Part shown: positions 1-63,493 of the stretch, in pieces | How the letters are laid out: each line of letters starts with the position of its first letter | Position numbering within the stretch: position 1 is the first letter of the stretch | Source of the DNA: a bacterium | GTDB lineage: Bacteria; UBA4055 | NCBI GenBank assembly: GCA_029559475.1 | Contig: JAKQBN010000050.1 | Coordinates: 1 to 63,493, forward strand | DNA length: 63,493 nucleotides | Direction: 5' to 3' | Program-made: the position numbers and the translations under genes | Notes under the pieces: model-generated | Database searches by the model: none | What the model saw: the letters and a program-made list of their open reading frames with translations, nothing else | What the model was told of the DNA's origin: nothing

Positions 1-1520
1 AGGGAGAGTTTTGCGATCTCTACGCTTTCGTCGTTGATGTCCACACCGTAAAGGTTGTTTTCAAGTATTGCCTTGTCGGTGTCGAACAGGCGCAGGGGAG
101 ATGCTGTTAGTTCTGCTATGATGTCGTCTATGGTTTTGTGTTCCGCGATGAGGAAATTGAGTGCCTGATTTAAGAAAGCTCCGCTTCCGCACGCGGGATC
201 AACTATTTTGAGGGTGATGAGCCATTTTTTGTAGGCTTCAAGTTTGTCGAAGAGTATTTTGCCTTTTTCGGTGAGGAATCCGTTGGCTTTTCTGTATGTG
301 TCGTCAAATTCGATCTGTTCTATGCCGAGTTCGCGCCTTTTTTCGCGGCAGAGTGTTCCGACCGTGTTTTCGACTATGTACTGCGTGATGTATTTGGGCG
401 TGTAATAAACTCCGTCCTTCTTGCGTTTGCTTTTGGCTTTGTCGGTCTTTACGCCTTCGATGGTAGCGGTTATTTCCTCTATCTCCGAGAGTGAGTGTTC
501 AAAGATGTGTCCGAGTATGTTGACATCAATTTCGGTCGCATAGTCATAGGTTGAAAGCTGCCAGAGGTGGTCTCTCAATATGCCGTCGTCGATTTTGATG
601 CTGTCCAGGATCTCATCGGGCAGGAATAATCCTCCGTTGTATGCCGGAATGTTCTCTTTGTGATTTCCCGTGTTCATGTAGCCGAAATACTGCCTGCATA
701 TCTCATAAAGGGGCTTGTATGAGTCCTCGCTTTTTAAGACATCGAACCGCGTGATCATTCTCGATATGGAATTGGGCGGGAGTAATCCTCTGTCCTCGGA
801 GAAAAGGATGAAAAGGTATCTGTCTATGAGCTTTTGGGATTTTTTGAAAAGGGTGAGTTTGTCGTACTGCGGATTGTTCTTTGTCATATCGCCGAAAAGG
901 TTCTTTTTAAAGCTCGAATAATCGCTGTAGAGCTTGCCTGAAACCGTTTCCTCATGGAACTTCGTCTCTTCCTTTAACTTCGCCGGAATGTCGTTAAAAA
1001 TGCTGTCCCTGTTTAAGAGCAGATAAAGAAGCTCAAAATCATCCCTGCTCAGTTCAAATAGATCGAATTCCTCAAAATCAACTTTGTTGTCTATATAGAA
1101 CCTGAGCTTGTGAAAGTTCGATGTGATGACATATTTACAGCCTTCCTGACTGTTCTTGTAGCCGAAAGCCTGTTCGGTCACGCTCCCCATATCCTTCGTT
1201 TTCGTGTCCTTGAGTTCGATCACGGCTGTCACTTTTCCGTCTCTGATGATCGCGCCGTCTGCCTTCTTCGCGTCGGTCTGATTCTTTTTCTCTCTGACGA
1301 GGTCATGCTCTTTGCTGTCGATGTTCAGTTTATAACCCAGAACTTTCACGAACAGGTCTCGCAAGAATCCGTCCTGATATTCCTCTTCCTTAACGGTCCT
1401 GATGATCGCTATCTTTTCGCCTGTGAAAGTGGCTTTATAACTGCCGAAAGCTTTATCTAATGCTGCTTTGTCGAGGTTCTTAAGATATTTATTTATGACC
1501 GATTTCTGAAATAATGCCAA
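1..1520 (-). CDS. Type IIG restriction-modification enzyme (N6-adenine methyltransferase plus nuclease), N-terminal part, cut by the window edge
   Basis: The frame is open from a TTG at 1520 to the left edge of the window, giving 506 codons. A GGAG about 7 nt upstream decides this start. The N-terminus holds a PD-(D/E)xK-type nuclease pattern: Asp88 in ADGAII, then Glu102-Leu-Lys104 in VIELKD. A long helical region follows. Near residues 370-380 comes the methyltransferase motif GVYYTP, and then motif I DPACGSGAF near residue 430, followed by NNLYGVDIND. This order (nuclease, helical linker, gamma-type N6-A methyltransferase) is that of single-chain type IIG enzymes such as the Eco57I family. 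The catalytic NPPY motif and the specificity domain would lie beyond the edge. The truncation is only the window boundary, since no stop interrupts the visible part. A BREX PglX-like protein is a less likely alternative because of the N-terminal nuclease. Confidence 0.85.
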   Translation of the reverse strand, partial: MALFQKSVINKYLKNLDKAALDKAFGSYKATFTGEKIAIIRTVKEEEYQDGFLRDLFVKVLGYKLNIDSKEHDLVREKKNQTDAKKADGAIIRDGKVTAVIELKDTKTKDMGSVTEQAFGYKNSQEGCKYVITSNFHKLRFYIDNKVDFEEFDLFELSRDDFELLYLLLNRDSIFNDIPAKLKEETKFHEETVSGKLYSDYSSFKKNLFGDMTKNNPQYDKLTLFKKSQKLIDRYLFILFSEDRGLLPPNSISRMITRFDVLKSEDSYKPLYEICRQYFGYMNTGNHKENIPAYNGGLFLPDEILDSIKIDDGILRDHLWQLSTYDYATEIDVNILGHIFEHSLSEIEEITATIEGVKTDKAKSKRKKDGVYYTPKYITQYIVENTVGTLCREKRRELGIEQIEFDDTYRKANGFLTEKGKILFDKLEAYKKWLITLKIVDPACGSGAFLNQALNFLIAEHKTIDDIIAELTASPLRLFDTDKAILENNLYGVDINDESVEIAKLS

Positions 1521-1548
1521 TTCGCTTCTCCGGTAAATATTTAAACAG

Positions 1549-1577
1549 AAATTAAGAAATATATAAGATTAATGCAA
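1549..1577 (-). promoter_or_regulatory. Predicted sigma-70 promoter of the type IIG gene
   Basis: On the minus strand TTGCAT (1577-1572) and TAATTT (1554-1549) are separated by 17 bp. The spacing and the -10 form match other promoters in this window. Confidence 0.45.
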
Positions 1578-1678
1578 AAGGGAAAAAGAAAGAATTACAG
1601 TTTGACGAACTATTTAATTAGTAAAAACAAAATATTTTTCGTATATTCTTGTGTTATTGAATAACTCCGGAGCAGCAA

Positions 1679-1879
1679 ATGAACAGCGCGGTATCGCATA
1701 GTTTTAAAGAAGAAAGCATTGAAGCCAAAACTAAATGGTTTAAGAGTCTTTCGATGGAAGAAAGAATTCAGACATTCTGCGATTTTACTGACCTTGCTCT
1801 ATCCATAAATCCCCGTTTAGGAGAAAAGAAAATTGATAAATCAGCTGCAGGGCGTATTCAGGTGCTTAGAAAAGCATGA
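1679..1879 (+). CDS. Small protein encoded before a nucleotidyltransferase (possible antitoxin-like partner)
   Basis: A 66-residue soluble protein with no signal peptide or membrane segment. GGAG at 1669-1672 supports the ATG. It contains a helical, charged stretch (KTKWFKSLSMEERIQTFCDF) followed by a Ser-Ile-Asn-Pro-Arg segment. Its 3' end overlaps the start of the next gene by 47 nt in another frame, so the two are almost certainly co-translated. Small proteins of this kind placed just before a minimal nucleotidyltransferase suggest a two-component module, possibly toxin-antitoxin, but I do not recognise a named family. A weak TATATT at 1642-1647 could serve as the -10 box. Confidence 0.6.
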   Translation: MNSAVSHSFKEESIEAKTKWFKSLSMEERIQTFCDFTDLALSINPRLGEKKIDKSAAGRIQVLRKA

Positions 1880-2276
1880 TGTAAAATATGTCGTGATAGG
1901 CGGTATAGCCTCAATACTTTATGGAGTGCCAAGAACTACATTTGATCTTGATATACTTATTGAAGCTACTTTAGAAAATTCTAAGAAATTATTGAAAGCC
2001 CTCGAGGAATCAGGATTAGGAACTGCCTTACTTACAACATCTGAGAAAATCCTTGAAAACGAAATAACTATATTTCAGGATAGAGTCAGGATCGATGTAC
2101 AGATCAAGACTCCCGGAATAGAATTTGAAACTGCTTGGAAAAACAAAAACACTATCGAATATAAAGGTCAGAAATTCCACCTTCTTTCAAAAGCTGATCT
2201 TATCGCCTCCAAAGAGGCTGCAGGAAGACCTAAAGATCTTGAAGATGTCAGGCTTCTGAAGCTTGATAACGAATGA
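1833..2276 (+). CDS. Minimal nucleotidyltransferase (AbiEii/MNT-like fold)
   Basis: A 147-residue protein starting at TTG 1833, with AGGAG about 9 nt upstream; there is no ATG upstream in frame with a better site. The core motif VIGGIASILYGVPRTTFDLD shows the G-G/S signature followed by an Asp-x-Asp pair (the metal-binding DLD), typical of DNA polymerase-beta-fold nucleotidyltransferases. The C-terminal SKADLIASKEAAGRPKDLED pattern is the usual ending of the small stand-alone AbiEii-like or DUF6036-like proteins. Many such enzymes act as toxins that modify tRNA or proteins, or as antitoxins that adenylylate a HEPN partner. No HEPN protein is adjacent here, only the small overlapping gene upstream. 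The family call is solid; the biological role is inference. Confidence 0.75.
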   Translation: MINQLQGVFRCLEKHDVKYVVIGGIASILYGVPRTTFDLDILIEATLENSKKLLKALEESGLGTALLTTSEKILENEITIFQDRVRIDVQIKTPGIEFETAWKNKNTIEYKGQKFHLLSKADLIASKEAAGRPKDLEDVRLLKLDNE

Positions 2277-2329
2277 AACTTTCCTCAAACAAAATAAAAC
2301 CTAAAGAAAAGTTGATAGAATTTTTATAT

Positions 2330-2358
2330 TTGACGAACTGAATATTTATTATTAAATT
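2330..2358 (+). promoter_or_regulatory. Predicted sigma-70 promoter of the periplasmic TPR gene
   Basis: TTGACG (2330-2335) and TAAATT (2353-2358) are 17 bp apart. GGAG at 2372-2375 then lies 6 nt before the ATG at 2382. Confidence 0.6.
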
Positions 2359-2381
2359 TCCGCGCTTAAATGGAGATAATA

Positions 2382-3575
2382 ATGAAACAGTTCGTGCCTT
2401 TTTTTATACTCGCTTTAATTTTCACGCTCAATGCGCAGAATTCAGTTCTGCTTGAAAACAACATAATTTCGCTTGAAGCTGAAGGTACGGCCATAATCGG
2501 CAACGGGATAACCGTCGAAGATGCGAAAGTTTTCGCGATTAACGATGCAAAGAGAAACGCTCTGGAGCAGGTGGGTACTTATCTTGAATCGAATACGACA
2601 GCCTTAAATTATATCATCACAAAGGACGAAATTAAAACTTTTACAGGCAGCGTTCTCAAAGCCGATGTGCTTAAGACCGAGAATGCCCTGCTCGAAGGTT
2701 CATTCGCGCTCAAAGTGAATATCAAAGTGACGGTGGATACCGGGCTTCTGAATAAAAGAATAGATGAAGTCAGGAACGACTATCAGCTTAAAAAACAGCT
2801 TGAAAACGAAAGAAAAAGGGTGGAAGAGCTGACCAGACAGGTAGCAGAACTTCAGAAGAATCAGAATGCGGGAAAAGATGACGGAAAAAAGATATCGGAC
2901 AGGATGAGGGCATCGGAGCTTTTCAAGAAAGGACAGACTGAATCCGATCCTGATAAGATGATAGAAATATTTACTCAAGCTCTGACTCTTGATCCCGGTT
3001 ATGCCGAGCCTTATTTATGGAGAGGATACGCATACACTCTTAAAAAAGATTACGATCAGGCATTTCGCGACTACGGTAAAGCGATAGAAATTCAGCCTGC
3101 CGAAGGAAATAATTACAGAACAAGGGGATATGCTTATCTTGATCTTAAAGAAGATCTGAAGGCGGCTGAGGATTTTTCAAAGGCGGCAGAACTCGGGAAC
3201 AGCACCGCCATGATGTACGCCGAAGCAACGAGGATCTATTATGAAAAAGGCATGTTCGACAAAGCAGTTGAATTGAATACCGGCGCAATAAAGAAAAGCC
3301 CGAACGATGCAGGCCATTATGTTAAAAGAGGTTATTCATATCTTGGAATGAAAAATTACGAAAAAGCGCTGTCGGATTTTGATCAGGCTGTAAAACTTAA
3401 TCCCGCATATCCTGACGGATACAGGGGAAGGGCAGAGACATATTCTTACCTGAACAGGATCAAAGATACCGTTGACGATATAAACGAATACCTCAGACTT
3501 GGCGGCGGAAAGAATCCGGATGCGGAAGACTTGAGAAAATACATCAGAGAAAAAGGTTTCGAACCCAAGTACTAG
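2382..3575 (+). CDS. Secreted LPP20/FlgT-N-like domain protein with TPR repeats
   Basis: About 397 residues. I prefer the ATG at 2382 to the one at 2370 because GGAG at 2372-2375 is correctly spaced from the later one and overlaps the earlier. A signal peptide (MKQFVPFFILALIFTLNAQ) precedes a domain of about 110 residues with the pattern VEDAKVFAINDAKRNALEQVG, a Thr-rich turn and a repeated valine strand ending in VNIKVTVDTGLL. This resembles the LPP20 or FlgT N-terminal fold. A coiled coil (about residues 125-160) leads into TPR repeats, for example AYTLKKDYDQAFRDYGKAIE. It probably works in the periplasm or at the outer membrane as a protein-interaction scaffold. It is transcribed from its own promoter and followed by an independent promoter. 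The partner is unknown. Confidence 0.75.
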   Translation: MKQFVPFFILALIFTLNAQNSVLLENNIISLEAEGTAIIGNGITVEDAKVFAINDAKRNALEQVGTYLESNTTALNYIITKDEIKTFTGSVLKADVLKTENALLEGSFALKVNIKVTVDTGLLNKRIDEVRNDYQLKKQLENERKRVEELTRQVAELQKNQNAGKDDGKKISDRMRASELFKKGQTESDPDKMIEIFTQALTLDPGYAEPYLWRGYAYTLKKDYDQAFRDYGKAIEIQPAEGNNYRTRGYAYLDLKEDLKAAEDFSKAAELGNSTAMMYAEATRIYYEKGMFDKAVELNTGAIKKSPNDAGHYVKRGYSYLGMKNYEKALSDFDQAVKLNPAYPDGYRGRAETYSYLNRIKDTVDDINEYLRLGGGKNPDAEDLRKYIREKGFEPKY

Positions 3576-3600
3576 AACTTACTTTCAATTATTTTTTTAA

Positions 3601-3669
3601 TTTGACTATATTTATTTTATTTTGTAAGATTAGTCTATTATAAACGGAGTTTAGAATGAAAAAGTTTAT
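3601..3669 (+). repeat. Duplicated promoter/leader/start block, copy 1
   Basis: These 69 bp match 10696-10764 at 63 positions by my count. The block covers the -35, the -10, the whole 5' leader with its GGAG, the ATG and the first codons (MKKF) of two FG-GAP genes. Such similarity over non-coding DNA indicates recent duplication or gene conversion. Confidence 0.85.
3602..3630 (+). promoter_or_regulatory. Predicted sigma-70 promoter of the first FG-GAP gene
   Basis: TTGACT (3602-3607), 17 bp, TAAGAT (3625-3630). The same arrangement is conserved at 10697-10725, which supports function. Confidence 0.7.
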
Positions 3670-5791
3670 TGTGAGTTTAATGTTTATTATAAACCTTATT
3701 TGCGCACAGACGGTGACTGACAGCCTGTTCGCGCATTATCATTTAAGCGGAAACACTGTCGAGATCACATTCACAGATATAACCGCTGCGATACAGGGAA
3801 CTGAGAACGGTTCCGTAGCTTACGGCGATTATGACAGCGACGGCGATCTTGATATTCTCGTTACTGGCGATACAGGTACGGGATATATTTCAACGATCTA
3901 CAGGAACGATAACGGGGTCTTTACCGCCATAAATGATGGGCTGCCCGGAACCGCTTTCGGATCAGCCGAATGGGGAGATTATGACAATGACGGTGATCTT
4001 GACATTCTGTTAACAGGAATGACAGATTCAGAAATTATATCTGCTGTTTACAAAAACGAAGGTAGCGGCATCTTCACCGATATCAACGCGCCGCTTTTAG
4101 GTATGCGCTACGGATGCGCAACATGGGGTGATAATGATAACGACGGCGATCTTGATATTCTGATGTCCGGCGAACATGATTATTCTCCTGAGTTAAGACT
4201 CTACAGTAATCTTGGCGATAATACATTTGCAGAGATCGCACTGTTTTTTTCAGATGCTGTTCCGCTGTTCAGAAACAGCTCTCTCAAATGGACAGATTAC
4301 GATAAAGATTCGGACCTGGATATCATTATTACAGGCGCAACATGGGATGTTGAAAATGCGTTCATCTACAGAAATGACGGATGGATTTTCACCAATATTT
4401 ATGCCGGGCTGACGGGAGTCTGCTACAGCTCTGTTGATTGCGCCGATTATGACAGCGACGGCGATACGGATATTATTATTACCGGCAGCGACTTTTCATC
4501 GACAGTTTTTACATCAAAAATATACCGTAATGACGGATATGATGTTTTTACGGATATCAGTGCGGGACTTATAGGAGTTCATAGAGGCTCGGGCCGATGG
4601 GGAGATTATGACAATGACGGCGATCCGGATGTGCTGATAAGCGGGTACGACGGAGCGGCTCCTCTGACAAAACTGTATAGAAACGAAGGCGGTGATGTTT
4701 TTACGGAAGCATCCGTTGCGGTACCGCATGTAATGTACGGTTCAGCTTCATGGTTCGACCATGACAACGACAACGATCTTGATATCTTCCTGAACGGTAC
4801 GGCTGCTTCAAAAAGTAAAGTTTCAGGCATCTACTCCAACAATACTCTTGTTAAGAACACAAAACCTTTACCGCCTTCAGTATTAAATGTTAATTTCACA
4901 TGGCAGAATACGTTCGCGACATGGAACGGGGCATCCGATTCGGAGACTCTACAGCCCGGTCTTTCATATAATATTGAGCTTATGCTGAACGGTAAAACAA
5001 TTAGAACCTCTTCATCCGATACTGCGAACGGTTACAGAAGAATTACCGGAACCGGGAATCTGGGTCAAAATCAGATGAGCTACAATATATTACCTTTAAA
5101 ACTTCCTCTGCTTCCTATGGAGGAAGCTAAAAATATCGTGACGAAAATACAATCTGTTGACAACTGTTACGCAGGATCAATGTTCGCAGTATCGGACACT
5201 ACCTTTGTTTCAGATACGCTTGAAGTCAGCTCCAAGAACATCATGCTGCCTTCGGATTATCTATCATGGGAATATGTGTATCCTGATTCTATACTGAATT
5301 ATCAGGTTCAGATAGATGATAATGCGAATTTCGACAGCCCGTTGAACGAAACGGTATCGTTACCTTCAAAAAAGATCACTCAAAGCGGTAAAGCGCTCTT
5401 TTTTAACCTTGCTCTGAATGAACTGACAAATTTCGACAGTCTATTAAACAATGAAATTTATTACTGGAGAGTGAAACCTGTTTATAAAAACAGCAAAAGA
5501 GTAACGAATTTTACAGGGAACTCCCTCAGCTTTATTTACGATCCGATCTATTCCGCACCTTCGCCAGTCTCAATATCTGTTGAAGGCAACTATGTGACTT
5601 TGACGTGGGGGATAGGTAAAGAGGCTGGAAAGGGATTGTTATACAATATTTATTCAAGCGATGATCCCTACGCTGTATTCCCGGCTGGCTGGACACTTCT
5701 GATCTCGAACCTGAACGCTACAGAATGGACGGTCAGGTCAACTGCAGCCAAGAAATTCTACTGCGTGACCGCTGGAGGTGCGGGAAAATAA
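3656..5791 (+). CDS. Secreted FG-GAP/VCBS repeat protein with Fn3-like tail
   Basis: 711 residues with a signal peptide (MKKFIVSLMFIINLICAQ). Seven FG-GAP repeats occupy residues about 40-395. Each carries a calcium-binding DxDxDGDxD loop such as DYDSDGDLDI; the fourth (DYDKDSDLDI) and last (DHDNDNDLDI) are degenerate. A beta-sandwich, Fn3-like tail of about 300 residues follows. It ends in a block (YSAPSPVSISVEGNYVTLTW to KKFYCVTAGGAGK) shared with two neighbours. FG-GAP repeats fold as a beta-propeller typical of extracellular adhesion proteins. The common C-terminal block may be a surface-attachment or secretion signal, which is inference. This protein aligns repeat by repeat with the second half of the gene at 13740-17525. 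Confidence 0.85.
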   Translation: MKKFIVSLMFIINLICAQTVTDSLFAHYHLSGNTVEITFTDITAAIQGTENGSVAYGDYDSDGDLDILVTGDTGTGYISTIYRNDNGVFTAINDGLPGTAFGSAEWGDYDNDGDLDILLTGMTDSEIISAVYKNEGSGIFTDINAPLLGMRYGCATWGDNDNDGDLDILMSGEHDYSPELRLYSNLGDNTFAEIALFFSDAVPLFRNSSLKWTDYDKDSDLDIIITGATWDVENAFIYRNDGWIFTNIYAGLTGVCYSSVDCADYDSDGDTDIIITGSDFSSTVFTSKIYRNDGYDVFTDISAGLIGVHRGSGRWGDYDNDGDPDVLISGYDGAAPLTKLYRNEGGDVFTEASVAVPHVMYGSASWFDHDNDNDLDIFLNGTAASKSKVSGIYSNNTLVKNTKPLPPSVLNVNFTWQNTFATWNGASDSETLQPGLSYNIELMLNGKTIRTSSSDTANGYRRITGTGNLGQNQMSYNILPLKLPLLPMEEAKNIVTKIQSVDNCYAGSMFAVSDTTFVSDTLEVSSKNIMLPSDYLSWEYVYPDSILNYQVQIDDNANFDSPLNETVSLPSKKITQSGKALFFNLALNELTNFDSLLNNEIYYWRVKPVYKNSKRVTNFTGNSLSFIYDPIYSAPSPVSISVEGNYVTLTWGIGKEAGKGLLYNIYSSDDPYAVFPAGWTLLISNLNATEWTVRSTAAKKFYCVTAGGAGK

Positions 5792-5911
5792 TTACTTCCA
5801 AAATAGATCTACAAAGATTTAATAATTTTAGTAGCTTTATTTCAATTTAGTCGTTATTTTAGGAACGGTTATTGTGTAATTTATAACTATAATTTAAAAA
5901 TAGAGGGAATC

Positions 5912-8900
5912 ATGGGAACAACAAGGCAGTTCATCACAACGATGTTAATATCCGTCATACTTTTATCAGGCAGTTTGTTCGCAACAGCACTTAATGAAAG
6001 TTTTACCGGTACGGCTTTTCCTCCTGCGGGATGGTCGGTAGTGAATAACGGAGATACCAACGGATGGTACCGTTATCAGGGAACAGGGGCACATAGCGGC
6101 GGTAGCTGTGCATTTATCAATTATTCTACAGCTGCGCACGATGACTGGCTGATCAGTCCTCAGCTGTCACCTAAGACCGGTGATGTTACATTCAGTTTCT
6201 GGGCAAGAAGCGTCAGCTCTTATTATTTTGACAGATTTAATGTAAAGCTGTCTATAGGCGGAAATGTTACCACCGACTTTACAGTAACTTTAGCTTCAAA
6301 CATTCAATCAACAGCCGGATGGACACAATATACATATAATCTTTCAGCCTATGCCGGTCAAAAAGTACATATCGCCGTTCAGGCAATTTCTACGAATATG
6401 TCAGGGCTGCTGCTCGATGATGTGGCCGGTCCTTCAATGACAGGTTTTGAAGGTTTTGAAACCGGCGATCTCTCTGCCTTCGACTGGAATAATTCTTATC
6501 CAATCCCGTGGACTGTACAAAGTTCGGAGAAATATTCCGGGTCTTATGCGGCTCAATCCGGTGCTTTGGCAAATGACTATGAAAGATCTACGATCAGTAT
6601 TTCAGTTACCGGATCTTCAGCAGGATACATTTCTTTTGTTAGGAAAGTAAGCGGTGATTCGGGATATTATTTTGCTTTCGCTATAGACGGAGCGTATGCA
6701 GGCGGTATAATGACCGGAGATGATACATGGACTCAGCAGAGCTATTATGTCGGGTCGGGCGATCATACATTCGAGTGGTTCTTACTAAGGACTGAATCGG
6801 GCGGCAGCGGTACCGCATGGCTGGATAACATCGTCTTTCCGCCGAAAATCTACGGTACTGATACAAATCCTTTTCTTATATATACACCTTCGGATCTGAA
6901 CTATGTTCGAAACTGTCTCGGTACGGCCTATGCGGGTAAATACTTTAAATTGATGAATGATATTGACCTGACTGCCTATCTTGCGCCTGGCGGCGAAGGT
7001 TATGCGGCATGGGGTACGAACGGATGGCTTCCGATAGGCAACGGATCGAACTATTTCTACGGTATTTTTGACGGCAACAATTATACAATATCGAACCTAA
7101 GATGTGCTTATTACGGAACCTATCACGGTCTTTTCGGAGTTACAGGCACCGGAAGTGCAATTGAGAATGTAGTTATGAGCAGCAACTGTTTCATTCTTGG
7201 TGATGCGGACACCGGATCAATTGTCGGGCATAATAAAGGGACTGTAAGAAAATGCAGATCCGCAGCTACCGTAAATATCGGTAATGCTACTACGGGCGGA
7301 GGAATTGTCGGCAACAACAATGCCGGAAGAACTACCAACTGTAGCTTTACGGGTACTATAACAAGATCCGGAAGCGGTGTATCATGCAACGGTATCGGCG
7401 GGATCGCCGGCCGAAACGAGACAGGAGCTGTGATCGACAGCTGTTACTCAACCGGAAGTGTTACGGGAAATACATGGAATGGAGGTCTTGTCGGCTGGAA
7501 CAACGGCACGATCAATAAGTGCTGGACAGCCGGAAGCATTACCGGAGCGGAGAATTCACAGGGCGGATTGGTCGGGCAGAATCAGGGGAACATAAACAAT
7601 TCATATTCATTTGCGTCTGTAAGCGGTGCTCATTTCATAGGCGGTCTGGTCGGAAATATAGGCGCAGGAACGATCACGAACTGCTATGCAACCGGACTCG
7701 TTACAGGAGGTCAGAAAGGAGGGCTCTGCGGTTATTCGACAGGCACGGTGAATAATTCCTACTGGGATAAACAGACAACCGGACTGACGACTTCATACGG
7801 TTCTGCGGATACTTACGGCAAAACGACCGCTGAAATGAAGATTCAGACCACTTTTTCAGGCTGGGATTTCACAACCGAACCGGTCTGGCATATTACAGCG
7901 CAGAACTCGGGATACCCTCATCTTTCATGGCAGCTGATCCCGCCTGCTGCAGTGACAGCCGTTCCGGCGACAGACATAACAGCTACAAGCTTTACAGCGA
8001 ACTGGAATTCAGCTGATGATGCGGTCGGATATTATATTGATATATCAAATTATAATAACTTTTCGAACTTTGTACCGGGCTACAACGGTTATGATGCCGG
8101 AAATGTTACTTCATTAAGCGTTACCGGACTTGATCCGGTGAGTACCTATTATTACCGCGTAAGAGCTTATAATACTGCCGGAATAGGCATTAATTCAAAT
8201 ATAATATCGCCTGCAATGCCTGCTTTTGACGGAAGCGGAACAGAACCTGATCCGTTTAGAATATATACCTCCGCACAGTTAAGCGCGGTAAGAAATTATC
8301 TCGGAAGCGCTAACGCGGACAAATACTTTCAGGTGATGAACGCCATTGATCTGGCGGCTTACCTTTCATCCGGCGCAGGATACAACAACGGATATTTCTG
8401 GCTTCCTATCGGAGACGCGGCAAATCCGTTCTGCGGAAAGTTCAAAGGCGGCTACAATATGATCTCCTCACTGAAGATAAACAGAGCGGCAACGGATTAC
8501 TCAGGTCTGTTCGGCTATGCAGGAACCGGATCGGCGCTGGAAGGCATCTTTATTCAGATCGATCCTGCAGGATCAGTGAAGGGAAAGAACTATACGGGTG
8601 GTCTTGCCGGATACGCTGAAGGCGGTACGATAAGCATGTGTTATGTTGAAGGAACTGTTATAGGAAGCATCAACGGCACCGGCGGACTCGTGGGGATTTA
8701 CGGAGAAAACGGTAAAATATCACAATGTCAGACTATCGGTAACGTAAATGGAGCCAACAGTTATACCGGAGGTCTAGTCGGAGAAAGCAGCAGCGAAATT
8801 ACAATATGTTATTCATCATGCGCAGTTAACGGCGATTATTATACGGGCGGCCTTGTCGGAAGCAACCGCAGTCCGGTTGACATCAGCTGCAGTACCGCTG

Positions 8901-10669
8901 ACGGAAATGTGAGCGGGAACAGTTATATCGGCGGCCTTGTCGGAAATAACTGGTCAGGTTCAGTATCAGGATGCTATGCAACAGGGAATGTGACCGGCGG
9001 TTCTAATGCTGGCGGTCTGATAGGAGGAGGTAGCGTTATATGTAATGACAGCTATGCGTCGGGTGATGTCAGCGGTTCGGATCATGTCGGAGGACTGGTG
9101 GGAATAGGATACTCCGGGTCAATGATCTCCTGTTGTTATGCAATTGGAACCGTAACAGGAACGACCGCGACAGGAGGACTTGTGGGCGGCGGAGATGTGT
9201 ATCCGCAAAAAAGCTACTGGGATAAACAAACTACCGGACAGTCAGCAAGCTCCGGTTCTGACACGAGTTCAGGCAAGACAACTGCTGAAATGAAAACACA
9301 GTCAAATTATGAAACATGGGATTTTATTCAGGAAGCTTTTAACGGCACTGATGAGATCTGGGGTATTAATCCGTCGGAGAACGGCGGTTATCCTTTTTTA
9401 TACTGGCAGGGTTATTCACATATAAATTCATATAAATATGTAACTCAAACGGGTGCCGGACTTAAAGACGGTTCGAACTGGGCTAACGCTTATGATAATA
9501 CCCAGCTTCAGACAGCGCTGGCTGACGGACCAAATGAGATCTGGGTCGCGGCAGGAACGTACAAGCCGACGGCTTCAACAGACAGAACGATAAGTTTTAC
9601 TATGAAGAACGGCGTTGCTGTTTACGGCGGTTTTGCAGGTACTGAAACAGAATTGTCACAAAGAGATATCGGAGCAAATCCGACCATTTTATCAGGCGAT
9701 ATCGGAACTGCAGGCGTAAGTACTGACAACAGTTACCATGTAGTCTATAATAATCAGAACGGTTTGACATACAATGCCGTTTTAGACGGTTTTACGATCA
9801 AAGACGGATACGCAGACGGGTCATTTCCGCACAATTCAGGTGCAGGGATCTTTTTGTATCAGTCATCACCGGCTATAATCAATTGTACCGTAAGATCAAA
9901 TTCAGCTGTTTTTGATGGCGGCGGAATATTTATTTTTTACTCGGTTCCTGCATTGGTAAATTGTCAGATCACTGATAATGTCGGCGGAGGTATATCAATT
10001 GACGGATATAGTTCTTCTTTAACGATAACTAACTGTACGATAGCAAAAAACACCTCCGGTTTAAATTCCAGAGGCGGAATATATACCAGATCCATCGATC
10101 TGATCCTAAATAACTGTATCGTGTGGGGAAACACGTCAGGATACGACGGGCATCAGATCTATGTCTGGAGCGGTACCTGCACGCTTAATTACAGCTGTTA
10201 TGCCAACGGAACAAGTGATATTACTCTCGGCACCGGTACTTTTACCGCAACAAATAATAATATTACATCCGATCCTCTTTTTGCTGATACTGCAAATAAA
10301 GATTACCGTTTGTTGATAAGTTCACCCTGCCTCGATACCGGATTTAATGATTATAACACACTTACAACAGATATAAGAAGCTATGCCCGTAAGCTGAACA
10401 AGGCTGATGGAACAGCAGGCATTATTGACATGGGTCCGTTCGAATATAAGTTTATTCCTCTGTCTTCACCTCAGAATGTGACTTCAGTGAAGAACGGCAG
10501 TAATCTGGATATTACTTGGACTGCAGTCAGCGGAGCCACAGGATATAAAGTTTATTCATGCGCCAGTCCTTATGGAACATTTACTGAAGCTGCGACGGTA
10601 ATTACTAATTCATGGACAGTTCCTATCTCTGCGGCGAGATATTTCTATTATGTGAAAGCTTATAATTAG
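5912..10669 (+). CDS. Giant secreted GLUG-repeat/beta-helix surface protein
   Basis: 1585 residues with a signal peptide ending near LFATA. GAGG lies upstream of the ATG. Order of parts: a cleaved-adhesin (choice-of-anchor J) jelly-roll about 25-175; a second related jelly-roll about 178-310; a first block of about six GLUG motifs (GGLVGWNNGTINKCW type) about 430-650; an Fn3 domain about 680-775; a second block of about eight GLUG motifs to about 1140; a right-handed beta-helix about 1165-1500 starting YVTQTGAGLKDGSNWANAY; and a terminal Fn3-like domain ending in FYYVKAYN. Both GLUG blocks end with the same SYWDKQTTG and GKTTAEMK signature, so the block itself was duplicated. The protein is likely an outer-surface adhesin or polysaccharide-binding protein. 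A TATAAT at 5888-5893 could be its -10 box, but no good -35 is visible. Confidence 0.85.
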   Translation: MGTTRQFITTMLISVILLSGSLFATALNESFTGTAFPPAGWSVVNNGDTNGWYRYQGTGAHSGGSCAFINYSTAAHDDWLISPQLSPKTGDVTFSFWARSVSSYYFDRFNVKLSIGGNVTTDFTVTLASNIQSTAGWTQYTYNLSAYAGQKVHIAVQAISTNMSGLLLDDVAGPSMTGFEGFETGDLSAFDWNNSYPIPWTVQSSEKYSGSYAAQSGALANDYERSTISISVTGSSAGYISFVRKVSGDSGYYFAFAIDGAYAGGIMTGDDTWTQQSYYVGSGDHTFEWFLLRTESGGSGTAWLDNIVFPPKIYGTDTNPFLIYTPSDLNYVRNCLGTAYAGKYFKLMNDIDLTAYLAPGGEGYAAWGTNGWLPIGNGSNYFYGIFDGNNYTISNLRCAYYGTYHGLFGVTGTGSAIENVVMSSNCFILGDADTGSIVGHNKGTVRKCRSAATVNIGNATTGGGIVGNNNAGRTTNCSFTGTITRSGSGVSCNGIGGIAGRNETGAVIDSCYSTGSVTGNTWNGGLVGWNNGTINKCWTAGSITGAENSQGGLVGQNQGNINNSYSFASVSGAHFIGGLVGNIGAGTITNCYATGLVTGGQKGGLCGYSTGTVNNSYWDKQTTGLTTSYGSADTYGKTTAEMKIQTTFSGWDFTTEPVWHITAQNSGYPHLSWQLIPPAAVTAVPATDITATSFTANWNSADDAVGYYIDISNYNNFSNFVPGYNGYDAGNVTSLSVTGLDPVSTYYYRVRAYNTAGIGINSNIISPAMPAFDGSGTEPDPFRIYTSAQLSAVRNYLGSANADKYFQVMNAIDLAAYLSSGAGYNNGYFWLPIGDAANPFCGKFKGGYNMISSLKINRAATDYSGLFGYAGTGSALEGIFIQIDPAGSVKGKNYTGGLAGYAEGGTISMCYVEGTVIGSINGTGGLVGIYGENGKISQCQTIGNVNGANSYTGGLVGESSSEITICYSSCAVNGDYYTGGLVGSNRSPVDISCSTADGNVSGNSYIGGLVGNNWSGSVSGCYATGNVTGGSNAGGLIGGGSVICNDSYASGDVSGSDHVGGLVGIGYSGSMISCCYAIGTVTGTTATGGLVGGGDVYPQKSYWDKQTTGQSASSGSDTSSGKTTAEMKTQSNYETWDFIQEAFNGTDEIWGINPSENGGYPFLYWQGYSHINSYKYVTQTGAGLKDGSNWANAYDNTQLQTALADGPNEIWVAAGTYKPTASTDRTISFTMKNGVAVYGGFAGTETELSQRDIGANPTILSGDIGTAGVSTDNSYHVVYNNQNGLTYNAVLDGFTIKDGYADGSFPHNSGAGIFLYQSSPAIINCTVRSNSAVFDGGGIFIFYSVPALVNCQITDNVGGGISIDGYSSSLTITNCTIAKNTSGLNSRGGIYTRSIDLILNNCIVWGNTSGYDGHQIYVWSGTCTLNYSCYANGTSDITLGTGTFTATNNNITSDPLFADTANKDYRLLISSPCLDTGFNDYNTLTTDIRSYARKLNKADGTAGIIDMGPFEYKFIPLSSPQNVTSVKNGSNLDITWTAVSGATGYKVYSCASPYGTFTEAATVITNSWTVPISAARYFYYVKAYN

Positions 10670-10695
10670 CCTTTTATGGTGAAGTAATATTATAG

Positions 10696-10764
10696 TTTGA
10701 CAATATTCAATTTATTTTGTAAGATTGCTTTATTATAAACGGAGTTTAGAATGAAAAAGTTTAT
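10696..10764 (+). repeat. Duplicated promoter/leader/start block, copy 2
   Basis: Second copy of the block at 3601-3669. Differences cluster in the spacer and just after the -10. The stretch from TATTATAAACGG through the ribosome binding site and first codons is identical. Confidence 0.85.
10697..10725 (+). promoter_or_regulatory. Predicted sigma-70 promoter of the LamG/FG-GAP gene
   Basis: TTGACA (10697-10702), 17 bp, TAAGAT (10720-10725): a consensus -35 and a four-of-six -10. Confidence 0.75.
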
Positions 10765-13696
10765 GTTAATAATTGCGATTGCAGTCTCACTGTTCGGAAA
10801 TTCAGGATCAGATGCTAAAAGCTCTGGACTTGTAGGTTACTGGACATTCGACGGCGGGAACGCGAACGATCTTACCGGTAATCATAATGGGACAATTGTA
10901 GGCAGCGGAGTTACATTTCCTGCCGGGAAAGTCGGAAATGCGGTCAATTTCAGCGTCGGCACAAGTTTTATAAGAATACCTTCCTTTAATACAACGAATA
11001 TCACAGTTGAAGCCTGGGTGAATTCGACGAAATCAGGATATTACACTTCGATGGTAACGAAAAATTACCACCCTTCGACATGGAGTTCTCCATGGACTGC
11101 GTGGTCGTTGTGGTTCAATGAAAATTCAGCAAATCCCGGTACGATAGCTTCGCAGTGGGCAACATCATCCCCTGATGCTGTGTCATTGAATCAGTGGTAT
11201 CATATGGCATTTACTTATGACGGTACAACTGTAAAGGTGTATGTAAACGGTCTTCTTAAATCCAGCGCTGCAACTGCCGGAGGACCGATCGTACAGACTG
11301 CCGGGAATATTCATATAGGTAAACCGGAATTCGCGAATCACAGCTTTACCGGAAGTATAGATGAAGTCGCGATCTGGGATAATGCACTGCCCGGAACCGA
11401 GATACTCAGGCATTACCAGAACGGTATGAACGGGCTCGGTTATATTTTGGCACCGATCGTAACGACAGATTCGTTAACGAATATAACCCCTGTTTCCGCA
11501 ATCGGCGGAGGAAATGTTTCGTCAGACGGAGGTTCAAATGTGACAGCAAGAGGAGTCTGCTGGAATACCACAGGAAATCCCACAACTGCCAATTTTAAAA
11601 CCGAAGACGGAACAGGTACGGGTGAATTTGCAAGCACTCTTACCGGATTAACGGCAGGCACAACTTATTATGTAAAAGCTTATTCGGTAAATGCGATAGG
11701 AACTTCATACGGGGAACAAATCTCGTTTACAACACAGAATTACTTCACCGATATAGGAGCAAGTCTTATAAATGTGTCAAACAGTCATGCTGACTGGGGC
11801 GATTACGACAATGACGGTGATCTTGATCTAGTTATGATAGGATACAATTCAAACTCGCCATACTATTATTCGAGAATTTACAGGAACGACGCGGGTGTGT
11901 TCGTTGACATAAATGCCGGGCTGCCTGGTTTTAATTCCGGTTCTGCTGACTGGGGTGATTACGACAATGACGGCGATCTGGACCTGCTATTAACCGGAAG
12001 CAACATGACAAAGATATTCAAGAATGAATCCGGAATATTTTCAATTAGCGTATCATTACCTAATGCGGTTACAAGCAATGCATCGTGGGGCGATTACGAC
12101 AATGACGGTGATCTTGACATCGTACTGACAGGACAGATATCTTCCACAAGTACGGCTGTGGTACTGAGAAATGATGGAAATGAAGTTTTTACGAATATAA
12201 GCGCAGGTTTGACAGGAGCAACATACGGCAATGGCGACTGGGGGGATTATGACAACGACGGCGATCTCGACCTTGTAATTACAGGAAACAGCAGTACAAA
12301 AATATATATTAACGACGGCGGTAATTTCACAGATATAAATGCGGGGCTGTTGAGCGTTTATTACAGTTCTGTAAAGTGGGCTGATTATGACAATGACGGC
12401 GACCTTGATCTTGCTCTGATAGGAAATAACTTATCACATACTGAAGAAGCAAGGATATACAAGAATAACGGAGGCAATTCGTTTTCATATATTTCGGCAT
12501 TGACCCCGGCATGCAGATCAGGTTCAGTCGAGTGGGGAGATTACGACAACGACGGCGATCTTGACCTTCTCGTTACCGGTTACAGCGGTACAGTAGGTGT
12601 TACCACTAAGCTATACCGAAACGACGGAAATGACACGTTTTCTGCTATAAATTCCGGCTTAGCAAATGTCAGTCACGGCACTGCAAAGTGGGGAGATTAT
12701 GACAACGACGGCGATCTTGATGTAATGCTTACAGGAGTTAATATTTCAAAAATATACAGAAATAACTGCGCAACACAGAACTCTCAGCCTGCAAAGCCTA
12801 TAAACCTTGCTTTATCACAGAATGAAAGCGGACTGCATTTTTCATTTGATCCTGCTTCGGATACCGAGACACCTTCCGCAGGGTTAAGCTATAATATCGA
12901 CATCAATATAGGCGACGGAACCGTTAAAGCTGCTTCGTCTGATTTTGCTACGGGTAAGAGGCGGATTTCAAATATGGGAAATATTCAGCAGAACACTTCA
13001 TGGAACTTCCGGGGTGAATTCCCTGATTATGCTATACCCAACGAGCTTTACGAAGTAATATGGAATGTTCAGAGCGTGGATAATTGTTATGAAGGATCAT
13101 TGTTTGCTTCAGCAGCCGATACTATAATGAACAGAAGTCTGCTGACTGTTCCTAAAGCTGAAATGATCGCTTCAGATATGCTGACATGGGAATATTATAT
13201 GCCTGCAGACTCAATAGCATCATACACGCTTCAGATGAGCTACGACAGCCTGTTCACGGATTATTATGAAAAATCTTTTCCTGTTTCAAAAGATATTAAA
13301 ACAAGCTATTTCGGAGTTGATCTGCTGTCGCTAGATATTATTGACAGCCTTGAGAACAACGGTAAATATTTCTGGCGTGTAAAGCCTGAGCATATTAATT
13401 CAGCGATAGCCACAGGCTTTAGAAGAGTACCTGACAGCTTCATTTATGATCCGGTCTATTCCGCACCCTCGCCTGTCACGATTACTGTTGAAGGGAATTA
13501 TATTACTTTGCAGTGGGGGAGCGGTAAAGAAGATGAAAAAGGCATTTTATATAATATTTACTCAAGCGATGATCCTCACGCGGTTTTCCCGTCAGGATGG
13601 ACACTCTTAAATTCAGTAACGGGAACCAGCTATTTGATCAATTCGTCAGTAAAGAAGAAGTTTTACTGCGTAACGGCAGAGGGTACGGGAAAGTAG
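10751..13696 (+). CDS. Secreted LamG-like and FG-GAP repeat protein
   Basis: 981 residues with a signal peptide (MKKFMLIIAIAVSLFGNSGS). Residues about 28-225 form a concanavalin A/LamG-type domain (GLVGYWTFDGGNANDLTGNH, then GSIDEVAIWDNAL), usually a carbohydrate-binding or adhesive fold. An Fn3-like domain about 235-330 carries the GVCWNTTGNPTT motif. Seven FG-GAP repeats, each with a near-perfect DYDNDGDLD loop, follow at about 335-675. The C-terminal beta-sandwich ends in the same YSAPSPVTITVEGNYITLQW to KKFYCVTAEGTGK block as the genes at 3656 and 13740. Its promoter and leader are near copies of those of the 3656 gene, so the two are probably expressed together. Confidence 0.85.
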   Translation: MKKFMLIIAIAVSLFGNSGSDAKSSGLVGYWTFDGGNANDLTGNHNGTIVGSGVTFPAGKVGNAVNFSVGTSFIRIPSFNTTNITVEAWVNSTKSGYYTSMVTKNYHPSTWSSPWTAWSLWFNENSANPGTIASQWATSSPDAVSLNQWYHMAFTYDGTTVKVYVNGLLKSSAATAGGPIVQTAGNIHIGKPEFANHSFTGSIDEVAIWDNALPGTEILRHYQNGMNGLGYILAPIVTTDSLTNITPVSAIGGGNVSSDGGSNVTARGVCWNTTGNPTTANFKTEDGTGTGEFASTLTGLTAGTTYYVKAYSVNAIGTSYGEQISFTTQNYFTDIGASLINVSNSHADWGDYDNDGDLDLVMIGYNSNSPYYYSRIYRNDAGVFVDINAGLPGFNSGSADWGDYDNDGDLDLLLTGSNMTKIFKNESGIFSISVSLPNAVTSNASWGDYDNDGDLDIVLTGQISSTSTAVVLRNDGNEVFTNISAGLTGATYGNGDWGDYDNDGDLDLVITGNSSTKIYINDGGNFTDINAGLLSVYYSSVKWADYDNDGDLDLALIGNNLSHTEEARIYKNNGGNSFSYISALTPACRSGSVEWGDYDNDGDLDLLVTGYSGTVGVTTKLYRNDGNDTFSAINSGLANVSHGTAKWGDYDNDGDLDVMLTGVNISKIYRNNCATQNSQPAKPINLALSQNESGLHFSFDPASDTETPSAGLSYNIDINIGDGTVKAASSDFATGKRRISNMGNIQQNTSWNFRGEFPDYAIPNELYEVIWNVQSVDNCYEGSLFASAADTIMNRSLLTVPKAEMIASDMLTWEYYMPADSIASYTLQMSYDSLFTDYYEKSFPVSKDIKTSYFGVDLLSLDIIDSLENNGKYFWRVKPEHINSAIATGFRRVPDSFIYDPVYSAPSPVTITVEGNYITLQWGSGKEDEKGILYNIYSSDDPHAVFPSGWTLLNSVTGTSYLINSSVKKKFYCVTAEGTGK

Positions 13697-13739
13697 CAAA
13701 ACAATATTATTAAAATACAATTTAATAAAGGTGTTCAGA

Positions 13740-16700
13740 TTGGAAAAATTAGTTATTATTTATTTTGCGGCGGTTGTCGGCATTCTATACTGCCAGAATT
13801 TTACCGATATCGGCGCAGGGTTGACGGGAGTTACTTCAGGATCTCAATCATGGGGCGATTATGATAATGACGGCGACCTCGATATTTTGATTACCGGGTA
13901 CTCAAACTCCGGTTGTATTTCTAAAATTTATAGGAATGACAGTGGAGTTTTTGTAGATATAAATGCCGGACTGACCGGAGTAGCATCAGGCACATCTAAC
14001 TGGATAGACTACGATAATGACGGCGATCTTGATATACTTCTGACAGGAGCGACGTACACTGAAAGGATTACAAGGCTCTATAATAATAACAACGGTATCT
14101 TTACCGTTGTAAATTCCGGGCTGCCCGGAAGGGACGATGCTGACAACGGAGGAGATTCAGTTGCCTGGGGGGATTATGACAATGACGGTGATCAGGATGT
14201 TCTCATAACAGGCAGAGATTACTTTTATAATTTAATTTCCAGAATTTATAAAAATAATAATGGTACTTTCACAGATATAAATGCCGGTCTTCAGCCGGTT
14301 GAATACGGATCTGTAGCGTGGGGCGATTATGATAATGACGGCGACCTTGACATCCTTCTAACAGGTATGAATTATCCTTCCTATGTTTCAATTGTTTACA
14401 GGAACGACGGAGAAGGAATCTTTACGAACATCAATGCAGGCCTTACCGGAATGTTAAGGAGTTCTGTAGCATGGGGCGACTACGATAATGACGGCGATCT
14501 TGATATTCTGCTGGCAGGCGCTGACGGGAGTTCTAATTATCTTTCTAAGATTTACAATAACAATAACGGTATATTTACCGAGATCGGCGACGGGCTTGTC
14601 AATATAGCTTATAATTGCGTGGCATGGGGAGATTATGATAATGACGGCGATCTCGACATCCTGTTAACCGGTAGTATCGATTACGATAATTATATTACCA
14701 GAATATACAGAAATAACGGCAACGGAACATTTTCAAATATAAACGCAGGGTTAATCGGAGTAGATTTCGGGTCGTGTGCATGGGGAGATTATGATAATGA
14801 CGGCGATCTGGATGTTATTATTACCGGTCAGGATGTTAATGATGTATATGTTACAAAAATCTATAGAAATAATTCGGCAACGGCTAATACAGCCCCCCAG
14901 CAGCCTACAGGTTTAACTGTTGCGGTATATGGAGATAAAGCATCATTCAGCTGGGATAGATCTACAGACCCTCAAACACCTCAAAGCGGATTAACTTATA
15001 ACCTGTACACCGGGACAACATCCGGAAACTGTGATGTCAATTCTCCGATGAGCAATATTTTAACAGGGTATAGAGAAATAGCATCTTCCGGTAATTGCGG
15101 ATTAAATAATTCATGGTCAGTCAAAAATCTTTCTTCCGGTATATATTATTGGGGAGTACAGACAGTTGACAATACTTTTGCGGGTTCTTCTTTCAATTCG
15201 GCAAACACCTTTTTTACTATTCTGAGTACGCCAGTCGCTCTAAACGCTGATAATATTTTCCCGAAAAGTTTTAAAGCGAACTGGGAAGCGGTTCAAAACG
15301 CTGAAGGCTACAAGATCGATGTTGATAATGATATTAATTTTTCAAGCCCCCTTAATGATTACAATGGCCTTGATGCAGGCGCTGCAACATCGCTTAGAAT
15401 TGCCGGATTAAATCCTGATTCAACTTATTACTATCGTGTAGCAGCCTATACAAAGGACGGAACAAGTTTTTACAGCGATACAATAACAGTGAGAACATTA
15501 CCCGAATTCAGTAATTTCAGCTCAGGATTAGTAAATGTTAGTTACGGATCATCAGCCTGGGGTGACTACGATAACGACGGCGATCTGGATATAATCGTTA
15601 CGGGAGATTCAGGTTCAGGATACATATCATACATATACCGGAACGACAACGGAGTATTTGCGAATATTAATGCGGGCCTCGTCGGAACTGCATACGGGTC
15701 ATCTGAATGGGGAGACTTCGATAACGACGGGGATCTTGACATTCTGATTACCGGAATGACCGCCACCGATATCGTTTCCGTTGTTTACAGAAATGACGGC
15801 AACGGAATATTTACTGATATAGCTGCGGGACTGACTGGAGTACGATACAGCTCTGCTGCATGGGGCGATTACGACAATGACGGAGATCTGGATATTTTAC
15901 TTGCCGGGGATAACGCTTATGAGCCTGTTTCAATTTTATACGATAACTCCGGCGACAACATTTTTATGCTGAACTCGAACTTTAATACGAATGTTCCGGG
16001 TGCCAGGTTCGGCTCAGTCGCTTTCTCAGATTACGATCTTGACGCAGATCTGGATATTGTCATTACAGGCGAGACCTGGGAGCAGGAGAAAACAATGATC
16101 TTCAAAAATGACGGAAACGGTTTTTTTACAGATATAAATGCAGGGCTGACTGGAGTACGTTACAGCTCATCCGCGTGGGGAGATTACGATAGTGATGGAG
16201 ATCCCGACGTTCTGATTACCGGCAGCAACAGTGCTTTAACGGGTCAGTTCAGTATCCTTTACCGTAATGACGGGAATGATATTTTTACCGGGATAAGTTC
16301 AGGATTGACAGGGGTTTATGAAGGAACGGCAACATTTGGCGATTATGATAACGACGGAGACCTCGACATACTTTTAAGCGGATACGCTGATTCAGAACCG
16401 GTTTCGATGGTATACAGAAATGATGGCGACAGTATTTTTACTGATATTTCAGCAGGTTTGTCTGGAGTTTGTTTCTCTTCATCAGCATGGGGAGACTGCG
16501 ATAACGACGGAGATCTTGACATCCTGATTTCAGGGAACGACTTTTCCGGCGAAAAACTATCAGGGATCTATATTAATAATTCAGAAACAAAAAACACAAA
16601 ACCTGCTCCTCCATCTGTTTTGAATGTTATTTTCAGCGGAAACTATACGATCGCCTCTTGGAATAGAGGTTACGATTTAGAAACCTTACCGGCGGGAGTT

Positions 16701-17525
16701 TCATACAATGCAGAATTGATCTGTAACGGTGAAGTGAAGACTTATGCTTCTTCAGATCCTCAAAGCGGTTACAGAAGACTCGCAGCTATCGGAAACACAG
16801 GTTCGGCACTTGATTTCTTAATTGATCTTTCAATCCCTTTCCCGCTGCTGCCGATGGAGAACATGAAACGCATTATCACAAAAATACAGTCTGTGGATAA
16901 CTGTTTTGCAGGATCTGAATTTGCGGTGTCAGATACTACAATAGTTTCAGATACGCTAGAAGTCATCTCCAAGAACATTATGCTGCCTTCAGATTATCTT
17001 TCATGGGAGTATGTATATCCGGATTCTATAGTGAATTATCAGATACAGATAGATGATAATGTCAACTTCGAGAACCCGTATAATGAAACTGTTCTTTTAT
17101 TGCCCAAAAATATAATAAGAAACGAAAAAACACTCTTTTACAACTTAGCTCTCAATGAGATCGCTTTTTATGACAGTCTTATTAGCAACGAGACCTATTA
17201 CTGGAGAATGAAACCTGTTTACAAAAACAGCAAAAGAGTAACGAGTTTTAAAGGGAACCCGCTCAGCTTCATTTATGATCCGATCTATTCAGCACCTTCG
17301 CCGGTTTCGATCTCAGTCGAAGGCAACTATGTAACTCTTCAGTGGGGGACAGGTAAAGAGGGCGAAAAGACTATGTTATATAATATTTACAGCTCAGATG
17401 ATCCGCACGCTGTATTCCCGGAGGGATGGACACTCGTAAATTCCGTGACAGGAACCAGCTATGTACTCAATTCGACATTGAAAAAGAAATTCTACTGCGT
17501 GACAGCGGCGGGTGCGGTAAAGTAG
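13740..17525 (+). CDS. Secreted double FG-GAP repeat protein with Fn3 domains
   Basis: About 1261 residues from TTG 13740, which is 8 nt after AAAGG; a GTG at 13731 is possible but lies on top of that site. A signal peptide (MEKLVIIYFAAVVGILYCQ) leads directly into seven FG-GAP repeats with DYDNDGDLD loops (about residues 20-380). Two Fn3-like domains follow (about 385-585). Then comes a second set of seven FG-GAP repeats (about 590-945) and the common C-terminal beta-sandwich ending KKFYCVTAAGAVK. The second half matches the entire mature protein of the 3656 gene in repeat order, including the same degenerate fourth repeat. The gene therefore looks like a fusion of one FG-GAP array with a full paralogue. 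It starts 43 nt after the previous gene and may be co-transcribed with it. Confidence 0.85.
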   Translation: MEKLVIIYFAAVVGILYCQNFTDIGAGLTGVTSGSQSWGDYDNDGDLDILITGYSNSGCISKIYRNDSGVFVDINAGLTGVASGTSNWIDYDNDGDLDILLTGATYTERITRLYNNNNGIFTVVNSGLPGRDDADNGGDSVAWGDYDNDGDQDVLITGRDYFYNLISRIYKNNNGTFTDINAGLQPVEYGSVAWGDYDNDGDLDILLTGMNYPSYVSIVYRNDGEGIFTNINAGLTGMLRSSVAWGDYDNDGDLDILLAGADGSSNYLSKIYNNNNGIFTEIGDGLVNIAYNCVAWGDYDNDGDLDILLTGSIDYDNYITRIYRNNGNGTFSNINAGLIGVDFGSCAWGDYDNDGDLDVIITGQDVNDVYVTKIYRNNSATANTAPQQPTGLTVAVYGDKASFSWDRSTDPQTPQSGLTYNLYTGTTSGNCDVNSPMSNILTGYREIASSGNCGLNNSWSVKNLSSGIYYWGVQTVDNTFAGSSFNSANTFFTILSTPVALNADNIFPKSFKANWEAVQNAEGYKIDVDNDINFSSPLNDYNGLDAGAATSLRIAGLNPDSTYYYRVAAYTKDGTSFYSDTITVRTLPEFSNFSSGLVNVSYGSSAWGDYDNDGDLDIIVTGDSGSGYISYIYRNDNGVFANINAGLVGTAYGSSEWGDFDNDGDLDILITGMTATDIVSVVYRNDGNGIFTDIAAGLTGVRYSSAAWGDYDNDGDLDILLAGDNAYEPVSILYDNSGDNIFMLNSNFNTNVPGARFGSVAFSDYDLDADLDIVITGETWEQEKTMIFKNDGNGFFTDINAGLTGVRYSSSAWGDYDSDGDPDVLITGSNSALTGQFSILYRNDGNDIFTGISSGLTGVYEGTATFGDYDNDGDLDILLSGYADSEPVSMVYRNDGDSIFTDISAGLSGVCFSSSAWGDCDNDGDLDILISGNDFSGEKLSGIYINNSETKNTKPAPPSVLNVIFSGNYTIASWNRGYDLETLPAGVSYNAELICNGEVKTYASSDPQSGYRRLAAIGNTGSALDFLIDLSIPFPLLPMENMKRIITKIQSVDNCFAGSEFAVSDTTIVSDTLEVISKNIMLPSDYLSWEYVYPDSIVNYQIQIDDNVNFENPYNETVLLLPKNIIRNEKTLFYNLALNEIAFYDSLISNETYYWRMKPVYKNSKRVTSFKGNPLSFIYDPIYSAPSPVSISVEGNYVTLQWGTGKEGEKTMLYNIYSSDDPHAVFPEGWTLVNSVTGTSYVLNSTLKKKFYCVTAAGAVK

Positions 17526-17527
17526 AA

Positions 17528-17545
17528 AGATATTTGATAATATCT
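17528..17545 (+). terminator. Weak hairpin at a convergent gene end
   Basis: AGATATT, loop TGAT, AATATCT: a 7-bp AT-rich stem between the stop of the FG-GAP gene and the end of the opposing glycosyltransferase. The following T stretch (ATTCTTTC) is poor, so this is tentative. Confidence 0.3.
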
Positions 17546-18641
17546 ATTCTTTCAGTTTGTTCAAGCCTGACTTAACGGTGCGGTAGAAGCTTTTAGCAAT
17601 ATCCACGATGGAACTGAATTTGTGATCGTATGGGCTGAAAGTGTCGCTCCTGTAGCTTTCTATTTCAATTTCGGCATTTTTGATAACTTCTTCAAGTTCG
17701 GCTTCTGACAGCTTCTGGAACGGCATGAATTTGAATTTATGTTTTTCTACTTCCTGCCTGAAATAAGCTATATCGTTCCAGTGTCTGGCTATGCGGGGCA
17801 TTAATTCAAGAGTCGTTTTAAGCAGATTTTTCATATTCAGTTCTTCTCCGAACGAATAGGTAAGATATCTTTCTTCAACAAGCCTCCAGAAACTGTCTGT
17901 AGCTTCATTTATATCAACAGCATCATATTCGATAGCCGTGCAGAAAAGCCCCCACAGAACATTTTTCTCTCTTCCCGTCAGACTTCGAGTAGGGGAAGAA
18001 GGAGCTTTATGCCAGTGCCTCAGATATCCTTTGTCCATAATGTAGGCAGTGGGATAACCGTTCCTGAGCATCCTGAGATTGAATTCCGTCCATTCACCCC
18101 AGTAGAACCTTCTCGGATTAAAATTCCCGATATCGCAGAAAAGCTGCCTGTATCCCGCTATCAGCATACCCTGTATCGGCATATACTTTAATTCTCCCTT
18201 ATCAATACTCGGCGTATTCTGCCGCGGTTTAAAAACTTCGTCCGTTCCTTCAATTAGAGAAGGTATTCCCACCAGTCCGAGAGGATATTTCTGAAGTGCC
18301 TGTTCGATAGAAGGGAAAATATCTCCGTGCAAAGTTATGTCATCATCTATAAAGCAGATAAGCGGGGATTTTGAAATGTTAAGCTGAAAATTCCTGCCTC
18401 CGCTTATGGATGTATCGGCATTGTTGAAATACACGCTTAAAGGAAGTTTTTTTGAATAACTTCTTATATCGCTTTCGATCTTATAATGTTCTGTTTTCTG
18501 ATCATGGTTGTAAACGACTATGATCTTCGCGCCTCTTTTAAATTCCTGCTCATTGAGCGATTGAATTAGTTTTTTGAGATACTCCTCTCTTCCGGGAATT
18601 GTCAGTATAGATATATTCCATAAGGGATTATTAATTTTCAT
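17544..18641 (-). CDS. Family 2 glycosyltransferase (GT-A fold)
   Basis: 365 residues, cytoplasmic, with no membrane helix. The N-terminus WNISILTIPGREEYLKKLIQSL is the nucleotide-binding opening of GT2 enzymes. Residues 97-101 (FIDDD) hold the metal-binding DxD, and WGEWTEFNLRM near residue 180 sits where GT2 enzymes place the acceptor-site acidic residues. The C-terminal 120 residues are helical and charged. It probably transfers a sugar during synthesis of a surface polysaccharide or glycolipid; donor and acceptor cannot be told from sequence. It starts 14 nt after the HAD phosphatase gene and is very likely in the same operon. Confidence 0.75.
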   Translation of the reverse strand: MKINNPLWNISILTIPGREEYLKKLIQSLNEQEFKRGAKIIVVYNHDQKTEHYKIESDIRSYSKKLPLSVYFNNADTSISGGRNFQLNISKSPLICFIDDDITLHGDIFPSIEQALQKYPLGLVGIPSLIEGTDEVFKPRQNTPSIDKGELKYMPIQGMLIAGYRQLFCDIGNFNPRRFYWGEWTEFNLRMLRNGYPTAYIMDKGYLRHWHKAPSSPTRSLTGREKNVLWGLFCTAIEYDAVDINEATDSFWRLVEERYLTYSFGEELNMKNLLKTTLELMPRIARHWNDIAYFRQEVEKHKFKFMPFQKLSEAELEEVIKNAEIEIESYRSDTFSPYDHKFSSIVDIAKSFYRTVKSGLNKLKE

Positions 18642-18655
18642 TTTACTGCCTCCTT

Positions 18656-19462
18656 TTATCGTACTTCATGAACTTCTGAAAGAATGGAGATCATTTCTTT
18701 CCAGCCTTTTGTGCCGGGTTGTTTCAGTTTTACAGCGTTTTCTATCGTATTCAATTTTTCATTATACCCGTCATTGTTGATTATGAATTTCTTAGATACG
18801 GCGTTCAAAAGACTGAAGTCATTGTCGGAATTACCTACACCGGCGGTCATTTCAGGATCAATGTTCATAGTTTTTATATAATATTTTACAGCTTCGCCTT
18901 TATCGAATCCTGTTGAAGCGGATAACCATTTTCCGCCGAAAACTAAGCTGATCCCCGATCTTCTGAACTCATCTGCAAGAGCTGAATTGGCAGTAGGTAT
19001 TTCTGATCTGAAAAGAACGGTCGCCCTGCGTGAAAGCGATCTTATTGCTGATGCTTTATCATAATCGCTAAATACAGCCGCAGTATCAGGCTCCAGCTTG
19101 TTAAGAATGACGGTTTTAATATTCAATTTTTTAAGTATCGATTCTGTTTCAGACAGAAGTTCAACGGCACATTTTCCGGTAAATATAAGATGATGTTCTT
19201 TCAGGGTTTCAGATATGACTGAATTTTTAATATGAACCGGAGGGTCGAAAAAACCCAGGACCGAGCCATTCTCCGCTATAAAATCGCCTTTCAGTCCCGT
19301 GGAATTTTGAAGATAAATAATTTCCTCAGCCGTTCTTGATGAAACAAAGACTATTCTGAATTTATCGGCTGTTTTTTTTAAAAAAGTCCTGCTGAAAACA
19401 ATATTGTAGCTGCTGTCGATAAATGTACCGTCAATATCGCTGAATATTATGGTTTTTTTCAT
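18656..19462 (-). CDS. HAD-superfamily (IIB) phosphatase, mannosyl-3-phosphoglycerate phosphatase-like
   Basis: 268 residues. I choose the ATG at 19462, 7 nt after AGGTG, over a GTG at 19468. Motif I is FSDIDGTF (Asp7, Asp9 with this start). Motif II Ser/Thr lies in IVFVSSRTAEEI, the Lys in FDKGEAV, and motif IV in GVGNSDNDFSLL. The AENGS segment and cap arrangement are those of Cof-type HAD-IIB sugar phosphatases, including MPG phosphatase. Substrate is therefore a phosphorylated sugar or sugar acid. The downstream glycosyltransferase in the same operon would fit synthesis of a glycosylated compatible solute or glycolipid, but that is inference. The start is preceded by a good minus-strand promoter. 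Confidence 0.7.
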   Translation of the reverse strand: MKKTIIFSDIDGTFIDSSYNIVFSRTFLKKTADKFRIVFVSSRTAEEIIYLQNSTGLKGDFIAENGSVLGFFDPPVHIKNSVISETLKEHHLIFTGKCAVELLSETESILKKLNIKTVILNKLEPDTAAVFSDYDKASAIRSLSRRATVLFRSEIPTANSALADEFRRSGISLVFGGKWLSASTGFDKGEAVKYYIKTMNIDPEMTAGVGNSDNDFSLLNAVSKKFIINNDGYNEKLNTIENAVKLKQPGTKGWKEMISILSEVHEVR

Positions 19463-19523
19463 TTGCACTCACCTATACTATTACGGCAATAATTTCGTAT
19501 CAGCTGTCAGGGTCTCATTTTTG

Positions 19524-19552
19524 AATATAATTAAATTGAGGGTATATTCCAA
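19524..19552 (-). promoter_or_regulatory. Predicted promoter of the HAD-glycosyltransferase operon
   Basis: Minus strand TTGGAA (19552-19547), 17 bp, TATATT (19529-19524). It is divergent from the permease promoter. Confidence 0.5.
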
Positions 19553-19582
19553 ATAATTTTTTCAAACGCGATGTAATGAATA

Positions 19583-19611
19583 TTTACTTTTTTATTTGTT
19601 TTGATTATATT
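19583..19611 (+). promoter_or_regulatory. Predicted promoter of the SLC12-like permease
   Basis: TTTACT (19583-19588), 17 bp, TATATT (19606-19611), 37 nt before the start codon. Confidence 0.45.
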
Positions 19612-19647
19612 CGGAATCGATTGAATTCAAATCGGGCCGGCAAATAA

Positions 19648-21957
19648 ATGACTATAGACAAAAAAGAAATAAAAAAATTCGGAACATTCAAGGGCGTTTT
19701 CGTGCCTTCGACCGAAGCGATACTCGGTGCGGTCCTATTTCTGCTGCTGCCGCTTTTGACAGCCGACCTAGGTCTTTATAAGATGTTGTTGATCGTGGTT
19801 TTAGCCCACACCGTAACTTTCTCTACTATGTTCTCGATCTCGGACATCGCTACAAATCTGAATACTATAGGCGGCGGCGGAATGTACGCGCTTATCAAAA
19901 GATCATTGGGTAAAGCGATGGGCGGCTCGATCGGCATTCAGCTTTTTCTTGCTCAGGCGGCATCCATCGGATTTTATTCGATAGGTTTCGCAGAGCCGCT
20001 TCATCCGATACTGATGCCGTTCTTAAAGGATATTTCATTTTTTTCCGGAACAGAGGCGGCCGATATTTTATTTCAGAAGCAGTTGCTGTCAAGCGTAATT
20101 TTTATGATATTCTTCACGATCGTGATGTGCGGTGCTGATTTTACACTTAAAATTCAGATCCTGATACTTTATATTATGGGTATAAGCATTTTGACCATTA
20201 TAATTTCTCCCTTCTTCGACTTCCAGTTCATGGGTAAAGAACTGTTTCTCGGCCTCGATCAGATAAATCTGACAGGCAACAGGGCAATAACTACCGGAAT
20301 ATTCTTTACGGCTTTCGCGCAGTTTTTCCCTGCCGTCTGCGGGGTGGATGCCGGAGTGGGAATGAGCGGGGATCTGAAAGACCCGAAAAGAAGCCTCGTC
20401 AAAGGCACATTATACTCGATCACCATCACTTTTGTTGTTTATCTGATCGTAACCTTTGTTTTCTCATTAATGAACAAAGAGCTTCTTATTACAACTTATA
20501 CTCAAAACGGAGACGCGACGGGATATCTTCTGCCTGACATTCTAAAAGCAGCTTCAGGATATACAAGTACAATTTTCGGCATAATAATACTTATAGGGAT
20601 TTTATTCGCGACAGGCTCATCCGCCCTCAGCGTATTTATGACCGCTCCGAGAACCTTACAGAGCATGACAAGGGACGGAATATTCCCCGAATTGTTCAGC
20701 TTTTTAGGCAGGGATTTTAAAAAGGACGGAAATGAGCCGAGATTTGCTGTAATAGTCTCGTTCTTTATCGGATTCGGAGTTATATGGATGGGCGACATCA
20801 GTATGGCCGCGACAATAGTCGGTATCTGTTTTCTGATAGTATACGGAATGCTAAACGGTTCAGCTTTTCTCGAAAGAATAAGCGGGAATCCTTCATTCAG
20901 GCCGACTTCTAAAGGTCACTGGGTGATCTCGTTCTACGGCTTTGTAATATCTATGGTGATAATCCTGCTGTTCAGCTGGTGGATCGGAGTATTGGCGATA
21001 CTGTTCCAGTATATTGTTTTTGTGCTTATCCTGAAATTCAAATCTAAAGGCCGGCTGGAAGGAGTCTGGTGGGGAGTCATATTCTTTTTTGTATCGAAGG
21101 GGCTCAAAACTTTGAACACGATAGTTCAGGGAAGTAAGAACTGGAGGCCGGTAGTCACCGCATTTGCTTTCTCAGACAGAAAAGATCAGGTCTTTAATAT
21201 TAAATTTATGGCGGATGTAATATCGAAATATAAAGGGCTTGTTAATCTTAATATTCTTAAAAAACATACAGATACCGAAAGAACGATCCGTCTCAGGCAT
21301 TATAAAGAAGGCGCACCTTTCAATATCGTTGAGGTAAGAGATCCTTCGCTGGCAATGCTAAGCATTCTTCAGGTTAGTTATATCGGCGGATTCGTGCCTA
21401 ATACGATCCTGTTCGATTATAATCCGGGTATTGACAACCTTACGGTTTTCCGTAGAATACTGGATCTAAAAAAGAATGTGCTCCTGCTAAAAAGCAATAA
21501 GAGTTTTATAATTGAGGGGAATATCGATATTGATATATGGTGGAGAGGAGATAAGAACGGAAACCTTATGGTTATGCTGGCTTATATAATAAGTACGACC
21601 CTTGAAAAAGATACAAAGAAAGACTGCAACCTCAGAATTATAAGAAAACTGAGCGCTGACGAAGCCGCTGACACCGCGAGATCCGAAATGCAGACTCTTT
21701 TAAACAAGGCAAGGCTTTTAGGCGAAATAATAATAATCCCTTATTCTGATGAGCCTTTTGTAGATACGATAAAAAAAGTTTCTGAAAGATCTGAGCTGAT
21801 CATGATAGGACTTCCGGGGCAGTATGTTATCGAGAACGATGAAAGAGTTTTTAAATTCGACCGGAATTTTATTGAAAACGGTCTTGCAGATTATAAAGAT
21901 CTGCCGCCGATCCTGCTGGTGAAAAGTGCAGTCCAGTTCGAATTATTCGAAGAATAA
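19648..21957 (+). CDS. APC-superfamily permease with large cytoplasmic tail, SLC12 (cation-chloride cotransporter)-like
   Basis: 769 residues. The first 470 hold about twelve hydrophobic segments with an APC core. The first helix region is KGVFVPSTEAILGAVLFLLLP, with a glycine-rich unwound segment at NTIGGGGMYALIKRSLG. The last 290 residues are soluble (WRPVVTAFAFSDRKDQVFNIKF, then YKDLPPILLVKSA at the very end). A long C-terminal domain after the APC core is characteristic of SLC12 transporters rather than ordinary amino-acid permeases, which end after the twelfth helix. The likely role is ion-coupled transport of chloride/cations or amino acids across the inner membrane; the substrate is unresolved. 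It has its own promoter, and no clear ribosome binding site is visible before the ATG. Confidence 0.7.
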   Translation: MTIDKKEIKKFGTFKGVFVPSTEAILGAVLFLLLPLLTADLGLYKMLLIVVLAHTVTFSTMFSISDIATNLNTIGGGGMYALIKRSLGKAMGGSIGIQLFLAQAASIGFYSIGFAEPLHPILMPFLKDISFFSGTEAADILFQKQLLSSVIFMIFFTIVMCGADFTLKIQILILYIMGISILTIIISPFFDFQFMGKELFLGLDQINLTGNRAITTGIFFTAFAQFFPAVCGVDAGVGMSGDLKDPKRSLVKGTLYSITITFVVYLIVTFVFSLMNKELLITTYTQNGDATGYLLPDILKAASGYTSTIFGIIILIGILFATGSSALSVFMTAPRTLQSMTRDGIFPELFSFLGRDFKKDGNEPRFAVIVSFFIGFGVIWMGDISMAATIVGICFLIVYGMLNGSAFLERISGNPSFRPTSKGHWVISFYGFVISMVIILLFSWWIGVLAILFQYIVFVLILKFKSKGRLEGVWWGVIFFFVSKGLKTLNTIVQGSKNWRPVVTAFAFSDRKDQVFNIKFMADVISKYKGLVNLNILKKHTDTERTIRLRHYKEGAPFNIVEVRDPSLAMLSILQVSYIGGFVPNTILFDYNPGIDNLTVFRRILDLKKNVLLLKSNKSFIIEGNIDIDIWWRGDKNGNLMVMLAYIISTTLEKDTKKDCNLRIIRKLSADEAADTARSEMQTLLNKARLLGEIIIIPYSDEPFVDTIKKVSERSELIMIGLPGQYVIENDERVFKFDRNFIENGLADYKDLPPILLVKSAVQFELFEE

Positions 21958-21977
21958 TATCGAGCCTTATCAAATTG

Positions 21978-24900
21978 TTATTTTAAAATATTTTTTTTCT
22001 CTTCTATCCGCTCGATGACCTTTTTAGCCTGTCTGCCGTACGAATCGGCAGCGTGGTCTTTTGCGATCTGGTTCAGAAGTTCGAGAGCTTTGTCGAATTC
22101 GTTCAGTTCTTCGTAGCATAGAGCTGTTTTATATATCGATGTCAGTTTCCATTCAAAAGGCGAATCAGTTTTACTTAAATATTTAACCTTCAGAAATTCC
22201 GTTATAGCCTGCCTGTAATTTTTCATCATCATATATGTTTCCGCTATAAAGAACTGACATGCGGCCTCATCGTCGCCTTTCGCTTCGAAGAGCAGACGCT
22301 TGAAATAGTCCAGAGCCGTATCGTACTCCTCGTTCCGCTGATATATATTACCGATCTCTATCCTCTTCTGGAAAACATCATCCTCATCGGGATATTTTGA
22401 TATATATTCCCGGATCAATTTCCCGCCCGCGTCGTTGAACCCGAGCTTCAGATAAAGGTCGATGATGTTCTTGTACGTATTCTTTTTCAGTCTGTGATCC
22501 TTAGGATACTTTATGATCTTCTGGAACGATTCTATTGCTTTATCGAATTCCTCGCGGTTATTATAAATAGCGCCGAGATGATAGCTGGTCTCAACGGCTA
22601 TCTCGTCTTCCGGATATTTATCAACGACGTTCTTCCATATCTCAAAAGCCTCGTCCTTTTTACCTATATTGTAAAGACAGACAGCCTGACCGTAAAGCGC
22701 TTTCGGCACAAGAAGGCTTTTCGGAAAATCGCTCAGCAGTGCTTTATAGGCTTTGAGAGCTTTATCATTATCGTTCAGCGATAAAAAAGCGTTGGCTTTG
22801 GAAAGATAGAATTCCGGATCGAATATTTCTCTGTCGTAGCTGTCTTTGTGTTTTTTCTGAAATTCTTTAAGAAGACCGTCAGCCTGAGTAATGTGCTGTT
22901 TTGCGTAGGTCGAGTTTATTATTTTTGCTTCAACGGCTTTTTTATCTGACGGATCGGATTTTTTCATGATCTCATTATATTGAGCTATGGCCTTGTCGTA
23001 ATTCCCTTTTTCTGCTTCAATATCGGCCAGAGCGAGAGCGGCTTCATAACCGCTGCTTCCGCCGGTCAGAGAGCTCAGAGCCCTGAAATTCTCTTCGAGC
23101 GCTGTCTGATTATTCTGTTTTCTGTATATTTCAGATAGTTTCTGAAGAATGTACTGCTTTTCCGAACCCGAGTTTTTGTAAATAAGCGCTTTCTGATAAA
23201 AGGTTTCAGCTCTTCTAAGATCGCTCATCTTAAAATAAATATCCGCGATGAATTTTGAATAATCCCTGTCACTGATGCTCCACGAAGATGAAATATTGCC
23301 TTTATCAATATCATTCTGGAGTTCAGAATATATGGCAAGAGCTTTCTCATACTTCCCGTCAGAAGCAAACACACCCGCCTTTCGTTCTGAAAGTCCGGCA
23401 GGATCGGATGCATAAAAGTAATTTGCGGCGATCGTGTTAAGATAAGTAATTCTATTTTCAGCTTTTTCATTCGGAGAATCCGCAAGAGTATTCAGGCTTT
23501 TGAAAGCGATCTGAGCGTCCGGTGACCTTGATAAATTTTTCAGCAGCTCATCTGAAGCTGACACATTACCGTCAGCTCTGTAAAGCGATGCGATCATGTA
23601 TGTCGCGGCATCATAGTAAACAGATCCTGTCTTCGTTTTGAAGATACTGTTTATTTTATTTATCAGATCAGGTTGTTTCGAATTTTTTGTCTTAAGCTGA
23701 AAATATCTGAACGAAAGAGTTCCGTCGGGATCGTCGAGCTGTTCTCTCTGAACTGCTTCCATTGTTTCTCCGGCGATCGAACTCAGCTCGTTAGCTTCCC
23801 AGATCTTATCCGCAATGCTCAATAATTCCGAGCATGCTTTGAATTTCCAGTTCTTTTGCGAATTCGGATCTGAAATTATACCCCTTAATATATCCGCGGC
23901 TGTTTTCAGCTCGTCTTTTTCCTTTTCTTTCAGCCTTAATTTACAAACGGCTCTTATGAACCTTACTTCTGTTCCGTTATCCCTGTTCCCGGTCGCGGTA
24001 ACATATCTTTCTAAAAACTCGCCGGCTCTGACATAGTCTTTCATATCGTTAAAATAGAACCTCGACCAGTCTAAAAAAAGTTTCTGTTTGTTCTCCTCAT
24101 AAGACGATCTCGAAGCAAGATCCGCCAGTTTGTCGTTTAATTCAGGACTCCTGAGTTTATTTTCCAGAAGATATTTTATCCTTGTTTCAGATATTGATCT
24201 GAATTCCGAAGCTCCGTACATTTTTATTAAAAGATCATACTGCTCGTAAGCTTTTTCCCAGTTCTGCAGTTTGAAAGCTGATTCAGCGCAGGAAAAAACG
24301 GCATCGTCAGCAAATACAGAAGAAGGGAAACTCAGAAAATGATCTCGAAGGATCTCGTATGCGGAAGCGTATTTTCCTGAATCGAAATACGATCTGCCTA
24401 TCATATAATTGATCTTTCCTGAAGCTTGATCGCCGGGAAAAAGCTCCAGATATTTCTGAAGAGCACCAATTCCTTTTTCGTGCTTTTTAGCCTTAAAATA
24501 GTTTTCTGACGAATTTAAAAGGGCGGTTCTGACGATATCGGGATCTTTTTCAATAAAAGTTTTATCGCCGGCCGGGATAAGGAAAACATCGCCGGATTTC
24601 TCGAACTGATTAAGTGCGGAAAGCGTATGAGCTATTTTCATCTCAAGTAAAGGATCTTTTCCCGATCCAAGCGCCTGTTCAAAAGATAAAAGAGCTTTAT
24701 TATAGTCTTTTTTGAAAAATTCGGCATCGCCTTTTATATTCAGAACTGCCTTCTTATAATTTTCAGGCACTGATCTTTCCGTGTCGACTATTTTTAAAGC
24801 TTCTTCGTATCCTCCGGAAAGCAGCAGAATTTCGCTCAGTTTGATCAGAACGGGATAATAACTGTCGTCTTTTGCGGATGTTTCTTTAAAAACCGATCTG

Positions 24901-25589
24901 AGCGTTCTTTTTGCACCGGAAACATCGTTCTGCCTTAAAAGGAAATCAGAGTACTTTAAGCCTGCTGAGGCCGTTATTTCACCCGAAGCTGAACGCAGAA
25001 CATCCGAATATATTCTGTCTGCAAGCGCCGGCTGGCCTTCTTTTTCATATATTTCTGCTAATATAAGCTGTGAAAGTTTCGTGAAGTTGTTTTTAGGATA
25101 GGTTTTATTTAACAGAGCCGCATTATCCTTTGCATTCTCAGCCATTCCGGCCTCATTGAAAAGCGCTATGGCCTTATAATAGCATTCAGGTATCCGGCTT
25201 GAAGACGGGAAATAATTTTTAAGCTGCAGATAATAACGGGCTGATTTTTCCAATTCACCGTTTTCTTTGTGAAGATCGGCTGTTTTAATTATAGCTGCTT
25301 CGCAGAATTCGGATTTCGGATAATCGAGAATGAGTTTCTGGTAGTTTTTAAGCGCGTTTTCTTTATCGTTGAGTGCGAGGTATGCTTCGGCAAGATAGTA
25401 CTGGACTTTCGGGGCCGAGACGCTGGAGCCGTACTGTTCCATAAAGCTTTTGAACTGAGTTACAGCGACATCAAATATCTTATCGTTATAAAGCTTCATA
25501 CCGTAGGTTAGGTTCGAGCTTTCGTCAGACTGGCAGAAAATCTGTGCTGTAAACATAAAAATCATAATCGCCTGTACGATCCTGCTCAT
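21978..25589 (-). CDS. Giant periplasmic TPR protein
   Basis: 1203 residues with a signal peptide (MSRIVQAIMIFMFTAQIFC); the Cys could be a lipobox residue. The rest is almost entirely tetratricopeptide repeats. The first (YGMKLYNDKIFDVAVTQFKS) and the C-terminal ones (ALYGQAVCLYNIGKKDEAF and similar) are BamD/YbgF-like outer-membrane TPRs with YP in the turn. No catalytic domain is visible. It is probably a scaffold in envelope assembly or secretion, and proteins of this layout are common in FCB bacteria. It is the last gene of the six-gene operon beginning at 32322, 14 nt after the PHP gene. Confidence 0.75.
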   Translation of the reverse strand: MSRIVQAIMIFMFTAQIFCQSDESSNLTYGMKLYNDKIFDVAVTQFKSFMEQYGSSVSAPKVQYYLAEAYLALNDKENALKNYQKLILDYPKSEFCEAAIIKTADLHKENGELEKSARYYLQLKNYFPSSSRIPECYYKAIALFNEAGMAENAKDNAALLNKTYPKNNFTKLSQLILAEIYEKEGQPALADRIYSDVLRSASGEITASAGLKYSDFLLRQNDVSGAKRTLRSVFKETSAKDDSYYPVLIKLSEILLLSGGYEEALKIVDTERSVPENYKKAVLNIKGDAEFFKKDYNKALLSFEQALGSGKDPLLEMKIAHTLSALNQFEKSGDVFLIPAGDKTFIEKDPDIVRTALLNSSENYFKAKKHEKGIGALQKYLELFPGDQASGKINYMIGRSYFDSGKYASAYEILRDHFLSFPSSVFADDAVFSCAESAFKLQNWEKAYEQYDLLIKMYGASEFRSISETRIKYLLENKLRSPELNDKLADLASRSSYEENKQKLFLDWSRFYFNDMKDYVRAGEFLERYVTATGNRDNGTEVRFIRAVCKLRLKEKEKDELKTAADILRGIISDPNSQKNWKFKACSELLSIADKIWEANELSSIAGETMEAVQREQLDDPDGTLSFRYFQLKTKNSKQPDLINKINSIFKTKTGSVYYDAATYMIASLYRADGNVSASDELLKNLSRSPDAQIAFKSLNTLADSPNEKAENRITYLNTIAANYFYASDPAGLSERKAGVFASDGKYEKALAIYSELQNDIDKGNISSSWSISDRDYSKFIADIYFKMSDLRRAETFYQKALIYKNSGSEKQYILQKLSEIYRKQNNQTALEENFRALSSLTGGSSGYEAALALADIEAEKGNYDKAIAQYNEIMKKSDPSDKKAVEAKIINSTYAKQHITQADGLLKEFQKKHKDSYDREIFDPEFYLSKANAFLSLNDNDKALKAYKALLSDFPKSLLVPKALYGQAVCLYNIGKKDEAFEIWKNVVDKYPEDEIAVETSYHLGAIYNNREEFDKAIESFQKIIKYPKDHRLKKNTYKNIIDLYLKLGFNDAGGKLIREYISKYPDEDDVFQKRIEIGNIYQRNEEYDTALDYFKRLLFEAKGDDEAACQFFIAETYMMMKNYRQAITEFLKVKYLSKTDSPFEWKLTSIYKTALCYEELNEFDKALELLNQIAKDHAADSYGRQAKKVIERIEEKKNILK

Positions 25590-25603
25590 AAATATTTCTC
25601 CGT

Positions 25604-27202
25604 TTATTTATTTATCCACACCGGATTCGAATATGCCCTGTGCTCAAGCTGCTGACCGTTATTTAAAGTGAAAGACGTGCATACAACGATCCTAATGTAA
25701 TGATCGGTCTTAGCTTTTTGGAGAGGAATCGTCACGTTAAAGCTGTATATATTATCTGTGAATTCCTGCTGCCATAACACTTTTTCTTCAATGGAGCCGA
25801 TATTTCCTTTATAGATGACAACTGATCTGAGATGTCCGGAATAATCTGATGAATTTACGAATAATTCAGCTTCGATATTATCAGAAACCGCATTAAAAGA
25901 ACTGCCCAGATCGTACTGACGGTCCGCGTCCCTTACAGTAAAAAGAATGTGAGGTCCGTTCGTGATGTACATATTACCCGACTTGACTGCCGATAGAATA
26001 CTTTCCTTTGTTCTGTAAGACGAGAAGACTACGGTTCTGCATTTTCCGAATAACTGTTTCTTCTCTGATGTAAGCCTGAACATGGGCATTTTCACCTGCC
26101 TGAAAACGTTGAAATTCCCGTGGGCGTCATTACCGGCGGTAATTAAGACCCTGTTTCCCGCGAGAAGCATTTGCACCCAGTTCTCAAGACCCGTAAAAAA
26201 ATCCGCGTCATATTCACCGTTCAGTATCTGAATATGACCTATATTGTTATTTAGAACGTCTTCAGCTGTCCAAATTCCTCTTTTTACTAAAAAATATTCC
26301 AGCCTCGGGATCTTATTGAACGGATGGGCGGCAACCGCGAGAGATGTATCTTTTATAGCGCTAGTCACATCTTCAATAGAATTCTCACTTCTTGTTCTCA
26401 GCCATCTTTCAGCGCCGTCTCCGCTCCCTTTAAAATACTCATCGTCATAAACGAGCAGATGCACGTTCCTGTTCTTTGCATTACGTACCGTGACCTCTTC
26501 GCCGGGTATTATCGTTAATTCATCGTCGGAGAGCTCATCGCATGAACTTCTCATGTCGTTAAAATTGGGGATCTCCGGATCGTTCTCTAGATAGTTATCA
26601 CGCTTGTCGTCAAGATCGTACGAATGGTCGGTTACGGCAAAGAAATCCAGTCCCAATGCCTTCGCGCATCCGGCCGCAGCCTTTACGGGAGCTCCGAATT
26701 CTACCTGATCCCGTGTGTAAAATGAATGATAATGCAGATCTCCCTGAATATAGTTATCGAAAAGCTCCTCATTGTCCGAAAGATAGACTTCGAAAAATGA
26801 CGGGATCTCTTTGAAATTGTCATTTATAATTTCTTTTAACGATTCTTTAATATAGACCGCTATCTCCGCGCTAACGTTCACGAATCCCTTTTTGTCCTGA
26901 AAATCGAAAGTGAATTCCCTAAAATAAAGCGGATCATTGATCAGCTCGTTGATCATAAAGGTTTTCGTGAATAAAGATCCGTCCCCGAAAACAAAATGGA
27001 GCTTTACAGCCCAGAGCCTGACGGGGAAGAGGTCTGCGTCCTTTATGATCAGATAAACGGGAAGTTTTCCGCTTTTGGTTTTATATGGCATGTCGATCAG
27101 AATCTCGGGTTCTTCTACGTAGTATTTTGAGAATTTAAAGAACCTGAACCTGTAATGGATCTCTGGATAAAGAAGAAAGTATGGAAGAAAACTTGTAAGC
27201 AT
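25604..27202 (-). CDS. PHP-domain metallohydrolase (CehA/McbA-like)
   Basis: 532 residues, no signal peptide. Residues 1-150 form a beta-rich N-terminal domain of unknown role. The PHP core starts at GDLHYHSFYTRD (His157, His159) and continues with AVTDHSYD (Asp192, His193), PGEEVTV and VAAHPF. The final site is AGNDAHGN near residue 350, so the usual metal-binding His/Asp set of PHP hydrolases is present. A beta-sandwich of about 130 residues closes the protein. The CehA/McbA group hydrolyses phosphoesters or esters with divalent metals; the natural substrate is unknown. Spacing to the ABC-2-like gene upstream is 9 nt, so it belongs to the same operon. Confidence 0.75.
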   Translation of the reverse strand: MLTSFLPYFLLYPEIHYRFRFFKFSKYYVEEPEILIDMPYKTKSGKLPVYLIIKDADLFPVRLWAVKLHFVFGDGSLFTKTFMINELINDPLYFREFTFDFQDKKGFVNVSAEIAVYIKESLKEIINDNFKEIPSFFEVYLSDNEELFDNYIQGDLHYHSFYTRDQVEFGAPVKAAAGCAKALGLDFFAVTDHSYDLDDKRDNYLENDPEIPNFNDMRSSCDELSDDELTIIPGEEVTVRNAKNRNVHLLVYDDEYFKGSGDGAERWLRTRSENSIEDVTSAIKDTSLAVAAHPFNKIPRLEYFLVKRGIWTAEDVLNNNIGHIQILNGEYDADFFTGLENWVQMLLAGNRVLITAGNDAHGNFNVFRQVKMPMFRLTSEKKQLFGKCRTVVFSSYRTKESILSAVKSGNMYITNGPHILFTVRDADRQYDLGSSFNAVSDNIEAELFVNSSDYSGHLRSVVIYKGNIGSIEEKVLWQQEFTDNIYSFNVTIPLQKAKTDHYIRIVVCTSFTLNNGQQLEHRAYSNPVWINK

Positions 27203-27211
27203 TATTTATCC

Positions 27212-27853
27212 CTATACGATCTTGTCTTTATTTAATCTACCTGCCAGAAAAAATGACAGAGCAGTGAGTATCAGAAGCACTGCGATTATCACCGAATTAT
27301 ACGACTGCAGGAACCCGTCAACAACGCTTGTCTGGAAATTTACGAAAAGAATAAAAGCCATTATGTTTAACAGTCTCAAAGGAAAAATTATTTCGAAACG
27401 CGTCTGGATAAGTCCGCTGAATACTATCATCCAGAGACTGAATACCGCTACAGTGATGAAATAAATTAAATACCGGTTTTCAAAATGCGCATGAAGTATG
27501 CCTGGTCTGTTCAGATATAGCGCCAGTAAAGTAAAAATGGTCCCCGAAACCAGTCCGGCCGCGAATATCACCGCTGTTTTTGCAAGAAAAATCTGAGTAA
27601 GAGTATAGCCTTTACCTAAGAGAACCGGGAATCTTTTGCGGACCCTCTGCATATAAAAGCTGTAATCAATCAGCGGAGAAACGAAGAAAAATCCGAAAAA
27701 GAAAAAGGGTAAAACATTCGAGCCGGTCTCTACCATTGAGAAAAGAAGAACGTAAAGCACGAGCAGAAAACTGATCATGAGTTTTATTCTGACCTTCGGA
27801 TCTTTTCTTAGTACGAACCATTCAAGCGCTATTAGTTTCATCCATTTTTTCAT
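27212..27853 (-). CDS. Small ABC-2-type membrane protein
   Basis: 213 residues with about six hydrophobic helices. The cytoplasmic N-terminus KKWMKLIALEWFVLRKDPKVR is the type seen in ABC-2 permeases. No ATPase subunit is encoded next to it, which is unusual for an ABC exporter; the partner may be elsewhere, or the protein may act without one. It sits between purQ (6 nt gap) and the PHP gene (9 nt gap), so it is co-transcribed with unrelated functions. The family assignment rests on topology and hydrophobic pattern only. Confidence 0.5.
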   Translation of the reverse strand: MKKWMKLIALEWFVLRKDPKVRIKLMISFLLVLYVLLFSMVETGSNVLPFFFFGFFFVSPLIDYSFYMQRVRKRFPVLLGKGYTLTQIFLAKTAVIFAAGLVSGTIFTLLALYLNRPGILHAHFENRYLIYFITVAVFSLWMIVFSGLIQTRFEIIFPLRLLNIMAFILFVNFQTSVVDGFLQSYNSVIIAVLLILTALSFFLAGRLNKDKIV

Positions 27854-27859
27854 ATTTGC

Positions 27860-28636
27860 TTATCTGAAATAATTAACAGCATTTTTAAATATCGTTAAAC
27901 CGTCAGGCTCGGTATCCGGATCAGTATCCCTGAAATTAGGATGCTGGAATTTTTCTGAATTTCTTTCCGGATGGGGCATCATTCCCAGAGCGTTCCCTGT
28001 AACATCAACAAGACCCGCTATCCCTTTTTTCGATCCGTTCGGGTTGTACGGGTATTCTTCGGTCACTTTTCCTGACGGATCTACATACTGGAAGGCTACA
28101 AGAGACTTTTCGAAGAGTTTTTCGTATTCATCATCAGTACGCGTAAGGATACGGCCTTCCGCGTGAGCGGCCTGGATCTTTATCTTTTTCCCGTTCATGT
28201 CTTTCAGCCATGGCGAACGGATGTTTTCGGGTACGGTCAGATCGACCCACCTGCATTCAAATCTGGCGCTGTCGTTCCAGTACAGCGAGACCTGAGGTTC
28301 TCCGATCGTGTTGTATGGTATAACGCCAAGGGTCGTAAGTACCTGAAATCCGTTGCAGATCCCTATTGTAAGATTTCCTTTTTCAAGAAATGAGACAAGA
28401 TCGTCTTTCAGCTTTAAAAGTTTTAAAGAGAATATTTTTCCGCTTTTTACATCGTCGCCGTACGAGAAACCGCCGGAAAACGAAAGGATGTTATAATCGG
28501 TTATCTTTTTCGTTCCGTCGAGTAGCAGATTTAGATGCACTTCTTTGTTCACGGCTCCGGCAAGCTCGAATGCCCTGCCTGTTTCAGCGTTGCAGTTGAT
28601 ACCGTCTGTAATGATCGTAAGAACCTTTGGTTTCAT
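27860..28636 (-). CDS. purQ: Phosphoribosylformylglycinamidine synthase, glutaminase subunit PurQ
   Basis: 258 residues, a class I glutamine amidotransferase. The nucleophile elbow is GICNGFQ with Cys94, and the partner His222 and Glu224 lie in MMPHPER. The early segment SFSGGFSYGDD is the PurQ oxyanion region. The enzyme supplies ammonia from glutamine to PurL for conversion of FGAR to FGAM in purine synthesis. Length is slightly above the usual 225-230, as in PurQ proteins that carry an insertion near residues 120-165. No purL or purS gene is adjacent; instead it lies inside an operon with a SNF2 helicase and a SWIM protein. Confidence 0.85.
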   Translation of the reverse strand: MKPKVLTIITDGINCNAETGRAFELAGAVNKEVHLNLLLDGTKKITDYNILSFSGGFSYGDDVKSGKIFSLKLLKLKDDLVSFLEKGNLTIGICNGFQVLTTLGVIPYNTIGEPQVSLYWNDSARFECRWVDLTVPENIRSPWLKDMNGKKIKIQAAHAEGRILTRTDDEYEKLFEKSLVAFQYVDPSGKVTEEYPYNPNGSKKGIAGLVDVTGNALGMMPHPERNSEKFQHPNFRDTDPDTEPDGLTIFKNAVNYFR

Positions 28637-28646
28637 AATCTTTCCG

Positions 28647-29417
28647 TCAGTATTTTTTAATGTTCGTTTTAATAATATCGGTCATGCTTTCGTAAATGTC
28701 GTAGAACTCGTCTCGGATCTTTCCGTGGAACACCTTCGATTCTGTAAGACCTGAATTTCTGATGTCTGAAAGGTCGGCATCAGGAATTTCAACTCCGTAA
28801 TATTTTGCCGGATCTATATCCGACGTGTCGAAGACCGAGCTTTTTACCCTGTAGTGATCTATCGTCATTTCTTTCGGCGGCAGGATCTCGCTTAATGTAA
28901 AATCAGGATCGTTCATGAATATCGAGAACAGTACGCTCGTATCGAGCCCCCTTAGATTGAAAAGCAGCAGAGGTTCAAAGATCACTTCATTGAATATTCT
29001 GTGCAGCACGGCGGAAACATGCTCGCATTTTTTAAGCTTTTTGCAGGAGCATTTGTGAGTCAGATCATTCCATGAAGGGAAAATGTTTATATCGCTGTCT
29101 TTCATAAGCCTGTAAAGTTCAGGCGGGAATACCCCGTTTATCAGTTCAAGCGCGAAGTGAGTATTGTCCCTGAAGATCCTTTCCAGTATTTCAAGTTCGC
29201 TGTAATTTATAAGTGAAAAAATTATCGAAGTATCAAAATAAATCTTCTTTCCGTCATAAACCGAAGCCTCCACTTCGTTCTTTTCGATAGAAAGATATGT
29301 TATTGCCCTTTTATTAAAAAGTTTTCTGCCCAGATTGAATTTGGTTATATTCGAATCGTTATAAAGTTTTTCGTAGAATTTATCGTACCACCAGGCTTGT
29401 TTATTGTCAAATTCCAA
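28647..29417 (-). CDS. SWIM zinc-finger protein partnered with a SNF2 helicase
   Basis: 256 residues from TTG 29417, with AAAGG upstream. The SWIM motif CxC...CxH is seen as CSCKKLKKCEH near residue 124. A long helical region surrounds it. SWIM proteins of this kind are regularly encoded next to bacterial SNF2/RapA-type ATPases and are thought to bind DNA or protein for them. Here it follows the SNF2 gene by 1 nt (TAA then TTG), strongly implying coupled translation. The N-terminus (KQAWWYDKFYE) is typical of the family. The process served is unknown. Confidence 0.7.
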   Translation of the reverse strand: MEFDNKQAWWYDKFYEKLYNDSNITKFNLGRKLFNKRAITYLSIEKNEVEASVYDGKKIYFDTSIIFSLINYSELEILERIFRDNTHFALELINGVFPPELYRLMKDSDINIFPSWNDLTHKCSCKKLKKCEHVSAVLHRIFNEVIFEPLLLFNLRGLDTSVLFSIFMNDPDFTLSEILPPKEMTIDHYRVKSSVFDTSDIDPAKYYGVEIPDADLSDIRNSGLTESKVFHGKIRDEFYDIYESMTDIIKTNIKKY

Positions 29418-29418
29418 T

Positions 29419-32322
29419 TTAAGGCCTTTGAATTAATTTTATGAATTCTTTTTCTGTCAGTTCCGCGATTATGCTGTCGCCTTTAGGTATTATCCCGTCA
29501 GAAAGTTTGATCTTACTCTCAATAAGCTCGTCTATTCTTTCTTCCAGAGTACCCTTAATGATAAACTTATAAACGAAAGTGTTTCTTTTCTGACCGATCC
29601 TGTGAACTCTGTCTACAGCCTGATTCTCAACAGCGGGATTCCACCATCTGTCAAAATGGAAAACATAATTCGCCATGGTCAGGTTCAGCCCGAGACCACC
29701 CGCTTTTAAAGAAAGTACCATTGCAGGAATGCTTTCGTCTTTCTCGAACTCGTCGATCATGTCCCTTCTGTCTTCAAGATCTAAGGATCCGTGGAAAAAC
29801 AGGACTTTTTTATTAAGTTCAGCGGTCAGCCTTCTTTTAATAAGCCTGCCTGTTTCTATGAACTGAGTAAAGATGATGGATTTACGGCCTTCCTGCTCTA
29901 TTGTGTTGACCATTTCTACAAGGCTGTCAAGTTTTGACGATCTTTTTTTGAGGTTCTCGGGCGAATTATCGTTCAGGTAATTTAAAGGATGATTGCAGAT
30001 AAGCTTCAGCTTCGTTATTGTGGCTAGCATATTGGTTTTAGCTATCCTGCCGTCGGAGCGTTCCATTTCGGTCTCTACCTTTCTTATCTCATTATCGTAA
30101 AGAACGGCCTGCTCGTCCGTAAGAGGAAGAAATATCTTGATCTCCTGTTTATCGGGCAGATCTTTTATGATGTCCTTATCTGTCTTCATCCTTCTAAGAA
30201 CGAACGGGGAGATAATTTCGTGAAGCTGCTTCCTCTTTAGATCATCTTCATTTTTCATAATCGGGAATTCATACTTGTTAAAAAACTCACGGCTTCCCAA
30301 TAAAAGTCCCGGATTGACGAAGTCCATGATAGACCAGAGTTCCATTAGTCTGTTCTCTATAGGAGTTCCGGTTAGGGCGAATTTATTCCCGCCCCTAAGT
30401 TTTTTTACGGCTTTAGCCTGATCGCTCGAAGCGTTCTTTATGTACTGGGCTTCGTCTATGATGACATAAGAGAAAGTATGTTCAAGAAGCAGGTCGAGAT
30501 CCCTTTTTACGATCCCGTAGCTGCATATTATAATATCGTTGTTTTTTACGATGCCGGAGATATTTTTTTCACGGTTAACGCCGTAATGCAGACAGGACTT
30601 TAGTTCCGGCGCGAATTTTTTCAGTTCCATTTCCCAGTTGTATAATAGTGTGGTCGGAGCTACGATAAGCGCCGGATCCTGCTTCTTTTTATGAAGCAGC
30701 ATGGCTATGATCTGAATTGTTTTTCCAAGTCCCATATCGTCAGCCAGTATAGCTCCGAATCCCAGTTCATCAAGATATGACAGAAATGAAACGCCTTTTT
30801 CCTGATACTCTCTGAGAGTGCCTACGAATCCTTTTATCTCCTTTACATGGGTAAGGTTCCTGTTAAGGTCTTTTCCTGAAATTATCTCGTCGAAAAGTTC
30901 TGACTTGTCTATCTCGACATCTTCTTCAAGATCATAGTTCAGAGCTTCGAAAAAAGCAACACCTTCAGAACGCGCAGCCTCTTCCGATCTGAGGTTAGAT
31001 ATGATCCTTTTTAGAGCAAGGCTGTCGAGTTCAATATATCTGTCTCCGATCTTTATAAATTCCTGATCCGTTTTAAGGATCTCATCCATCATGTTCTTGT
31101 CAATGAGGATATCTCCCGCGTAAAGCTGCCAGTCAAAATCAAGCACGGCTCTCGATATCGCTCCCTTTGAGAAATGAACTGAATTCTTTCTTTTGAACTT
31201 TATTTTCGCCCTTATCTTATGAATGTTCTGAAAGAACTGGGGATAGAGGATCCTGACCCTGTTGTTCCCAAGCATTCCGGCATCATATTTTAAAAATTCG
31301 AGAAGTTCGTCCTCAGTAATATCAACATAGCAGGGAGAAGGGGAGAGCAGAGAGTCTTTGATGTATTTTGAGAACTGAGAGATCCTTACAAGTTCGAGAA
31401 TGAAAAACGTTTTTAAATTGTTATCATCAGAATCATAGATCTCTCGTGCATGAAATGTTTTATCTCCGGATTTTAATCCGTAAAATATTCTCCACAGACC
31501 GTTCTCGGTCTTCTCAAAAGCGAGAAGCAGAATATGTTCCGACGCTATCCGCCCGGCCCAGTTTTTCCATTCCGAGTAATTAAAACCGCAGATCTTTACG
31601 CCGCTGTCTTTAATAACTAAATGCGCTATGCTGCTCGCCCTTAGGACCTTATCAGAAAATTCTGGGGCATCTCCTTTTGTCATTAGAAAATCCGTTGTTG
31701 AGTTCAGGCATGCCATCAGCAGATTGTCGACGAAAGATCTTTTTTCCTCGATAAATCCTTTTCCGTATATCGATATCAGAGGTAGATTATCGTAAAATAC
31801 AGCCATTCTACCTTTTATTTCGGGTGTTAAATATGGGTAGTACACAAAATTGTAGTAATCGCCTTCTATGTAAAAACCGGGTACATAGTATTTTTTATCA
31901 ATAAGTTCGCGCACGAATTCCTGGAACTTATCGTAATATTTAAATGACGGGGAAAGCGAGGAATTCCGGATATTCTTCAGCGCTTTTACGAAATAGCAGA
32001 ACTCATAACACGGAACAAGAGCGCAGTCTATGTATTTTTTTAGATACTGAACCTTATCCTTATTTATAGCGAGATCGGGATGTAGAGATTCAACAGTGCT
32101 CAGGATTCTTATATTATCCTGATGAGGTATGTAAAAATCAGCGCTGACAGTATCGAGAAAGGGGATATTCTTTTTGAAAAAGATATCTTTTATATCCTCT
32201 TTTGTCGCGAATTTTTCCAGACCTTTGTCATAATCGCATATTTCTATCCACACGAGAAAACAGTCATCGCTCAGCGAATATCTGTAATCGCAGTGAAAAA
32301 TATATTTGCGCATTGTATCCAT
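29419..32322 (-). CDS. SNF2-family DNA-dependent ATPase (HepA/RapA-like)
   Basis: 967 residues. The C-terminal half is a complete SF2 motor: FVGTLREYQEKGVSFL, Walker A DDMGLGKTIQ near residue 530, DEAQ near 622, motif III ALTGTPIENRLMELWS, and motifs V-VI SLKAGGLGLNLT and RVHRIGQ near 908. The N-terminal 480 residues lack a SWIM finger, which is supplied by the next gene. Such proteins translocate on double-stranded DNA and remodel bound proteins. This is the first gene of a six-gene operon. Translation could start at 32322 or at an ATG three codons later; neither has a clear ribosome binding site. Confidence 0.85.
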   Translation of the reverse strand: MDTMRKYIFHCDYRYSLSDDCFLVWIEICDYDKGLEKFATKEDIKDIFFKKNIPFLDTVSADFYIPHQDNIRILSTVESLHPDLAINKDKVQYLKKYIDCALVPCYEFCYFVKALKNIRNSSLSPSFKYYDKFQEFVRELIDKKYYVPGFYIEGDYYNFVYYPYLTPEIKGRMAVFYDNLPLISIYGKGFIEEKRSFVDNLLMACLNSTTDFLMTKGDAPEFSDKVLRASSIAHLVIKDSGVKICGFNYSEWKNWAGRIASEHILLLAFEKTENGLWRIFYGLKSGDKTFHAREIYDSDDNNLKTFFILELVRISQFSKYIKDSLLSPSPCYVDITEDELLEFLKYDAGMLGNNRVRILYPQFFQNIHKIRAKIKFKRKNSVHFSKGAISRAVLDFDWQLYAGDILIDKNMMDEILKTDQEFIKIGDRYIELDSLALKRIISNLRSEEAARSEGVAFFEALNYDLEEDVEIDKSELFDEIISGKDLNRNLTHVKEIKGFVGTLREYQEKGVSFLSYLDELGFGAILADDMGLGKTIQIIAMLLHKKKQDPALIVAPTTLLYNWEMELKKFAPELKSCLHYGVNREKNISGIVKNNDIIICSYGIVKRDLDLLLEHTFSYVIIDEAQYIKNASSDQAKAVKKLRGGNKFALTGTPIENRLMELWSIMDFVNPGLLLGSREFFNKYEFPIMKNEDDLKRKQLHEIISPFVLRRMKTDKDIIKDLPDKQEIKIFLPLTDEQAVLYDNEIRKVETEMERSDGRIAKTNMLATITKLKLICNHPLNYLNDNSPENLKKRSSKLDSLVEMVNTIEQEGRKSIIFTQFIETGRLIKRRLTAELNKKVLFFHGSLDLEDRRDMIDEFEKDESIPAMVLSLKAGGLGLNLTMANYVFHFDRWWNPAVENQAVDRVHRIGQKRNTFVYKFIIKGTLEERIDELIESKIKLSDGIIPKGDSIIAELTEKEFIKLIQRP

Positions 32323-32357
32323 TTACTACGTACTCAGCTACAGATAACGAAGTTCTA

Positions 32358-32386
32358 AAAATATGAAAAAAAAATGAAATCTGCAA
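32358..32386 (-). promoter_or_regulatory. Predicted promoter of the SNF2-SWIM-purQ operon
   Basis: Minus strand TTGCAG (32386-32381), 17 bp including a run of nine T, TATTTT (32363-32358). Confidence 0.5.
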
Positions 32387-32420
32387 GAAATTTATTTAAA
32401 AAAGATGTTTCGCCAAAGCT

Positions 32421-33710
32421 CTAATTTTCAGAACCTGCGATGAACTTCTTGATCTTATATAGGTCCTCTTTGTTGACTACTGCTTCAACAGAAACACCGT
32501 AATCGGTGAAATCTTTCGAGATAACCGTCGCGTATTCGTGAAGGTTCGCTATCAGCTTTTGTTCTTCGAAGGGAAATAGAAGCTTAAGTCTTGAAGCCTG
32601 ATTAAGTTTTTCGTCAATTTTTGCGAGAAGTAAATCAATGTTCTCGCCGGTAACCGCCGATATAAAAAGGGAACCGGTATAAACATCTGCGAAAACCTCT
32701 TCTTTTACTCTGTACTCACCGAGAAGATCGATCTTGTTGAAAACTATCTGCGAAGGTATGTTATTCGCTTCGATCTCTTTAAGAACGGATTTGACGGCTT
32801 TTATGTGTTCTTCACAGTTCTCGTCATTAATATCGACAAGATGTATCAGAAGATCCGCATCCATAACGTCCCTTAAAGTTGCTCTGAACGAAGCTATCAG
32901 GCTGTGGGGAAGGTTTGAAATAAAACCGACAGTATCAGAAAGTACAATACTGTCTCCTCTGCCGATCTCAAGGGCGCGTGCGGTTGAATCAAGTGTGGCG
33001 AAGAGCTTATCTTCAACCAGTACATTTTCGCCTGTTAACTTATTAAATAAAGAAGACTTACCTGCGTTAGTATAACCTACTATGCAAACCTTTTTGGCGT
33101 TCTCTCTGCTTTTTCTCTGAGTTATCTTCTGTGTCATGATTCTTTCAAGCTCATGAGTAATGAATCTGATCTCGTCCTTTACGATCCTTCTGTCAACTTC
33201 GATCTGTTTTTCACCCATTCCGCGGGATGCACCGGAAGCGCTGCCTGATGCGCCTCTTTCCCTGTCGAGGTGTGACCACAGTTTTTTCAACCTCGGCAGC
33301 TGATACTTAAGTTCGGCAAGTTTGACTTCAAGCTTGGCTTCTTTAGTTTTTGCGTGCATCTGGAAAATGTCGAGAATGATCTCTGTCCTGTCAAGAGCTT
33401 CAATTTCGAAGTCTCTCTTCATGTTTCTGGCCTGGGTAGGGGCGAGCTCATTGTCGAAAATTACGAGCTGGACATCAGCCATTTCCATTTTCGCTTTAAT
33501 GTCTTCCAGAAACCCTTTCCCGACGTAAGTTGCCTTATCTATAGCTTTTCTGTTCTGTATAAATTTTTCTACTACTTCGATCTCTGCTGTATCAGCCAGC
33601 CTTTCGAGTTCTTCAAGCGATCTCTGAGCTTTTTCATATTCCCGGTTGTCCATGCAGACGCCAATAAGAAAGGCTTTCGGTTTTACATATTCTGTTGATA
33701 CGCTTTCCAT
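32421..33710 (-). CDS. hflX: Ribosome-associated GTPase HflX
   Basis: 429 residues with AAGGA before the ATG. The N-terminal HflX domain (about 1-165) includes IFDNELAPTQARNMKRDF. A coiled segment follows with the Gly/Ser-rich GASGSASGASRGMGEKQIE linker. The G domain has G1 GYTNAGKSS, G3 DTVGF and G4 NKID. HflX binds the 50S subunit and splits stalled ribosomes under stress. Its length and domain order are standard. It follows phoH by 13 nt and is most likely in the same transcript. Confidence 0.9.
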   Translation of the reverse strand: MESVSTEYVKPKAFLIGVCMDNREYEKAQRSLEELERLADTAEIEVVEKFIQNRKAIDKATYVGKGFLEDIKAKMEMADVQLVIFDNELAPTQARNMKRDFEIEALDRTEIILDIFQMHAKTKEAKLEVKLAELKYQLPRLKKLWSHLDRERGASGSASGASRGMGEKQIEVDRRIVKDEIRFITHELERIMTQKITQRKSRENAKKVCIVGYTNAGKSSLFNKLTGENVLVEDKLFATLDSTARALEIGRGDSIVLSDTVGFISNLPHSLIASFRATLRDVMDADLLIHLVDINDENCEEHIKAVKSVLKEIEANNIPSQIVFNKIDLLGEYRVKEEVFADVYTGSLFISAVTGENIDLLLAKIDEKLNQASRLKLLFPFEEQKLIANLHEYATVISKDFTDYGVSVEAVVNKEDLYKIKKFIAGSEN

Positions 33711-33723
33711 GTTTTTCCTTAAA

Positions 33724-35076
33724 TTATAATAATTTTGAAGCTATTTCTGAAAGAACAGACCTCTCACCTTTCTTTAAAGTAACGTGAGCGTAGAGGTCCT
33801 GATAGTCCAGTTTGTCGATTATGTATGAAAGCCCGTTGGATTCGGAATCAAGATAAGGAGAATCGATCTGATATACGTCACCTGTGAATACGATCTTTGT
33901 TCCCTCGCCTGCCCTTGTAATGATGGTTTTTACTTCGTGAGGGGAGAGGTTCTGCGCCTCATCAACAATGAAATATACATTACTCAAAGACCTTCCTCTA
34001 ATGTACGCGAGAGGCGAAATAACCAGCTTTTCCCTTTTCTGCATTTCGTTGATGATCTCATATTTATCCGAACCTTCGCTAAAATTATTCTGAATGAACT
34101 GCAGATTGTCGTAAAGAGGCTGCATGTATGGTTCCACCTTATTCTGCGCGGTTCCGGGAAGATAACCGATATCTTTGTTGCTTAACGGAACGATAGGCCT
34201 GCTTAAATATATCTGTTTGTATGCTTTTCTGTTCTCCAGAGCGGCGGCCAGAGCGATCAGCGTTTTTCCGGTTCCTGCGGTTCCTGAGATCGTGACCAGC
34301 TTGATCCTGTCGTCACAAAGCGCGTTTATCGCAAATATCTGCTCGGAATTCCTGGGTCTGATACCGAATACTTCCTTTGATTCTACAAGAGCGATCTCCT
34401 GATTGAAATTATCATATTTAGCTAGGGCAGACTTATCGTTCGACTTGAGAACGAAATACTGATTCGGTTTAAGAGTAATATTTTTAGCATCGTTGTCTTT
34501 TAAGAAATCATCTTTTAATATTTTCTTCTTCTGATATAATAAATTGATAGTGGTTTCATCCATATCCTCCATCAGCTCGATTCCCGTGAACAGGTCTTCA
34601 GCGCTTTTGATCTTGCCTATCTGATAATCTCTAGCGGTAATTCCTAAAGCTCTAGCTTTTAATCTCAGATTAACATCTTTCGTTACGAAGATCACTTCTC
34701 TGTCAGGGTGATCCTGGAGAAAATTATAGCAGGCGGCCAGGATATGATGGTCTTCTTTTTCAGAAACGAATTTATTGCCGAATCCTTCTCTGAAGCTGAC
34801 GTCAGTCAGGATAAAAACTTTACCTCTGTTTTCTCCAATTGGGATACCTTCAGAAAAAAGGTCTTTTTTAGAACCGTTTTCTCCTCCGGAGATCTCATCT
34901 ATCTGTCTGGTGAATTCCCTTGCGTTAAAATTCAACTGATCGTGGCCTTTTTTAAATTCGTCAAGTTCTTCCAGAACGGTAATGGGTATTCCGATATCGT
35001 CCTGATCGAAACCTTTTAGGCAGTTATAATCGTGAAGCAGCACGTTCGTGTCGAGTATGAATGTCCTTTGCGCCAT
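33724..35076 (-). CDS. PhoH-family ATPase with N-terminal PIN domain (PhoH2/YlaK type)
   Basis: About 450 residues from ATG 35076, which follows AGGAG by 6-7 nt; a longer frame from 35103 is rejected on that basis. The PIN domain opens with TFILDTNVLLHD and has further acidic residues at EELDEF and ILTDVSF, so a metal-dependent RNase site is plausible. The PhoH domain has Walker A SGTAGTGKTLIALAAA and Walker B FIVDEAQNLSPHE with GDVYQID. PhoH2 proteins are reported as combined RNA helicase and RNase. The downstream hflX suggests a shared role in RNA and ribosome stress. Confidence 0.85.
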   Translation of the reverse strand: MAQRTFILDTNVLLHDYNCLKGFDQDDIGIPITVLEELDEFKKGHDQLNFNAREFTRQIDEISGGENGSKKDLFSEGIPIGENRGKVFILTDVSFREGFGNKFVSEKEDHHILAACYNFLQDHPDREVIFVTKDVNLRLKARALGITARDYQIGKIKSAEDLFTGIELMEDMDETTINLLYQKKKILKDDFLKDNDAKNITLKPNQYFVLKSNDKSALAKYDNFNQEIALVESKEVFGIRPRNSEQIFAINALCDDRIKLVTISGTAGTGKTLIALAAALENRKAYKQIYLSRPIVPLSNKDIGYLPGTAQNKVEPYMQPLYDNLQFIQNNFSEGSDKYEIINEMQKREKLVISPLAYIRGRSLSNVYFIVDEAQNLSPHEVKTIITRAGEGTKIVFTGDVYQIDSPYLDSESNGLSYIIDKLDYQDLYAHVTLKKGERSVLSEIASKLL

Positions 35077-35106
35077 CAATCGCTCCTGTTTATTACACAA
35101 CATTTC

Positions 35107-35135
35107 AATTTATGCTTTTTATTTAATAATTTCAA
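35107..35135 (-). promoter_or_regulatory. Predicted promoter of phoH-hflX
   Basis: Minus strand TTGAAA (35135-35130), 17 bp, TAAATT (35112-35107). Confidence 0.55.
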
Positions 35136-35164
35136 TACATAATTTATATAACGGATAGTTTACA

Positions 35165-35303
35165 TAATACCTGACCTATCATTTTTCTAAGCGGACCGCA
35201 ACCGGCTGCTGCCGGCATTAATTTCACTATAATATGTAGCTGCTACGTACCTGCGATAAAAATTGAGTGCGTTTCCGCTTTTCAAAATATAAGTCAGGTA
35301 TTA
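35165..35303. other. Nested palindromic element, possibly structured RNA or a mobile palindromic repeat
   Basis: An 11-bp perfect inverted repeat, TAATACCTGAC (35165-35175) and GTCAGGTATTA (35293-35303), bounds 139 bp. Inside, AAGCGGA (35189-35195) pairs with TCCGCTT (35274-35280), and CGCA (35197-35200) with TGCG (35268-35271). In the centre are two hairpins, CCGGC-TGCT-GCCGG and GTAG-CTG-CTAC. The whole folds as a branched stem on either strand. It lies between the phoH promoter and the tRNA terminator and contains no gene. I do not recognise it as a known riboswitch or attachment site. Confidence 0.5.
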
Positions 35304-35322
35304 GAAGAATTAGAACAAAAGA

Positions 35323-35348
35323 AAAAGTCCGGAAATTTCCGGACTTTT
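35323..35348 (-). terminator. Rho-independent terminator of secG-tRNA-Leu
   Basis: A perfect 26-bp palindrome, AAAAGTCCGGAAA and its complement, lies directly after the tRNA on the minus strand. It is followed by a T-rich tract (CTTTTTCTTTTG). Confidence 0.85.
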
Positions 35349-35349
35349 G

Positions 35350-35431
35350 TGCTGAAGAGGAGATTTGAACTCCTACACCCTAGGGCGCCACCTCCTCAAG
35401 ATGGTGTGTCTACCAATTCCACCACTCCAGC
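35350..35431 (-). tRNA. tRNA-Leu (anticodon GAG)
   Basis: The 82-nt minus-strand sequence folds as a class II tRNA. The acceptor stem is GCTGGAG with CTTCAGC (one G-T pair). The D region is TGGAATTGGTAGACA. The anticodon stem CCATC/GGTGG encloses loop TTGAGGA, so the anticodon is GAG, reading CTC/CTT. A long variable arm precedes the T arm GGAGTTCAAATCTCC. The discriminator is A and the CCA end is not encoded. The 5' end lies only 7 nt after the secG stop codon, so it is likely processed from the secG transcript. Confidence 0.93.
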
Positions 35432-35438
35432 ATTTGAA

Positions 35439-35846
35439 TTATTTTCCCGGCTCAACCGGACTAACGGGAGCAGAAGGTTGTTCTGTCGGTTTATCTGTCT
35501 GACCGCTCACAGGCAAAGTTGTTTGAGGAAGAGAAGGCAAACCGGAAACAGGAGAATCGGCTTTTTTCTGCATAATAACGCTCTGGTCGAAATTCTGTTT
35601 ATCACCGAATTCAGCTTTAGACATTAATCCGAGTATTATCGCCAGGATGAAAAATGTGGTTGTTAAAATTATTGTCATTTTGTGGAGAAAAGTTACGGTT
35701 TCTCTTGTGCCGAAAGTCGAGGACGCAGCACCGCTTACGCCGCCGAAAGTTCCGGTCAGACCGCTGCTTTTATCTGACTGCATAAGAATAATGATCATTA
35801 GAATGAAAGTGTTTACGACGAAGATGAACAATAAGAAGTTATACAT
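35439..35846 (-). CDS. secG: Preprotein translocase subunit SecG
   Basis: 135 residues from ATG 35846, placed 7 nt after AGGGAA. A longer frame to 35906 is excluded because it would begin inside the promoter. Two transmembrane helices (YNFLLFIFVVNTFILMIIIL and the ILTTTFFILAIILGL region) flank the conserved loop QSDKSSGLTGTFGG with SSTFGTRE, the SecG signature. SecG assists SecYE in protein export at the inner membrane. The C-terminal 45 residues are Pro/Ser/Gln-rich and longer than in E. coli, as in many FCB bacteria. tRNA-Leu follows directly. Confidence 0.9.
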   Translation of the reverse strand: MYNFLLFIFVVNTFILMIIILMQSDKSSGLTGTFGGVSGAASSTFGTRETVTFLHKMTIILTTTFFILAIILGLMSKAEFGDKQNFDQSVIMQKKADSPVSGLPSLPQTTLPVSGQTDKPTEQPSAPVSPVEPGK

Positions 35847-35877
35847 TTTAGTTCCCTGTTTTTTATACTGCGGGGCT

Positions 35878-35906
35878 AATTTAAGAAAATATAAAAAGAA
35901 TGTCAA
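35878..35906 (-). promoter_or_regulatory. Predicted sigma-70 promoter of secG
   Basis: Minus strand TTGACA (35906-35901), 17 bp, TAAATT (35883-35878): a consensus -35. It lies 32 bp upstream of the secG start codon. Confidence 0.75.
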
Positions 35907-36349
35907 TTATTTTTGATAAGAATTTTAAAAGCTTTTTACGGGGGATAATGTAGAAAGCGATCAAAAAATGAAAACTGGATGCATTAAAGGATTTATCCGA
36001 CATTCGGAATAATTCATATTACGAAATAATTGAAAGATATATTTACAGAATTAAAACAGGGAGAAAGAAAAACGGGAAAACCATATTAAAAACCGCTTTA
36101 AGTTTACATAATATATATTATACGACACCGCTTGTAGCTGACTTGATTTTGCCCTTTTTTGTACTGTTTATTCGGTATGTTGCATATTGATTGTAAGATG
36201 CAATGTTATAAAATCGATTTGTGATTAGTTTTGTGAATAATCAGTTTGTAAACAGAATTAATGTGAATTCATTAGAATTCTGTGAGATTTTCTATAATTG
36301 AAAATCCGTAATGATCCTGATATTTATATTGAGAATTATTTATTTTGGA
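35907..36349. other. Gene-free stretch
   Basis: About 440 AT-rich bases between the secG promoter and the glmS-like terminator. A 72-codon open frame (35972-36187) has no acceptable start codon or ribosome binding site, and its translation resembles nothing I know. I see no tRNA, repeat or clear regulatory site here. Confidence 0.5.
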
Positions 36350-36382
36350 GAAAATAAAAAAGGCGGATCGAACTCCGCCTTT
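36350..36382 (-). terminator. Rho-independent terminator of the glmS-like gene
   Basis: Minus strand stem AAAGGCGGA, loop GTTCGA, TCCGCCTTT (36382-36359), followed by a T-rich run, 20 nt after the stop codon. Confidence 0.9.
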
Positions 36383-36402
36383 GCCTGTTTAAGAAATATT
36401 AC

Positions 36403-39129
36403 CTAATCAACCGTAATACTTTTAGAAACATTTTTGGGGACGTCCGGATGAACCCCGTGCATCGGAATGTGAAGCTTATTAAGGTATTTCATTTTTTTAA
36501 TGCTCATTTTTAAAGCCAGTAGCTGAAGTACGACCATTCCGGAGAACGTAGCAAGAAGCGTATCATCTGTTTTAGGGAGTTTTACGTAAATAAATTCATA
36601 ATCGCTGTTGCCTTCAGGGACTGATCTGCAGTTCTGAATAAGATTATCATTCTCTTCGGCTATAAGGTATGTGTTGGCTCCCCTGATCTTATGAGTGTTG
36701 ATCTGAGATATAGTTAAATTTACGTCTCTCTGATCGGGTCCAGTAAGGAATGCGAGAGGATAGTTAGTATCAAGATTTTCTATAAAATCGAATTTATTGA
36801 TCGCGTCATCGAATATTTTCTGGGCTTTTGCTGAAATGTTGAAAGGTTTTACAGGCTCGAAGATATAAGAACTGAGATCGGATATCAATTTGGCTGTATC
36901 TTTCTCGCCGAGCTTCTCTTTTTGAGTTCTTTCAAGAGCGTATGAGATCAGGTTTTTGTTGTATTTAATGAAATATTCAAGGTCTTTAGTACCGAATATC
37001 GTATTGAATCCAAGTATCGTATTAGGACCGTGCTTGAATTCCGAACTTTCAATACCTTGAGTATGATTAAGAACAGTTTCTCTGATCTTTAATGCACCTT
37101 CTTCCGCAACAGAACTTATCTTTGTGGCCAGGATGTGTATGCTTGGCTGCATGAACAGCGAATCGGCCATTATCTCTACCTGAGTTTCTGTTGTCTTTAT
37201 CGTTTCATCTATAAGGTCAGGTATAAAATTCAGAGTTTCTCTTCTTCTTTCAAGTTCTCTTTTTAAAGCGGTCTGTTCCGATCCTTTTTTCATGTGGGAC
37301 ATCTTGAATTCTCCGACCTTAATGGCTAGATAATAAAGCAGTAGTACCTGATTCATATAGCTTTTTGTCGCAGGTACTGCTATCTCCGGTCCGCATTTGA
37401 TCGGCAGATAGAAATCGCTTTTCTCCTGAGCTAGCGTAGAATTCTCGTTGTTCACTATCGTTATTCTTTTCACATTTATACCCGCCGCTTCGATATCATT
37501 AAATATATCGATCAGGTCTTTGGTCTCGCCGCTCTGACTTACACCTATGATAACATCGTTCTCTCTTATCGAATTTGAATATTGCCCCCTGAAATTCCCC
37601 GGCAGTATAGGCGTGAATTTTATGCCTGCGATCTCATTAAAGAACAGCGCGGCTGTTTTTGTAGCGTTGTAGGACGTTCCGCAAGAAACAGTATAGATGC
37701 TTTCCTGATTCTTCCATGCATTGAAGATCGTTTCAGCGAATCTGTCAGCGTGCTGATGGAATTTATCCATTTCCCTGATCTCCGCTCCAACATCCAGGAT
37801 CTTTGAAGTAAGCACGTTGTCTTTTGTATATTCCCTTCCTGAAATTACATCCAGAAATATATTCGAGTAAGTTGAGAAAAATTCCGTATTTATGAACTTT
37901 TTCTTGTTTACCCTCTCGATAAGATCAGGAATGTCTGATTTGATCTTTTCCGATATTTTTTTAAATTCCTTTGATGACCTGAATTTTTCGAATAACTCGA
38001 TCTGTTTTAATAAAGTATCAGCTCGATATATCGATTTAGAAGCTGCAGTTACAAAATCCACAAGTTTAAGAACTTCCAGAACGTCCTTGATCGCTTTTGT
38101 GCTTTCGCTTCCTTTGTTGAAAAAGGCGATCAGTTTTCTCGAGCTGTCAACCTGGTTGAATATCTCCTGATGCATAAAGAATCTGAACGGCGGTATCAGC
38201 TCCGTATCTTCGGCTCTGAGCTTGCTCCTTGTTACAGGAACATCTATACTATCACCCTTTTTTATTTGTTTTACGCTTCCGTCCTTATATTTCCATTTAA
38301 GGCCTTTAAAGCTGTAAACATTATATTCACTGCTTGAATACTCGATGAACGTACCCTCTTTCAGATCTATGATGTTCTTCGTGAACTTTAAGATTGCGGT
38401 AAGGTCCGAAGAAAGAAGTATAAAATCATTTCCCTCTGCTGTTCCTTTTCCGGCATAAAGACTGCTTCCGGCCTTGATCGCATAAGAAAGTTCCGTCACC
38501 GGATCGACTATAACAGCGGCGTAAGAGCCTACGACTTTCTCGGACGCGCTCAGAATAGCTTTTTTCATGCACTCCCTTCTAATTTCTCTGTCGGAATTCT
38601 GTTTTTCTTTAAATTTTTCTAGATGAAGATCGAAATAATGCTCGACGGTATGAACGAGCATTTCTCCGTCGTTATCGCTTACTACTTTGTGTCCCTGATT
38701 CGTTAAAAATTCTTTGAGAGAACTTGTGTTCGTAATATTTCCGTTATGAGCTCCGTAAATATGCTTTTTGCATTTAACTTCGTGAGGTTGTGCGTTGTTT
38801 TTTGTTACAGCGCCGAAAGTCGCCCATCTAACCTGTCCGCAGAAAATTTTTCCTTTCATATCGGTTATTCCGAGTGTTTTTACGAGATCGGACGGAGCGC
38901 CCACATCTTTTTTAAGACTAATATTCCCTTTATCGTCCTGTATAGCCGCTCCCGTCGAGTCATAACCTCTATATTCCAGGCTTTTAAGAAGCTGGGATGC
39001 GTATTTTCCCATGTTTACATCCATTTTTGCGAATGAGAGCCCTAAAACTCCACAGCCTATTGCAGGCACAGGGATTTTAATTGTAAAATTTCCTTTTCCT
39101 TCGATCTTTCCACACAGTTTTTCAAACAT
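36403..39129 (-). CDS. GlmS-like glutamine amidotransferase/SIS protein, extended form
   Basis: 908 residues from ATG 39129, supported by GGAG 8 nt upstream. It has the glutaminase and double-SIS layout of glucosamine-6-phosphate synthase: GCGVLGL (nucleophile candidate Cys26), RGYDSTG, VRWATFG near residue 101, AHNGNI, and DNDGE. The first SIS domain opens with VSCGTSYNA near 483, then SQSGETKD and GPEIAVPATKS; SSEFKHGP and a C-terminal KSITVD follow. Oddities: normal GlmS is about 600 residues with the catalytic Cys directly after Met1. Here 25 residues precede it, and about 150 extra helical residues lie between the glutaminase and SIS halves. Either the leader is removed or this is a divergent SIS aminotransferase. 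The reaction (fructose-6-P plus Gln to glucosamine-6-P) is likely but not proven. Confidence 0.7.
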   Translation of the reverse strand: MFEKLCGKIEGKGNFTIKIPVPAIGCGVLGLSFAKMDVNMGKYASQLLKSLEYRGYDSTGAAIQDDKGNISLKKDVGAPSDLVKTLGITDMKGKIFCGQVRWATFGAVTKNNAQPHEVKCKKHIYGAHNGNITNTSSLKEFLTNQGHKVVSDNDGEMLVHTVEHYFDLHLEKFKEKQNSDREIRRECMKKAILSASEKVVGSYAAVIVDPVTELSYAIKAGSSLYAGKGTAEGNDFILLSSDLTAILKFTKNIIDLKEGTFIEYSSSEYNVYSFKGLKWKYKDGSVKQIKKGDSIDVPVTRSKLRAEDTELIPPFRFFMHQEIFNQVDSSRKLIAFFNKGSESTKAIKDVLEVLKLVDFVTAASKSIYRADTLLKQIELFEKFRSSKEFKKISEKIKSDIPDLIERVNKKKFINTEFFSTYSNIFLDVISGREYTKDNVLTSKILDVGAEIREMDKFHQHADRFAETIFNAWKNQESIYTVSCGTSYNATKTAALFFNEIAGIKFTPILPGNFRGQYSNSIRENDVIIGVSQSGETKDLIDIFNDIEAAGINVKRITIVNNENSTLAQEKSDFYLPIKCGPEIAVPATKSYMNQVLLLYYLAIKVGEFKMSHMKKGSEQTALKRELERRRETLNFIPDLIDETIKTTETQVEIMADSLFMQPSIHILATKISSVAEEGALKIRETVLNHTQGIESSEFKHGPNTILGFNTIFGTKDLEYFIKYNKNLISYALERTQKEKLGEKDTAKLISDLSSYIFEPVKPFNISAKAQKIFDDAINKFDFIENLDTNYPLAFLTGPDQRDVNLTISQINTHKIRGANTYLIAEENDNLIQNCRSVPEGNSDYEFIYVKLPKTDDTLLATFSGMVVLQLLALKMSIKKMKYLNKLHIPMHGVHPDVPKNVSKSITVD

Positions 39130-39169
39130 ATTCCGTTCTCCGAACAATTTATAAATTTATTTTTTTGTA

Positions 39170-39198
39170 AATATCACTAAAATAATCTTATTTATCAA
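39170..39198 (-). promoter_or_regulatory. Predicted promoter of the glmS-like gene
   Basis: Minus strand TTGATA (39198-39193), 17 bp, GATATT (39175-39170). Confidence 0.5.
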
Positions 39199-39222
39199 GA
39201 AGATAATTTCTTTGCTTTTATT

Positions 39223-41211
39223 CTACTGTCCGTGGACCTGACGGTTCAGATATTCAGTAGAAAAATATAGAATATTGCCGAGAATGTGTTTTCTATTGTC
39301 CAGCCCGGGCGAATCTTTGTTGTATTCTATAAGATTATTCAGCGGACCATAAAAACGCGGTTCAACCCCTGAAGTTCTGACAAGAAGAGTATCGTTTATA
39401 ATAAGACCGAGCTTATCACCGTCAGTCATATAAGCGTATCCCCCATCCGGATTTTTAATCAGGTCTCTTCCCCACGACGCGTTTTCATATTCACCACCGA
39501 GCAGACCCATCAAAGTCGGCAGCACATCGTATTGAGAACACAGGGTGTGAGAGACTTTTCCTTTAAGATCAGAAAATAACCCGCTCTCTGAATATATAAG
39601 GAAAGGTATATGGAATTTCTCTCTGTCCATCGGAACTTCTTTGAAGTGCCTGTTCCGGCCGTGATCTGAAATCAGAACAAAGACGGTATTTTTATAGAAC
39701 GGCTTTTTTGAAAAGGAACTTATGAAGTATTCAAGAGATGTATCCGCGTACATTAATGAATTCAGATATTTATTACCGGGTACTGATTCATCCAGCTTTT
39801 TTGGAAAATCCGAAGGAAGATCAAAAGGTTCGTGGCTGGAAAGAGTAAAGATGAACTGGAAAAACGGTTCTTTCATTTCTGAAGCCTCACTTAGAGTTCT
39901 CTCAAATGTATCTTTATCGTAGGCTCCCCATTTTGAAGCGGATTCATCGGGATCTATATCTTTCATTCCAATGCATTTGCTTATACCGTTTATCCTTAAA
40001 AAACCTTTCATGTTATCGAATTCCGGATCGCCGCCGTATATGAACATATTGTCGTAGCCCCGGTTCTTTAAAATCACCGGTATGCTGAAAAACGGACGGT
40101 TAGACTCGATCTTTTTTAGAGCTGAGATCCCGTACTGGGACGGAACGGAACAGATGACAGATTCGATACCTTTATTCGATCTCGTTCCTGTTGAGTAGCA
40201 GTTGTCAAAAAAAACGCCCTTTTTTACTATACTGTTAAAGAAAGGAATCAATTCGATCTCCCCTATTCGTCTGTTCACGCTTTCGAATGTCCAGCCTTCA
40301 AGAAGGATCAATACCACGTTCAGATCCTTTCTCTCAGATCCGGTGTTAGTTATCCGTCGAAGAACGTTCTCTGATTGTATTTTCTGATGAATTTCATCTT
40401 TGAGAACGAGATCCGATATTAAATTTTCATCGATAATAATATCCTTATATAATCCGGCTTTTTTAGCAGTTTTGCTTTTCTTATACAGATCATAAGATTT
40501 TCCGATCGTAAAAATACCGTTCAGAGATGCCTGATTCAAGGTTTCGTTGTCGGAAAAAACAGATGATCCCCAGTTCAGATTTGAAGTGGAGATCCCGCCT
40601 CTTGCTCCGATAATTAAAATCCCTGCAGTAATTAAAAGCGATACTCCCTGAATTATAAAACCGGCTGCCGATCTTTCAGGTTTCAGCAAAAAAATAATTT
40701 GCTTAAGATAAAAATAATAAATGACGAGACAGACAGAAAGTCCTGAAAGATAAGTAATAACCGGATAATCTGAGTAAACTGTTCCGTAAACTTCACCGCT
40801 ATTCAGATAGATAAGGTCTCTGAAAGTCAGATGTCCGCTGAAAGTCCTGAAATATTCAATATCGACTATCTGCGTCATTAATATAATGAATAATAATAAT
40901 ATATGGAATATTATTAATGTTTTATATATAAAACTGCCTATTTCCTTAAATAGTGATATTATAAACATTATAATAATAAGCGCTGCGATCATAAGGAGCG
41001 AATATGAAATTATGGAAGTGTCGAACCTTTGACCGACAAGAAAAGTTTTAATGATCGCTCCTGAATCAGCTGTACTAAAAACGTCGGGCGAAACTCTTAA
41101 CAAGAATATCAGTCTGAGTACGGAAAGACAGAACGCCACATAGATATAAACAAGAAAAAAGTAAGCAACAGCTCCGGTCTTTCTGATATGTTCAGCTTTA
41201 ATAAAAAACAT
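39223..41211 (-). CDS. Membrane-anchored sulfatase-fold phosphoglycerol transferase-like protein (LtaS/MdoB family)
   Basis: 662 residues. The first 230 hold about five to six membrane helices, and the rest is an extracytoplasmic alkaline-phosphatase-superfamily domain. Seen motifs: LILLEGWTFESVN near 303 (metal-binding Glu), STGTRSNKGIES near 340 with the candidate catalytic Thr, LSSHEPFDLP, and VLISDHGRNRH near 515 with the Asp-His metal pair. In LtaS and OpgB relatives this fold moves phosphoglycerol or phosphoethanolamine from phospholipid to a glycan. In a diderm host the acceptor is more likely a periplasmic glucan, lipid A or a glycolipid than lipoteichoic acid. It is divergent from the operon starting at 41312. 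No convincing promoter could be chosen. Confidence 0.7.
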   Translation of the reverse strand: MFFIKAEHIRKTGAVAYFFLVYIYVAFCLSVLRLIFLLRVSPDVFSTADSGAIIKTFLVGQRFDTSIISYSLLMIAALIIIMFIISLFKEIGSFIYKTLIIFHILLLFIILMTQIVDIEYFRTFSGHLTFRDLIYLNSGEVYGTVYSDYPVITYLSGLSVCLVIYYFYLKQIIFLLKPERSAAGFIIQGVSLLITAGILIIGARGGISTSNLNWGSSVFSDNETLNQASLNGIFTIGKSYDLYKKSKTAKKAGLYKDIIIDENLISDLVLKDEIHQKIQSENVLRRITNTGSERKDLNVVLILLEGWTFESVNRRIGEIELIPFFNSIVKKGVFFDNCYSTGTRSNKGIESVICSVPSQYGISALKKIESNRPFFSIPVILKNRGYDNMFIYGGDPEFDNMKGFLRINGISKCIGMKDIDPDESASKWGAYDKDTFERTLSEASEMKEPFFQFIFTLSSHEPFDLPSDFPKKLDESVPGNKYLNSLMYADTSLEYFISSFSKKPFYKNTVFVLISDHGRNRHFKEVPMDREKFHIPFLIYSESGLFSDLKGKVSHTLCSQYDVLPTLMGLLGGEYENASWGRDLIKNPDGGYAYMTDGDKLGLIINDTLLVRTSGVEPRFYGPLNNLIEYNKDSPGLDNRKHILGNILYFSTEYLNRQVHGQ

Positions 41212-41253
41212 TCAGGAAAGCTAATTCACACGAAGATATTTTTCAAGGAAAAC

Positions 41254-41282
41254 TTGCACGATTTAATATAATTCTATATATT
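41254..41282 (+). promoter_or_regulatory. Predicted sigma-70 promoter of the selenoprotein-mltG-pcrA-murA operon
   Basis: TTGCAC (41254-41259), 17 bp, TATATT (41277-41282), 29 nt before the ATG at 41312. Confidence 0.6.
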
Positions 41283-41311
41283 TGTAAGCTGTTTAATTAA
41301 AGGACAAATTT

Positions 41312-42193
41312 ATGAAACAGATAATATTTCTACTCTTAATGAGCTTTACAGTATATGTCTGTCCGAAAAACGCAGTAATAGTCTTTAGCGGAAGCAATAA
41401 CGGCTATTTTAGAGACTGCGGATGACCGGTCGAAAGGCTCGGCGGTCTTGCCGAGAGAAAAACGGTTTTTGACAGCCTGAAAACTGCTGACGAAAATACA
41501 ATTTTCTTAGATACGGGTGATTTTTTAAGTATGAGGTCATCTTTAAATGATGATGAGATCATTTCCGCCGTTTATCCCGCGCTTGGTTATTCCGCATGTG
41601 CGATCGGCGATCAGGAGCTTAATAACGGCATTCCGTTTTTTAAAAATAATCTGAACGGTAAACTGAATTTCATTTCATCCAACCTGCAGTTCTCAGACAA
41701 AGAGATTAAAATTGACAGATACAGGATCATTCAGCTCACGAACGGAATAAAGGTCGGCGTTACGGCAGTTAACTATAATACTGACTTCAAATATCTGATG
41801 AGATCGAATGTCATAAAAGAATCGGATATCACTGTTGATAAGGCTTTCGACAATCTTAAAAAGAGCCTTTCCGAAATGAAAGGTAAAGCCGACCTCATTG
41901 TAATCCTTGCGAATCTGAATAATGAGGGGATAGTAAAACTTCTTGATAATGTTGACGGATACGACCTTGTTATCGGCGGTAATAACGGAGAAGAATTCAA
42001 GTACGCACGCAGAATCGAGAATAAAATCCACGTTCAGAACGGCAGGGACGGCGAAAAGATCGGAAAAGTCGAATATAGTTTTTTTGCGGACAAAAAACCG
42101 AAATTTGAAGATTACGAACTTATCAAAATACTGGCAAAGAAGCATAAAAGAAACGAAGCCGTAGAAAAGATAATCAAAGGACTGGATAAATAG
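41312..42193 (+). CDS. UshA-like metallophosphoesterase-family selenoprotein (in-frame TGA read as Sec38)
   Basis: 293 residues from ATG 41312, with AGGA 7 nt upstream. A signal peptide (MKQIIFLLLMSFTVYVC) leads to the motif NNGYFRDCG-U-PVERLGGLAER. TGA at 41423-41425 is in frame at codon 38, and the frame stays open on both sides from ATG to the TAG at 42191. Directly after it lies a SECIS-like hairpin (separate entry). As I recall the family, homologues have Cys-x-Cys before a conserved GGLARR, so Sec replaces the second Cys, giving Cys36-Gly-Sec38. The 5'-nucleotidase fold is shown by DTGDF (Asp70), IGDQEL (the NHE site as DQE) and FISSNL. The protein is predicted periplasmic. Whether it still hydrolyses phosphate esters or acts as a thiol/selenol redox protein is open. 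It is first in the mltG-pcrA operon, 4 nt before mltG. Confidence 0.85.
41426..41455 (+). promoter_or_regulatory. Bacterial SECIS-like hairpin after the in-frame TGA
   Basis: CTCGGC (41438-41443), loop GGTCTT (41444-41449), GCCGAG (41450-41455): six perfect pairs. Exactly 18 nt separate the TGA from the loop GG. From memory, the E. coli fdhF SECIS has the same 18-nt spacing and a GGUCU loop. The hairpin is within the coding frame, as expected for bacterial SelB recruitment. Confidence 0.85.
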
Positions 42194-42197
42194 CCTG

Positions 42198-43220
42198 ATG
42201 AATAAAATGCGATCCCTATATTTTATTTTAGCTGTAACGGGCTTTGTGATAATGACGGGATTTTTCTGGACTGACAGATTTGTCATAAACAAGGTCGTTT
42301 TTTCCGGACAGGACAGCGTATCATTCAAGATACCGAAAAAAGCAGCTTTTAATGAGATCGCTTCGATACTCCGAGCTAAGAACATTGATGTTTCCGATCT
42401 CGAATTCAAATTCACGGCTAAATGGCTTGAGAAAGACAGAAAGATCAAATACGGAAAATATACATTTCATCCTGAAAAAAAACCTGTCAGGCTGAAAGAT
42501 CTGATAACACAGATTTCTGAAGGCAACAACATAACCGTGAACGTGACTATCCCGGAAGGTTCAAGGCTCGTCGAGATCGCAGGCACACTAAAAAAATATC
42601 TTGATGTCGATTCGGCAGCTTTCATGGACAGGGTTTACGATCAGGACGTTCTCGATAAATACAAGATCCCTGCTCAGTCTCTTGAAGGCTACCTATATCC
42701 CGAAACCTACAATTTCAACATGGAAGAGAACATCGATCTCGTGATAGAAAGGATGTATAATACGGGCAGGCAGAAGCTTTACAGGCTGAAGAATAAGATC
42801 GACAACAATGCGCTTGGAGAACACGGAATTATTACTCTTGCTTCGATAATTCAGGGCGAGGTAATGAATTACGATGAGATCCGGCTTATCAGCGCTGTTT
42901 ATCACAACAGGCTGAAAAGAGGGATGCTGCTCCAGGCGGATCCGACCGTTCAGTACATGTTCGACAGGCCGAAAAGGCTGTTAAAAACCGATACATCCAT
43001 CGATAATCCGTACAATACATACAAATATAAGGGACTTCCGCCGGGACCGATAAACAATCCTTCAGTTAAAGCCGTAGAAGCCGCATTAGATCCTGCGGAT
43101 GCTCCGTATTTATTTATGGTTGCGAAAGGCGACGGAACGCACAATTTTAATGTGGATCTAAATGATCACATCAACGACAAGAACAGGTTCGACCGCAATG
43201 TCAGAAAAGAGAAGAAATGA
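42198..43220 (+). CDS. mltG: Endolytic murein transglycosylase MltG (YceG)
   Basis: 340 residues with one N-terminal membrane helix (YFILAVTGFVIMTGFFW). A LysM-like region (SFKIPKKAAFNEIASILRAK) precedes the catalytic YceG domain: LEGYLYPETYNF, then LASIIQGEVMNYDEIRLISA and the ending VYHNRLKRGMLLQADPTVQYMF. The catalytic Glu lies in IIQGE. The enzyme cuts nascent peptidoglycan strands in the periplasm. It begins 4 nt after the selenoprotein stop and ends overlapping pcrA by ATGA. Its own stop is TGA, which shows that TGA normally terminates in this organism. Confidence 0.9.
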   Translation: MNKMRSLYFILAVTGFVIMTGFFWTDRFVINKVVFSGQDSVSFKIPKKAAFNEIASILRAKNIDVSDLEFKFTAKWLEKDRKIKYGKYTFHPEKKPVRLKDLITQISEGNNITVNVTIPEGSRLVEIAGTLKKYLDVDSAAFMDRVYDQDVLDKYKIPAQSLEGYLYPETYNFNMEENIDLVIERMYNTGRQKLYRLKNKIDNNALGEHGIITLASIIQGEVMNYDEIRLISAVYHNRLKRGMLLQADPTVQYMFDRPKRLLKTDTSIDNPYNTYKYKGLPPGPINNPSVKAVEAALDPADAPYLFMVAKGDGTHNFNVDLNDHINDKNRFDRNVRKEKK

Positions 43221-45373
43221 AATTCGAGCTTAACGAACGCCAGAGAAAAGCGGCCGAGCATATTGACGGTCCGTTGCTTATTATAGCCGGAGCGGGAAGC
43301 GGAAAAACGAGAGCGCTGGTAGAAAGGATTGCGAACATCATTTCATCCAAAAAGGCGTATCCTTCCGAGATAATGGCGGTCACTTTCACCAATAAAGCTG
43401 CAGGAGAACTTGTCGAAAGGATAGTTTCGAGGGTCGGCGAGATCGGAAAAATGATATTCGCCGGAACTTTTCATTCGCTTTGCGCAAAAATATTAAGAAG
43501 GCATGCCGACATTCTCGGTTACGGCTCGAACTTTGTGATCTATGATTCGGATGACAGCGAAAAGGTCGTAAGGGAGATGATCAGACGGAATAATTTTAAC
43601 ACTGCGTCATTCCCGGTAAAGAAAGTCGCATCGATAATATCGCTTTTAAAAAACAGGCTGATCTATCCTGAAGATTACAACCCGGGAACGGACGAGAATT
43701 TTCACGACAGGATAAAAGACATCTATGCGGACTATCAGAAAGAGCTGATTAGATGCAACGCGATGGATTTCGACGATCTTCTGTGCCTGACAGTAAAACT
43801 TTTTAAGCAGGACAAGGAAGTTCTTTTCGATTATCAGAACAGGATCAAGTATATCTGCGTGGACGAATATCAGGATACCAACTATGTTCAGGACCTTCTT
43901 ATCACTCAACTTTCCGCTCTGTACGAGAATGTCTGCGTGGTCGGAGACGAGGATCAGTCCATATACAGCTGGCGCGGCGCGGACATAAACAACATACTGA
44001 CATTTAAGGACAGGCACAAGAACTGCGGGCTTATCCAGTTCGAGCAGAATTACAGAAGTTCCGGGCATATATTAAAGGCTGCGAACTCGGTGATATTGAA
44101 AAATACGCAGAGACTGGGCAAGAACCTCTTTACCGATTTCGGTCATGGCGAAAAAGTCGTTCTGATCTCATCCCCTACAGATATCGAGGAAGGCATAAAA
44201 ACCGTTTCACAGATCAATTCGATGATTGACTGCGGGTCAGAATTAAAGGAAATATGCGTTCTGTACAGAACCAATTCGCAGAGCAGGATCATCGAGGAGA
44301 ACTTAAGGAAGAACGGTCTCCCCTACACCGTAGTAGGCGGGCTGAAGTTCTACGAAAGAAAAGAGATTAAAGACCTGATCTCATATTTAAGGCTTGCGGT
44401 AAATCCCGACGACAATGTTTCGTTTGAAAGAGTAGTCAATTTTCCTCCGAGAGGGATCGGGAAAACAACGATGGAGAAAATAAAGCGGCAGGCTCTGTCA
44501 GACGGGACTTCATATTACAAAGCGCTGAAAAACGCTGATGAAGGGCAGTTTACCGGCCCTACCGGAAAAAAAATTAACGCTTTTATTTGTATGATCGAAA
44601 AAGCGGCCGCGGAAATGAAAAAAGATAATGCGAAGAAGATCACTGAAATGATGCTTAACCAATCGGGTTTGAAAGAGCATTATCTGAAGGCTGAGGACGA
44701 AAGCGGGGCGAATTCGAGGATCGACAACCTGTATGAATTTCTAAGCGGCGTGTCAGAATTCGTGCGCACTGAAGACAAAAATTCGCTTCTTGATTTTCTT
44801 TCAACGGTTTCGCTTCTATCCGATATTGACACTTACAATAATCGAGAGGACAAGATAGTTCTGATGACAGTTCATTCAGCAAAAGGGCTCGAATATGACA
44901 ATGTGCTGATAATCGGAATGAACGAAGGCCTCTTCCCTTTCATCAGGGTAGATGAACCTTTAAAACTCGAAGAGGAACGCAGGCTTTTTTATGTAGCTGT
45001 CACAAGGGCGAGAAAAAAGCTTGTCATCTCAACTTTCCGGGACAGAAGCAGATATTTCGGCGACAATACGGGTTATGTTCCGTCAAGATTTCTCGATGAT
45101 CTGCCCGATAATTCAACGGATAAAACAGGCTACGAAAAAACCGATAAACCCCAGATCCGTTTTGATAAATTCACAAAGTATGAGAAAAATGCGTTGAATC
45201 AGGAGATGGAACAGCCATTGTCAAAAAAAGACATCGTGCTTTCGAAACAGTTTGGCGAGGGGATCGTGCTGGATGTGGAAGGCACTGCGGGCAGAAAAGT
45301 GGTAACTGTCGATTTCGATGATTTCGGGATAAAAAAACTGCTTGTCCGATACGCGGATCTGAAAAAATTATAA
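43217..45373 (+). CDS. pcrA: UvrD/PcrA-type SF1A DNA helicase
   Basis: 718 residues. Motif I is AGAGSGKT (residues 24-31), motif II CVDEYQDTNYVQ, motif III GDEDQSIYSWRGA, motif IV region QNYRSS, motif V MTVHSAKGLEYDNV and motif VI EERRLFYVAVTRA. The C-terminal 60 residues form the small Tudor-like domain seen in PcrA (GEGIVLDVEGTAGRKVVTVDF). It unwinds DNA 3'-5' in nucleotide excision repair and replication-conflict removal. The start overlaps the mltG stop by 4 nt. pcrA and uvrD are not reliably separable from sequence; the C-terminal domain favours the former. Confidence 0.9.
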   Translation: MKFELNERQRKAAEHIDGPLLIIAGAGSGKTRALVERIANIISSKKAYPSEIMAVTFTNKAAGELVERIVSRVGEIGKMIFAGTFHSLCAKILRRHADILGYGSNFVIYDSDDSEKVVREMIRRNNFNTASFPVKKVASIISLLKNRLIYPEDYNPGTDENFHDRIKDIYADYQKELIRCNAMDFDDLLCLTVKLFKQDKEVLFDYQNRIKYICVDEYQDTNYVQDLLITQLSALYENVCVVGDEDQSIYSWRGADINNILTFKDRHKNCGLIQFEQNYRSSGHILKAANSVILKNTQRLGKNLFTDFGHGEKVVLISSPTDIEEGIKTVSQINSMIDCGSELKEICVLYRTNSQSRIIEENLRKNGLPYTVVGGLKFYERKEIKDLISYLRLAVNPDDNVSFERVVNFPPRGIGKTTMEKIKRQALSDGTSYYKALKNADEGQFTGPTGKKINAFICMIEKAAAEMKKDNAKKITEMMLNQSGLKEHYLKAEDESGANSRIDNLYEFLSGVSEFVRTEDKNSLLDFLSTVSLLSDIDTYNNREDKIVLMTVHSAKGLEYDNVLIIGMNEGLFPFIRVDEPLKLEEERRLFYVAVTRARKKLVISTFRDRSRYFGDNTGYVPSRFLDDLPDNSTDKTGYEKTDKPQIRFDKFTKYEKNALNQEMEQPLSKKDIVLSKQFGEGIVLDVEGTAGRKVVTVDFDDFGIKKLLVRYADLKKL

Positions 45374-45383
45374 GGGAGACCGT

Positions 45384-46298
45384 ATGAAACTCATAGTTCT
45401 GGGAAGCAGCGGAGGAGCGCCGACGAGAAGGCGCAACTGCAGTTCGTTCCTGTTAGCCTGCGAGACATACGGGATTATGTTCGACTGCGCGGAAGGGACA
45501 CAGAGGCAGCTCGTCCTGGCAGGATATAAACTGAGCAGGATCAGATACATTTTCATATCCCATCTTCACGCCGATCATTTCGCAGGTCTTATACCGATGC
45601 TTTCTACCAAGAGCATGTTCGGGATCGAAGGCAAGATCACAATATTGGGACCGAAAGGCATAAAGGAGTATTTCGATTTTACGATGGCGATAACCAATTC
45701 AAAGCTATCTTTCGAGATAGAAATAATCGAAGTTCTTGACGGCTCTGAATACAGATTCGACGATTTTTCTGTTACCTCTACCCTGTTAAAGCACCGGATA
45801 GACTGCTTCGGCTATAGAATAAAATTTGATGACAAACCCGGCAATCTGATACCGGAAAAACTCGCCGAATACGGCATCCCTGAAGGACCTGTATGCGGAA
45901 AACTCAAAAAGGGAGAGACCGTCGTTCTATCTGACGGTAGGACAGTCACGCTCAAGGATGTTGCAACGGAAGACAGGCCGGGAAAGATCATCGCGCTTAC
46001 AGGAGACACATACCTGTGTAAAGGTATTTATAAATGCATAGAAAAAGCCGATCTGGCGCTGATCGAATCCACTTTTCTCGAAAGCGAGAAAGAGCGGGCG
46101 GAAAACAGAACCCATCTGACCGCATCGATGGCGGGGAACGTAGCGGAAAGAAGCGGTTTAAAGCATCTTGTACTATACCATTTCAGCGCCCAGTATCCGG
46201 TAACGGATGATTTTAAAACGGAATGCGCGGAAAAATTCAGCGGAAAGATTACACTTGCGGACGATCTTGATGTTATAGATATTAATGATAAAAACTGA
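45384..46298 (+). CDS. rnz: Ribonuclease Z
   Basis: 304 residues, GGGAG upstream of the ATG. The metallo-beta-lactamase motif SHLHADHFAG is complete (His60, His62, Asp64, His65). Further ligands appear at LTGDT and in the C-terminal YHFSAQYP, the Rnz His motif. The opening LGSSGGAPTRRRNCSS is the classical RNase Z start. It removes 3' trailers from tRNA precursors lacking encoded CCA, which fits the tRNA-Leu in this window, where CCA is not encoded. Length is typical. It lies in the operon 10 nt after pcrA. Confidence 0.9.
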   Translation: MKLIVLGSSGGAPTRRRNCSSFLLACETYGIMFDCAEGTQRQLVLAGYKLSRIRYIFISHLHADHFAGLIPMLSTKSMFGIEGKITILGPKGIKEYFDFTMAITNSKLSFEIEIIEVLDGSEYRFDDFSVTSTLLKHRIDCFGYRIKFDDKPGNLIPEKLAEYGIPEGPVCGKLKKGETVVLSDGRTVTLKDVATEDRPGKIIALTGDTYLCKGIYKCIEKADLALIESTFLESEKERAENRTHLTASMAGNVAERSGLKHLVLYHFSAQYPVTDDFKTECAEKFSGKITLADDLDVIDINDKN

Positions 46299-46309
46299 AA
46301 GGATAAGAA

Positions 46310-46972
46310 ATGAAGGACTACAAAAAGGAATTTATATGTTTTCTGATCGAGAACAAATCACTCAAATTCGGTGAATTCACGCTGAAATCAGGCAGACTGT
46401 CGCCTTATTTTCTTAATACGGGAATGCTCTATTCAGGCTCCGCGATAAACAGGCTCGGAAATTTTTATGCTGCGACAATTTCAGACAGAGTAAAAGAAGA
46501 TTATAATGTAGTGTTCGGACCCGCCTACAAAGGCATCCCTCTCGCGGTTTCCTGCGCTTCTTCCCTGTTCTCGGAATTCGGGATAGACAAGTGCTATTCT
46601 TTTAACAGGAAGGAATCTAAAGATCATGGCGATGCTTCAGGTATAATTGTCGGTAAGCCTTTGACGAAAGACGACAGGATCGTTCTTATTGACGATGTTA
46701 TCACCGCGGGAACTGCCATAAGAGAAACGATCGACATTCTGGCTGCTGTCGGAGCCCCGAAGATCGTTTCCGTCGTAGTATCGGTCGACAGAATGGAAAA
46801 AGGCAAAGGCGAACTTTCCGCTATTCAGGAACTCAAACAAAGCCTCGGTATAGAGTTCTACCCTATCGTTAACATAATTGAAATAATGGAATATCTGGAA
46901 GCGGAAAAAATAGTCGGACAGGACATAATAGAAAAGATGAAAGAATACAGAAAACAATACGGCGTGGAATAA
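46310..46972 (+). CDS. pyrE: Orotate phosphoribosyltransferase
   Basis: 220 residues. The PRPP-binding loop IVLIDDVITAGTAIRE is at residues about 124-139. The catalytic flexible loop contains FNRKESKDHGD (Lys102, Lys105, His107). The start FTLKSGRLSPYFLNTG matches PyrE. The enzyme makes OMP from orotate and PRPP in pyrimidine synthesis. It follows rnz by 11 nt, with AAAGGA before the ATG. Confidence 0.92.
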   Translation: MKDYKKEFICFLIENKSLKFGEFTLKSGRLSPYFLNTGMLYSGSAINRLGNFYAATISDRVKEDYNVVFGPAYKGIPLAVSCASSLFSEFGIDKCYSFNRKESKDHGDASGIIVGKPLTKDDRIVLIDDVITAGTAIRETIDILAAVGAPKIVSVVVSVDRMEKGKGELSAIQELKQSLGIEFYPIVNIIEIMEYLEAEKIVGQDIIEKMKEYRKQYGVE

Positions 46973-46985
46973 ATAAAGGATAAAA

Positions 46986-49900
46986 ATGGAATACAGATTA
47001 TATATCTTTCTTGTAAACTACCGCTATCTTCAGGACGTTTATAAAAAAGATCTCGAGATACAGTTCGACAATATAAAACAGCTCATAATACACGAACTGG
47101 GCGCGTTAAACTACGAAATGACCTCTTCTGACAACAGATCTTTAACATTTAAAGATATAACCGGCAATTCGTTCAAAAACGTATTTAAAATGGCTTCTTA
47201 TGCAGAGAGCGTGATATCAAGATTAAGGTCATTATTAAAAGATTTTCAGGGAGAGCTTTTCATCAAACCGGGGATAATAACTTTGGAAGAGGAGGATAAA
47301 AGGCACGCTTTTAAATGGTCGTTCAATTACGATGAGATAAAATCTCTGCCCGACATACTTCTTACTGACAAGACCGCTTTTTCGATCATCGAAAATTATG
47401 ATGTCAGCTTTACCGGTCTTAAAAATATATGGCATACGAAAGGTATCGAGATCAGCCGGGCTCAGAGGATAAGAAAGCTGTATTTCAACAGGGACGAAGA
47501 GAACGGCATAGAGGATTTCATAAATAAACCGTACGATGAAAACGTACTTTTCGTTTACGGCGACAAGGGATCAGGCAAATCCTGCATGATAAACGAAGCG
47601 GTAAAAAGATCCGACAACTCGGGAATAATATTCTTAAGAGAAAAAAAACAGTCGACGAGAGAGTTCAAAGTCCTTCATGAACTTATGTACGATCTACTTT
47701 TCGTTAACAGATATAAAGATGTTGCAGGCATAGACGACGTGATCTCCGCGGTTCAAAATTCGAGCCTGCAGACAATAAATAAAGACAATCTAACATGTCT
47801 GATCAGAATGCTTTTCGGCGATATTTGCGAGAACGGGAATATTCTGTTCTGTTACGGAGATTACAGAACAAGCCTGAAAACCGCACTGGACGACTGTCTG
47901 AAGATCACTCAGAGAAAAACGGTCGTTATAATAGACGATCATCAGTGGATGAGCAGGAACTGCGAGGAGTTGCTTCTCGGGCTTATAGATCATCCTGACC
48001 GTAAATTGAGGCTGATACTAGTTTCCGACGATAAAAATAATTCCAATAATATAAAGATCCCAGTGAGATTTTTAAAAGTATCCGAGATAAATAAAGTTCA
48101 GATATCGAAGCTTCTCCAGATGGCCTATCCGCATACAAAGATCTCGGGAAAAACTGCGGACTTTATACACAGGGTCACAGAAGGCAATCTTTATACCGCT
48201 GTTTCATATATCGAATATCTGATCGAAAAAGACGCGATAACTGTGAATGACGGAAAAGTTGAACTGAGACAGGCTGAAGGCTTTTCAGTACCAGACAATC
48301 TGTCAGATATTTATACCGAAAAGCTTAATTCGCTTTCTGAGAACGCCGTTACTCTTTTAAAGATCGTTTCTATAATCGGCGAGCAGTTCTACAACAGCGA
48401 TCTGGACTGGCTGCTGCATACGATAAATTATCCTTTCGATGAAGCTGCAGGTCTTGCGGAGCTGGAAGAAAAAGGAATGATCTCGAACAACGGCGATTTT
48501 TATTCTATAAACGAACCTTCTCTTATCAGCGGGATTTATAAAACGGTGAAAGATCCTAATAAAAAACTCCTTCACAAGCTACTCGCTGAACTTTTTGAAA
48601 CAAAAGGGTATGAGGATTTCGGATTCAAGGTGTTCTTTCATTCGTACAGGGCGGAAGACTATGAGAAACTGCTTCCCCTGCTTCCGGAACTGATCGCGGC
48701 ATCCCACTCCAGACTTCATTTTGCGGCGCTCAGGAACATGCTTGAGATCTCCGACAAACTTCTTTTTAAATTATGCATGAAAGACAATCTTTACCCCCCT
48801 GAATTGTGGTTAAAGAACCTGATGAGCACAAAATGGCTTTTTGACAGAACTGATCCTGCCGATCATATAAAAAGATTCGAGAAAGCAGTTGAATATCTCG
48901 AAAAGATCGGAAAGAAAGAATTATCAGCTGATCTTTACGAGATCCTGATCGGATTCTACATAGAGAGCGGTAAATTTAAGAAAGCTGAGAGCGCGCTGAA
49001 CACTGCCGTCCAGACAGCCGAAGAGAAAGATCTGAAGCATAGTCTGTATCAGCTCTTGATCTTAAAAACAGTAAATCTGATTAAAACAGGCAGGACAATT
49101 GAAGCGGCAGCGGAGTTTGAAAGAACCGAGCAGATAAGTAAAGAAGCCGGAGTTAAAGGTGAGTCCGATTATTATGTTTTCGCGCGGGCGATGTATCTGT
49201 ACAACAACGGCGAAGTCAGGCAGGCTCTTGAACTTTTAAAAAGTCTCTTAGATAAATTTTCACTGGAGCTGAATTTCGGCAGGATCAGCTCGATCTTGAA
49301 GCTTTTAATAGAATTATCTATAAGGGCAAGAGATTATAAATCCGCGGAAGACTACTGCAAATTCATGCTCAGTTCCGGAAAAGATCAGAACGACGAGAAT
49401 AATACTATTACGGGTAATATCCTCCTCGCTCGTCTTTACAGTTATCAGAATAAATTCCTGCAGTCGATATCGATCCTCGAATCGGTCGCTGCCTCTGTCA
49501 AAAACCGCGAACTGTATTACGAAGCATTGTATTTGTTAGGCTCGATCTATCAGTTTTTCGGAGAGACCGAGATGTCCGAAAAAACTTTCAAGACCGCGCT
49601 GGAAAAAATCAAGGATTCCGGTTCGGATCTGTACCTGAAATTCTCTTTCAAGCTCGCGCTTCTTTACGCATATACGGATGATTTTGAAAAGTCTAATGAA
49701 TTTCTGAAAAAATGCGCGAAAGCAAAGTTTTTTGAAGCTGAAATGCTCTTTAAGATAATTAATTATAAAAAAAGGCAGTCTGACGATTCGGAAATGGACA
49801 TGATTCTCAAAGAGCTCTATTCTACATCTCAGTCAAACAATAAAGACCTTCTGTTCGAAACGGAACTTGTTCTGTTAAAGATACTGTATTCAAAAAGAAA

Positions 49901-50099
49901 ATATCAGGCCTGCAGAGAGCTTTCAGACCGCATGAACACGATCTCAGGTCAGATCGAGGATTATAATCTTACATTAGAATTTAATAAATTCAGTAAGATT
50001 TTAATAAAAAGCACGTATAAAACACGCAGAGCGGTCAGTGAAAAAACAAAGGTAAGCCCGTCCGTAAGAAAAAGGGTCAGGAACAGGAGAAGTATATAA
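46986..50099 (+). CDS. Large AAA-type ATPase with TPR C-terminus, function unknown
   Basis: 1037 residues. Residues 1-150 form an N-terminal domain I do not recognise; it begins YRLYIFLVNYRYLQ and might be a degenerate cyclase-type domain. An AAA_16/STAND-like ATPase follows, with Walker A GDKGSGKS near 192-199 and Walker B TVVIIDDHQWM near 313-322. From about 640 to 1000 are TPR-like helical pairs (QALELLKSLLDKF, LYYEALYLLGSIYQFFGE). This layout is that of MalT-like and cyclase-linked signalling ATPases, but no DNA-binding output domain is visible; the C-terminus is merely very basic (RKRVRNRRSI). It sits between pyrE and murA with 13 and 12 nt gaps, so it is co-expressed with housekeeping genes. 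Confidence 0.65.
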   Translation: MEYRLYIFLVNYRYLQDVYKKDLEIQFDNIKQLIIHELGALNYEMTSSDNRSLTFKDITGNSFKNVFKMASYAESVISRLRSLLKDFQGELFIKPGIITLEEEDKRHAFKWSFNYDEIKSLPDILLTDKTAFSIIENYDVSFTGLKNIWHTKGIEISRAQRIRKLYFNRDEENGIEDFINKPYDENVLFVYGDKGSGKSCMINEAVKRSDNSGIIFLREKKQSTREFKVLHELMYDLLFVNRYKDVAGIDDVISAVQNSSLQTINKDNLTCLIRMLFGDICENGNILFCYGDYRTSLKTALDDCLKITQRKTVVIIDDHQWMSRNCEELLLGLIDHPDRKLRLILVSDDKNNSNNIKIPVRFLKVSEINKVQISKLLQMAYPHTKISGKTADFIHRVTEGNLYTAVSYIEYLIEKDAITVNDGKVELRQAEGFSVPDNLSDIYTEKLNSLSENAVTLLKIVSIIGEQFYNSDLDWLLHTINYPFDEAAGLAELEEKGMISNNGDFYSINEPSLISGIYKTVKDPNKKLLHKLLAELFETKGYEDFGFKVFFHSYRAEDYEKLLPLLPELIAASHSRLHFAALRNMLEISDKLLFKLCMKDNLYPPELWLKNLMSTKWLFDRTDPADHIKRFEKAVEYLEKIGKKELSADLYEILIGFYIESGKFKKAESALNTAVQTAEEKDLKHSLYQLLILKTVNLIKTGRTIEAAAEFERTEQISKEAGVKGESDYYVFARAMYLYNNGEVRQALELLKSLLDKFSLELNFGRISSILKLLIELSIRARDYKSAEDYCKFMLSSGKDQNDENNTITGNILLARLYSYQNKFLQSISILESVAASVKNRELYYEALYLLGSIYQFFGETEMSEKTFKTALEKIKDSGSDLYLKFSFKLALLYAYTDDFEKSNEFLKKCAKAKFFEAEMLFKIINYKKRQSDDSEMDMILKELYSTSQSNNKDLLFETELVLLKILYSKRKYQACRELSDRMNTISGQIEDYNLTLEFNKFSKILIKSTYKTRRAVSEKTKVSPSVRKRVRNRRSI

Positions 50100-50111
50100 A
50101 GGAGAAATCAG

Positions 50112-51407
50112 ATGGCGAACAATGATTATTTTCAAGTGACCGGCGGGAAAAAACTCGCAGGCACTATAGTGCCCTCAGGCAACAAGAATGAAGCTCTCCC
50201 TGCCATCGCGGCAGCGCTTTTAACCGAAGAGGAAGTCGTTATTGAGAACATACCTGATATTCTCGATACGCGGCACATGATAGATATCGCCGCAGATCTC
50301 GGTGTTAAAGTTAAAAAGATCAGCGGGAATGATTATTCTTTTAAAGCATGGAAAATTACTAAGGACAGGCTTGATACTGCGCTTTCGTCAGCTATAAGAA
50401 GTTCGCTTCTTTTTCTCGCGCCGATGCTGCTCCGGAAGGGAACAGTGCCTCTTCCACTTTCCGGCGGAGATAAGATAGGAAAAAGGAGGATCGATTCCCA
50501 CCTTTTCGCTTTTGAAAAGCTTGGAGTTACGATAAATGATGCCGGCAGCGAGTGCGTGCTTACCGCAAAAAAACTTAAGGGAACTGATTTCTTACTGGAT
50601 GAGGCTTCAGTCATGGCCACAGAGAACGCGGTCATGCTCGCTGTACTCACGCCCGGAACGACATCGATATACAACGCCGCCTGCGAGCCCCACGTTCAGA
50701 ACCTGTGCATAATGCTGAACAACATGGGAGCGGTCATATCGGGCATAGGTACGAACAGGATAGTGATCAAAGGAGTGAAAAAACTTCACGGAACCAGGCA
50801 CAGAATACTGCCCGATCATATCGAGACGGGATCTTTCATGGGGCTTGCCGCGGTCATCGGGGGCGGAGTGACTATAAAAGGCGCATATACTCCGCACATG
50901 GAGATAATCTTTCCCGCATTTAGAAAACTGGGTATAGAGTATAAAGTGACAGGTAACGACATCTTCATTCCCGGGAATCAGAAACCACGTATCGAAGAGG
51001 ACTTTGGCGGAAGCATTCCTTCGATATCCGACCAGCCGTGGCCGTCATTTCCGGCGGATCTGACGAGTATTATGGTCGTAGCGGCAGTATTTTCGAAAGG
51101 AACAATTATAATTCATGAGAAAATGTTCGAAGGCAGGCTGTTCTTCGTCGATTCGCTTATCAGGATGGGCGCGAAAGTCGTACTGTGCGATCCCCACAGA
51201 GTGGTTGTTTCAGGACCGGGCAGGCTTAAACCTACCGAACTGTCCTCACCGGACATCAGGGCCGGAATGGCGCTTCTTATAGCGGCTCTGGCCGCTAAAG
51301 GTACCACGGTCATAAAGAATATTAAGCAGATCGACAGAGGATACCAGGATATCGATCTTAAACTTAAAGGACTGGGCGCCGGAATAACGAGGATAGTTAA
51401 AGATTAA
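50112..51407 (+). CDS. murA: UDP-N-acetylglucosamine 1-carboxyvinyltransferase MurA, Asp-type active site
   Basis: 431 residues, GGAG before the ATG. The opening LAGTIVPSGNKNEALPAIAA binds the UDP-sugar (Lys25-Asn26). The active-site loop reads LSGGDKIGKRRIDSHLF: the Cys of E. coli MurA (Cys115) is replaced by Asp120. Further conserved parts are the loop at ASVMATENAVMLAV and the C-terminal KQIDRGYQDIDLKLKGLGA. The enzyme adds enolpyruvate to UDP-GlcNAc, the first committed step of peptidoglycan synthesis. A Cys-to-Asp change at this place is known in Mycobacterium, Chlamydia and Borrelia and gives fosfomycin insensitivity with activity kept. Cytoplasmic. It overlaps the next gene by 1 nt (TAATG). 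Confidence 0.9.
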   Translation: MANNDYFQVTGGKKLAGTIVPSGNKNEALPAIAAALLTEEEVVIENIPDILDTRHMIDIAADLGVKVKKISGNDYSFKAWKITKDRLDTALSSAIRSSLLFLAPMLLRKGTVPLPLSGGDKIGKRRIDSHLFAFEKLGVTINDAGSECVLTAKKLKGTDFLLDEASVMATENAVMLAVLTPGTTSIYNAACEPHVQNLCIMLNNMGAVISGIGTNRIVIKGVKKLHGTRHRILPDHIETGSFMGLAAVIGGGVTIKGAYTPHMEIIFPAFRKLGIEYKVTGNDIFIPGNQKPRIEEDFGGSIPSISDQPWPSFPADLTSIMVVAAVFSKGTIIIHEKMFEGRLFFVDSLIRMGAKVVLCDPHRVVVSGPGRLKPTELSSPDIRAGMALLIAALAAKGTTVIKNIKQIDRGYQDIDLKLKGLGAGITRIVKD

Positions 51408-51958
51408 TGAGCCTTTTAACAATAATACTGACCGCTATAGGCATAAGTCTTGCGATCACAGGCATTAAAATGACGAAATACATTCTGTCGGCGAAAAAAG
51501 AACATTCGCTTCTTGTTTTTGATAATATCGACAAGTGGTACAGATCTGTTGCGGGAAATGAAGATCAAAATATAATTTCCGGCTTCGAGAAAGAGATCGA
51601 CCATATGTTCGAAAAGAAAGTTCTCAAAACCTCGGTCCTCAATTTTACCGATAAATTTATAGCGGATTATTTAGATCACATATCGCTTAACTCAGAAGCT
51701 GAAAATAAAAGCGTCGAATTCGAAAAACTTGCCGGGACCGGTCTTAAAAAAAGCCGCCAGAGCCTGAAGATACTGTCTCTTACCTACGGATACAATTATA
51801 ATCTGGCGAATTATTCCTATCTTAACTACTGGTATATTCTGCGGGGTAATTACAGCCTCTATAATTCAGGTAAAGCTGACTCTGAAGGTAAAAATTATAC
51901 TTTAAAAGACATCAGTGAGCCTTTTGAAATTCTAAGGTATTATTTTAAAGGTAATTAA
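51407..51958 (+). CDS. Small single-pass membrane protein of unknown function
   Basis: 183 residues. One N-terminal helix (LLTIILTAIGISLAITGIKM) is followed by a charged soluble part with several aromatic residues (NYNLANYSYLNYWYIL). I recognise no family. It starts on the last base of the murA stop, so translation is coupled to murA. Its 3' end overlaps the convergent phosphatase gene by 4 nt, leaving no room for a terminator between them. A role in envelope growth next to murA would be natural but is only positional inference. Confidence 0.6.
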   Translation: MSLLTIILTAIGISLAITGIKMTKYILSAKKEHSLLVFDNIDKWYRSVAGNEDQNIISGFEKEIDHMFEKKVLKTSVLNFTDKFIADYLDHISLNSEAENKSVEFEKLAGTGLKKSRQSLKILSLTYGYNYNLANYSYLNYWYILRGNYSLYNSGKADSEGKNYTLKDISEPFEILRYYFKGN

Positions 51959-53121
51959 AAAAGTTTCAATACAACGTGCTTGAGATACTTTTTCTCGATG
52001 ATCTCGGCTATGTCTTTTATGAGCTGAACGCGCATTTTATACTGAAGATCGAAGTGATATTCATTTGATGAAGTTCCCAAAAGGAAAAGTACCGAATCCG
52101 AATTAAGGATCATTTTCACTATCCTCTCCCCTGCTCCGTCTCCCGTTTTATCCGGATCCGCATTATCCCTGAGCATTCTTTCCACTCTTGAAAGTGTCAT
52201 TACTCCTTCAGTGACAAGATCGACATTCTCCATTTTGCTTATCGGCGGGAGGCCGTCGTTCAGATTTATCATAGTGTCTTTGAATTTAAATCCCAGCTCG
52301 CGCGAAATAATATCGGATGTAGTGCCGCCGGAGATAATCTTTTTTCCGTTGAATTCGGCGAACTGCCTTGCAAAGCTGAAGTCCTTTTCTTTCGAAGCGG
52401 GTGCGCCTGAGCAAATAAGCAGCTTTCTCGGCTCTCTGAAATGAACCGATAGTACGCTCGAATCGTCCTTTAAAGTGAATTTATCGTTCATTTCAGCTTT
52501 ATTTACGATCTTTTCGGCTATCACCCTAGCCGATATATCAGGATCTTCTGAAAGTGATTTGAGAATGTATTCCTCAGCGCCTTTTCTCTCCCATTCCACA
52601 TCGAATCCCAGGCCGGACTGAGATACCCCGTCCGTAAAAGCGATTATCCTGTCGCCCGTTCTAGGAATGAACGAAGACAGGTAAATTTTTTTTCCTTTAT
52701 GCTTTTCTCCGGTAAGTTCTATGTAATTCCATCCGGGATCGAATACGGACAGGTTCCTGACTATAACAGGCAACGGGCTGTCGTAAACTATCAGATCGGC
52801 TTTCTCTGAACCTCGGATGTCGATTATAACGAAAGTCGAATAACTGACCCGCCTTTCGCTGCATTCCGGAAGGATGTTCATAATAAGCTCTGAAGCTTCA
52901 GAAATATCTTTATGCTCGGATATGAAATTCAAAGCCATCGAAGCTGTCAGGCTTGCAAGAACATTGGCCTTGATCCCGCTTCCCATTCCGTCCGAAAGGA
53001 CCGCGATCTTCCGGTTCTCTTCTTTTATGTATTTTTTTGTAATGACATCACCGAAAGAATACTGTCCGTTCTTCGATTTCTGAAAATGATCTATATCTGT
53101 AAATATTTCTTTATTTTTCAT
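51955..53121 (-). CDS. SpoIIE/PP2C-type serine phosphatase of the redox-signalling operon
   Basis: 388 residues, no membrane segment. The PP2C metal sites are visible: VLSDGMGSGIKANVLAS near residues 40-58, IIAFTDGVSQSG near 160, and LKDDSSVLSV near 220. The C-terminal 155 residues (from LLICSGAPASKEKDF) form an extra domain that I do not recognise. SpoIIE phosphatases usually dephosphorylate anti-anti-sigma or related proteins, and homologues are known beside [FeFe]-hydrogenase genes. It overlaps the Fe-S/PAS gene by 11 nt, so the two are made together. It is the last gene of the operon. Confidence 0.75.
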   Translation of the reverse strand: MKNKEIFTDIDHFQKSKNGQYSFGDVITKKYIKEENRKIAVLSDGMGSGIKANVLASLTASMALNFISEHKDISEASELIMNILPECSERRVSYSTFVIIDIRGSEKADLIVYDSPLPVIVRNLSVFDPGWNYIELTGEKHKGKKIYLSSFIPRTGDRIIAFTDGVSQSGLGFDVEWERKGAEEYILKSLSEDPDISARVIAEKIVNKAEMNDKFTLKDDSSVLSVHFREPRKLLICSGAPASKEKDFSFARQFAEFNGKKIISGGTTSDIISRELGFKFKDTMINLNDGLPPISKMENVDLVTEGVMTLSRVERMLRDNADPDKTGDGAGERIVKMILNSDSVLFLLGTSSNEYHFDLQYKMRVQLIKDIAEIIEKKYLKHVVLKLF

Positions 53122-54214
53122 TTTCCGACAGAAGCCTTATTACTGAACTTAGAACATTTTCGGTCTTGGATGCGTTCTCACCCAGAAGATATGCGATCTT
53201 CTGCACAGTGTCCAGGTTCTCCCTGATGACATTCTCCGCTCGTTTTCTTACTTCCTCGTTCCTTACGTCCGGCATGCTCAGATCCAGAAAAACTGCGCCT
53301 GCGGTCTTGTTCTTTTCTATTGTAAAAAGCGTGATGTTCATTTTCTTACCGTTGTGAACAACATCTTTTGAGTAAGTGTCCTCGCCGCTTTCCATGAGTG
53401 CGGAAAAAAGCTGGTGATGAGAAAAAACCGATCTGAGGTCGGCACCTTTCAGTCCCGGATTTATCTCTTCGATAACTTCAATATCATCACCCATTAGTTT
53501 GGCGAAAGCGGAATTTGATTCGATGATGGTAAGCCGGTCATCTACGATCACGAATCCTGAAGGCATCTTTTTTAATAGAGATACCGAAAGCTCGGCAGTG
53601 TCTTTTGCGATCGCCAGCTCTCTGCTTCTTTTTACTCTTTCCGTAATATCGAAAAGAACGCTGACAAATCCTGCAGCCGCGCCTGATCTGTCTGTAAAAA
53701 CGGCTTTATGAAGTTCGATCGTTATAGTGTCGCCACCGGGATACTTTACATCAGCCTCGACCACCTGTTTCACGGGGTTTTTCAACAGACTCGCGTTAAG
53801 CTTTTCGTTAAGCTCGTTGTAAAGCTTGTTGTCGGAGTATTCAAACAGCTTCTTGTCCTTTATGTCGAACCTTTTTATTCCGGCTATATCTTCGTAGGCT
53901 TTATTGCATCCTATGGCCCTTCCTTCGATATCCTCATAAAGGATCGGAGCTGGAACGGCATCAAGGATCTCCTGATTTAAAAAGAGGCTGTCCCTTAATT
54001 CTTTCTCTTTTTTCTTGAGTTTTTCGATTATCTTTTTCGAAAGGACTACGCACATCGAAGGCTTTGCAGTACCGTCGAGCATCGCAGCGGCGAATTCCCG
54101 GCATGTTTTATAGCCGCATCCGCCACAGTCGATCTCGTCTGCTTTATCAAAGATCTCGATAAAGGTCAGAGCCTTTTTTATGTCGTTTTCCGAATATGTT
54201 TTATTACCTGCCAT
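53111..54214 (-). CDS. Fe-S cluster/PAS sensor protein
   Basis: 367 residues from ATG 54214, one base after the TAA of the receiver gene; a longer frame reaching 54328 would run inside that gene and is rejected. The N-terminus has a four-Cys cluster, Cys30-x2-Cys33-x4-Cys38 and Cys55 (IDCGGCGYKTC), the 4Fe-4S domain of electron-transfer and hydrogenase proteins. A PAS domain covers about 80-200 (ILDAVPAPILYEDIEGRAIG, ending FDITERVKRSREL). A second PAS covers about 215-330 (KKMPSGFVIVDDRLTIIESN). A helical C-terminus ends the chain, with no kinase or phosphatase domain. The chain probably senses redox state and passes it to the overlapping SpoIIE phosphatase. Confidence 0.75.
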   Translation of the reverse strand: MAGNKTYSENDIKKALTFIEIFDKADEIDCGGCGYKTCREFAAAMLDGTAKPSMCVVLSKKIIEKLKKKEKELRDSLFLNQEILDAVPAPILYEDIEGRAIGCNKAYEDIAGIKRFDIKDKKLFEYSDNKLYNELNEKLNASLLKNPVKQVVEADVKYPGGDTITIELHKAVFTDRSGAAAGFVSVLFDITERVKRSRELAIAKDTAELSVSLLKKMPSGFVIVDDRLTIIESNSAFAKLMGDDIEVIEEINPGLKGADLRSVFSHHQLFSALMESGEDTYSKDVVHNGKKMNITLFTIEKNKTAGAVFLDLSMPDVRNEEVRKRAENVIRENLDTVQKIAYLLGENASKTENVLSSVIRLLSENEK

Positions 54215-54215
54215 A

Positions 54216-54584
54216 TTATTTATTAAGCACTCTGTTAACGAGTGCTGATAATTTTTCAAGATCGACGGGTTTCTGCAAAACGGATTTAACATTCGGGATA
54301 TCGATGTCAAATATCTCCTGTCCCGCATTAGCTATGGATGAAGTTATTATGATCGGTATCGCGACCTTTTCGTCAAGCATCTGCTGAGCGAACACAAAAC
54401 CTTCGTCAGGCTGTTCCATCATTACGTCCACTATCATCAGGTCCGGTGAAAACTCCCTGATCTCTTTTCTTCCAATAGTAGTGTTCAATGCGGTTCTTAT
54501 CTCGTAGCCCTGGCCCTTAAAAAATGCGCTGTAGGCAGTAAGAATATCGGTATCATCGTCAATAAGAAGTATTTTCTTGGCCAT
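54216..54584 (-). CDS. Single-domain response regulator receiver
   Basis: 122 residues, a complete REC domain and nothing else. Acidic pair Asp10-Asp11, phosphoacceptor Asp53 (LMIVDVMMEQPDEGF), Ser/Thr at IITSSIA and Lys in LQKPVD. The sequence after the phosphoacceptor is shared with the REC of the Rex fusion and the receiver at 60976. With no output domain it likely acts as a phosphate carrier or binds a partner. It lies 9 nt after the Rex-REC gene. Confidence 0.85.
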   Translation of the reverse strand: MAKKILLIDDDTDILTAYSAFFKGQGYEIRTALNTTIGRKEIREFSPDLMIVDVMMEQPDEGFVFAQQMLDEKVAIPIIITSSIANAGQEIFDIDIPNVKSVLQKPVDLEKLSALVNRVLNK

Positions 54585-54593
54585 TTATCCCCC

Positions 54594-55598
54594 CTAAATA
54601 TATTTTTTTATTTTTAAGATCAGATCGTCCGGATCGACAGGTTTCTGAAGTATGATCTTGATGTTCAGCTGACTCACATCGAGAACGTTAGAAGTAGCTT
54701 TCGCAATCGAGGACTGGAGTATAACCGGGATATTGATATTTTTTTCCTTCAGTTCGTTCAGGAAAAGGAACCCGGCATCCGGATCCTCCATCATAATGTC
54801 TAAAATTATCAGATCCGGTTTGAACTTCGAGATCATGCTGAATCCTTCTTTCGAGTTCAAAGAGGAAGATACTTCATAACCGTTTTTTTTCAGAATAACT
54901 GTATAAATGTTAACAATGTCGCTGTCATCATCGATAACCAGAATTTTTTTTCCACATTCCTGAGATATTTTTTTCTCGCCCAGCACTTTTGCAAAGTAAG
55001 AAGCTTTTTCCAAAGATGTCGTTATGTCTATCTCTTCAAGAAATGTGTTTTCGGGAAGGTTTAAAGGCGTGGTCGTATAATTGATGATGGCTTTTATTCC
55101 CGATGCTGTCATCTTCTCCGCAATGTCTTTTGCGCTCCTGCTAGATGCCGCGATCATGCCTATGCTTATATTTTCTTCACTGATCTTTTCGCTTAGTCTG
55201 TCAACATGATAGCAGGGCACTCCCATATAATTTTTGCCTATCAGGTTTTCGTCAATATCAAAAAGTGCAGTGATCTTCAACTTTTCGCTTTTATCGTGCA
55301 GGAAATTGACGAGAGCTTTGCCGAGGTTTCCGATACCGACGATGCAGATATTCATGCCGTTCTTCGTATCCATGATTTCACCGATACTGTCCATCACTCC
55401 TTTTGTCTCGTATCCTTTTCTATTATTGCCCGAATATCCGATATACATCAGATCCCTTCTTACCTGAACAGAAGTTACATGCGCCATTTTCGCGAGATCG
55501 TGCGAATAAAAATATCCTGTACCTTCAGTGTATATTTTTTTAAGCAGCCTTCTGTATAACGAAAGCCTCTCTATTGTTTTTCCGTTTATGGGTTCCAT
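54594..55598 (-). CDS. Redox repressor Rex fused to a receiver domain
   Basis: 334 residues, against about 210 for ordinary Rex. Residues 1-75 are the Rex winged helix (DLAKMAHVTSVQVRRDLMYI, then NNRKGY). The Rossmann domain starts at CIVGIGNLGKAL (Gly88-x-Gly90-x2-Gly93), with Asp114 in ALFDIDEN at the adenosine-ribose position typical of NAD(H) binding. After about residue 212 comes a complete receiver: DDD 223-225, phosphoacceptor Asp267 (ILDIMMEDPDAGF) and Lys319 (LQKPVD). Rex normally leaves DNA when NADH/NAD+ rises; a receiver would add phosphorylation as a second input. It lies inside an operon with two histidine kinases and NADH-linked redox subunits, whose promoter has a Rex-like box. 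Confidence 0.9.
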   Translation of the reverse strand: MEPINGKTIERLSLYRRLLKKIYTEGTGYFYSHDLAKMAHVTSVQVRRDLMYIGYSGNNRKGYETKGVMDSIGEIMDTKNGMNICIVGIGNLGKALVNFLHDKSEKLKITALFDIDENLIGKNYMGVPCYHVDRLSEKISEENISIGMIAASSRSAKDIAEKMTASGIKAIINYTTTPLNLPENTFLEEIDITTSLEKASYFAKVLGEKKISQECGKKILVIDDDSDIVNIYTVILKKNGYEVSSSLNSKEGFSMISKFKPDLIILDIMMEDPDAGFLFLNELKEKNINIPVILQSSIAKATSNVLDVSQLNIKIILQKPVDPDDLILKIKKYI

Positions 55599-55603
55599 TT
55601 TTT

Positions 55604-56725
55604 TCAGGCCTGTTGTCTTAGAATAACTGTGAATACCGAACCTTTTCCATATTCGGATTTAACGTCAACGCTTCCGTTGTACAGCGAGATAATCTTTTTG
55701 ACCGTCGAAAGCCCTATCCCGCTGCCGGAAATATTAGCTGTCTTTTCGTTCTTGATCCTAGAAAATTCTTTAAACAGCTTTTCCTGATCTTTTGGCTCGA
55801 TACCGATCCCCGTATCCGCAACTGAGAATTTTAATGATCCGTTATCTGTTCCGAGGAAGACCTTTATCTTTCCGTTATCCACATTATATTTGATCGCGTT
55901 CGATATGAAGTTGTTCACTATTATCTCGATTTCGGTTTTGTCCGAATTAAATTCAATCTCTGACAGCTCTGATTCAACGTTCAGGCTCCTCTTCTGAATT
56001 TCCTCTTTAAAATTGCTCAGAGATTCGTTTACTATCGTATCGATCCTGACGGGAGAAAGAACGCGTTTTTTTTCGCCCGATTCAATCCTGGTAAGGTCGA
56101 GAAGGTCGAAGATCAGTTTTTCCATATCCTTGATCCTTATCTCTGACCGCTTGATAAATTCGTCATAAGCAGCAATATCGTTCCCCGCTATCCTTTTTTC
56201 CATAAGTTTGAGATAATTGCTTATCGCCGCGATCGGCGACTTCAGTTCGTGGGACAAAACTGAAATGAACTCAAATCTGATCTTCTTTTTTTCAGCTTCG
56301 AACTTTTTCGCCGAATTCGTTAAAATAAAATGTTTGGACGCCTTAAGAATAGCATCTTTAAGTTCCTGCGGTGTAAAAGGTTTGGTTAGAAAATCATAAG
56401 CGCCGTTCTTCGTGGCGGTAATGGCTGTTTCGATCGATGCGAATGCCGTTATCATGATCGTAAGAATGTCTCTCTGCGATTCGTGAAGCAGTTTTAAAAG
56501 ATCGACCCCGTGCATTCCGGGAAGCTGGTTGTCGAGAAGCAGAATGTCGTACTGCTTCGTTTTCATCATTTCGAGCCCGATCTCCGCGGTCTCCGCGACA
56601 TCCACAGTAAAGGCGTAATCAGACTCGATATAGCTAAGGCTCATCTTGAAATTCCTTAAAGCTCTCTTAATCGATTCTCTGATACCCTCTTCATCATCAA
56701 TGACCAATATGCTGATCTCATCCAT
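55604..56725 (-). CDS. Receiver-histidine kinase hybrid
   Basis: 373 residues, cytoplasmic. Receiver about 1-130 with phosphoacceptor Asp65 (LLLDNQLPG) and Lys115 in FLTKPF. The HisKA domain has phospho-acceptor His159 (SVLSHELKSPIAAI). The HATPase has NNFISNAIKYN, DTGIGIEP and GSGIGLSTVKK. A receiver at the N-terminus controlling a kinase is typical of phosphorelays without a membrane sensor. Five nt separate it from the Rex-REC gene. Candidate targets are the Rex receiver and the two free receivers of the same operon. Confidence 0.85.
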   Translation of the reverse strand: MDEISILVIDDEEGIRESIKRALRNFKMSLSYIESDYAFTVDVAETAEIGLEMMKTKQYDILLLDNQLPGMHGVDLLKLLHESQRDILTIMITAFASIETAITATKNGAYDFLTKPFTPQELKDAILKASKHFILTNSAKKFEAEKKKIRFEFISVLSHELKSPIAAISNYLKLMEKRIAGNDIAAYDEFIKRSEIRIKDMEKLIFDLLDLTRIESGEKKRVLSPVRIDTIVNESLSNFKEEIQKRSLNVESELSEIEFNSDKTEIEIIVNNFISNAIKYNVDNGKIKVFLGTDNGSLKFSVADTGIGIEPKDQEKLFKEFSRIKNEKTANISGSGIGLSTVKKIISLYNGSVDVKSEYGKGSVFTVILRQQA

Positions 56726-56736
56726 CTTCTATCCTT

Positions 56737-58632
56737 CTATTCGGGGTTTTTAGGCAGTGTCACGATAAATCTCGCGAAAGTATTGCCTTTTGATTTATCC
56801 GCGTTCGACTCTACGATTATTTTTCCTCTGTGCATCTTTATAATTCCATAGACTACCGCGAGGCCAAGGCCAGTTCCTTTGCCCATTTGTTTGGTCGAGA
56901 AGAAAGGTTCGAAAAGCTTCTTCTGATTTTCTTCGGTGATGCCGGGACCGTTATCTTCGTGTATAAATATCACGGCCTGCTTGTCGATGCCTGTCGATAT
57001 TCTGATCTCACCGTTCGATTTCATAGCATCCACAGAGTTATTGATGAAATTAACGAACACCTGGATCATCTGGCTTTCATCCATGGGGACTTCAAAGGCA
57101 GGATCTTCGTGTGTTATCAGCAGATTAACCGTTTTAGGCAGAATAACGCTTCTTTTCAAATTGTCAAAAAAGCTGTCGAGCCTGACTTTTGTTTTGTTCA
57201 CTTCGTTCTTACGGGCGAAATTCAAAAGCCCCGACAGTATAGTTTTACATCTTCCTGCCTGCGTGGCAATAGTATCAAGGTCTTTATAAATCTCTGAATT
57301 CGGGTCGCATTCATCCTTAAGAATGTTGCTGTACATAAGAACGACTCCGAGCGGGTTATTGACTTCGTGCGCTATCCCTGCCGAAAGCTGGCCCATCGTG
57401 GCTAGTTTTTCTGAGTGTTTAAGCGCGTCCTGCATTGTCGCAAGTTCCAGATCTCTTGTTTCAAGAGCCTGAAGATAGCCATGGAATCTTTCTATAGTGA
57501 CGAAATATACTATTACGGATATAACAAGCACTACAAGAAGGCTCAAAAGTAAAGAAGCAAGGATAAGGTTCCTTATCAGATCAGCGGTCTCTTCGCTTTC
57601 ATTGACGGCGGCGCATATGTAAAAATCAAAATCCCTAAAATAATCGTAAGCTATTATTTTTTCCTCGTTATCGACCTCGGATACGAATCTTTTTACGTGC
57701 GACTGATCCTTTAACAGCTCTTCTTTTTCGCTCATTATGGTCTTAATTATGCTCATGTTCTCCCAGTCATAGCCCCTGTCATTATGGTTAATTACCATTT
57801 TAGCCGAACCGTCGAACACGAATGGATACCCGGATTTTCCGATCTTGAGCTCACGAAATTTACTTGCAAGCTCGGGGAGGTCTTTTTCTTTAGAGCCGAC
57901 AAAGAGCATGCCTACGATCTCGCCTTCCTCATCCCGGATCGCACTGTATCCGGTTATATAGTATTCGTTAACGACAGGGAGCCTTCCGAAAAAGTCTTTT
58001 CCGTCGTAAAACGCGTTTGAAATGCCAGAGTAATTGGGTGAATCGAATCCGATAAAAGTGCCTACCGCCCTGTTGCCGTCATTGTTTGTGACATTAGTTG
58101 ATATTCTGATAAAACCTTTTTCGGTTTTCTGGAAAACAGTAGCCTGGCAGCCTAGAGTGGACTTGATCTTGTCCACGAAGTCATAATTATAGTGAAGTTC
58201 CTTTTTATTTAAAAACCATTTTCTGACCTCGATATCCTCAAGATATTTACCTTTATCGTTAAAAATTGAGAATTTAATTTTCTCTTTCGATATCTGAAAT
58301 CCTTTCTGGTAGAAGAGTTCCTTACTTATCCTCAGATTTTTCTGGGCGTGTTCAGTTTTGAGCTCGTATTCTCTCTCGAACATCTTCATAAGGGACTGAA
58401 CTTCAAGGCTCAGATAATTTTCGATCGAGTCGTATATGTTCTTTTTTGAGAGATAGACCGAGAAGAAAGTCATCGCCGAAACTGAAAAGACGATTATCAA
58501 AAGTATCGGAACGAATATCTTGAGTTTTGCCTTGAAGTTATGAAGTCTTTTGTTAAAAAACCTCTTAACTTTCTTCATCTGTTTATCCGTCTGGAAAAAC
58601 AGATCGTTCGGGATAACCGTCTTGTTATTCAT
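56737..58632 (-). CDS. Membrane sensor histidine kinase with double Cache domain
   Basis: 631 residues. Transmembrane helices at about 39-60 and 356-379 enclose an extracytoplasmic region of about 295 residues with a Cache3-Cache2 look (FFGRLPVVNEYYITGYSAI, then GEIVGMLFVGSKE and IGKSGYPFVFDG). No HAMP is obvious after the second helix. HisKA carries His422 (SAGIAHEVNNPLGVV). The HATPase has INNSVDAM, DNGPGI and GKGTGLGLAVVYGI. It has no receiver, so it must act through a separate one. Its start overlaps the NuoE-like gene by 8 nt. Confidence 0.85.
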   Translation of the reverse strand: MNNKTVIPNDLFFQTDKQMKKVKRFFNKRLHNFKAKLKIFVPILLIIVFSVSAMTFFSVYLSKKNIYDSIENYLSLEVQSLMKMFEREYELKTEHAQKNLRISKELFYQKGFQISKEKIKFSIFNDKGKYLEDIEVRKWFLNKKELHYNYDFVDKIKSTLGCQATVFQKTEKGFIRISTNVTNNDGNRAVGTFIGFDSPNYSGISNAFYDGKDFFGRLPVVNEYYITGYSAIRDEEGEIVGMLFVGSKEKDLPELASKFRELKIGKSGYPFVFDGSAKMVINHNDRGYDWENMSIIKTIMSEKEELLKDQSHVKRFVSEVDNEEKIIAYDYFRDFDFYICAAVNESEETADLIRNLILASLLLSLLVVLVISVIVYFVTIERFHGYLQALETRDLELATMQDALKHSEKLATMGQLSAGIAHEVNNPLGVVLMYSNILKDECDPNSEIYKDLDTIATQAGRCKTILSGLLNFARKNEVNKTKVRLDSFFDNLKRSVILPKTVNLLITHEDPAFEVPMDESQMIQVFVNFINNSVDAMKSNGEIRISTGIDKQAVIFIHEDNGPGITEENQKKLFEPFFSTKQMGKGTGLGLAVVYGIIKMHRGKIIVESNADKSKGNTFARFIVTLPKNPE

Positions 58633-59101
58633 ATTCTTTAATTATTTTCGCGACTTCTTCCGGTTTTACGCTGCCGTATACTTTTTCTCCGATCATTATT
58701 ACCGGGGCGAGACCGCAGGCTCCAATGCATCTTAATGTATTCATGGAGAATTTTCCGTCGGGAGTGGTCTGACCGTTTTTTATCTCAAGCTGCTTTTCAA
58801 ATTCCTTCAGAACTTTTTCCGCGCCTTTAACATAGCAGGCTGTTCCCATACATATCGAAATGGGATACTTACCCTTAGGTTCCATAGTAAAATATGAATA
58901 AAAAGTTATTACGCCGTATACCTTTGATGCCGGAATGTGTATAGTCTCCGCTATCGCAGTCTGAACTTCTTTAGGCAGAAATCCGAAATGGTTCTGGGAT
59001 TTGTGAAGTATGGCGATAAGTTCTTTCGGGTCGTTGTTGAATTCTTTACAGATCTCGGCGACTTTTTCTTTTATTTCCTTTTCTTTTATTGCACAGGCCA
59101 T
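58625..59101 (-). CDS. NuoE-like [2Fe-2S] subunit (HydC/HndA type)
   Basis: 158 residues. The thioredoxin-like [2Fe-2S] site is complete: Cys84 and Cys89 (CMGTAC), Cys125 and Cys129 (LRCIGACG). The helical N-terminus KSQNHFGFLPKEVQ and VYGVITFYSYF are standard for the 24-kDa subunit. In bifurcating [FeFe]-hydrogenases and NADH-dependent formate dehydrogenases this subunit forms a unit with the NuoF-like protein encoded 18 nt upstream. It overlaps the next kinase gene by 8 nt. The catalytic partner is not in the window. Confidence 0.9.
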   Translation of the reverse strand: MACAIKEKEIKEKVAEICKEFNNDPKELIAILHKSQNHFGFLPKEVQTAIAETIHIPASKVYGVITFYSYFTMEPKGKYPISICMGTACYVKGAEKVLKEFEKQLEIKNGQTTPDGKFSMNTLRCIGACGLAPVIMIGEKVYGSVKPEEVAKIIKEYE

Positions 59102-59119
59102 TTTTTTCTCCGGGAGTGG

Positions 59120-60580
59120 TTACTCTATTATTATCGCATTGAATTTACATTTCTGATAGCAGGCTCCGCATTTAATACATTTGTCCTGATCTATCAGATG
59201 CTTCTGCTTGATCTCGCCTGAGATAGCTTCAGCCGGACAGGCTCTTTTACATGCTCCGCATCCTACGCATTTGTCGGGTATGATAATGTATTTTATAAGT
59301 GCTCTGCAGACTTTCGCGCGGCATTTTTTTTCTACAACATGCTCGTAATATTCATCATAAAAATTATTCAGAGTAGAAAGGACAGGATTAGGCGCGGTCT
59401 GTCCCAGTCCGCATAGAGAAGTTGATTTGATGATTTCTGAAAGGTCTTTGAGTTTTTTAAGATCTTCGAGAGTTCCATTTCCGTGAGTGATCTTATTAAG
59501 TATCTGATAAAGAACTTTGTTGCCTTCTCTGCAGGGAACGCATTTTCCGCAGCTTTCCTCCACGGTAAAATCAAGATAGAACTGAGCTACGGCAGGCATA
59601 CAGTTGTCTTCATCCATTACGATAAGACCGCCCGAACCCATCATCGATCCTGCGGCCTTGAGGCTTTCATAATCTATCGGAGTATCCAGATGTTTTTCGG
59701 TCAGACATCCGCCGGACGGTCCGCCTGTCTGCGCGGCTTTGAATTTTTTGCCGCCGACTATCCCGCCGCCGATATCGAAAATAAGTTCTCTTAATGTCGT
59801 TCCCATCGGCACTTCGACAAGACCGACATTTTTAACTTTTCCCGCAAGCGCGAAAACTTTGGTGCCTTTAGACCCTTCGGTTCCGATAGATGCGAACCAG
59901 TCCGCGCCTTTGTTTATGATCGCGGGAATGTTCGCGAAAGTCTCCACGTTGTTCACGTTCGTCGGTTTTCCCATGAATCCTTTTTGAGCAGGATACGGAG
60001 GTTTCATTATAGGTTCACCCCTGTTCCCTTCCATAGATTTTATAAGTGCTGTCTCTTCGCCGCACACAAAAGCCCCGGCGCCGTATTTTAAACCTATCTC
60101 GAAATTGAAACCGGTACCGAGTATGTTCTGACCCAGAAGGCCGGCTTCTTTAGCCTGAGCCATCGCTATTTTCAGCCTTTTTATCGCCAGAGGATATTCA
60201 GCGCGGATGTAGATATATCCCTCGTCAGCTCCGATAGCGTATCCGCAGACAGCCATCGCTTCGAGGACCGAATGGGGATCGCCTTCGAGGACGGATCTGT
60301 CCATGAAAGCTCCGGGATCGCCTTCATCAGCATTGCAGATGACATATTTCTTGTCTCCCTTAACAGCAGCTGCAAGCTCCCATTTTTTTCCGGTTGGAAA
60401 TCCGCCGCCGCCTCTTCCTCTGAGGCCGGATTTTATAATTGTTTGAACAACTGTTTCTCTCGAACCGCTGAGCGTAGTGCTCAAGGCTTTGTAGCCGTCT
60501 CTTGCGATGTAATCTGACAGATCCTCCGGATCGATATGACCGCAGTTACGTAAAGCTATCTTAATCTGTTTACTTTTCAT
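59120..60580 (-). CDS. NuoF-like flavoprotein with ferredoxin tail (HydB/HndC type)
   Basis: 486 residues. FMN loop [16 protein letters not shown] (52-67), then [11 protein letters not shown] and [12 protein letters not shown] for NADH. The 4Fe-4S site is formed by [10 protein letters not shown] near 340 and LCGLGQ. The C-terminal tail holds two ferredoxin clusters: Cys438/441/444/448 and Cys468/471/474/478. That tail distinguishes hydrogenase- or formate-dehydrogenase-linked HydB/HndC from Nuo complex I. The N-terminal thioredoxin-like domain found in many HydB proteins is absent and is encoded as a separate gene 2 nt upstream. It probably carries out NAD(P)H oxidation or reduction in the cytoplasm. 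Confidence 0.9.
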
Positions 60581-60582
60581 AT

Positions 60583-60942
60583 TTAATTTTCCTCTATGAC
60601 GCCGTCGATTAGTTTTCCGTTCTTGATGTATTCATCTATTATCAGTTTCGCTCTTTTAGTATCCACTTTTCCGAAAACTACAGGTCCCGATCCGGGTAAG
60701 ACTACTTCAACAGTAGGTTCGGAATGGCACAAACCGAGACAGCCGGTAGGTTTTATGACGAACTCAACAGGCTGTTTTGGCATTTCCTCTTTAAAATACT
60801 CCAGGACTTTAGCTGAGCCAGATGCAATGCTGCAGGTAGCCATGGCTATATATATCCTGACCTTCTTTTCGTTTTCGGCCTCTTTAACTTTCAGTTCCTG
60901 TCTTAATGACTCGAATTCACCGAAATTTTTCAACTGTTTCAT
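60583..60942 (-). CDS. HndB-like thioredoxin-fold [2Fe-2S] protein
   Basis: 119 residues. The Cys pattern is [11 protein letters not shown] (Cys37) and [11 protein letters not shown] (Cys68, Cys72); a fourth Cys of the usual thioredoxin-like ferredoxin is not seen. The second half KPTGCLGLC is identical in layout to HndB and the N-terminal domain of HydB. It probably passes electrons between the NuoF-like subunit and its partner. It stops 2 nt before the nuoF-like start, whose ribosome binding site lies in its last codons. Confidence 0.8.
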
Positions 60943-60975
60943 TTTATTGATCCTGCCTTTTGCTTTTTTTCTTTT

Positions 60976-61350
60976 CTAGTTACCCGAAGCAAGTTTTTTT
61001 ACATTCGCTACAAGTTTTTCCAGATCGACCGGTTTCTGCATTATGATCCTTGCTCCCAGGTCTGAAATGTCGAAATTCATCTGGCTAGCTTTTGCGATAG
61101 AAGAGCACAGAATAACGGGAGTATTCAGGTTCTTTTCCTTCATTTCGCTTAAAAATTCAAATCCCGAGTCCGGAGATTCCATCATAACGTCAAGGATCAC
61201 GACATCGGGTTTCTCATTCTCAAGTTTTGTCATCCCTTCTTTTCCAGTAGTTGCGGAAATAACTTCAATTCCGTCAGCTTCAAGAACTGCTTTGTAGGCT
61301 ACGATAAAATCGATGCCGTCGTCGATGATCAGCGCTTTTGTTTTACTCAT
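60976..61350 (-). CDS. Single-domain receiver, first gene of the redox-signalling operon
   Basis: 124 residues from ATG 61350, 5 nt after a strong GGAGG; a TTG at 61362 overlaps that site and is rejected. REC features: Asp-Asp near 10-11, phosphoacceptor in VVILDVMMESPDSGFEF near 54, LCSSIAKA and MQKPVD. It shares with the Rex receiver and the receiver at 54216 an extended MME-PD-GF signature, so the three form one subfamily. There is no output domain. Being first in the operon, it is directly under the promoter with the Rex-like box. Confidence 0.85.
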   Translation of the reverse strand: MSKTKALIIDDGIDFIVAYKAVLEADGIEVISATTGKEGMTKLENEKPDVVILDVMMESPDSGFEFLSEMKEKNLNTPVILCSSIAKASQMNFDISDLGARIIMQKPVDLEKLVANVKKLASGN

Positions 61351-61386
61351 GATATCCTCCAAATTGTTTGTTCATGTTGTTTTTTA

Positions 61387-61404
61387 CTGTTACAAATTTA
61401 ACAA
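61387..61404 (-). promoter_or_regulatory. Candidate Rex operator
   Basis: An imperfect palindrome that agrees with the clostridial/Thermotogales-type Rex consensus TTGTTAANNNNTTAACAA at 12 of 14 fixed positions (TGTTA at 61388-61392, TTAACAA at 61398-61404). It covers the -10 box of the operon that encodes the Rex fusion. Confidence 0.6.
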
Positions 61405-61423
61405 ATAAAAAATGCTATGTCAA
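61395..61423 (-). promoter_or_regulatory. Sigma-70 promoter of the redox-signalling operon
   Basis: Minus strand TTGACA (61423-61418), 17 bp, TAAATT (61400-61395). It is a consensus -35 with the same -10 as secG and phoH. Confidence 0.75.
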
Positions 61424-61469
61424 GTTTTTTTTATTTGAATGAAAGATGTTGATACTATGATGAAATATA

Positions 61470-61498
61470 TTGTTATCAATAAGCATGAGCAAGATATT
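61470..61498 (+). promoter_or_regulatory. Predicted promoter of the CBS-domain gene
   Basis: TTGTTA (61470-61475), 17 bp, GATATT (61493-61498). Both hexamers are four-of-six matches. Confidence 0.4.
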
Positions 61499-61561
61499 TT
61501 TTTTGCTTGATTTCATTAAAGCAATTGATTATTTTAAATATCACAAATAAGGAGGTTCATG

Positions 61562-62005
61562 ATGAAGATCAAAGAAATTTTAGAAGGTAAAAAAACCGAA
61601 CTTTATACAGCAAAAGAATCAAGTAGTCTTTGCGAAGCTATGGCTACGATGCTTGACAAACATGTTTCGGCTCTTCTCGTAATGAACGGATCCGAACTTG
61701 AAGGAATAATATCCGAGAAGGATGTTATGAAGATCTGCCATATTTCATCAAAAGGACCCGCCGAACTGAAGGTAAAAGATTTCATGACTCCCAAAGACAA
61801 ACTTATAACATGCGGAACTAACGATACGATCGAATCTCTGATGGTTCTGATGACAGAAAAAAGAATCAGGCACATACCTGTGATCGCAAACGGCAGTGTT
61901 GAAGGTGTTGTGTCTATCGGGGACGTTATCAAAAACCTTCTTGATGCAGCAAAAAAAGACAACAAGCTGCTAATGGATTATATTAGCGGCACTTATCCTC
62001 ACTAA
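61562..62005 (+). CDS. CBS-domain pair protein
   Basis: 147 residues from ATG 61562, 6 nt after GGAGG; the ATG at 61559 is too close to it. Two CBS motifs: residues about 5-60 (LYTAKESSSLCEAMATML, then ISEKDVMKIC) and about 70-130 (FMTPKDKLITCGTNDT, then RIRHIPVIANGSVEGVVSIGDV). Stand-alone CBS pairs bind adenine nucleotides or NAD and act as energy sensors. It is divergent from the redox-signalling operon, which suggests common control. The 3' end overlaps the convergent kinase gene by 4 nt. Confidence 0.85.
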   Translation: MKIKEILEGKKTELYTAKESSSLCEAMATMLDKHVSALLVMNGSELEGIISEKDVMKICHISSKGPAELKVKDFMTPKDKLITCGTNDTIESLMVLMTEKRIRHIPVIANGSVEGVVSIGDVIKNLLDAAKKDNKLLMDYISGTYPH

Positions 62006-62949
62006 AAACCAGTTTCTATATTAAGATTCCCGCTTAATCTTTTTAGGATATTAAGCGAGTAATGTTTTTTTTCTTCAACGGTTTTGTCACCGCGTTGAAA
62101 ATAGTAGTATGCGTAATTACCCGCCGACTGCATTAATCTCAGGCAGGCAAAGACGTTTAAAAGGATTTTGAAGCTGTCGTACGGAATCTTTCCGCATTTT
62201 GAGCTGCTGTCATAATAGGTTCTTGCGAGATCTTCCTCATATCCTTCATAGGCTATAGTTCCCGAACTGTAAATAAAAGATGCAAGATCGTAAAGACAGC
62301 TTCCCTTTCTTCCCGACTGAAAATCAATATAGTAAAGTTTTCCGTTTTTCAGCATTATATTCCTTGTCTGAAAATCGCGGTACATAAAGCTTTCGGTACC
62401 GGCATTAGAAGCTGTGGTGAGTATAAATTCTTTAAACACTGAAAAAGTTTCTCTGTCATAATTCTTATGATATTTTTCCAGAAAATACTCTTCGAATCTG
62501 GAGATGTCCCTGTTCATGCTTTCCCTGTCGAATGTATCCCCCTGATAACATTTCGAATAATCTATCTTTTCATAAAGTACTGACTGGATATTTGTAAGAT
62601 CCTTTAATATCATTTTATAAACTTTTTTTACAGCAGCAATGTCGTTTTCAGCCGTTTTTTTCTCGCAGTAAGTTTTGACCGTTACATCTCCGAGATCGCT
62701 GATCAGATATGCGCTTTTATCCACATTTGAAGCTATGAACCCGGGAACATTGAATCCGCTTTCATCAAATGTGTTTCTGAAGCTTAAAAAAGCCTCATTC
62801 TCCGCTATATCAGGACCAGATACAGCTATCAATGTTCCTGAAGTAAATCTGATCCTGAATATCCTTCTCATGGAATAATCCCCCTTAAGCGGTATTATTT
62901 CAGGATCTTTTATGCCTGAATCAATGCATAGCCGAAGTATCTTTTCCAT
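62002..62949 (-). CDS. Aminoglycoside-phosphotransferase-fold kinase (AmgK-like)
   Basis: 315 residues. The catalytic loop is YRDFQTRNIML near residue 190 (Asp as base, Tyr in place of the usual His), followed by YYIDFQSGRKGSCLYDLAS with the metal-binding Asp. The segment IDFQGGRKG-YDLAS is characteristic of the sugar-kinase branch that includes N-acetylmuramate/N-acetylglucosamine kinase AmgK rather than true antibiotic kinases. The substrate is probably an amino sugar in cell-wall recycling, by inference. The start overlaps the tilS stop (TGATG). Confidence 0.7.
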   Translation of the reverse strand: MEKILRLCIDSGIKDPEIIPLKGDYSMRRIFRIRFTSGTLIAVSGPDIAENEAFLSFRNTFDESGFNVPGFIASNVDKSAYLISDLGDVTVKTYCEKKTAENDIAAVKKVYKMILKDLTNIQSVLYEKIDYSKCYQGDTFDRESMNRDISRFEEYFLEKYHKNYDRETFSVFKEFILTTASNAGTESFMYRDFQTRNIMLKNGKLYYIDFQSGRKGSCLYDLASFIYSSGTIAYEGYEEDLARTYYDSSSKCGKIPYDSFKILLNVFACLRLMQSAGNYAYYYFQRGDKTVEEKKHYSLNILKRLSGNLNIETGF

Positions 62950-63493
62950 CAGAATAATTTTCTCAGTATATCGTTCTTTAATACAATATAGATAAGCTCA
63001 GGATCTTTGCCTGCTTTAACCGCATCAGATATTCCGGCGCCCTGAATAAAAATGATCTTTTCATCGTCGCGCAGGCATTTTAGTGACTTTCTTAACATAG
63101 TGGGGATCTTTTTATCGCTGAGCACTTTTGAAACTGCGACGGGGCTTTTTTTACCGAAAGGAACAAACTGATCATTACCGCTGATATCACAAATCCTGAC
63201 GTTCCCTTTAACTTTGTTCATATCGATATAATACGGCGATCTTCTTTTGCTGCTTAAGATTATCGATACGGGATTATTATATAAATGAATATCAATTATT
63301 ATTATATTATCCGAATATATTGAAATGGAGTAGTCTTTAGTTGAAAAAACCGAAGGCTTTCTTTTTTCTATTCCGTCTATTATGATCTCCGTTTTGATCC
63401 TGTCCGGATTATATACGGTTCCGGTCTGTCTTAAAGCTCTCTGGAGTATCATTTTTTTCATGAACGGTTCAAGTCTTTTGAACCTGCTGAAGC
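62949..63493 (-). CDS. tilS: tRNA(Ile)-lysidine synthase TilS, C-terminal part, cut by the window edge
   Basis: The frame is open from the right edge to the TGA at 62949; the Met at 63461 is internal. The visible 181 residues show the end of the substrate-binding helical domain (FSRFKRLEPFMKKMILQRAL). The C-terminal domain follows with FVPFGKKSPVAVSKVLSDKKIP, MLRKSLKCLRDDEK and IFIQGAGISDAV, which match the TilS pattern D-F-x-PFG-K-KL-S-D-x-KIP. The ATP-pyrophosphatase domain with its SGGxDS loop lies outside. TilS converts C34 of tRNA-Ile2 to lysidine. I place it by this tail alone, so confidence is moderate to good. Confidence 0.75.
   Translation of the reverse strand, partial: FSRFKRLEPFMKKMILQRALRQTGTVYNPDRIKTEIIIDGIEKRKPSVFSTKDYSISIYSDNIIIIDIHLYNNPVSIILSSKRRSPYYIDMNKVKGNVRICDISGNDQFVPFGKKSPVAVSKVLSDKKIPTMLRKSLKCLRDDEKIIFIQGAGISDAVKAGKDPELIYIVLKNDILRKLF

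Follow-up and report, generated by a model that had tools for sequence, protein, structure and literature searches.

A predicted heme-less selenoprotein of the UshA-like family encoded directly before mltG in Candidatus Delongbacteria

Results

Genes and features at the locus

The window is the whole stretch of DNA analysed here (63,493 nucleotides). It comes from a 2.28 Mb draft genome whose close relatives are Candidatus Delongbacteria MAGs. The features discussed below are as follows.

39223–41211, reverse strand: divergently oriented gene for a sulfatase-fold membrane protein resembling LTA synthase; a neighbour, outside the selenoprotein unit
41312–42193, forward strand: selenoprotein gene, UshA-like Cx(U/C) domain protein of 293 residues with Sec38 (from translation and orthologues)
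41312–41362, forward strand: putative N-terminal export signal, residues 1–17, a Lys and then a hydrophobic stretch (read from the translation)
41417–41425, forward strand: Cys36-Gly37-Sec38 motif with the Sec codon TGA at 41423–41425 (alignment A2, orthologues, Cys homologues)
41423–41455, forward strand: SECIS-like element, consisting of UGA, 12 nt, stem CUCGGC, loop GGUCUU and stem GCCGAG
42198–43220, forward strand: mltG (endolytic transglycosylase), the following gene, separated from the TAG by 4 nt and itself ending in TGA (TIGR00247 above cut-off)
43217–45373, forward strand: pcrA/uvrD-type DNA helicase gene, overlapping mltG

The selenoprotein frame runs from ATG 41312 to TAG 42191–42193 (882 nt), and its sole internal stop is the TGA at 41423–41425, which corresponds to residue 38. 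The initial annotation had described a frame open except for this one TGA, a signal peptide upstream of it and a Cys-Gly-Sec motif. The frame and the motif are as described, and residues 1–17 resemble an export signal, although this assignment is putative. The residues around Sec38 are R-D-C-G-U-P-V-E-R-L-G-G-L-A-E-R, so that CxU is followed by GGLxxR (CGUPVERLGGLAER). Inspection of the translation revealed no CxxCH heme motif in the 293-residue protein.

In all ten genomes with an orthologue the selenoprotein gene lies directly before mltG. In the window, pcrA/uvrD is followed by a tRNase-Z-like gene and then a pyrE-like gene. The gene spacing and the constant first position before mltG agree with the earlier suggestion that the gene leads a cell-wall/DNA-repair operon, which is a predicted one. 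On the other side, the LTA-synthase-like gene (39223–41211) separates the selenoprotein gene from a glmS-like gene; it is missing from this place in several related genomes.

The in-frame UGA

We aligned the window protein with its orthologues, which all come from one family of Candidatus Delongbacteria. TGA occupies the Sec38 codon in 10/10, the window's own genome included, and the other nine proteins are 55–72% identical to the window protein. Upstream of the TGA, too, the sequence is coding and under selection at the protein level, since residues are conserved there while codons vary. For example, Gly27 and Gly31 are invariant among the orthologues, yet all four Gly codons are used. When 33 Cys homologues were aligned, their second Cys fell opposite the TGA (Cys-x-Cys versus Cys-Gly-Sec); these homologues belong to a sample picked by score and hence non-random. 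In the 12-member alignment A2, the only invariant columns are Cys36, Cys/Sec38, G44, R49, D67, G69 and G99.

A hairpin follows the UGA directly. Its stem of 5–6 bp and its GGUCU loop are present in 10/10 orthologues. In E. coli fdhF, the GGUCU loop starts 18 nt after the UGA, the same spacing as in the window gene; the fdhF stretch was matched in 5,368 of 5,426 E. coli genomes. Codons at invariant residues are also unusually constant behind the Sec codon. Among the ten orthologues, codon identity at such residues is 0.78 from Sec+1 to Sec+12 versus 0.44 elsewhere (p = 5e-5, degeneracy-matched resampling), and Leu43 CTC, Gly44 GGC and Gly45 GGT are each used in 10/10. Across the wider family, the SECIS-like stem averages 4.2 bp in 36 Sec forms versus 1.4 bp in 33 Cys forms, and the GGUCU loop occurs in 17/36 versus 3/33. 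The Mann-Whitney p for the stem contrast is 4e-8, which is indicative only because the compared sequences are related. The folding energy of the single hairpin sequence was not significant (z −0.7 to −1.7), and an Rfam search of the SECIS region with E up to 10 gave chance matches alone, none above threshold. What carries the SECIS assignment is therefore the conservation of codons, the identity of the loop and the contrast between Sec and Cys forms.

The Sec machinery of the genome is complete. tRNA-Sec scores 54.8 bits, over the Rfam cut-off, and its UCA anticodon can be read from the sequence. SelA and SelB are present. SelD is encoded with an in-frame TGA of its own (context HVRAAGUAGK). 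All four genes that the initial annotation had named as a check (selA, selB, selC and selD) were thus found, and SelD itself contains Sec. SelB was detected in 11 of 13 genomes of the family; the remaining two are drafts in 230 and 320 contigs. We found no paper that links Delongbacteria with selenocysteine. The source genome shows two genes for SelA, both located where a contig begins (L015 and L016; G000:C40 and C67), which may reflect a duplication, a strain mixture or an assembly effect. A second selenoprotein gene (L157, G000:C53:22667-23065 plus flanks) is peroxiredoxin-like with an FVUATE motif and shares its contig with the Sec-containing selD (L017).

We considered a change of genetic code in which TGA means Trp, and rejected it. 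Ordinary TGA stops occur next door, in mltG and the tRNase-Z-like gene, so the code is unaltered. The other reading takes the TGA as a genuine stop, in a pseudogene or before a shorter gene, or as a sequencing error. A TGA-free ORF of 220 residues, which a standard gene finder would pick up, does start at ATG 41531 inside the selenoprotein frame. However, ten genomes share the TGA, the protein is conserved upstream of it, homologues carry Cys in its place, the codons behind it are conserved in a SECIS-like manner and the Sec machinery is complete. We reject a pseudogene or a sequencing error, and give this whole reading hardly any credence. By the comparative evidence, UGA 41423 is almost certainly translated as Sec. 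The earlier proposal of a selenoprotein whose homologues have Cys at the Sec position is borne out by the ten orthologues, the aligned Cys homologues, the SECIS-like hairpin and the Sec machinery.

Family placement

UshA-like (COG0737) selenoproteins with CxU were reported in a 2008 ocean survey (PMC2398784), and such CxU proteins were listed again in 2022 and 2026 (PMC9312934, PMC13188914). NCBIfam has two models for them, NF041198 and NF049981. The initial annotation had doubted its own claim to novelty, and rightly. The window protein matches NF041198, the "UshA-like (seleno)protein" equivalog model with PCGU, at E 1.4e-32, but with 113 bits versus a cut-off of 275. The orthologue P0003 also stays below this cut-off, at 110 bits. 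The match to NF049981 (UshA-like family 2) is 39.8 bits versus a cut-off of 140.

Compared with NF041198, the window protein has the same domain, CGU at the same column and GGLxxR after it. It differs in having DCGU instead of PCGU and 293 residues against 519 model positions. It also lacks the tetraheme C-terminus, where a tetraheme relative matches model positions 396–518. NF049981 describes a short form of the same fold family with Sec in the same loop; its motif is CxxU (PMC13188914), whereas the window protein has CxU. With support 100/100, the tree places the ten orthologues in a clade of their own, separate from the NF041198-like Sec forms with four hemes. The Sec label changes at least 5 times on well-supported branches, although the bootstrap is not fully settled. 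The family is therefore already known, having been listed since 2008, and with scores far below both cut-offs the window gene is a divergent, heme-less, 293-residue variant of it.

Other UshA-like genes were noted along the way. The source genome has a Cys paralogue of the domain (L052, G000:C32:45500-48200) with a CNCPK motif and a lipoprotein-like start, located between secretin-like and gcvPB-like genes; in G006, a tetraheme Sec form occupies this locus. Another genome (L114, G145:C62) has two adjacent Sec genes of this type; the motif is CPTUGHR (CxxU) in one of them and PSGUGCN in the other, with Ser at the usual place of the first Cys.

The metal site of the nucleotidase fold

Profile-level homology joins the window protein to the N-terminal domain, about 270 residues, of UshA and related 5'-nucleotidases (1ush, 3ivd), in line with the UshA-like ancestry first proposed. 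In UshA, the DxH and GNHE motifs and the late His residues are metal ligands and catalytic residues. We mapped these positions with E. coli UshA as reference, using a sequence that is identical to 1ush over residues 26–318. The window protein, with residue numbers counted from the alignment, has S28/N30 at the DxH pair, D70 at D84, D100/Q101 at N116/H117, N201 at H217 and N224 at H252. Its CGU lies in the loop that follows strand 1. Because the protein ends at residue 293, it lacks the C-terminal nucleotidase domain. Of the downstream motifs that the initial annotation had listed, GGLAER is present, but working 5'-nucleotidase motifs are not supported.

The same loss is seen across 70 CxU/CxC domains. 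The Asn and His of GNHE (N116, H117) are kept in 0/70, and the His of DxH in 0/37 Sec and 3/33 Cys forms. Other positions survive in part: D84 in 46/70, H217 in 42/70 and H252 in 32/70. AlphaFold runs on three orthologues gave a mean pLDDT of 35 and the model was discarded, which leaves the site geometry without structural support. From the alignments, we assign the window protein as the N-terminal domain of a UshA-type metallophosphoesterase whose di-metal catalytic site is lost.

An active UshA-type phosphoesterase or 5'-nucleotidase with an incidental Sec would fit the family profile, which is homologous overall to 5'-nucleotidases. We regard it as very improbable, given that DxH, GNHE and both late His are lost, the C-terminal nucleotidase domain is absent and the window protein (P0001) has no Pfam Metallophos match. 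Alternatively, Cys36 and Sec38 could be ligands of an altered metal site for binding, storage or a new hydrolase activity, with no redox couple. Cys and Sec can bind soft metals, the CxU loop comes just after the place of DxH, D70 and D100 are kept in the window protein, and some relatives retain two of the late His. On the other hand, acidic residues fill just two of the ligand places in the window protein, Asn stands in for both late His, and the domains fused to family members are electron-transfer domains. This reading is unlikely for the window protein; some family members may conceivably hold a metal, as a number of the ligands survive in part of the family.

A further reading is a sulfur-transfer enzyme with a persulfide or selenosulfide on CxU, distantly analogous to SoxB in its thiosulfohydrolase step. 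Of the characterised relatives, SoxB (TIGR04486) is one of the better-scoring, with E values of 3.6e-8 for P0001, 9e-17 for P0003 and 2.6e-20 for a heme form. The homology is distant. However, the scores are only 32–72 bits versus a SoxB cut-off of 550, and some relatives score about as well against nucleotidase models. In the gene neighbourhoods that we read, we recognised no Sox genes. SoxB is also a larger, di-manganese enzyme. We consider sulfur transfer improbable.

Redox partners among relatives

Four CxxCH motifs follow the UshA-like domain in 21/36 Sec forms and 12/33 Cys forms, and both tetraheme relatives tested with Pfam matched Cytochrome_C554. Thioredoxin-type fusions are found in Cys forms only. 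L138 and L139 (by Pfam) and L140 and L144 (by eye) begin with a fused AhpC-TSA/Redoxin domain that contains CxPC, and in L072 an AhpC-TSA/TlpA-like gene lies directly upstream of the UshA-like gene. By eye only, thioredoxin-like and DsbD/CcdA-like membrane segments were seen at the end of L080, L148 and L150, and a DsbA-like part at the end of L141 and L151; where tested, Pfam did not confirm the DsbD/CcdA-like and DsbA-like parts. The L072 gene itself (G013:C13), a Cys tetraheme form, is located about 5 kb from selB.

We searched 13 Delongbacteria genomes for cytochrome-c assembly and DsbD. The cytochrome-c assembly family PF01578 was found in 2/13 (G004 and G006), neither of which has a short Sec form; G006 is the genome with the tetraheme form. 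PF01578 was not found in the window's own draft genome, and as several of the genomes are incomplete MAGs, its absence means "not found". DsbD_TM was detected in 12/13, the own genome included, and was not found in G012 (short Sec form, 79% complete). Within this small set of 13 genomes, the distribution of PF01578 and the tetraheme form suggests that loss of the hemes and loss of cytochrome-c assembly go together.

Discussion

As far as sequence comparison can tell, the protein is most likely a selenol/thiol oxidoreductase of the periplasm whose metallophosphoesterase fold has lost its original function. In the proposed mechanism, SelB and tRNA-Sec would read UGA 41423 as Sec, with the hairpin that follows directly as the signal. 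Cys36-Gly37-Sec38 appears, by the alignment, to be the strictly kept functional feature, in the loop just after the former DxH motif. Sec38 would act as a nucleophile on an oxidised periplasmic substrate, Cys36 would resolve Sec38 by forming a selenenylsulfide with it, and re-reduction of the pair would come from outside. Relatives have a redox partner attached, which is either a c554-like cytochrome with four hemes or a thioredoxin domain of the TlpA/AhpC type. In the window's organism and its heme-less kin, a DsbD/thioredoxin-type thiol relay may be the electron source, because PF01578 was not found while DsbD is present. We put this relay at about an even chance.

The initial annotation had proposed a redox or metal role. 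The redox part is favoured by the fusions and the invariant Cx(U/C), whereas the phosphoesterase or metal part is not supported, with DxH, GNHE and the late His lost. Against a redox role, the short form has no fused redox partner, and the neighbours mltG and pcrA do not suggest redox chemistry. Even so, the role is probably redox rather than hydrolytic. Overall, a periplasmic selenoprotein that combines a dead nucleotidase fold with a redox role is the best explanation, and we hold it with somewhat more confidence than doubt.

For the family, we tentatively propose, at somewhat less than even confidence, that UshA-like domains with Cx(U/C) make up a class of their own among periplasmic thiol/selenol oxidoreductases, one without a thioredoxin fold. 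The domain would be a metallophosphoesterase turned metal-free redox protein, spread over many bacterial families, which plugs into multiheme cytochromes or thioredoxin/DsbD relays and has switched repeatedly between Sec and Cys.

Because the Delongbacteria variant scores below the NCBI model cut-offs, automatic annotation probably cuts its gene at the TGA and hides it. UshA-like selenoproteins have so far been tabulated without a function (PMC2398784, PMC9312934, PMC13188914), and there is now a functional proposal that can be tested: the metal site would be gone, the Cys-Sec pair kept by selection, and the attached domains suggest the electron source. As a small, heme-free form, the Delongbacteria variant may be well suited to biochemistry.

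Follow-up and report, generated by a model that had tools for sequence, protein, structure and literature searches.

The ten minus-strand genes running from 61350 to 51955 of the window (the whole 63,493-nucleotide stretch of DNA that was analysed, from genome G000) are, in our judgement, rather likely to form a redox-control operon that descends from an operon for an NAD-linked [FeFe]-hydrogenase and an H2 sensor through loss of three H-cluster domains, with a Rex repressor bearing a C-terminal receiver (Rex-REC) as its output. Analysis with Pfam reveals the ten genes and all the domains that an earlier note on this DNA had named, in the order RR1 (a single-domain receiver), HndB-like subunit, NuoF, NuoE, Cache-type sensor kinase, receiver-kinase, Rex-REC, RR2 (a second single-domain receiver), Fe-S/PAS protein and SpoIIE-type phosphatase; no HPt domain was found in them by Pfam. 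The measured spacers in this order are 33, 2, 18, -8, 11, 5, 9, 4 and -11 nt, all of 33 nt or less, so that the note's description of gaps mostly under 20 nt with overlaps of 8 and 11 nt is right. For the Fe-S/PAS gene the mechanical open reading frame starts too early, at 54328; the ATG at 54211, 4 nt past the receiver stop, fits.

The same gene order recurs in four relatives (G002, G005, G011 and G012, two of them with one extra gene) and is also seen on the split contigs of G001, G008, G009 and G010, so that this is no chance cluster. The operon has been retained over long evolutionary time in one bacterial family, by relatives from several genera; the comparison of neighbourhoods, which the note itself had offered as a way to refute its proposal, was passed within this family, as both order and content recur. 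The dN/dS values of 0.05–0.18 (for gene pairs with measurable dS) indicate strong purifying selection. A divergent CBS-domain gene (61559–62005, plus strand) shares the promoter region and is associated with the operon without being a member; its orthologs in relatives adjoin the ten-gene operon in G001, G002 and G011, and are divergent to hydA in G007 and G010.

Three of the subunits appear, from their sequences, to be those that accompany an NAD-linked [FeFe]-hydrogenase of the Hnd type, with their order kept and hydA missing. These are the HndB-like [2Fe-2S] thioredoxin-fold subunit (60583–60942; PF01257 just below the Pfam cut-off, 23.0 versus 24.8 bits), the NuoF/HydB/HndC-type NADH-FMN subunit with N3-type and two [4Fe-4S] clusters (59120–60580; PF01512, PF10589, PF00037) and the NuoE/HydC/HndA-type [2Fe-2S] subunit (58625–59101; PF01257, 1e-52), which are 40%, 71–72% and 65–66% identical, respectively, to their counterparts in the hnd operons of G006 and G004. 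The operon NuoF sequences form one clade (98/99) that groups with hnd NuoF (85/94), and all 20 cysteines are invariant across six operon copies. NuoE passes one NuoE model (151.2 versus 141), whereas NuoF, with its extra C-terminal pair of [4Fe-4S] clusters, stays below the NCBIfam NuoF cut-offs (479.8 versus 558.65) and is not a NuoF of the complex I kind; it also lacks the N-terminal thioredoxin-like domain carried by its Hnd/HydABC relatives. HndB, NuoF and NuoE thus stand in the same order as in the electron-bifurcating Hnd/HydABC hydrogenases, but the catalytic hydA is absent: PF02906, which would mark an Hnd-type HydA/HndD, is found neither in the window operon nor in the assembly. In the hnd operons of G006 and G004 the order is hndB-nuoF-hydA-nuoE.

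These subunits being closest to true hnd hydrogenase partners, and HydA genes being present in most relatives, the operon could supply the small, NAD-linked subunits to an [FeFe]-hydrogenase with a HydA encoded at another locus, ordinary regulatory genes lying alongside. We regard this as unlikely, because the free-standing HydA genes of G001, G007, G008, G011 and G012 are each adjoined by a fused NuoE-NuoF of their own, which is only 37–40% identical to the operon NuoF, and because neither PF02906 nor full-length HydF is seen in G000 or G009, although the operon is intact in G000. That G000 lacks hydA may reflect a gap in the assembly, which is 92% complete, since hydA lies together with the maturase genes in sister genomes. 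For G005 a real absence of hydA was withdrawn as a reading: maturases are present and the contig ends just upstream of hydG.

The Fe-S/PAS protein (53111–54211; [4Fe-4S]-PAS-PAS, PF04060, PF00989, PF13188) lines up with a HydS-type sensory hydrogenase over the latter's C-terminal half only and has no H domain. It is 46–48% identical to the C-terminal half of PF02906-bearing HydS-type proteins of 710–717 residues in G006 and G004, it has the [4Fe-4S] domain followed by PAS that characterizes the C-terminal part of HydS, and its [4Fe-4S] motif C-x2-C-x4-C-x16-C is conserved in all ten aligned rows. The H-cluster domain PF02906 is present in the homologs of G006, G004, G130 and G177 and absent from the window protein, which is therefore ruled out as a member of the group C sensory [FeFe]-hydrogenases (HydS). 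The H-less proteins form one clade (92/93), outside which fall the HydS proteins of G004, G006 and other lineages. In G006 and G004 the 710–717-residue proteins keep the H domain and are followed by SpoIIE; in the window the SpoIIE-type PP2C serine phosphatase (51955–53121; PF07228) has its catalytic metal-binding Asp motif, and its SDGMGSG, FTDG and KDD motifs are conserved.

In another explanation, NuoF-NuoE-HndB would itself be the sensor input: electrons taken from NADH would reach the [4Fe-4S]-PAS protein, and this protein would in turn set SpoIIE phosphatase activity. In its favour, relatives whose contigs cover this part of the operon have lost the H domain that fed the Fe-S/PAS protein but keep the NADH module, and the NuoF cysteines are all invariant. 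However, the C-terminal [4Fe-4S] cluster of a group D sensory hydrogenase stayed unreduced under H2 (PMC13104023), which makes an electron-signalling role of such a cluster doubtful, and we hold this explanation to be improbable.

The membrane-bound Cache-type sensor histidine kinase (56737–58632; Cache_3-Cache_2, HisKA, HATPase) is, in its kinase half, 58–60% identical to an [FeFe]-hydrogenase-kinase fusion of G006, which adjoins the receiver-kinase and Rex-REC in that genome; the kinase tree does not order the Cache and hydrogenase forms. In G010 a hydrogenase domain directly follows NuoE in its operon copy, the contig end hiding any kinase fusion. Taken together, an HndB-NuoF-NuoE module without hydA, an H-less HydS half and a Cache kinase resembling a hydrogenase-kinase resemble a hydrogenase and H2-sensing operon that has been stripped of its three H-cluster domains: catalytic HydA and the H domains of HydS and of the sensor kinase, the last one swapped for a Cache domain. 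That the change was loss of these domains rather than gain is suggested by the few un-stripped relatives.

The second kinase (55604–56725; REC-HisKA-HATPase, PF00072, PF00512, PF02518) has an H box, HELKSP, and a G box that are conserved in most orthologs. Among the four receiver domains of the operon, three belong to one subfamily, as the note had described together with the two kinases and the Rex fusion: the receiver of Rex-REC is 45–51% identical to RR1 (60976–61350; PF00072, with the Asp pair, phospho-Asp, Ser and Lys conserved) and RR2 (54216–54584; PF00072), the next receivers of the genome following at E values of about 1e-6. The active-site residues of RR1 and RR2 are conserved among orthologs, and from the intact active sites of kinases and receivers we infer phosphotransfer between them. 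With no HPt domain in the operon, the multi-step form of the phosphorelay named in the note is at most putative.

Rex-REC (54594–55598) combines an N-terminal winged helix and a Rossmann NAD domain with GxGxxG (Rex, residues 1–204, matching solved Rex structures at E 1e-32) with a receiver (residues 217–332); its AlphaFold model has both folds, a mean pLDDT of 84 and a flexible linker at 210–214. The glycine-rich loop (GVGRLG in G006), the QVRRDL helix and FD after the second strand are conserved in the orthologs. There is one PF06971 gene each in G000, G001 and G002, Rex-REC being the sole Rex of G000. Scanning the genome contigs with Rex-REC alone as query matched only distant receivers. No receiver was found on Rex in the other Rex-bearing genomes sampled, where six long Rex candidates were checked, and a search of open-licence papers yielded nothing relevant on such a fusion; among the Rex genes examined, the C-terminal receiver was seen only in the bacterial family of the operon.

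Upstream of RR1 lies a σ70-type promoter (TTGACA-17-TAAATT, extended by a TG preceding the -10; 61395–61423, minus strand, 10 of 12 matches with a spacer of 17), aligned and conserved in nine genomes. Its -10 sits within a palindrome, the putative Rex-type operator TTGTTAAATTTGTAACAG (61387–61404, minus strand, agreeing with the form TTGTKAANNNNTTMACAA at 12 of 14 positions), which is kept in all nine. The score of this box in a single genome is modest (shuffle p 0.026). Across 13 genomes, counts of a loose box pattern were at chance level and therefore a tighter pattern combined with promoter position was used. G000, G001 and G002 each have a single zero-mismatch match to TTGTTAWATTTNTAACAG, which in every case lies at the operon promoter. 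The consensus also fits CRP/FNR-type TGTGA-N6-TCACA sites; position and the presence of a single Rex favour Rex, whose binding to the operator-like sites of TTGTGAANNNNTTCACAA type is putative. Further Rex-type boxes lie upstream of the operon for an NADH-linked formate dehydrogenase (NuoEF-FDH) in all three genus members (G000, where the box is at 4539–4556 of contig 17, G001 and G002). Others are close to, or a short way downstream of, -10-like sequences at hydA of G001, G002, G007 and G008 and at the hnd operons of G006 and G004. Rex-REC hence probably controls the NADH-linked formate and hydrogen enzymes of the cell. Most other zero- or one-mismatch sites in G000–G002 are intragenic or have unrelated genes as neighbours, and were left out of the set of targets.

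No conserved internal promoter was found within the operon; together with the single conserved promoter and its Rex-type operator, this speaks for a single, redox-controlled transcription unit. With the promoter conserved, strong purifying selection and catalytic residues intact in the parts examined, it is highly improbable that the operon is a decaying hydrogenase relic without present function, even though three hydrogenase domains are missing when compared with un-stripped relatives. With the neighbourhood conserved and one redox-controlled unit supported, the note's "dedicated redox-decision system" is reasonable, but it missed that the NADH subunits and the Fe-S/PAS protein look like hydrogenase remnants lacking the H-cluster parts, that relatives have [FeFe]-hydrogenase domains on the kinase and on the Fe-S/PAS protein, and that the FDH and HydA operons are likely targets.

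In the stripped operon that we propose, Rex-REC would occupy the operator overlapping the -10 at low NADH/NAD+ and leave it at high NADH, while its receiver would serve as a second input, phosphorylated from the Cache kinase and the receiver-kinase. Most likely Rex-REC thereby joins NADH/NAD+ with a kinase-borne signal and controls formate and hydrogen disposal as well as its own operon. By also reading the boxes at the FDH operon, and at that of hydA in sister species, it would tune the disposal of NADH as formate or H2 to the redox state and to a Cache ligand. NuoF-NuoE-HndB, which keeps all its clusters, would most likely be a diaphorase that links NADH to a ferredoxin-type partner by electron transfer, and the [4Fe-4S]-PAS protein with the SpoIIE phosphatase would form a second, Ser/Thr-phosphate branch. 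We give even chances to the view that Rex-REC, as a dual-input repressor sensing NADH through the Rossmann domain and the kinase signal through the receiver, took the place of direct H2 sensing in this family, all H-cluster domains of its hydrogenase-sensor operon having been lost.

A PAS-bearing HydS/HfsB paired with a serine phosphatase (HfsC) is known from hfsABCD of Thermoanaerobacterium and HydS of Ruminococcus albus (PMC5707799, PMC11837493). The loss of hfsB alters adhE expression and fermentation in Thermoanaerobacterium (PMC5707799, PMC11837493), so that a redox-regulatory role of such proteins is known. Their PAS protein, however, bears an [FeFe]-hydrogenase domain and their operon includes the hydrogenase HfsD, whereas the window operon has no hydrogenase domain and adds Rex-REC, kinases and receivers. 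HydDB distinguishes the [FeFe]-hydrogenase groups C1 (histidine kinase-linked) and C3 (phosphatase-linked) (PMC5037454); the kinase half and the Fe-S/PAS and SpoIIE half share ancestry with sensors of these kinds in relatives, but the window proteins lack the H domain, and its place as input is taken by Cache or by nothing that is known. The Rex fold, the operator type and the control, here putative, of hydrogenase genes and of rex itself recall Rex of Caldicellulosiruptor bescii (PMC6391272), from which, as from the other Rex genes examined, the window protein differs by its C-terminal receiver. In the distant lineage L189 (G130), the same functional parts stand in one run, Rex-NuoE-NuoF-HydA-HydS-SpoIIE, but with all hydrogenase domains kept, a Rex without receiver and no kinase or receiver genes.

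The series from G006 (three hydrogenase domains) through G010 (one seen) to the other relatives (none) offers natural intermediates and could show an H2-sensing system turning into an H2-independent redox regulator. Moreover, phosphorylation may gate the NADH response of the Rex in Rex-REC, and a natural deletion has here set the signalling half of HydS, with its SpoIIE partner, apart from the hydrogenase, which bears on how PAS-type sensory hydrogenases signal.

The ten minus-strand genes claimed in the earlier note (61350 to 51955: RR1, HndB, NuoF, NuoE, Cache kinase, REC-HK, Rex-REC, RR2, Fe-S/PAS and SpoIIE) are all present at these positions with the domains named there, and the spacers in gene order from RR1 to SpoIIE (33, 2, 18, −8, 11, 5, 9, 4 and −11 nt) bear out its overlaps of 8 and 11 nt and its gaps mostly below 20 nt. 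A convergent gene (51407–51958) abuts the 3′ end, and a divergent CBS-domain gene (61559–62005) lies 208 bases from the operon start; the latter is likewise divergent from the operon in G001, G002 and G011, and from hydA in G007 and G010. The neighbourhood comparison that the earlier note proposed covered this genome (G000) and twelve relatives from one family (G001–G012), the next nearest genomes compared sharing the domain only, and it favours the operon: gene order recurs across the family, whole in G002, G005, G011 and G012, and fragmented by contig breaks in G001, G008, G009 and G010. Among the relatives compared, the operon is absent from G007 and G003, and its parts are scattered over separate loci in G006. 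G011 and G012 carry one additional gene between RR1 and HndB, of the iron-containing-alcohol-dehydrogenase family and reading like a glycerol dehydrogenase, which fits NADH metabolism. Operon gene pairs with usable dS gave dN/dS values of 0.05–0.18, indicating strong purifying selection. NuoF of G002 (L048, 5936–7234) reads as two fragments separated by a gap of about 70 missing residues, owing to a frameshift, a deletion or an assembly flaw.

In G004 and G006, proteins of 710–717 aa align with the Fe-S/PAS protein over their C-terminal half; they have an N-terminal ferredoxin and [FeFe]-hydrogenase domain and a SpoIIE gene after them, the counterpart of the HydS/HfsB-HfsC pair (PMC5707799, PMC11837493) and corresponding to HydDB group C3 (PMC5037454). 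The distant genome G130 has Rex-NuoE-NuoF-HydA-HydS-SpoIIE as one run. Among 290 genomes, close Fe-S/PAS homologs without the H-cluster domain (PF02906) are restricted to the family of G000; these form one clade in trees, hydrogenase-bearing homologs falling outside; the three best homologs from outside the family (G130, G177, G030) measure 568–584 aa, and both of those tested contain the hydrogenase domain. In its kinase half, the Cache kinase shares 58–60% identity with a hydrogenase-[4Fe-4S]-kinase fusion in G006, which directly precedes REC-HK and Rex-REC, and in the G010 operon NuoE is followed by a hydrogenase domain of this type, cut off by the end of the contig. The simplest reading of the operon's history is that three H-cluster domains were lost; independent gains instead are possible. 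We infer a role for a Fe-S/PAS-SpoIIE branch, in which the [4Fe-4S] cluster could possibly be structural rather than an electron relay, since the redox state of the C-terminal [4Fe-4S] cluster of a group D sensory hydrogenase is unchanged by H2 (PMC13104023). A further sensory-hydrogenase-like cluster (L120 239–4005 in G004; L123 5955–9623 in G006) comprises a 445–451 aa hydrogenase, RsbW-like ATPases and small DRTGG-like and PHP-like proteins.

The NADH-linked subunits, presumably of diaphorase activity, are close to those of the hndB-nuoF-hydA-nuoE operons of G006 and G004 (NuoF 71–72%, NuoE 65–66%, HndB 40% identity), where gene order is the same but for hydA, missing here. The free-standing HydA of most relatives adjoins its own fused NuoE-NuoF, whose NuoF is 37–40% identical to that of the operon, and the operon subunits are therefore unlikely to be its partners. 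Neither PF02906 nor full-length HydF was found in G000 (92% complete) or G009 (86% complete); as hydA and the maturases share a single locus in sister genomes, these absences may be assembly gaps, and the same absence in G005 is probably one. The third gene of the HydA-NuoEF hydrogenase operon of G006 (L055, 8062–12089) is an RR1 ortholog, linking this receiver subfamily to hydrogenase. A second NADH-linked unit of G000 (L063, contig 4, 4616–10593) consists of NuoE, an HndB-NuoF fusion and a protein of 1215 aa that resembles NuoG at its start, NfnB/GltD in its middle and a molybdopterin (formate dehydrogenase-like) protein at its end; a glutamate dehydrogenase-like gene adjoins it.

Upstream of RR1 lies TTGACA-17-TAAATT with an extended −10, aligning across nine genomes as about CTTGAC-N6-TTTTTATTTGTTAWATTTGTAACAG, the −10 sitting within a palindrome that has the geometry of a Rex operator. 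The zero-mismatch palindrome occurs once per genome in G000, G001 and G002, each time at the operon promoter; as a shuffle test in a single genome gave only p 0.026, the weight for this box comes from conservation and position. Other promoter-like matches within the operon are no commoner than in shuffled sequence. In Rex-REC (54594–55598, minus strand) residues 1–204 match solved Rex proteins and residues 217–332 form a receiver with Asp, Ser and Lys intact, for which phosphotransfer is presumed; its best non-Rex NCBIfam match, under cut-off, is the DVU0259 response regulator family. AlphaFold recovers both folds and a flexible linker (210–214) after the C-terminal Rex helix, and with a pTM of 0.56 and a mean pLDDT of 84 the relative placement of the domains is not predicted. 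Among the matches listed (386 genomes sampled, 173 with Rex) the fusion is confined to the family of G000, and six long Rex candidates checked outside it lack a receiver.

Rex-type boxes, the consensus of which overlaps that of CRP/FNR sites, are also found close to, or shortly after, −10-like sequences at hydA (G001, G002, G007, G008) and at the hnd operons (G006, G004), a placement that suggests a repressor, and upstream of a NuoEF-formate dehydrogenase operon in G000, G001 and G002. In G000 (L064, contig 17, 4594–14000) the box ATGTGAAAAATTTCACAG lies about 55 bases upstream of this unit, a NuoE-NuoF fusion with formate dehydrogenase genes after it; these genes read as two frames, the interruption at 7392/7405 may be a selenocysteine codon, and a second NuoG/FDH-like start is close by. 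In Caldicellulosiruptor bescii, the genes repressed by Rex include those of hydrogenases, hydG and rex itself (PMC6391272). Since G000, G001 and G002 each have a single Rex gene and that gene is the fusion, Rex-REC, which is presumed to bind DNA, is likely the reader of the Rex-type boxes in these three genomes.

Follow-up and report, generated by a model that had tools for sequence, protein, structure and literature searches.

A conserved fusion of a Rex repressor to a receiver domain in an operon encoding a diaphorase and signalling proteins

Organization of the locus

The window is the whole stretch of DNA analysed (63,493 nucleotides), and its minus strand carries the operon listed in Table 1. 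The genes are arranged in the order REC1, [2Fe-2S] protein, NuoF-like subunit, NuoE-like subunit, kinase, receiver-kinase, Rex-receiver, REC2, FeS-PAS protein and SpoIIE phosphatase. This order is kept in the relatives where contigs are long enough, genome G006 being the exception. The two histidine kinases lie immediately upstream of the Rex-receiver gene and are retained in the relatives; of the "two kinases" of a first-pass annotation, one is a membrane kinase with a Cache domain and the other a receiver-kinase hybrid. Residues 379-631 of the membrane kinase are 46-60% identical to the kinase part of sensory-hydrogenase kinases. The FeS-PAS protein probably starts near 54214, since the start of its orthologs corresponds to about residue 39-43 of the 405-aa open reading frame; the frame at 53111-54328 is probably overlong by the longest-ORF rule, and the ortholog start lies just after the REC2 stop. 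Two relatives (L064 8985-10070, L066 7221-8300) have an extra gene of ~360 aa between REC1 and the [2Fe-2S] gene, which in L066 encodes a member of the iron-containing alcohol dehydrogenase family.

Table 1. Features of the Rex-receiver operon, with positions in the window.
Feature	Position	Strand	Basis or remark
Operon promoter	61395..61423	minus	Aligned with seven orthologous promoters
Putative Rex-type operator TTGTTAAATTTGTAACAG (minus-strand sequence)	61387..61404	none	Overlaps the promoter's -10 box
REC1, single-domain receiver, first operon gene	60976..61350	minus	Pfam and synteny; ATG 61350 after GGAGG
Thioredoxin-like [2Fe-2S] protein	60583..60942	minus	Weak Pfam match and conserved operon place
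NuoF-like FMN/NADH and ferredoxin-domain diaphorase subunit	59120..60580	minus	Pfam, NCBIfam
NuoE-like [2Fe-2S] subunit	58625..59101	minus	Pfam, NCBIfam
Membrane histidine kinase, Cache3/Cache2 sensor	56737..58632	minus	Pfam, synteny, kinase comparison
Receiver-histidine kinase hybrid	55604..56725	minus	Pfam
Rex-receiver fusion gene, 334 aa	54594..55598	minus	Pfam, NCBIfam, solved-structure matches, ortholog alignment
Rex part, residues 1-204	54987..55598	minus	Rex model, solved structures, residue alignment
Receiver domain, residues 217-333	54600..54950	minus	Pfam and residue alignment
REC2, single-domain receiver	54216..54584	minus	Pfam and synteny
FeS-PAS sensor protein	53111..54214	minus	Pfam and synteny
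SpoIIE-type (PP2C) phosphatase, final gene in the conserved block	51955..53121	minus	Pfam and synteny

No match to PF02906 ([FeFe] hydrogenase) was found in the source genome, nor in G005 and G009, and the locus was accordingly rejected as a hydrogenase operon in the source genome. Since G005 and G009 have the same operon without a detectable [FeFe] hydrogenase, the operon does not need one, and the diaphorase must have another partner or act alone. Two formate-dehydrogenase-like genes are present elsewhere in the source genome. These encode molybdopterin oxidoreductases (L147, G000 contig C17, 6337-9021 and 12778-15468), and each has one in-frame TGA, possibly for selenocysteine. The first is preceded by a 575-aa gene resembling a fused NuoE/NuoF.

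The Rex-receiver gene and its conserved residues

The open reading frame begins with ATG at 55598, has its stop at 54594-54596 and runs through 334 codons without internal stop. Its product is the sole Rex found in the source genome, and comprises a winged helix (residues ~7-63), a Rossmann domain (~81-188), a swapped-helix region (~191-204), a linker of ~12 residues with variable sequence (205-216) and the receiver. Pfam matches were obtained to Put_DNA-bind_N at 7-50 (2e-12), CoA_binding at 83-176 (8e-19) and Response_reg (PF00072) at 219-330 (4e-19). The NCBIfam Rex models NF003995 (residues 3-204) and NF003996 scored 187.3 and 159.8 bits against cut-offs of 126 and 138. Among solved structures, Rex proteins matched at 7-204 (1e-32) and receivers at 216-332. 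The NF003995 match and the Rex structures show that the Rex part extends through the typical C-terminal helix region, and the E-values of the Pfam, NCBIfam and structure matches rule out a chance domain match. The full Rex and receiver matches bear out the first-pass annotation, which had described a Rex fused to a complete receiver with Asp267 and Lys319; both residues are at these positions and are invariant among the orthologs. Structure prediction gave a mean pLDDT of 38 for the protein alone and 56 with receiver homologs, the Rex part being unusable; too few sequences were usable in the alignment, and domain contacts cannot be judged from these models.

Residues were compared in nine full-length fused proteins, the source protein included. 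All active-site residues of the receiver are invariant (D223/D224/D225, D267, S296 and K319), as is S297. On the Rex side G88, G90 and G93 of the GxGxxG motif at 88-93, A95, the acidic residue after beta-2 (D114) and R47/R48 of the recognition helix are invariant. The equivalent residues of GBS Rex, Arg50/Arg51, contact operator guanines (PMC8376106). Also invariant are R17 and D191, corresponding to Arg16 and Asp188 of T-Rex. The position of T-Rex Tyr98 is occupied by Phe99 in eight of the nine proteins and by Tyr in that of G006. Phe at this position is also found in unfused Rex of the phylum and in some hydrogenase-linked Rex elsewhere; canonical Rex sampled from other phyla nearly always has Tyr there. 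Deviations from the Arg16/Tyr98/Asp188 switch also occur in accepted Rex proteins, as with Met18 in T. maritima. In NADH-bound T-Rex the Tyr98 hydroxyl bonds Asp188 (PMC6125430); as Phe99 has no such hydroxyl, redox gating may be altered, and with it the control of the fused Rex by NADH. Residue C129 of the source Rex, a site shared with L071-L076 and L106-L111, is an invariant Cys in the hydrogenase-linked Rex subfamily and mostly Ile/Val in canonical Rex. It is possible that this Cys provides an extra redox or metal site.

Distribution and phylogeny

The phylum, which is little known, was sampled with 13 genomes, all of one family. Full-length Rex-receiver fusions were found in eight genomes other than the source, with 51-80% identity, and in a further one (G008) the fusion gene is interrupted by the contig edge. 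Against the two nearest relatives dN was 0.14 for Rex, 0.11-0.14 for the receiver and 0.7-0.8 for the linker, with dS saturated. The low values in both domains and the high value in the linker indicate that Rex and receiver are maintained by purifying selection and that only the linker is free to vary. The domain-architecture search suggested at first pass detected the fusion in this phylum only: none was found in more than 600 outside genomes (386 genomes from ~256 families plus, for two other phyla, sets of 245 and 39, with some overlap). No place in plasmid records covered 80% of the protein, and viral contigs scanned with the fusion alignment had no such fusion. A wide occurrence elsewhere was rejected by these genome, plasmid and viral-contig searches. 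The first-pass annotation knew of no characterised Rex with a receiver, and no description was found in the searched open-licence literature either. The Rex-receiver is a real, conserved fusion.

In the Rex tree the fused proteins fall in one clade (99/95), which includes the unfused Rex of G004; the latter pairs with the fused Rex of G006 (100/99). This topology would fit either a single fusion that was later lost in G004 or two separate fusions; no receiver remnant was seen behind the unfused G004 gene. The sister clade of the fused clade consists of the remaining unfused Rex paralogs of the phylum; next come unfused Rex from other families and phyla, several of them encoded beside hydrogenase genes. 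One unfused Rex beside hydA in G012 (L076 5133-5792) has Q and S for two glycines of GxGxxG, and with this motif lost it may not bind NAD. In the receiver tree the fused receivers fall outside the REC1 and REC2 groups, and the donor receiver is not resolved.

In G006, which represents a sister lineage, the Rex-receiver gene comes after a sensory-[FeFe]-hydrogenase histidine kinase and the receiver-kinase. This genome has two sensory-hydrogenase-like clusters (L078 5232-7834, L067 1725-3737), one with the Rex-receiver and the other with receiver, FeS-PAS and SpoIIE genes. In three loci of other phyla (L107, L109 and L111) NuoE, NuoF, a gene of hydrogenase size and a related kinase come after an unfused Rex; for L107 and L111 the gene of hydrogenase size was identified as an [FeFe] hydrogenase. 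The L107 kinase has a sensory hydrogenase domain, and behind it lie a separate receiver and the receiver-kinase; the order in L111 is the same. The kinase core of the source operon is related to these kinases, with the Cache sensor replacing the hydrogenase sensor.

Promoter and Rex-type operators

The operon promoter consists of a -35 box TTGACA (61418-61423), a 17-base spacer and a -10 box TAAATT (61395-61400). Upstream of REC1 eight genomes have in common TTGAC, the spacer and TAAATT or TATATT, and in all eight the palindrome TTGTTAwATTTGTAACAG spans the -10 box. Downstream of the -10 box, the right-hand half of the palindrome (TAAC) is kept in the eight genomes, and the neighbouring bases vary. 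The published Rex consensus operator is TTGTGAANNNNTTCACAA (PMC6391272). Five copies of TGTTA-N6-TAACA are present in the source genome, of which that at the operon promoter is the only intergenic one and four lie inside genes; no strict Rex-site match outside the operon is intergenic. A window-wide scan allowing two mismatches found 7 sites against 4.9 expected, which taken alone is no better than chance, and the case for the operator therefore rests on position and conservation. On these grounds the Rex-receiver probably controls its own operon of redox enzymes and kinases. In G006, where the operon is a different one, a zero-mismatch Rex site TTGTGATTAATATAACAA is located 39 bases before the Rex-receiver gene; a site with at most one mismatch is expected in 1.2% of random 410-base windows. 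The hydA promoters of G001, G002 and G008 carry the near-consensus sites TCGTGAAAAAATTCACAA or ATGTGAAAAAAATCACAA, and no Rex besides the fusion was found in these three genomes. The [FeFe]-hydrogenase promoter is probably part of the Rex-receiver regulon in the relatives having the hydrogenase.

Proposed function of the Rex-receiver

Rex is the textbook one-component NADH sensor; in other Rex proteins rising NADH closes the dimer, which releases the DNA. The first-pass annotation had proposed that the fused repressor integrates redox state with phosphorylation by the kinases of its operon. This proposal is supported by the domain architecture, the intact functional residues, the kinases encoded in the operon and the conservation of a Rex-type operator at its promoter, and it appears likely from the sequences that the Rex-receiver is an autoregulatory, dual-input repressor controlled by both NADH and phosphorylation. 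The Rex part would block transcription of its own operon by binding the palindrome that spans the -10 box, and rising NADH would close the dimer so that DNA is released; the operon controlled in this way would make the NADH-linked diaphorase and signalling proteins. The C-terminal helix of Rex is swapped into the partner subunit, and a displacement of this helix when NADH binds moves the DNA-binding domains (PMC6125430, PMC8063818). In the fusion the swapped helix would reach into the partner subunit and transmit the redox change, and the receiver, hung by the short linker on the end of this helix, would be placed to bias the redox switch. The phosphate on Asp267 would most likely come from the receiver-kinase hybrid, the membrane kinase or both, and phosphorylation there would reset the DNA affinity or the NADH sensitivity; the sequence gives no direction for this effect. 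The analysis establishes the architecture of the protein, its conservation, the synteny and the operator-like sites; DNA binding, a response to NADH, phosphotransfer and an effect of phosphorylation in one direction or the other are what we infer for this protein. Two observations speak against the dual-input reading, namely that REC1 and REC2 could be the real kinase targets and that Phe99 replaces Tyr98 in most of the fused proteins. REC1 and REC2 may also compete with the Rex-receiver for the same phosphoryl groups.

The receiver could instead be a phosphate sink, or a docking module that brings Rex to the kinase or diaphorase proteins, with Rex responding to NADH only. The two additional single-domain receivers make a distribution of phosphate among receivers plausible, and the linker is short and variable; we nevertheless regard this reading as unlikely, as the fused receivers are distinct from the REC1 and REC2 groups and every switch residue is kept, including S296 and K319, residues that docking alone would not require. 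It is also unlikely that Rex has lost its NADH control and is now the mere output domain of a kinase-driven response regulator. Such a loss would agree with Phe at a position where Tyr is near universal in sampled canonical Rex, but GxGxxG, Arg17, Ala95, D114 and Asp191 do not vary among the fused proteins, the G006 protein has Tyr, and Phe is not tied to the fusion since it also occurs in the unfused paralogs, which have no receiver. A misassembly or a frameshift joining two genes, the latter named at first pass as what would overturn the annotation, is refuted by the same fusion in eight other, independently assembled genomes and by the dN pattern of purifying selection on both domains, and can be dismissed as vanishingly improbable.

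The occurrence of separate Rex, receiver and sensory-hydrogenase kinase genes in one operon elsewhere provides a Rosetta-stone argument for the dual-input reading. It may be, and we propose this tentatively, that the fusion is the missing output of an H2/redox sensory pathway, in which the kinase phosphorylates a receiver within the NADH-sensing repressor. The kinase would be the sensory [FeFe]-hydrogenase kinase, or the Cache kinase replacing it in the source lineage, and a single DNA-binding protein would combine NADH with H2 or an external signal. Other phyla, with their separate genes, would show this pathway as it was before fusion. How signal transduction works has been raised as a question for one class of sensory [FeFe]-hydrogenases (PMC8163306), and the most interesting implication of the fusion is that it would indicate a concrete output for these enzymes. 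If the dual-input reading is true, a conserved Rex wired directly into a kinase pathway would integrate two signals in compact form, as a single DNA-binding protein that could bring metabolic state and kinase signalling together. Since only a single protein, palindrome and aspartate are involved, the prediction can be tested in vitro.

Comparison with known systems

With the Rex repressors (NF003995; Rex of B. subtilis, S. agalactiae and T. maritima, and T-Rex) the fusion shares the winged helix, the Rossmann domain with GxGxxG, the recognition arginines, the swapped-helix region and a predicted palindromic operator of the Rex type, as well as likely autoregulation and likely control of hydrogenase/NADH genes. 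It differs from them in its C-terminal receiver and in its wing (NNRKGY), and from most canonical Rex in having Phe for Tyr98 (in most fused proteins) and C129 for Ile/Val, the latter as in hydrogenase-linked Rex. A complete receiver (Asp267), linked kinases and a DNA-binding part are shared with response regulators of the OmpR, NarL and NtrC types; unlike in these, the receiver sits at the C-terminus, and a repressor that itself senses a ligand serves as the output domain. The operons of sensory [FeFe]-hydrogenases (group C/D, HydS) have in common with the source operon related kinase cores, the receiver-kinase, Rex, a NuoEF-type diaphorase and FeS and PAS parts, whereas in the source operon a Cache domain takes the place of the hydrogenase sensor and the receiver is fused to Rex.
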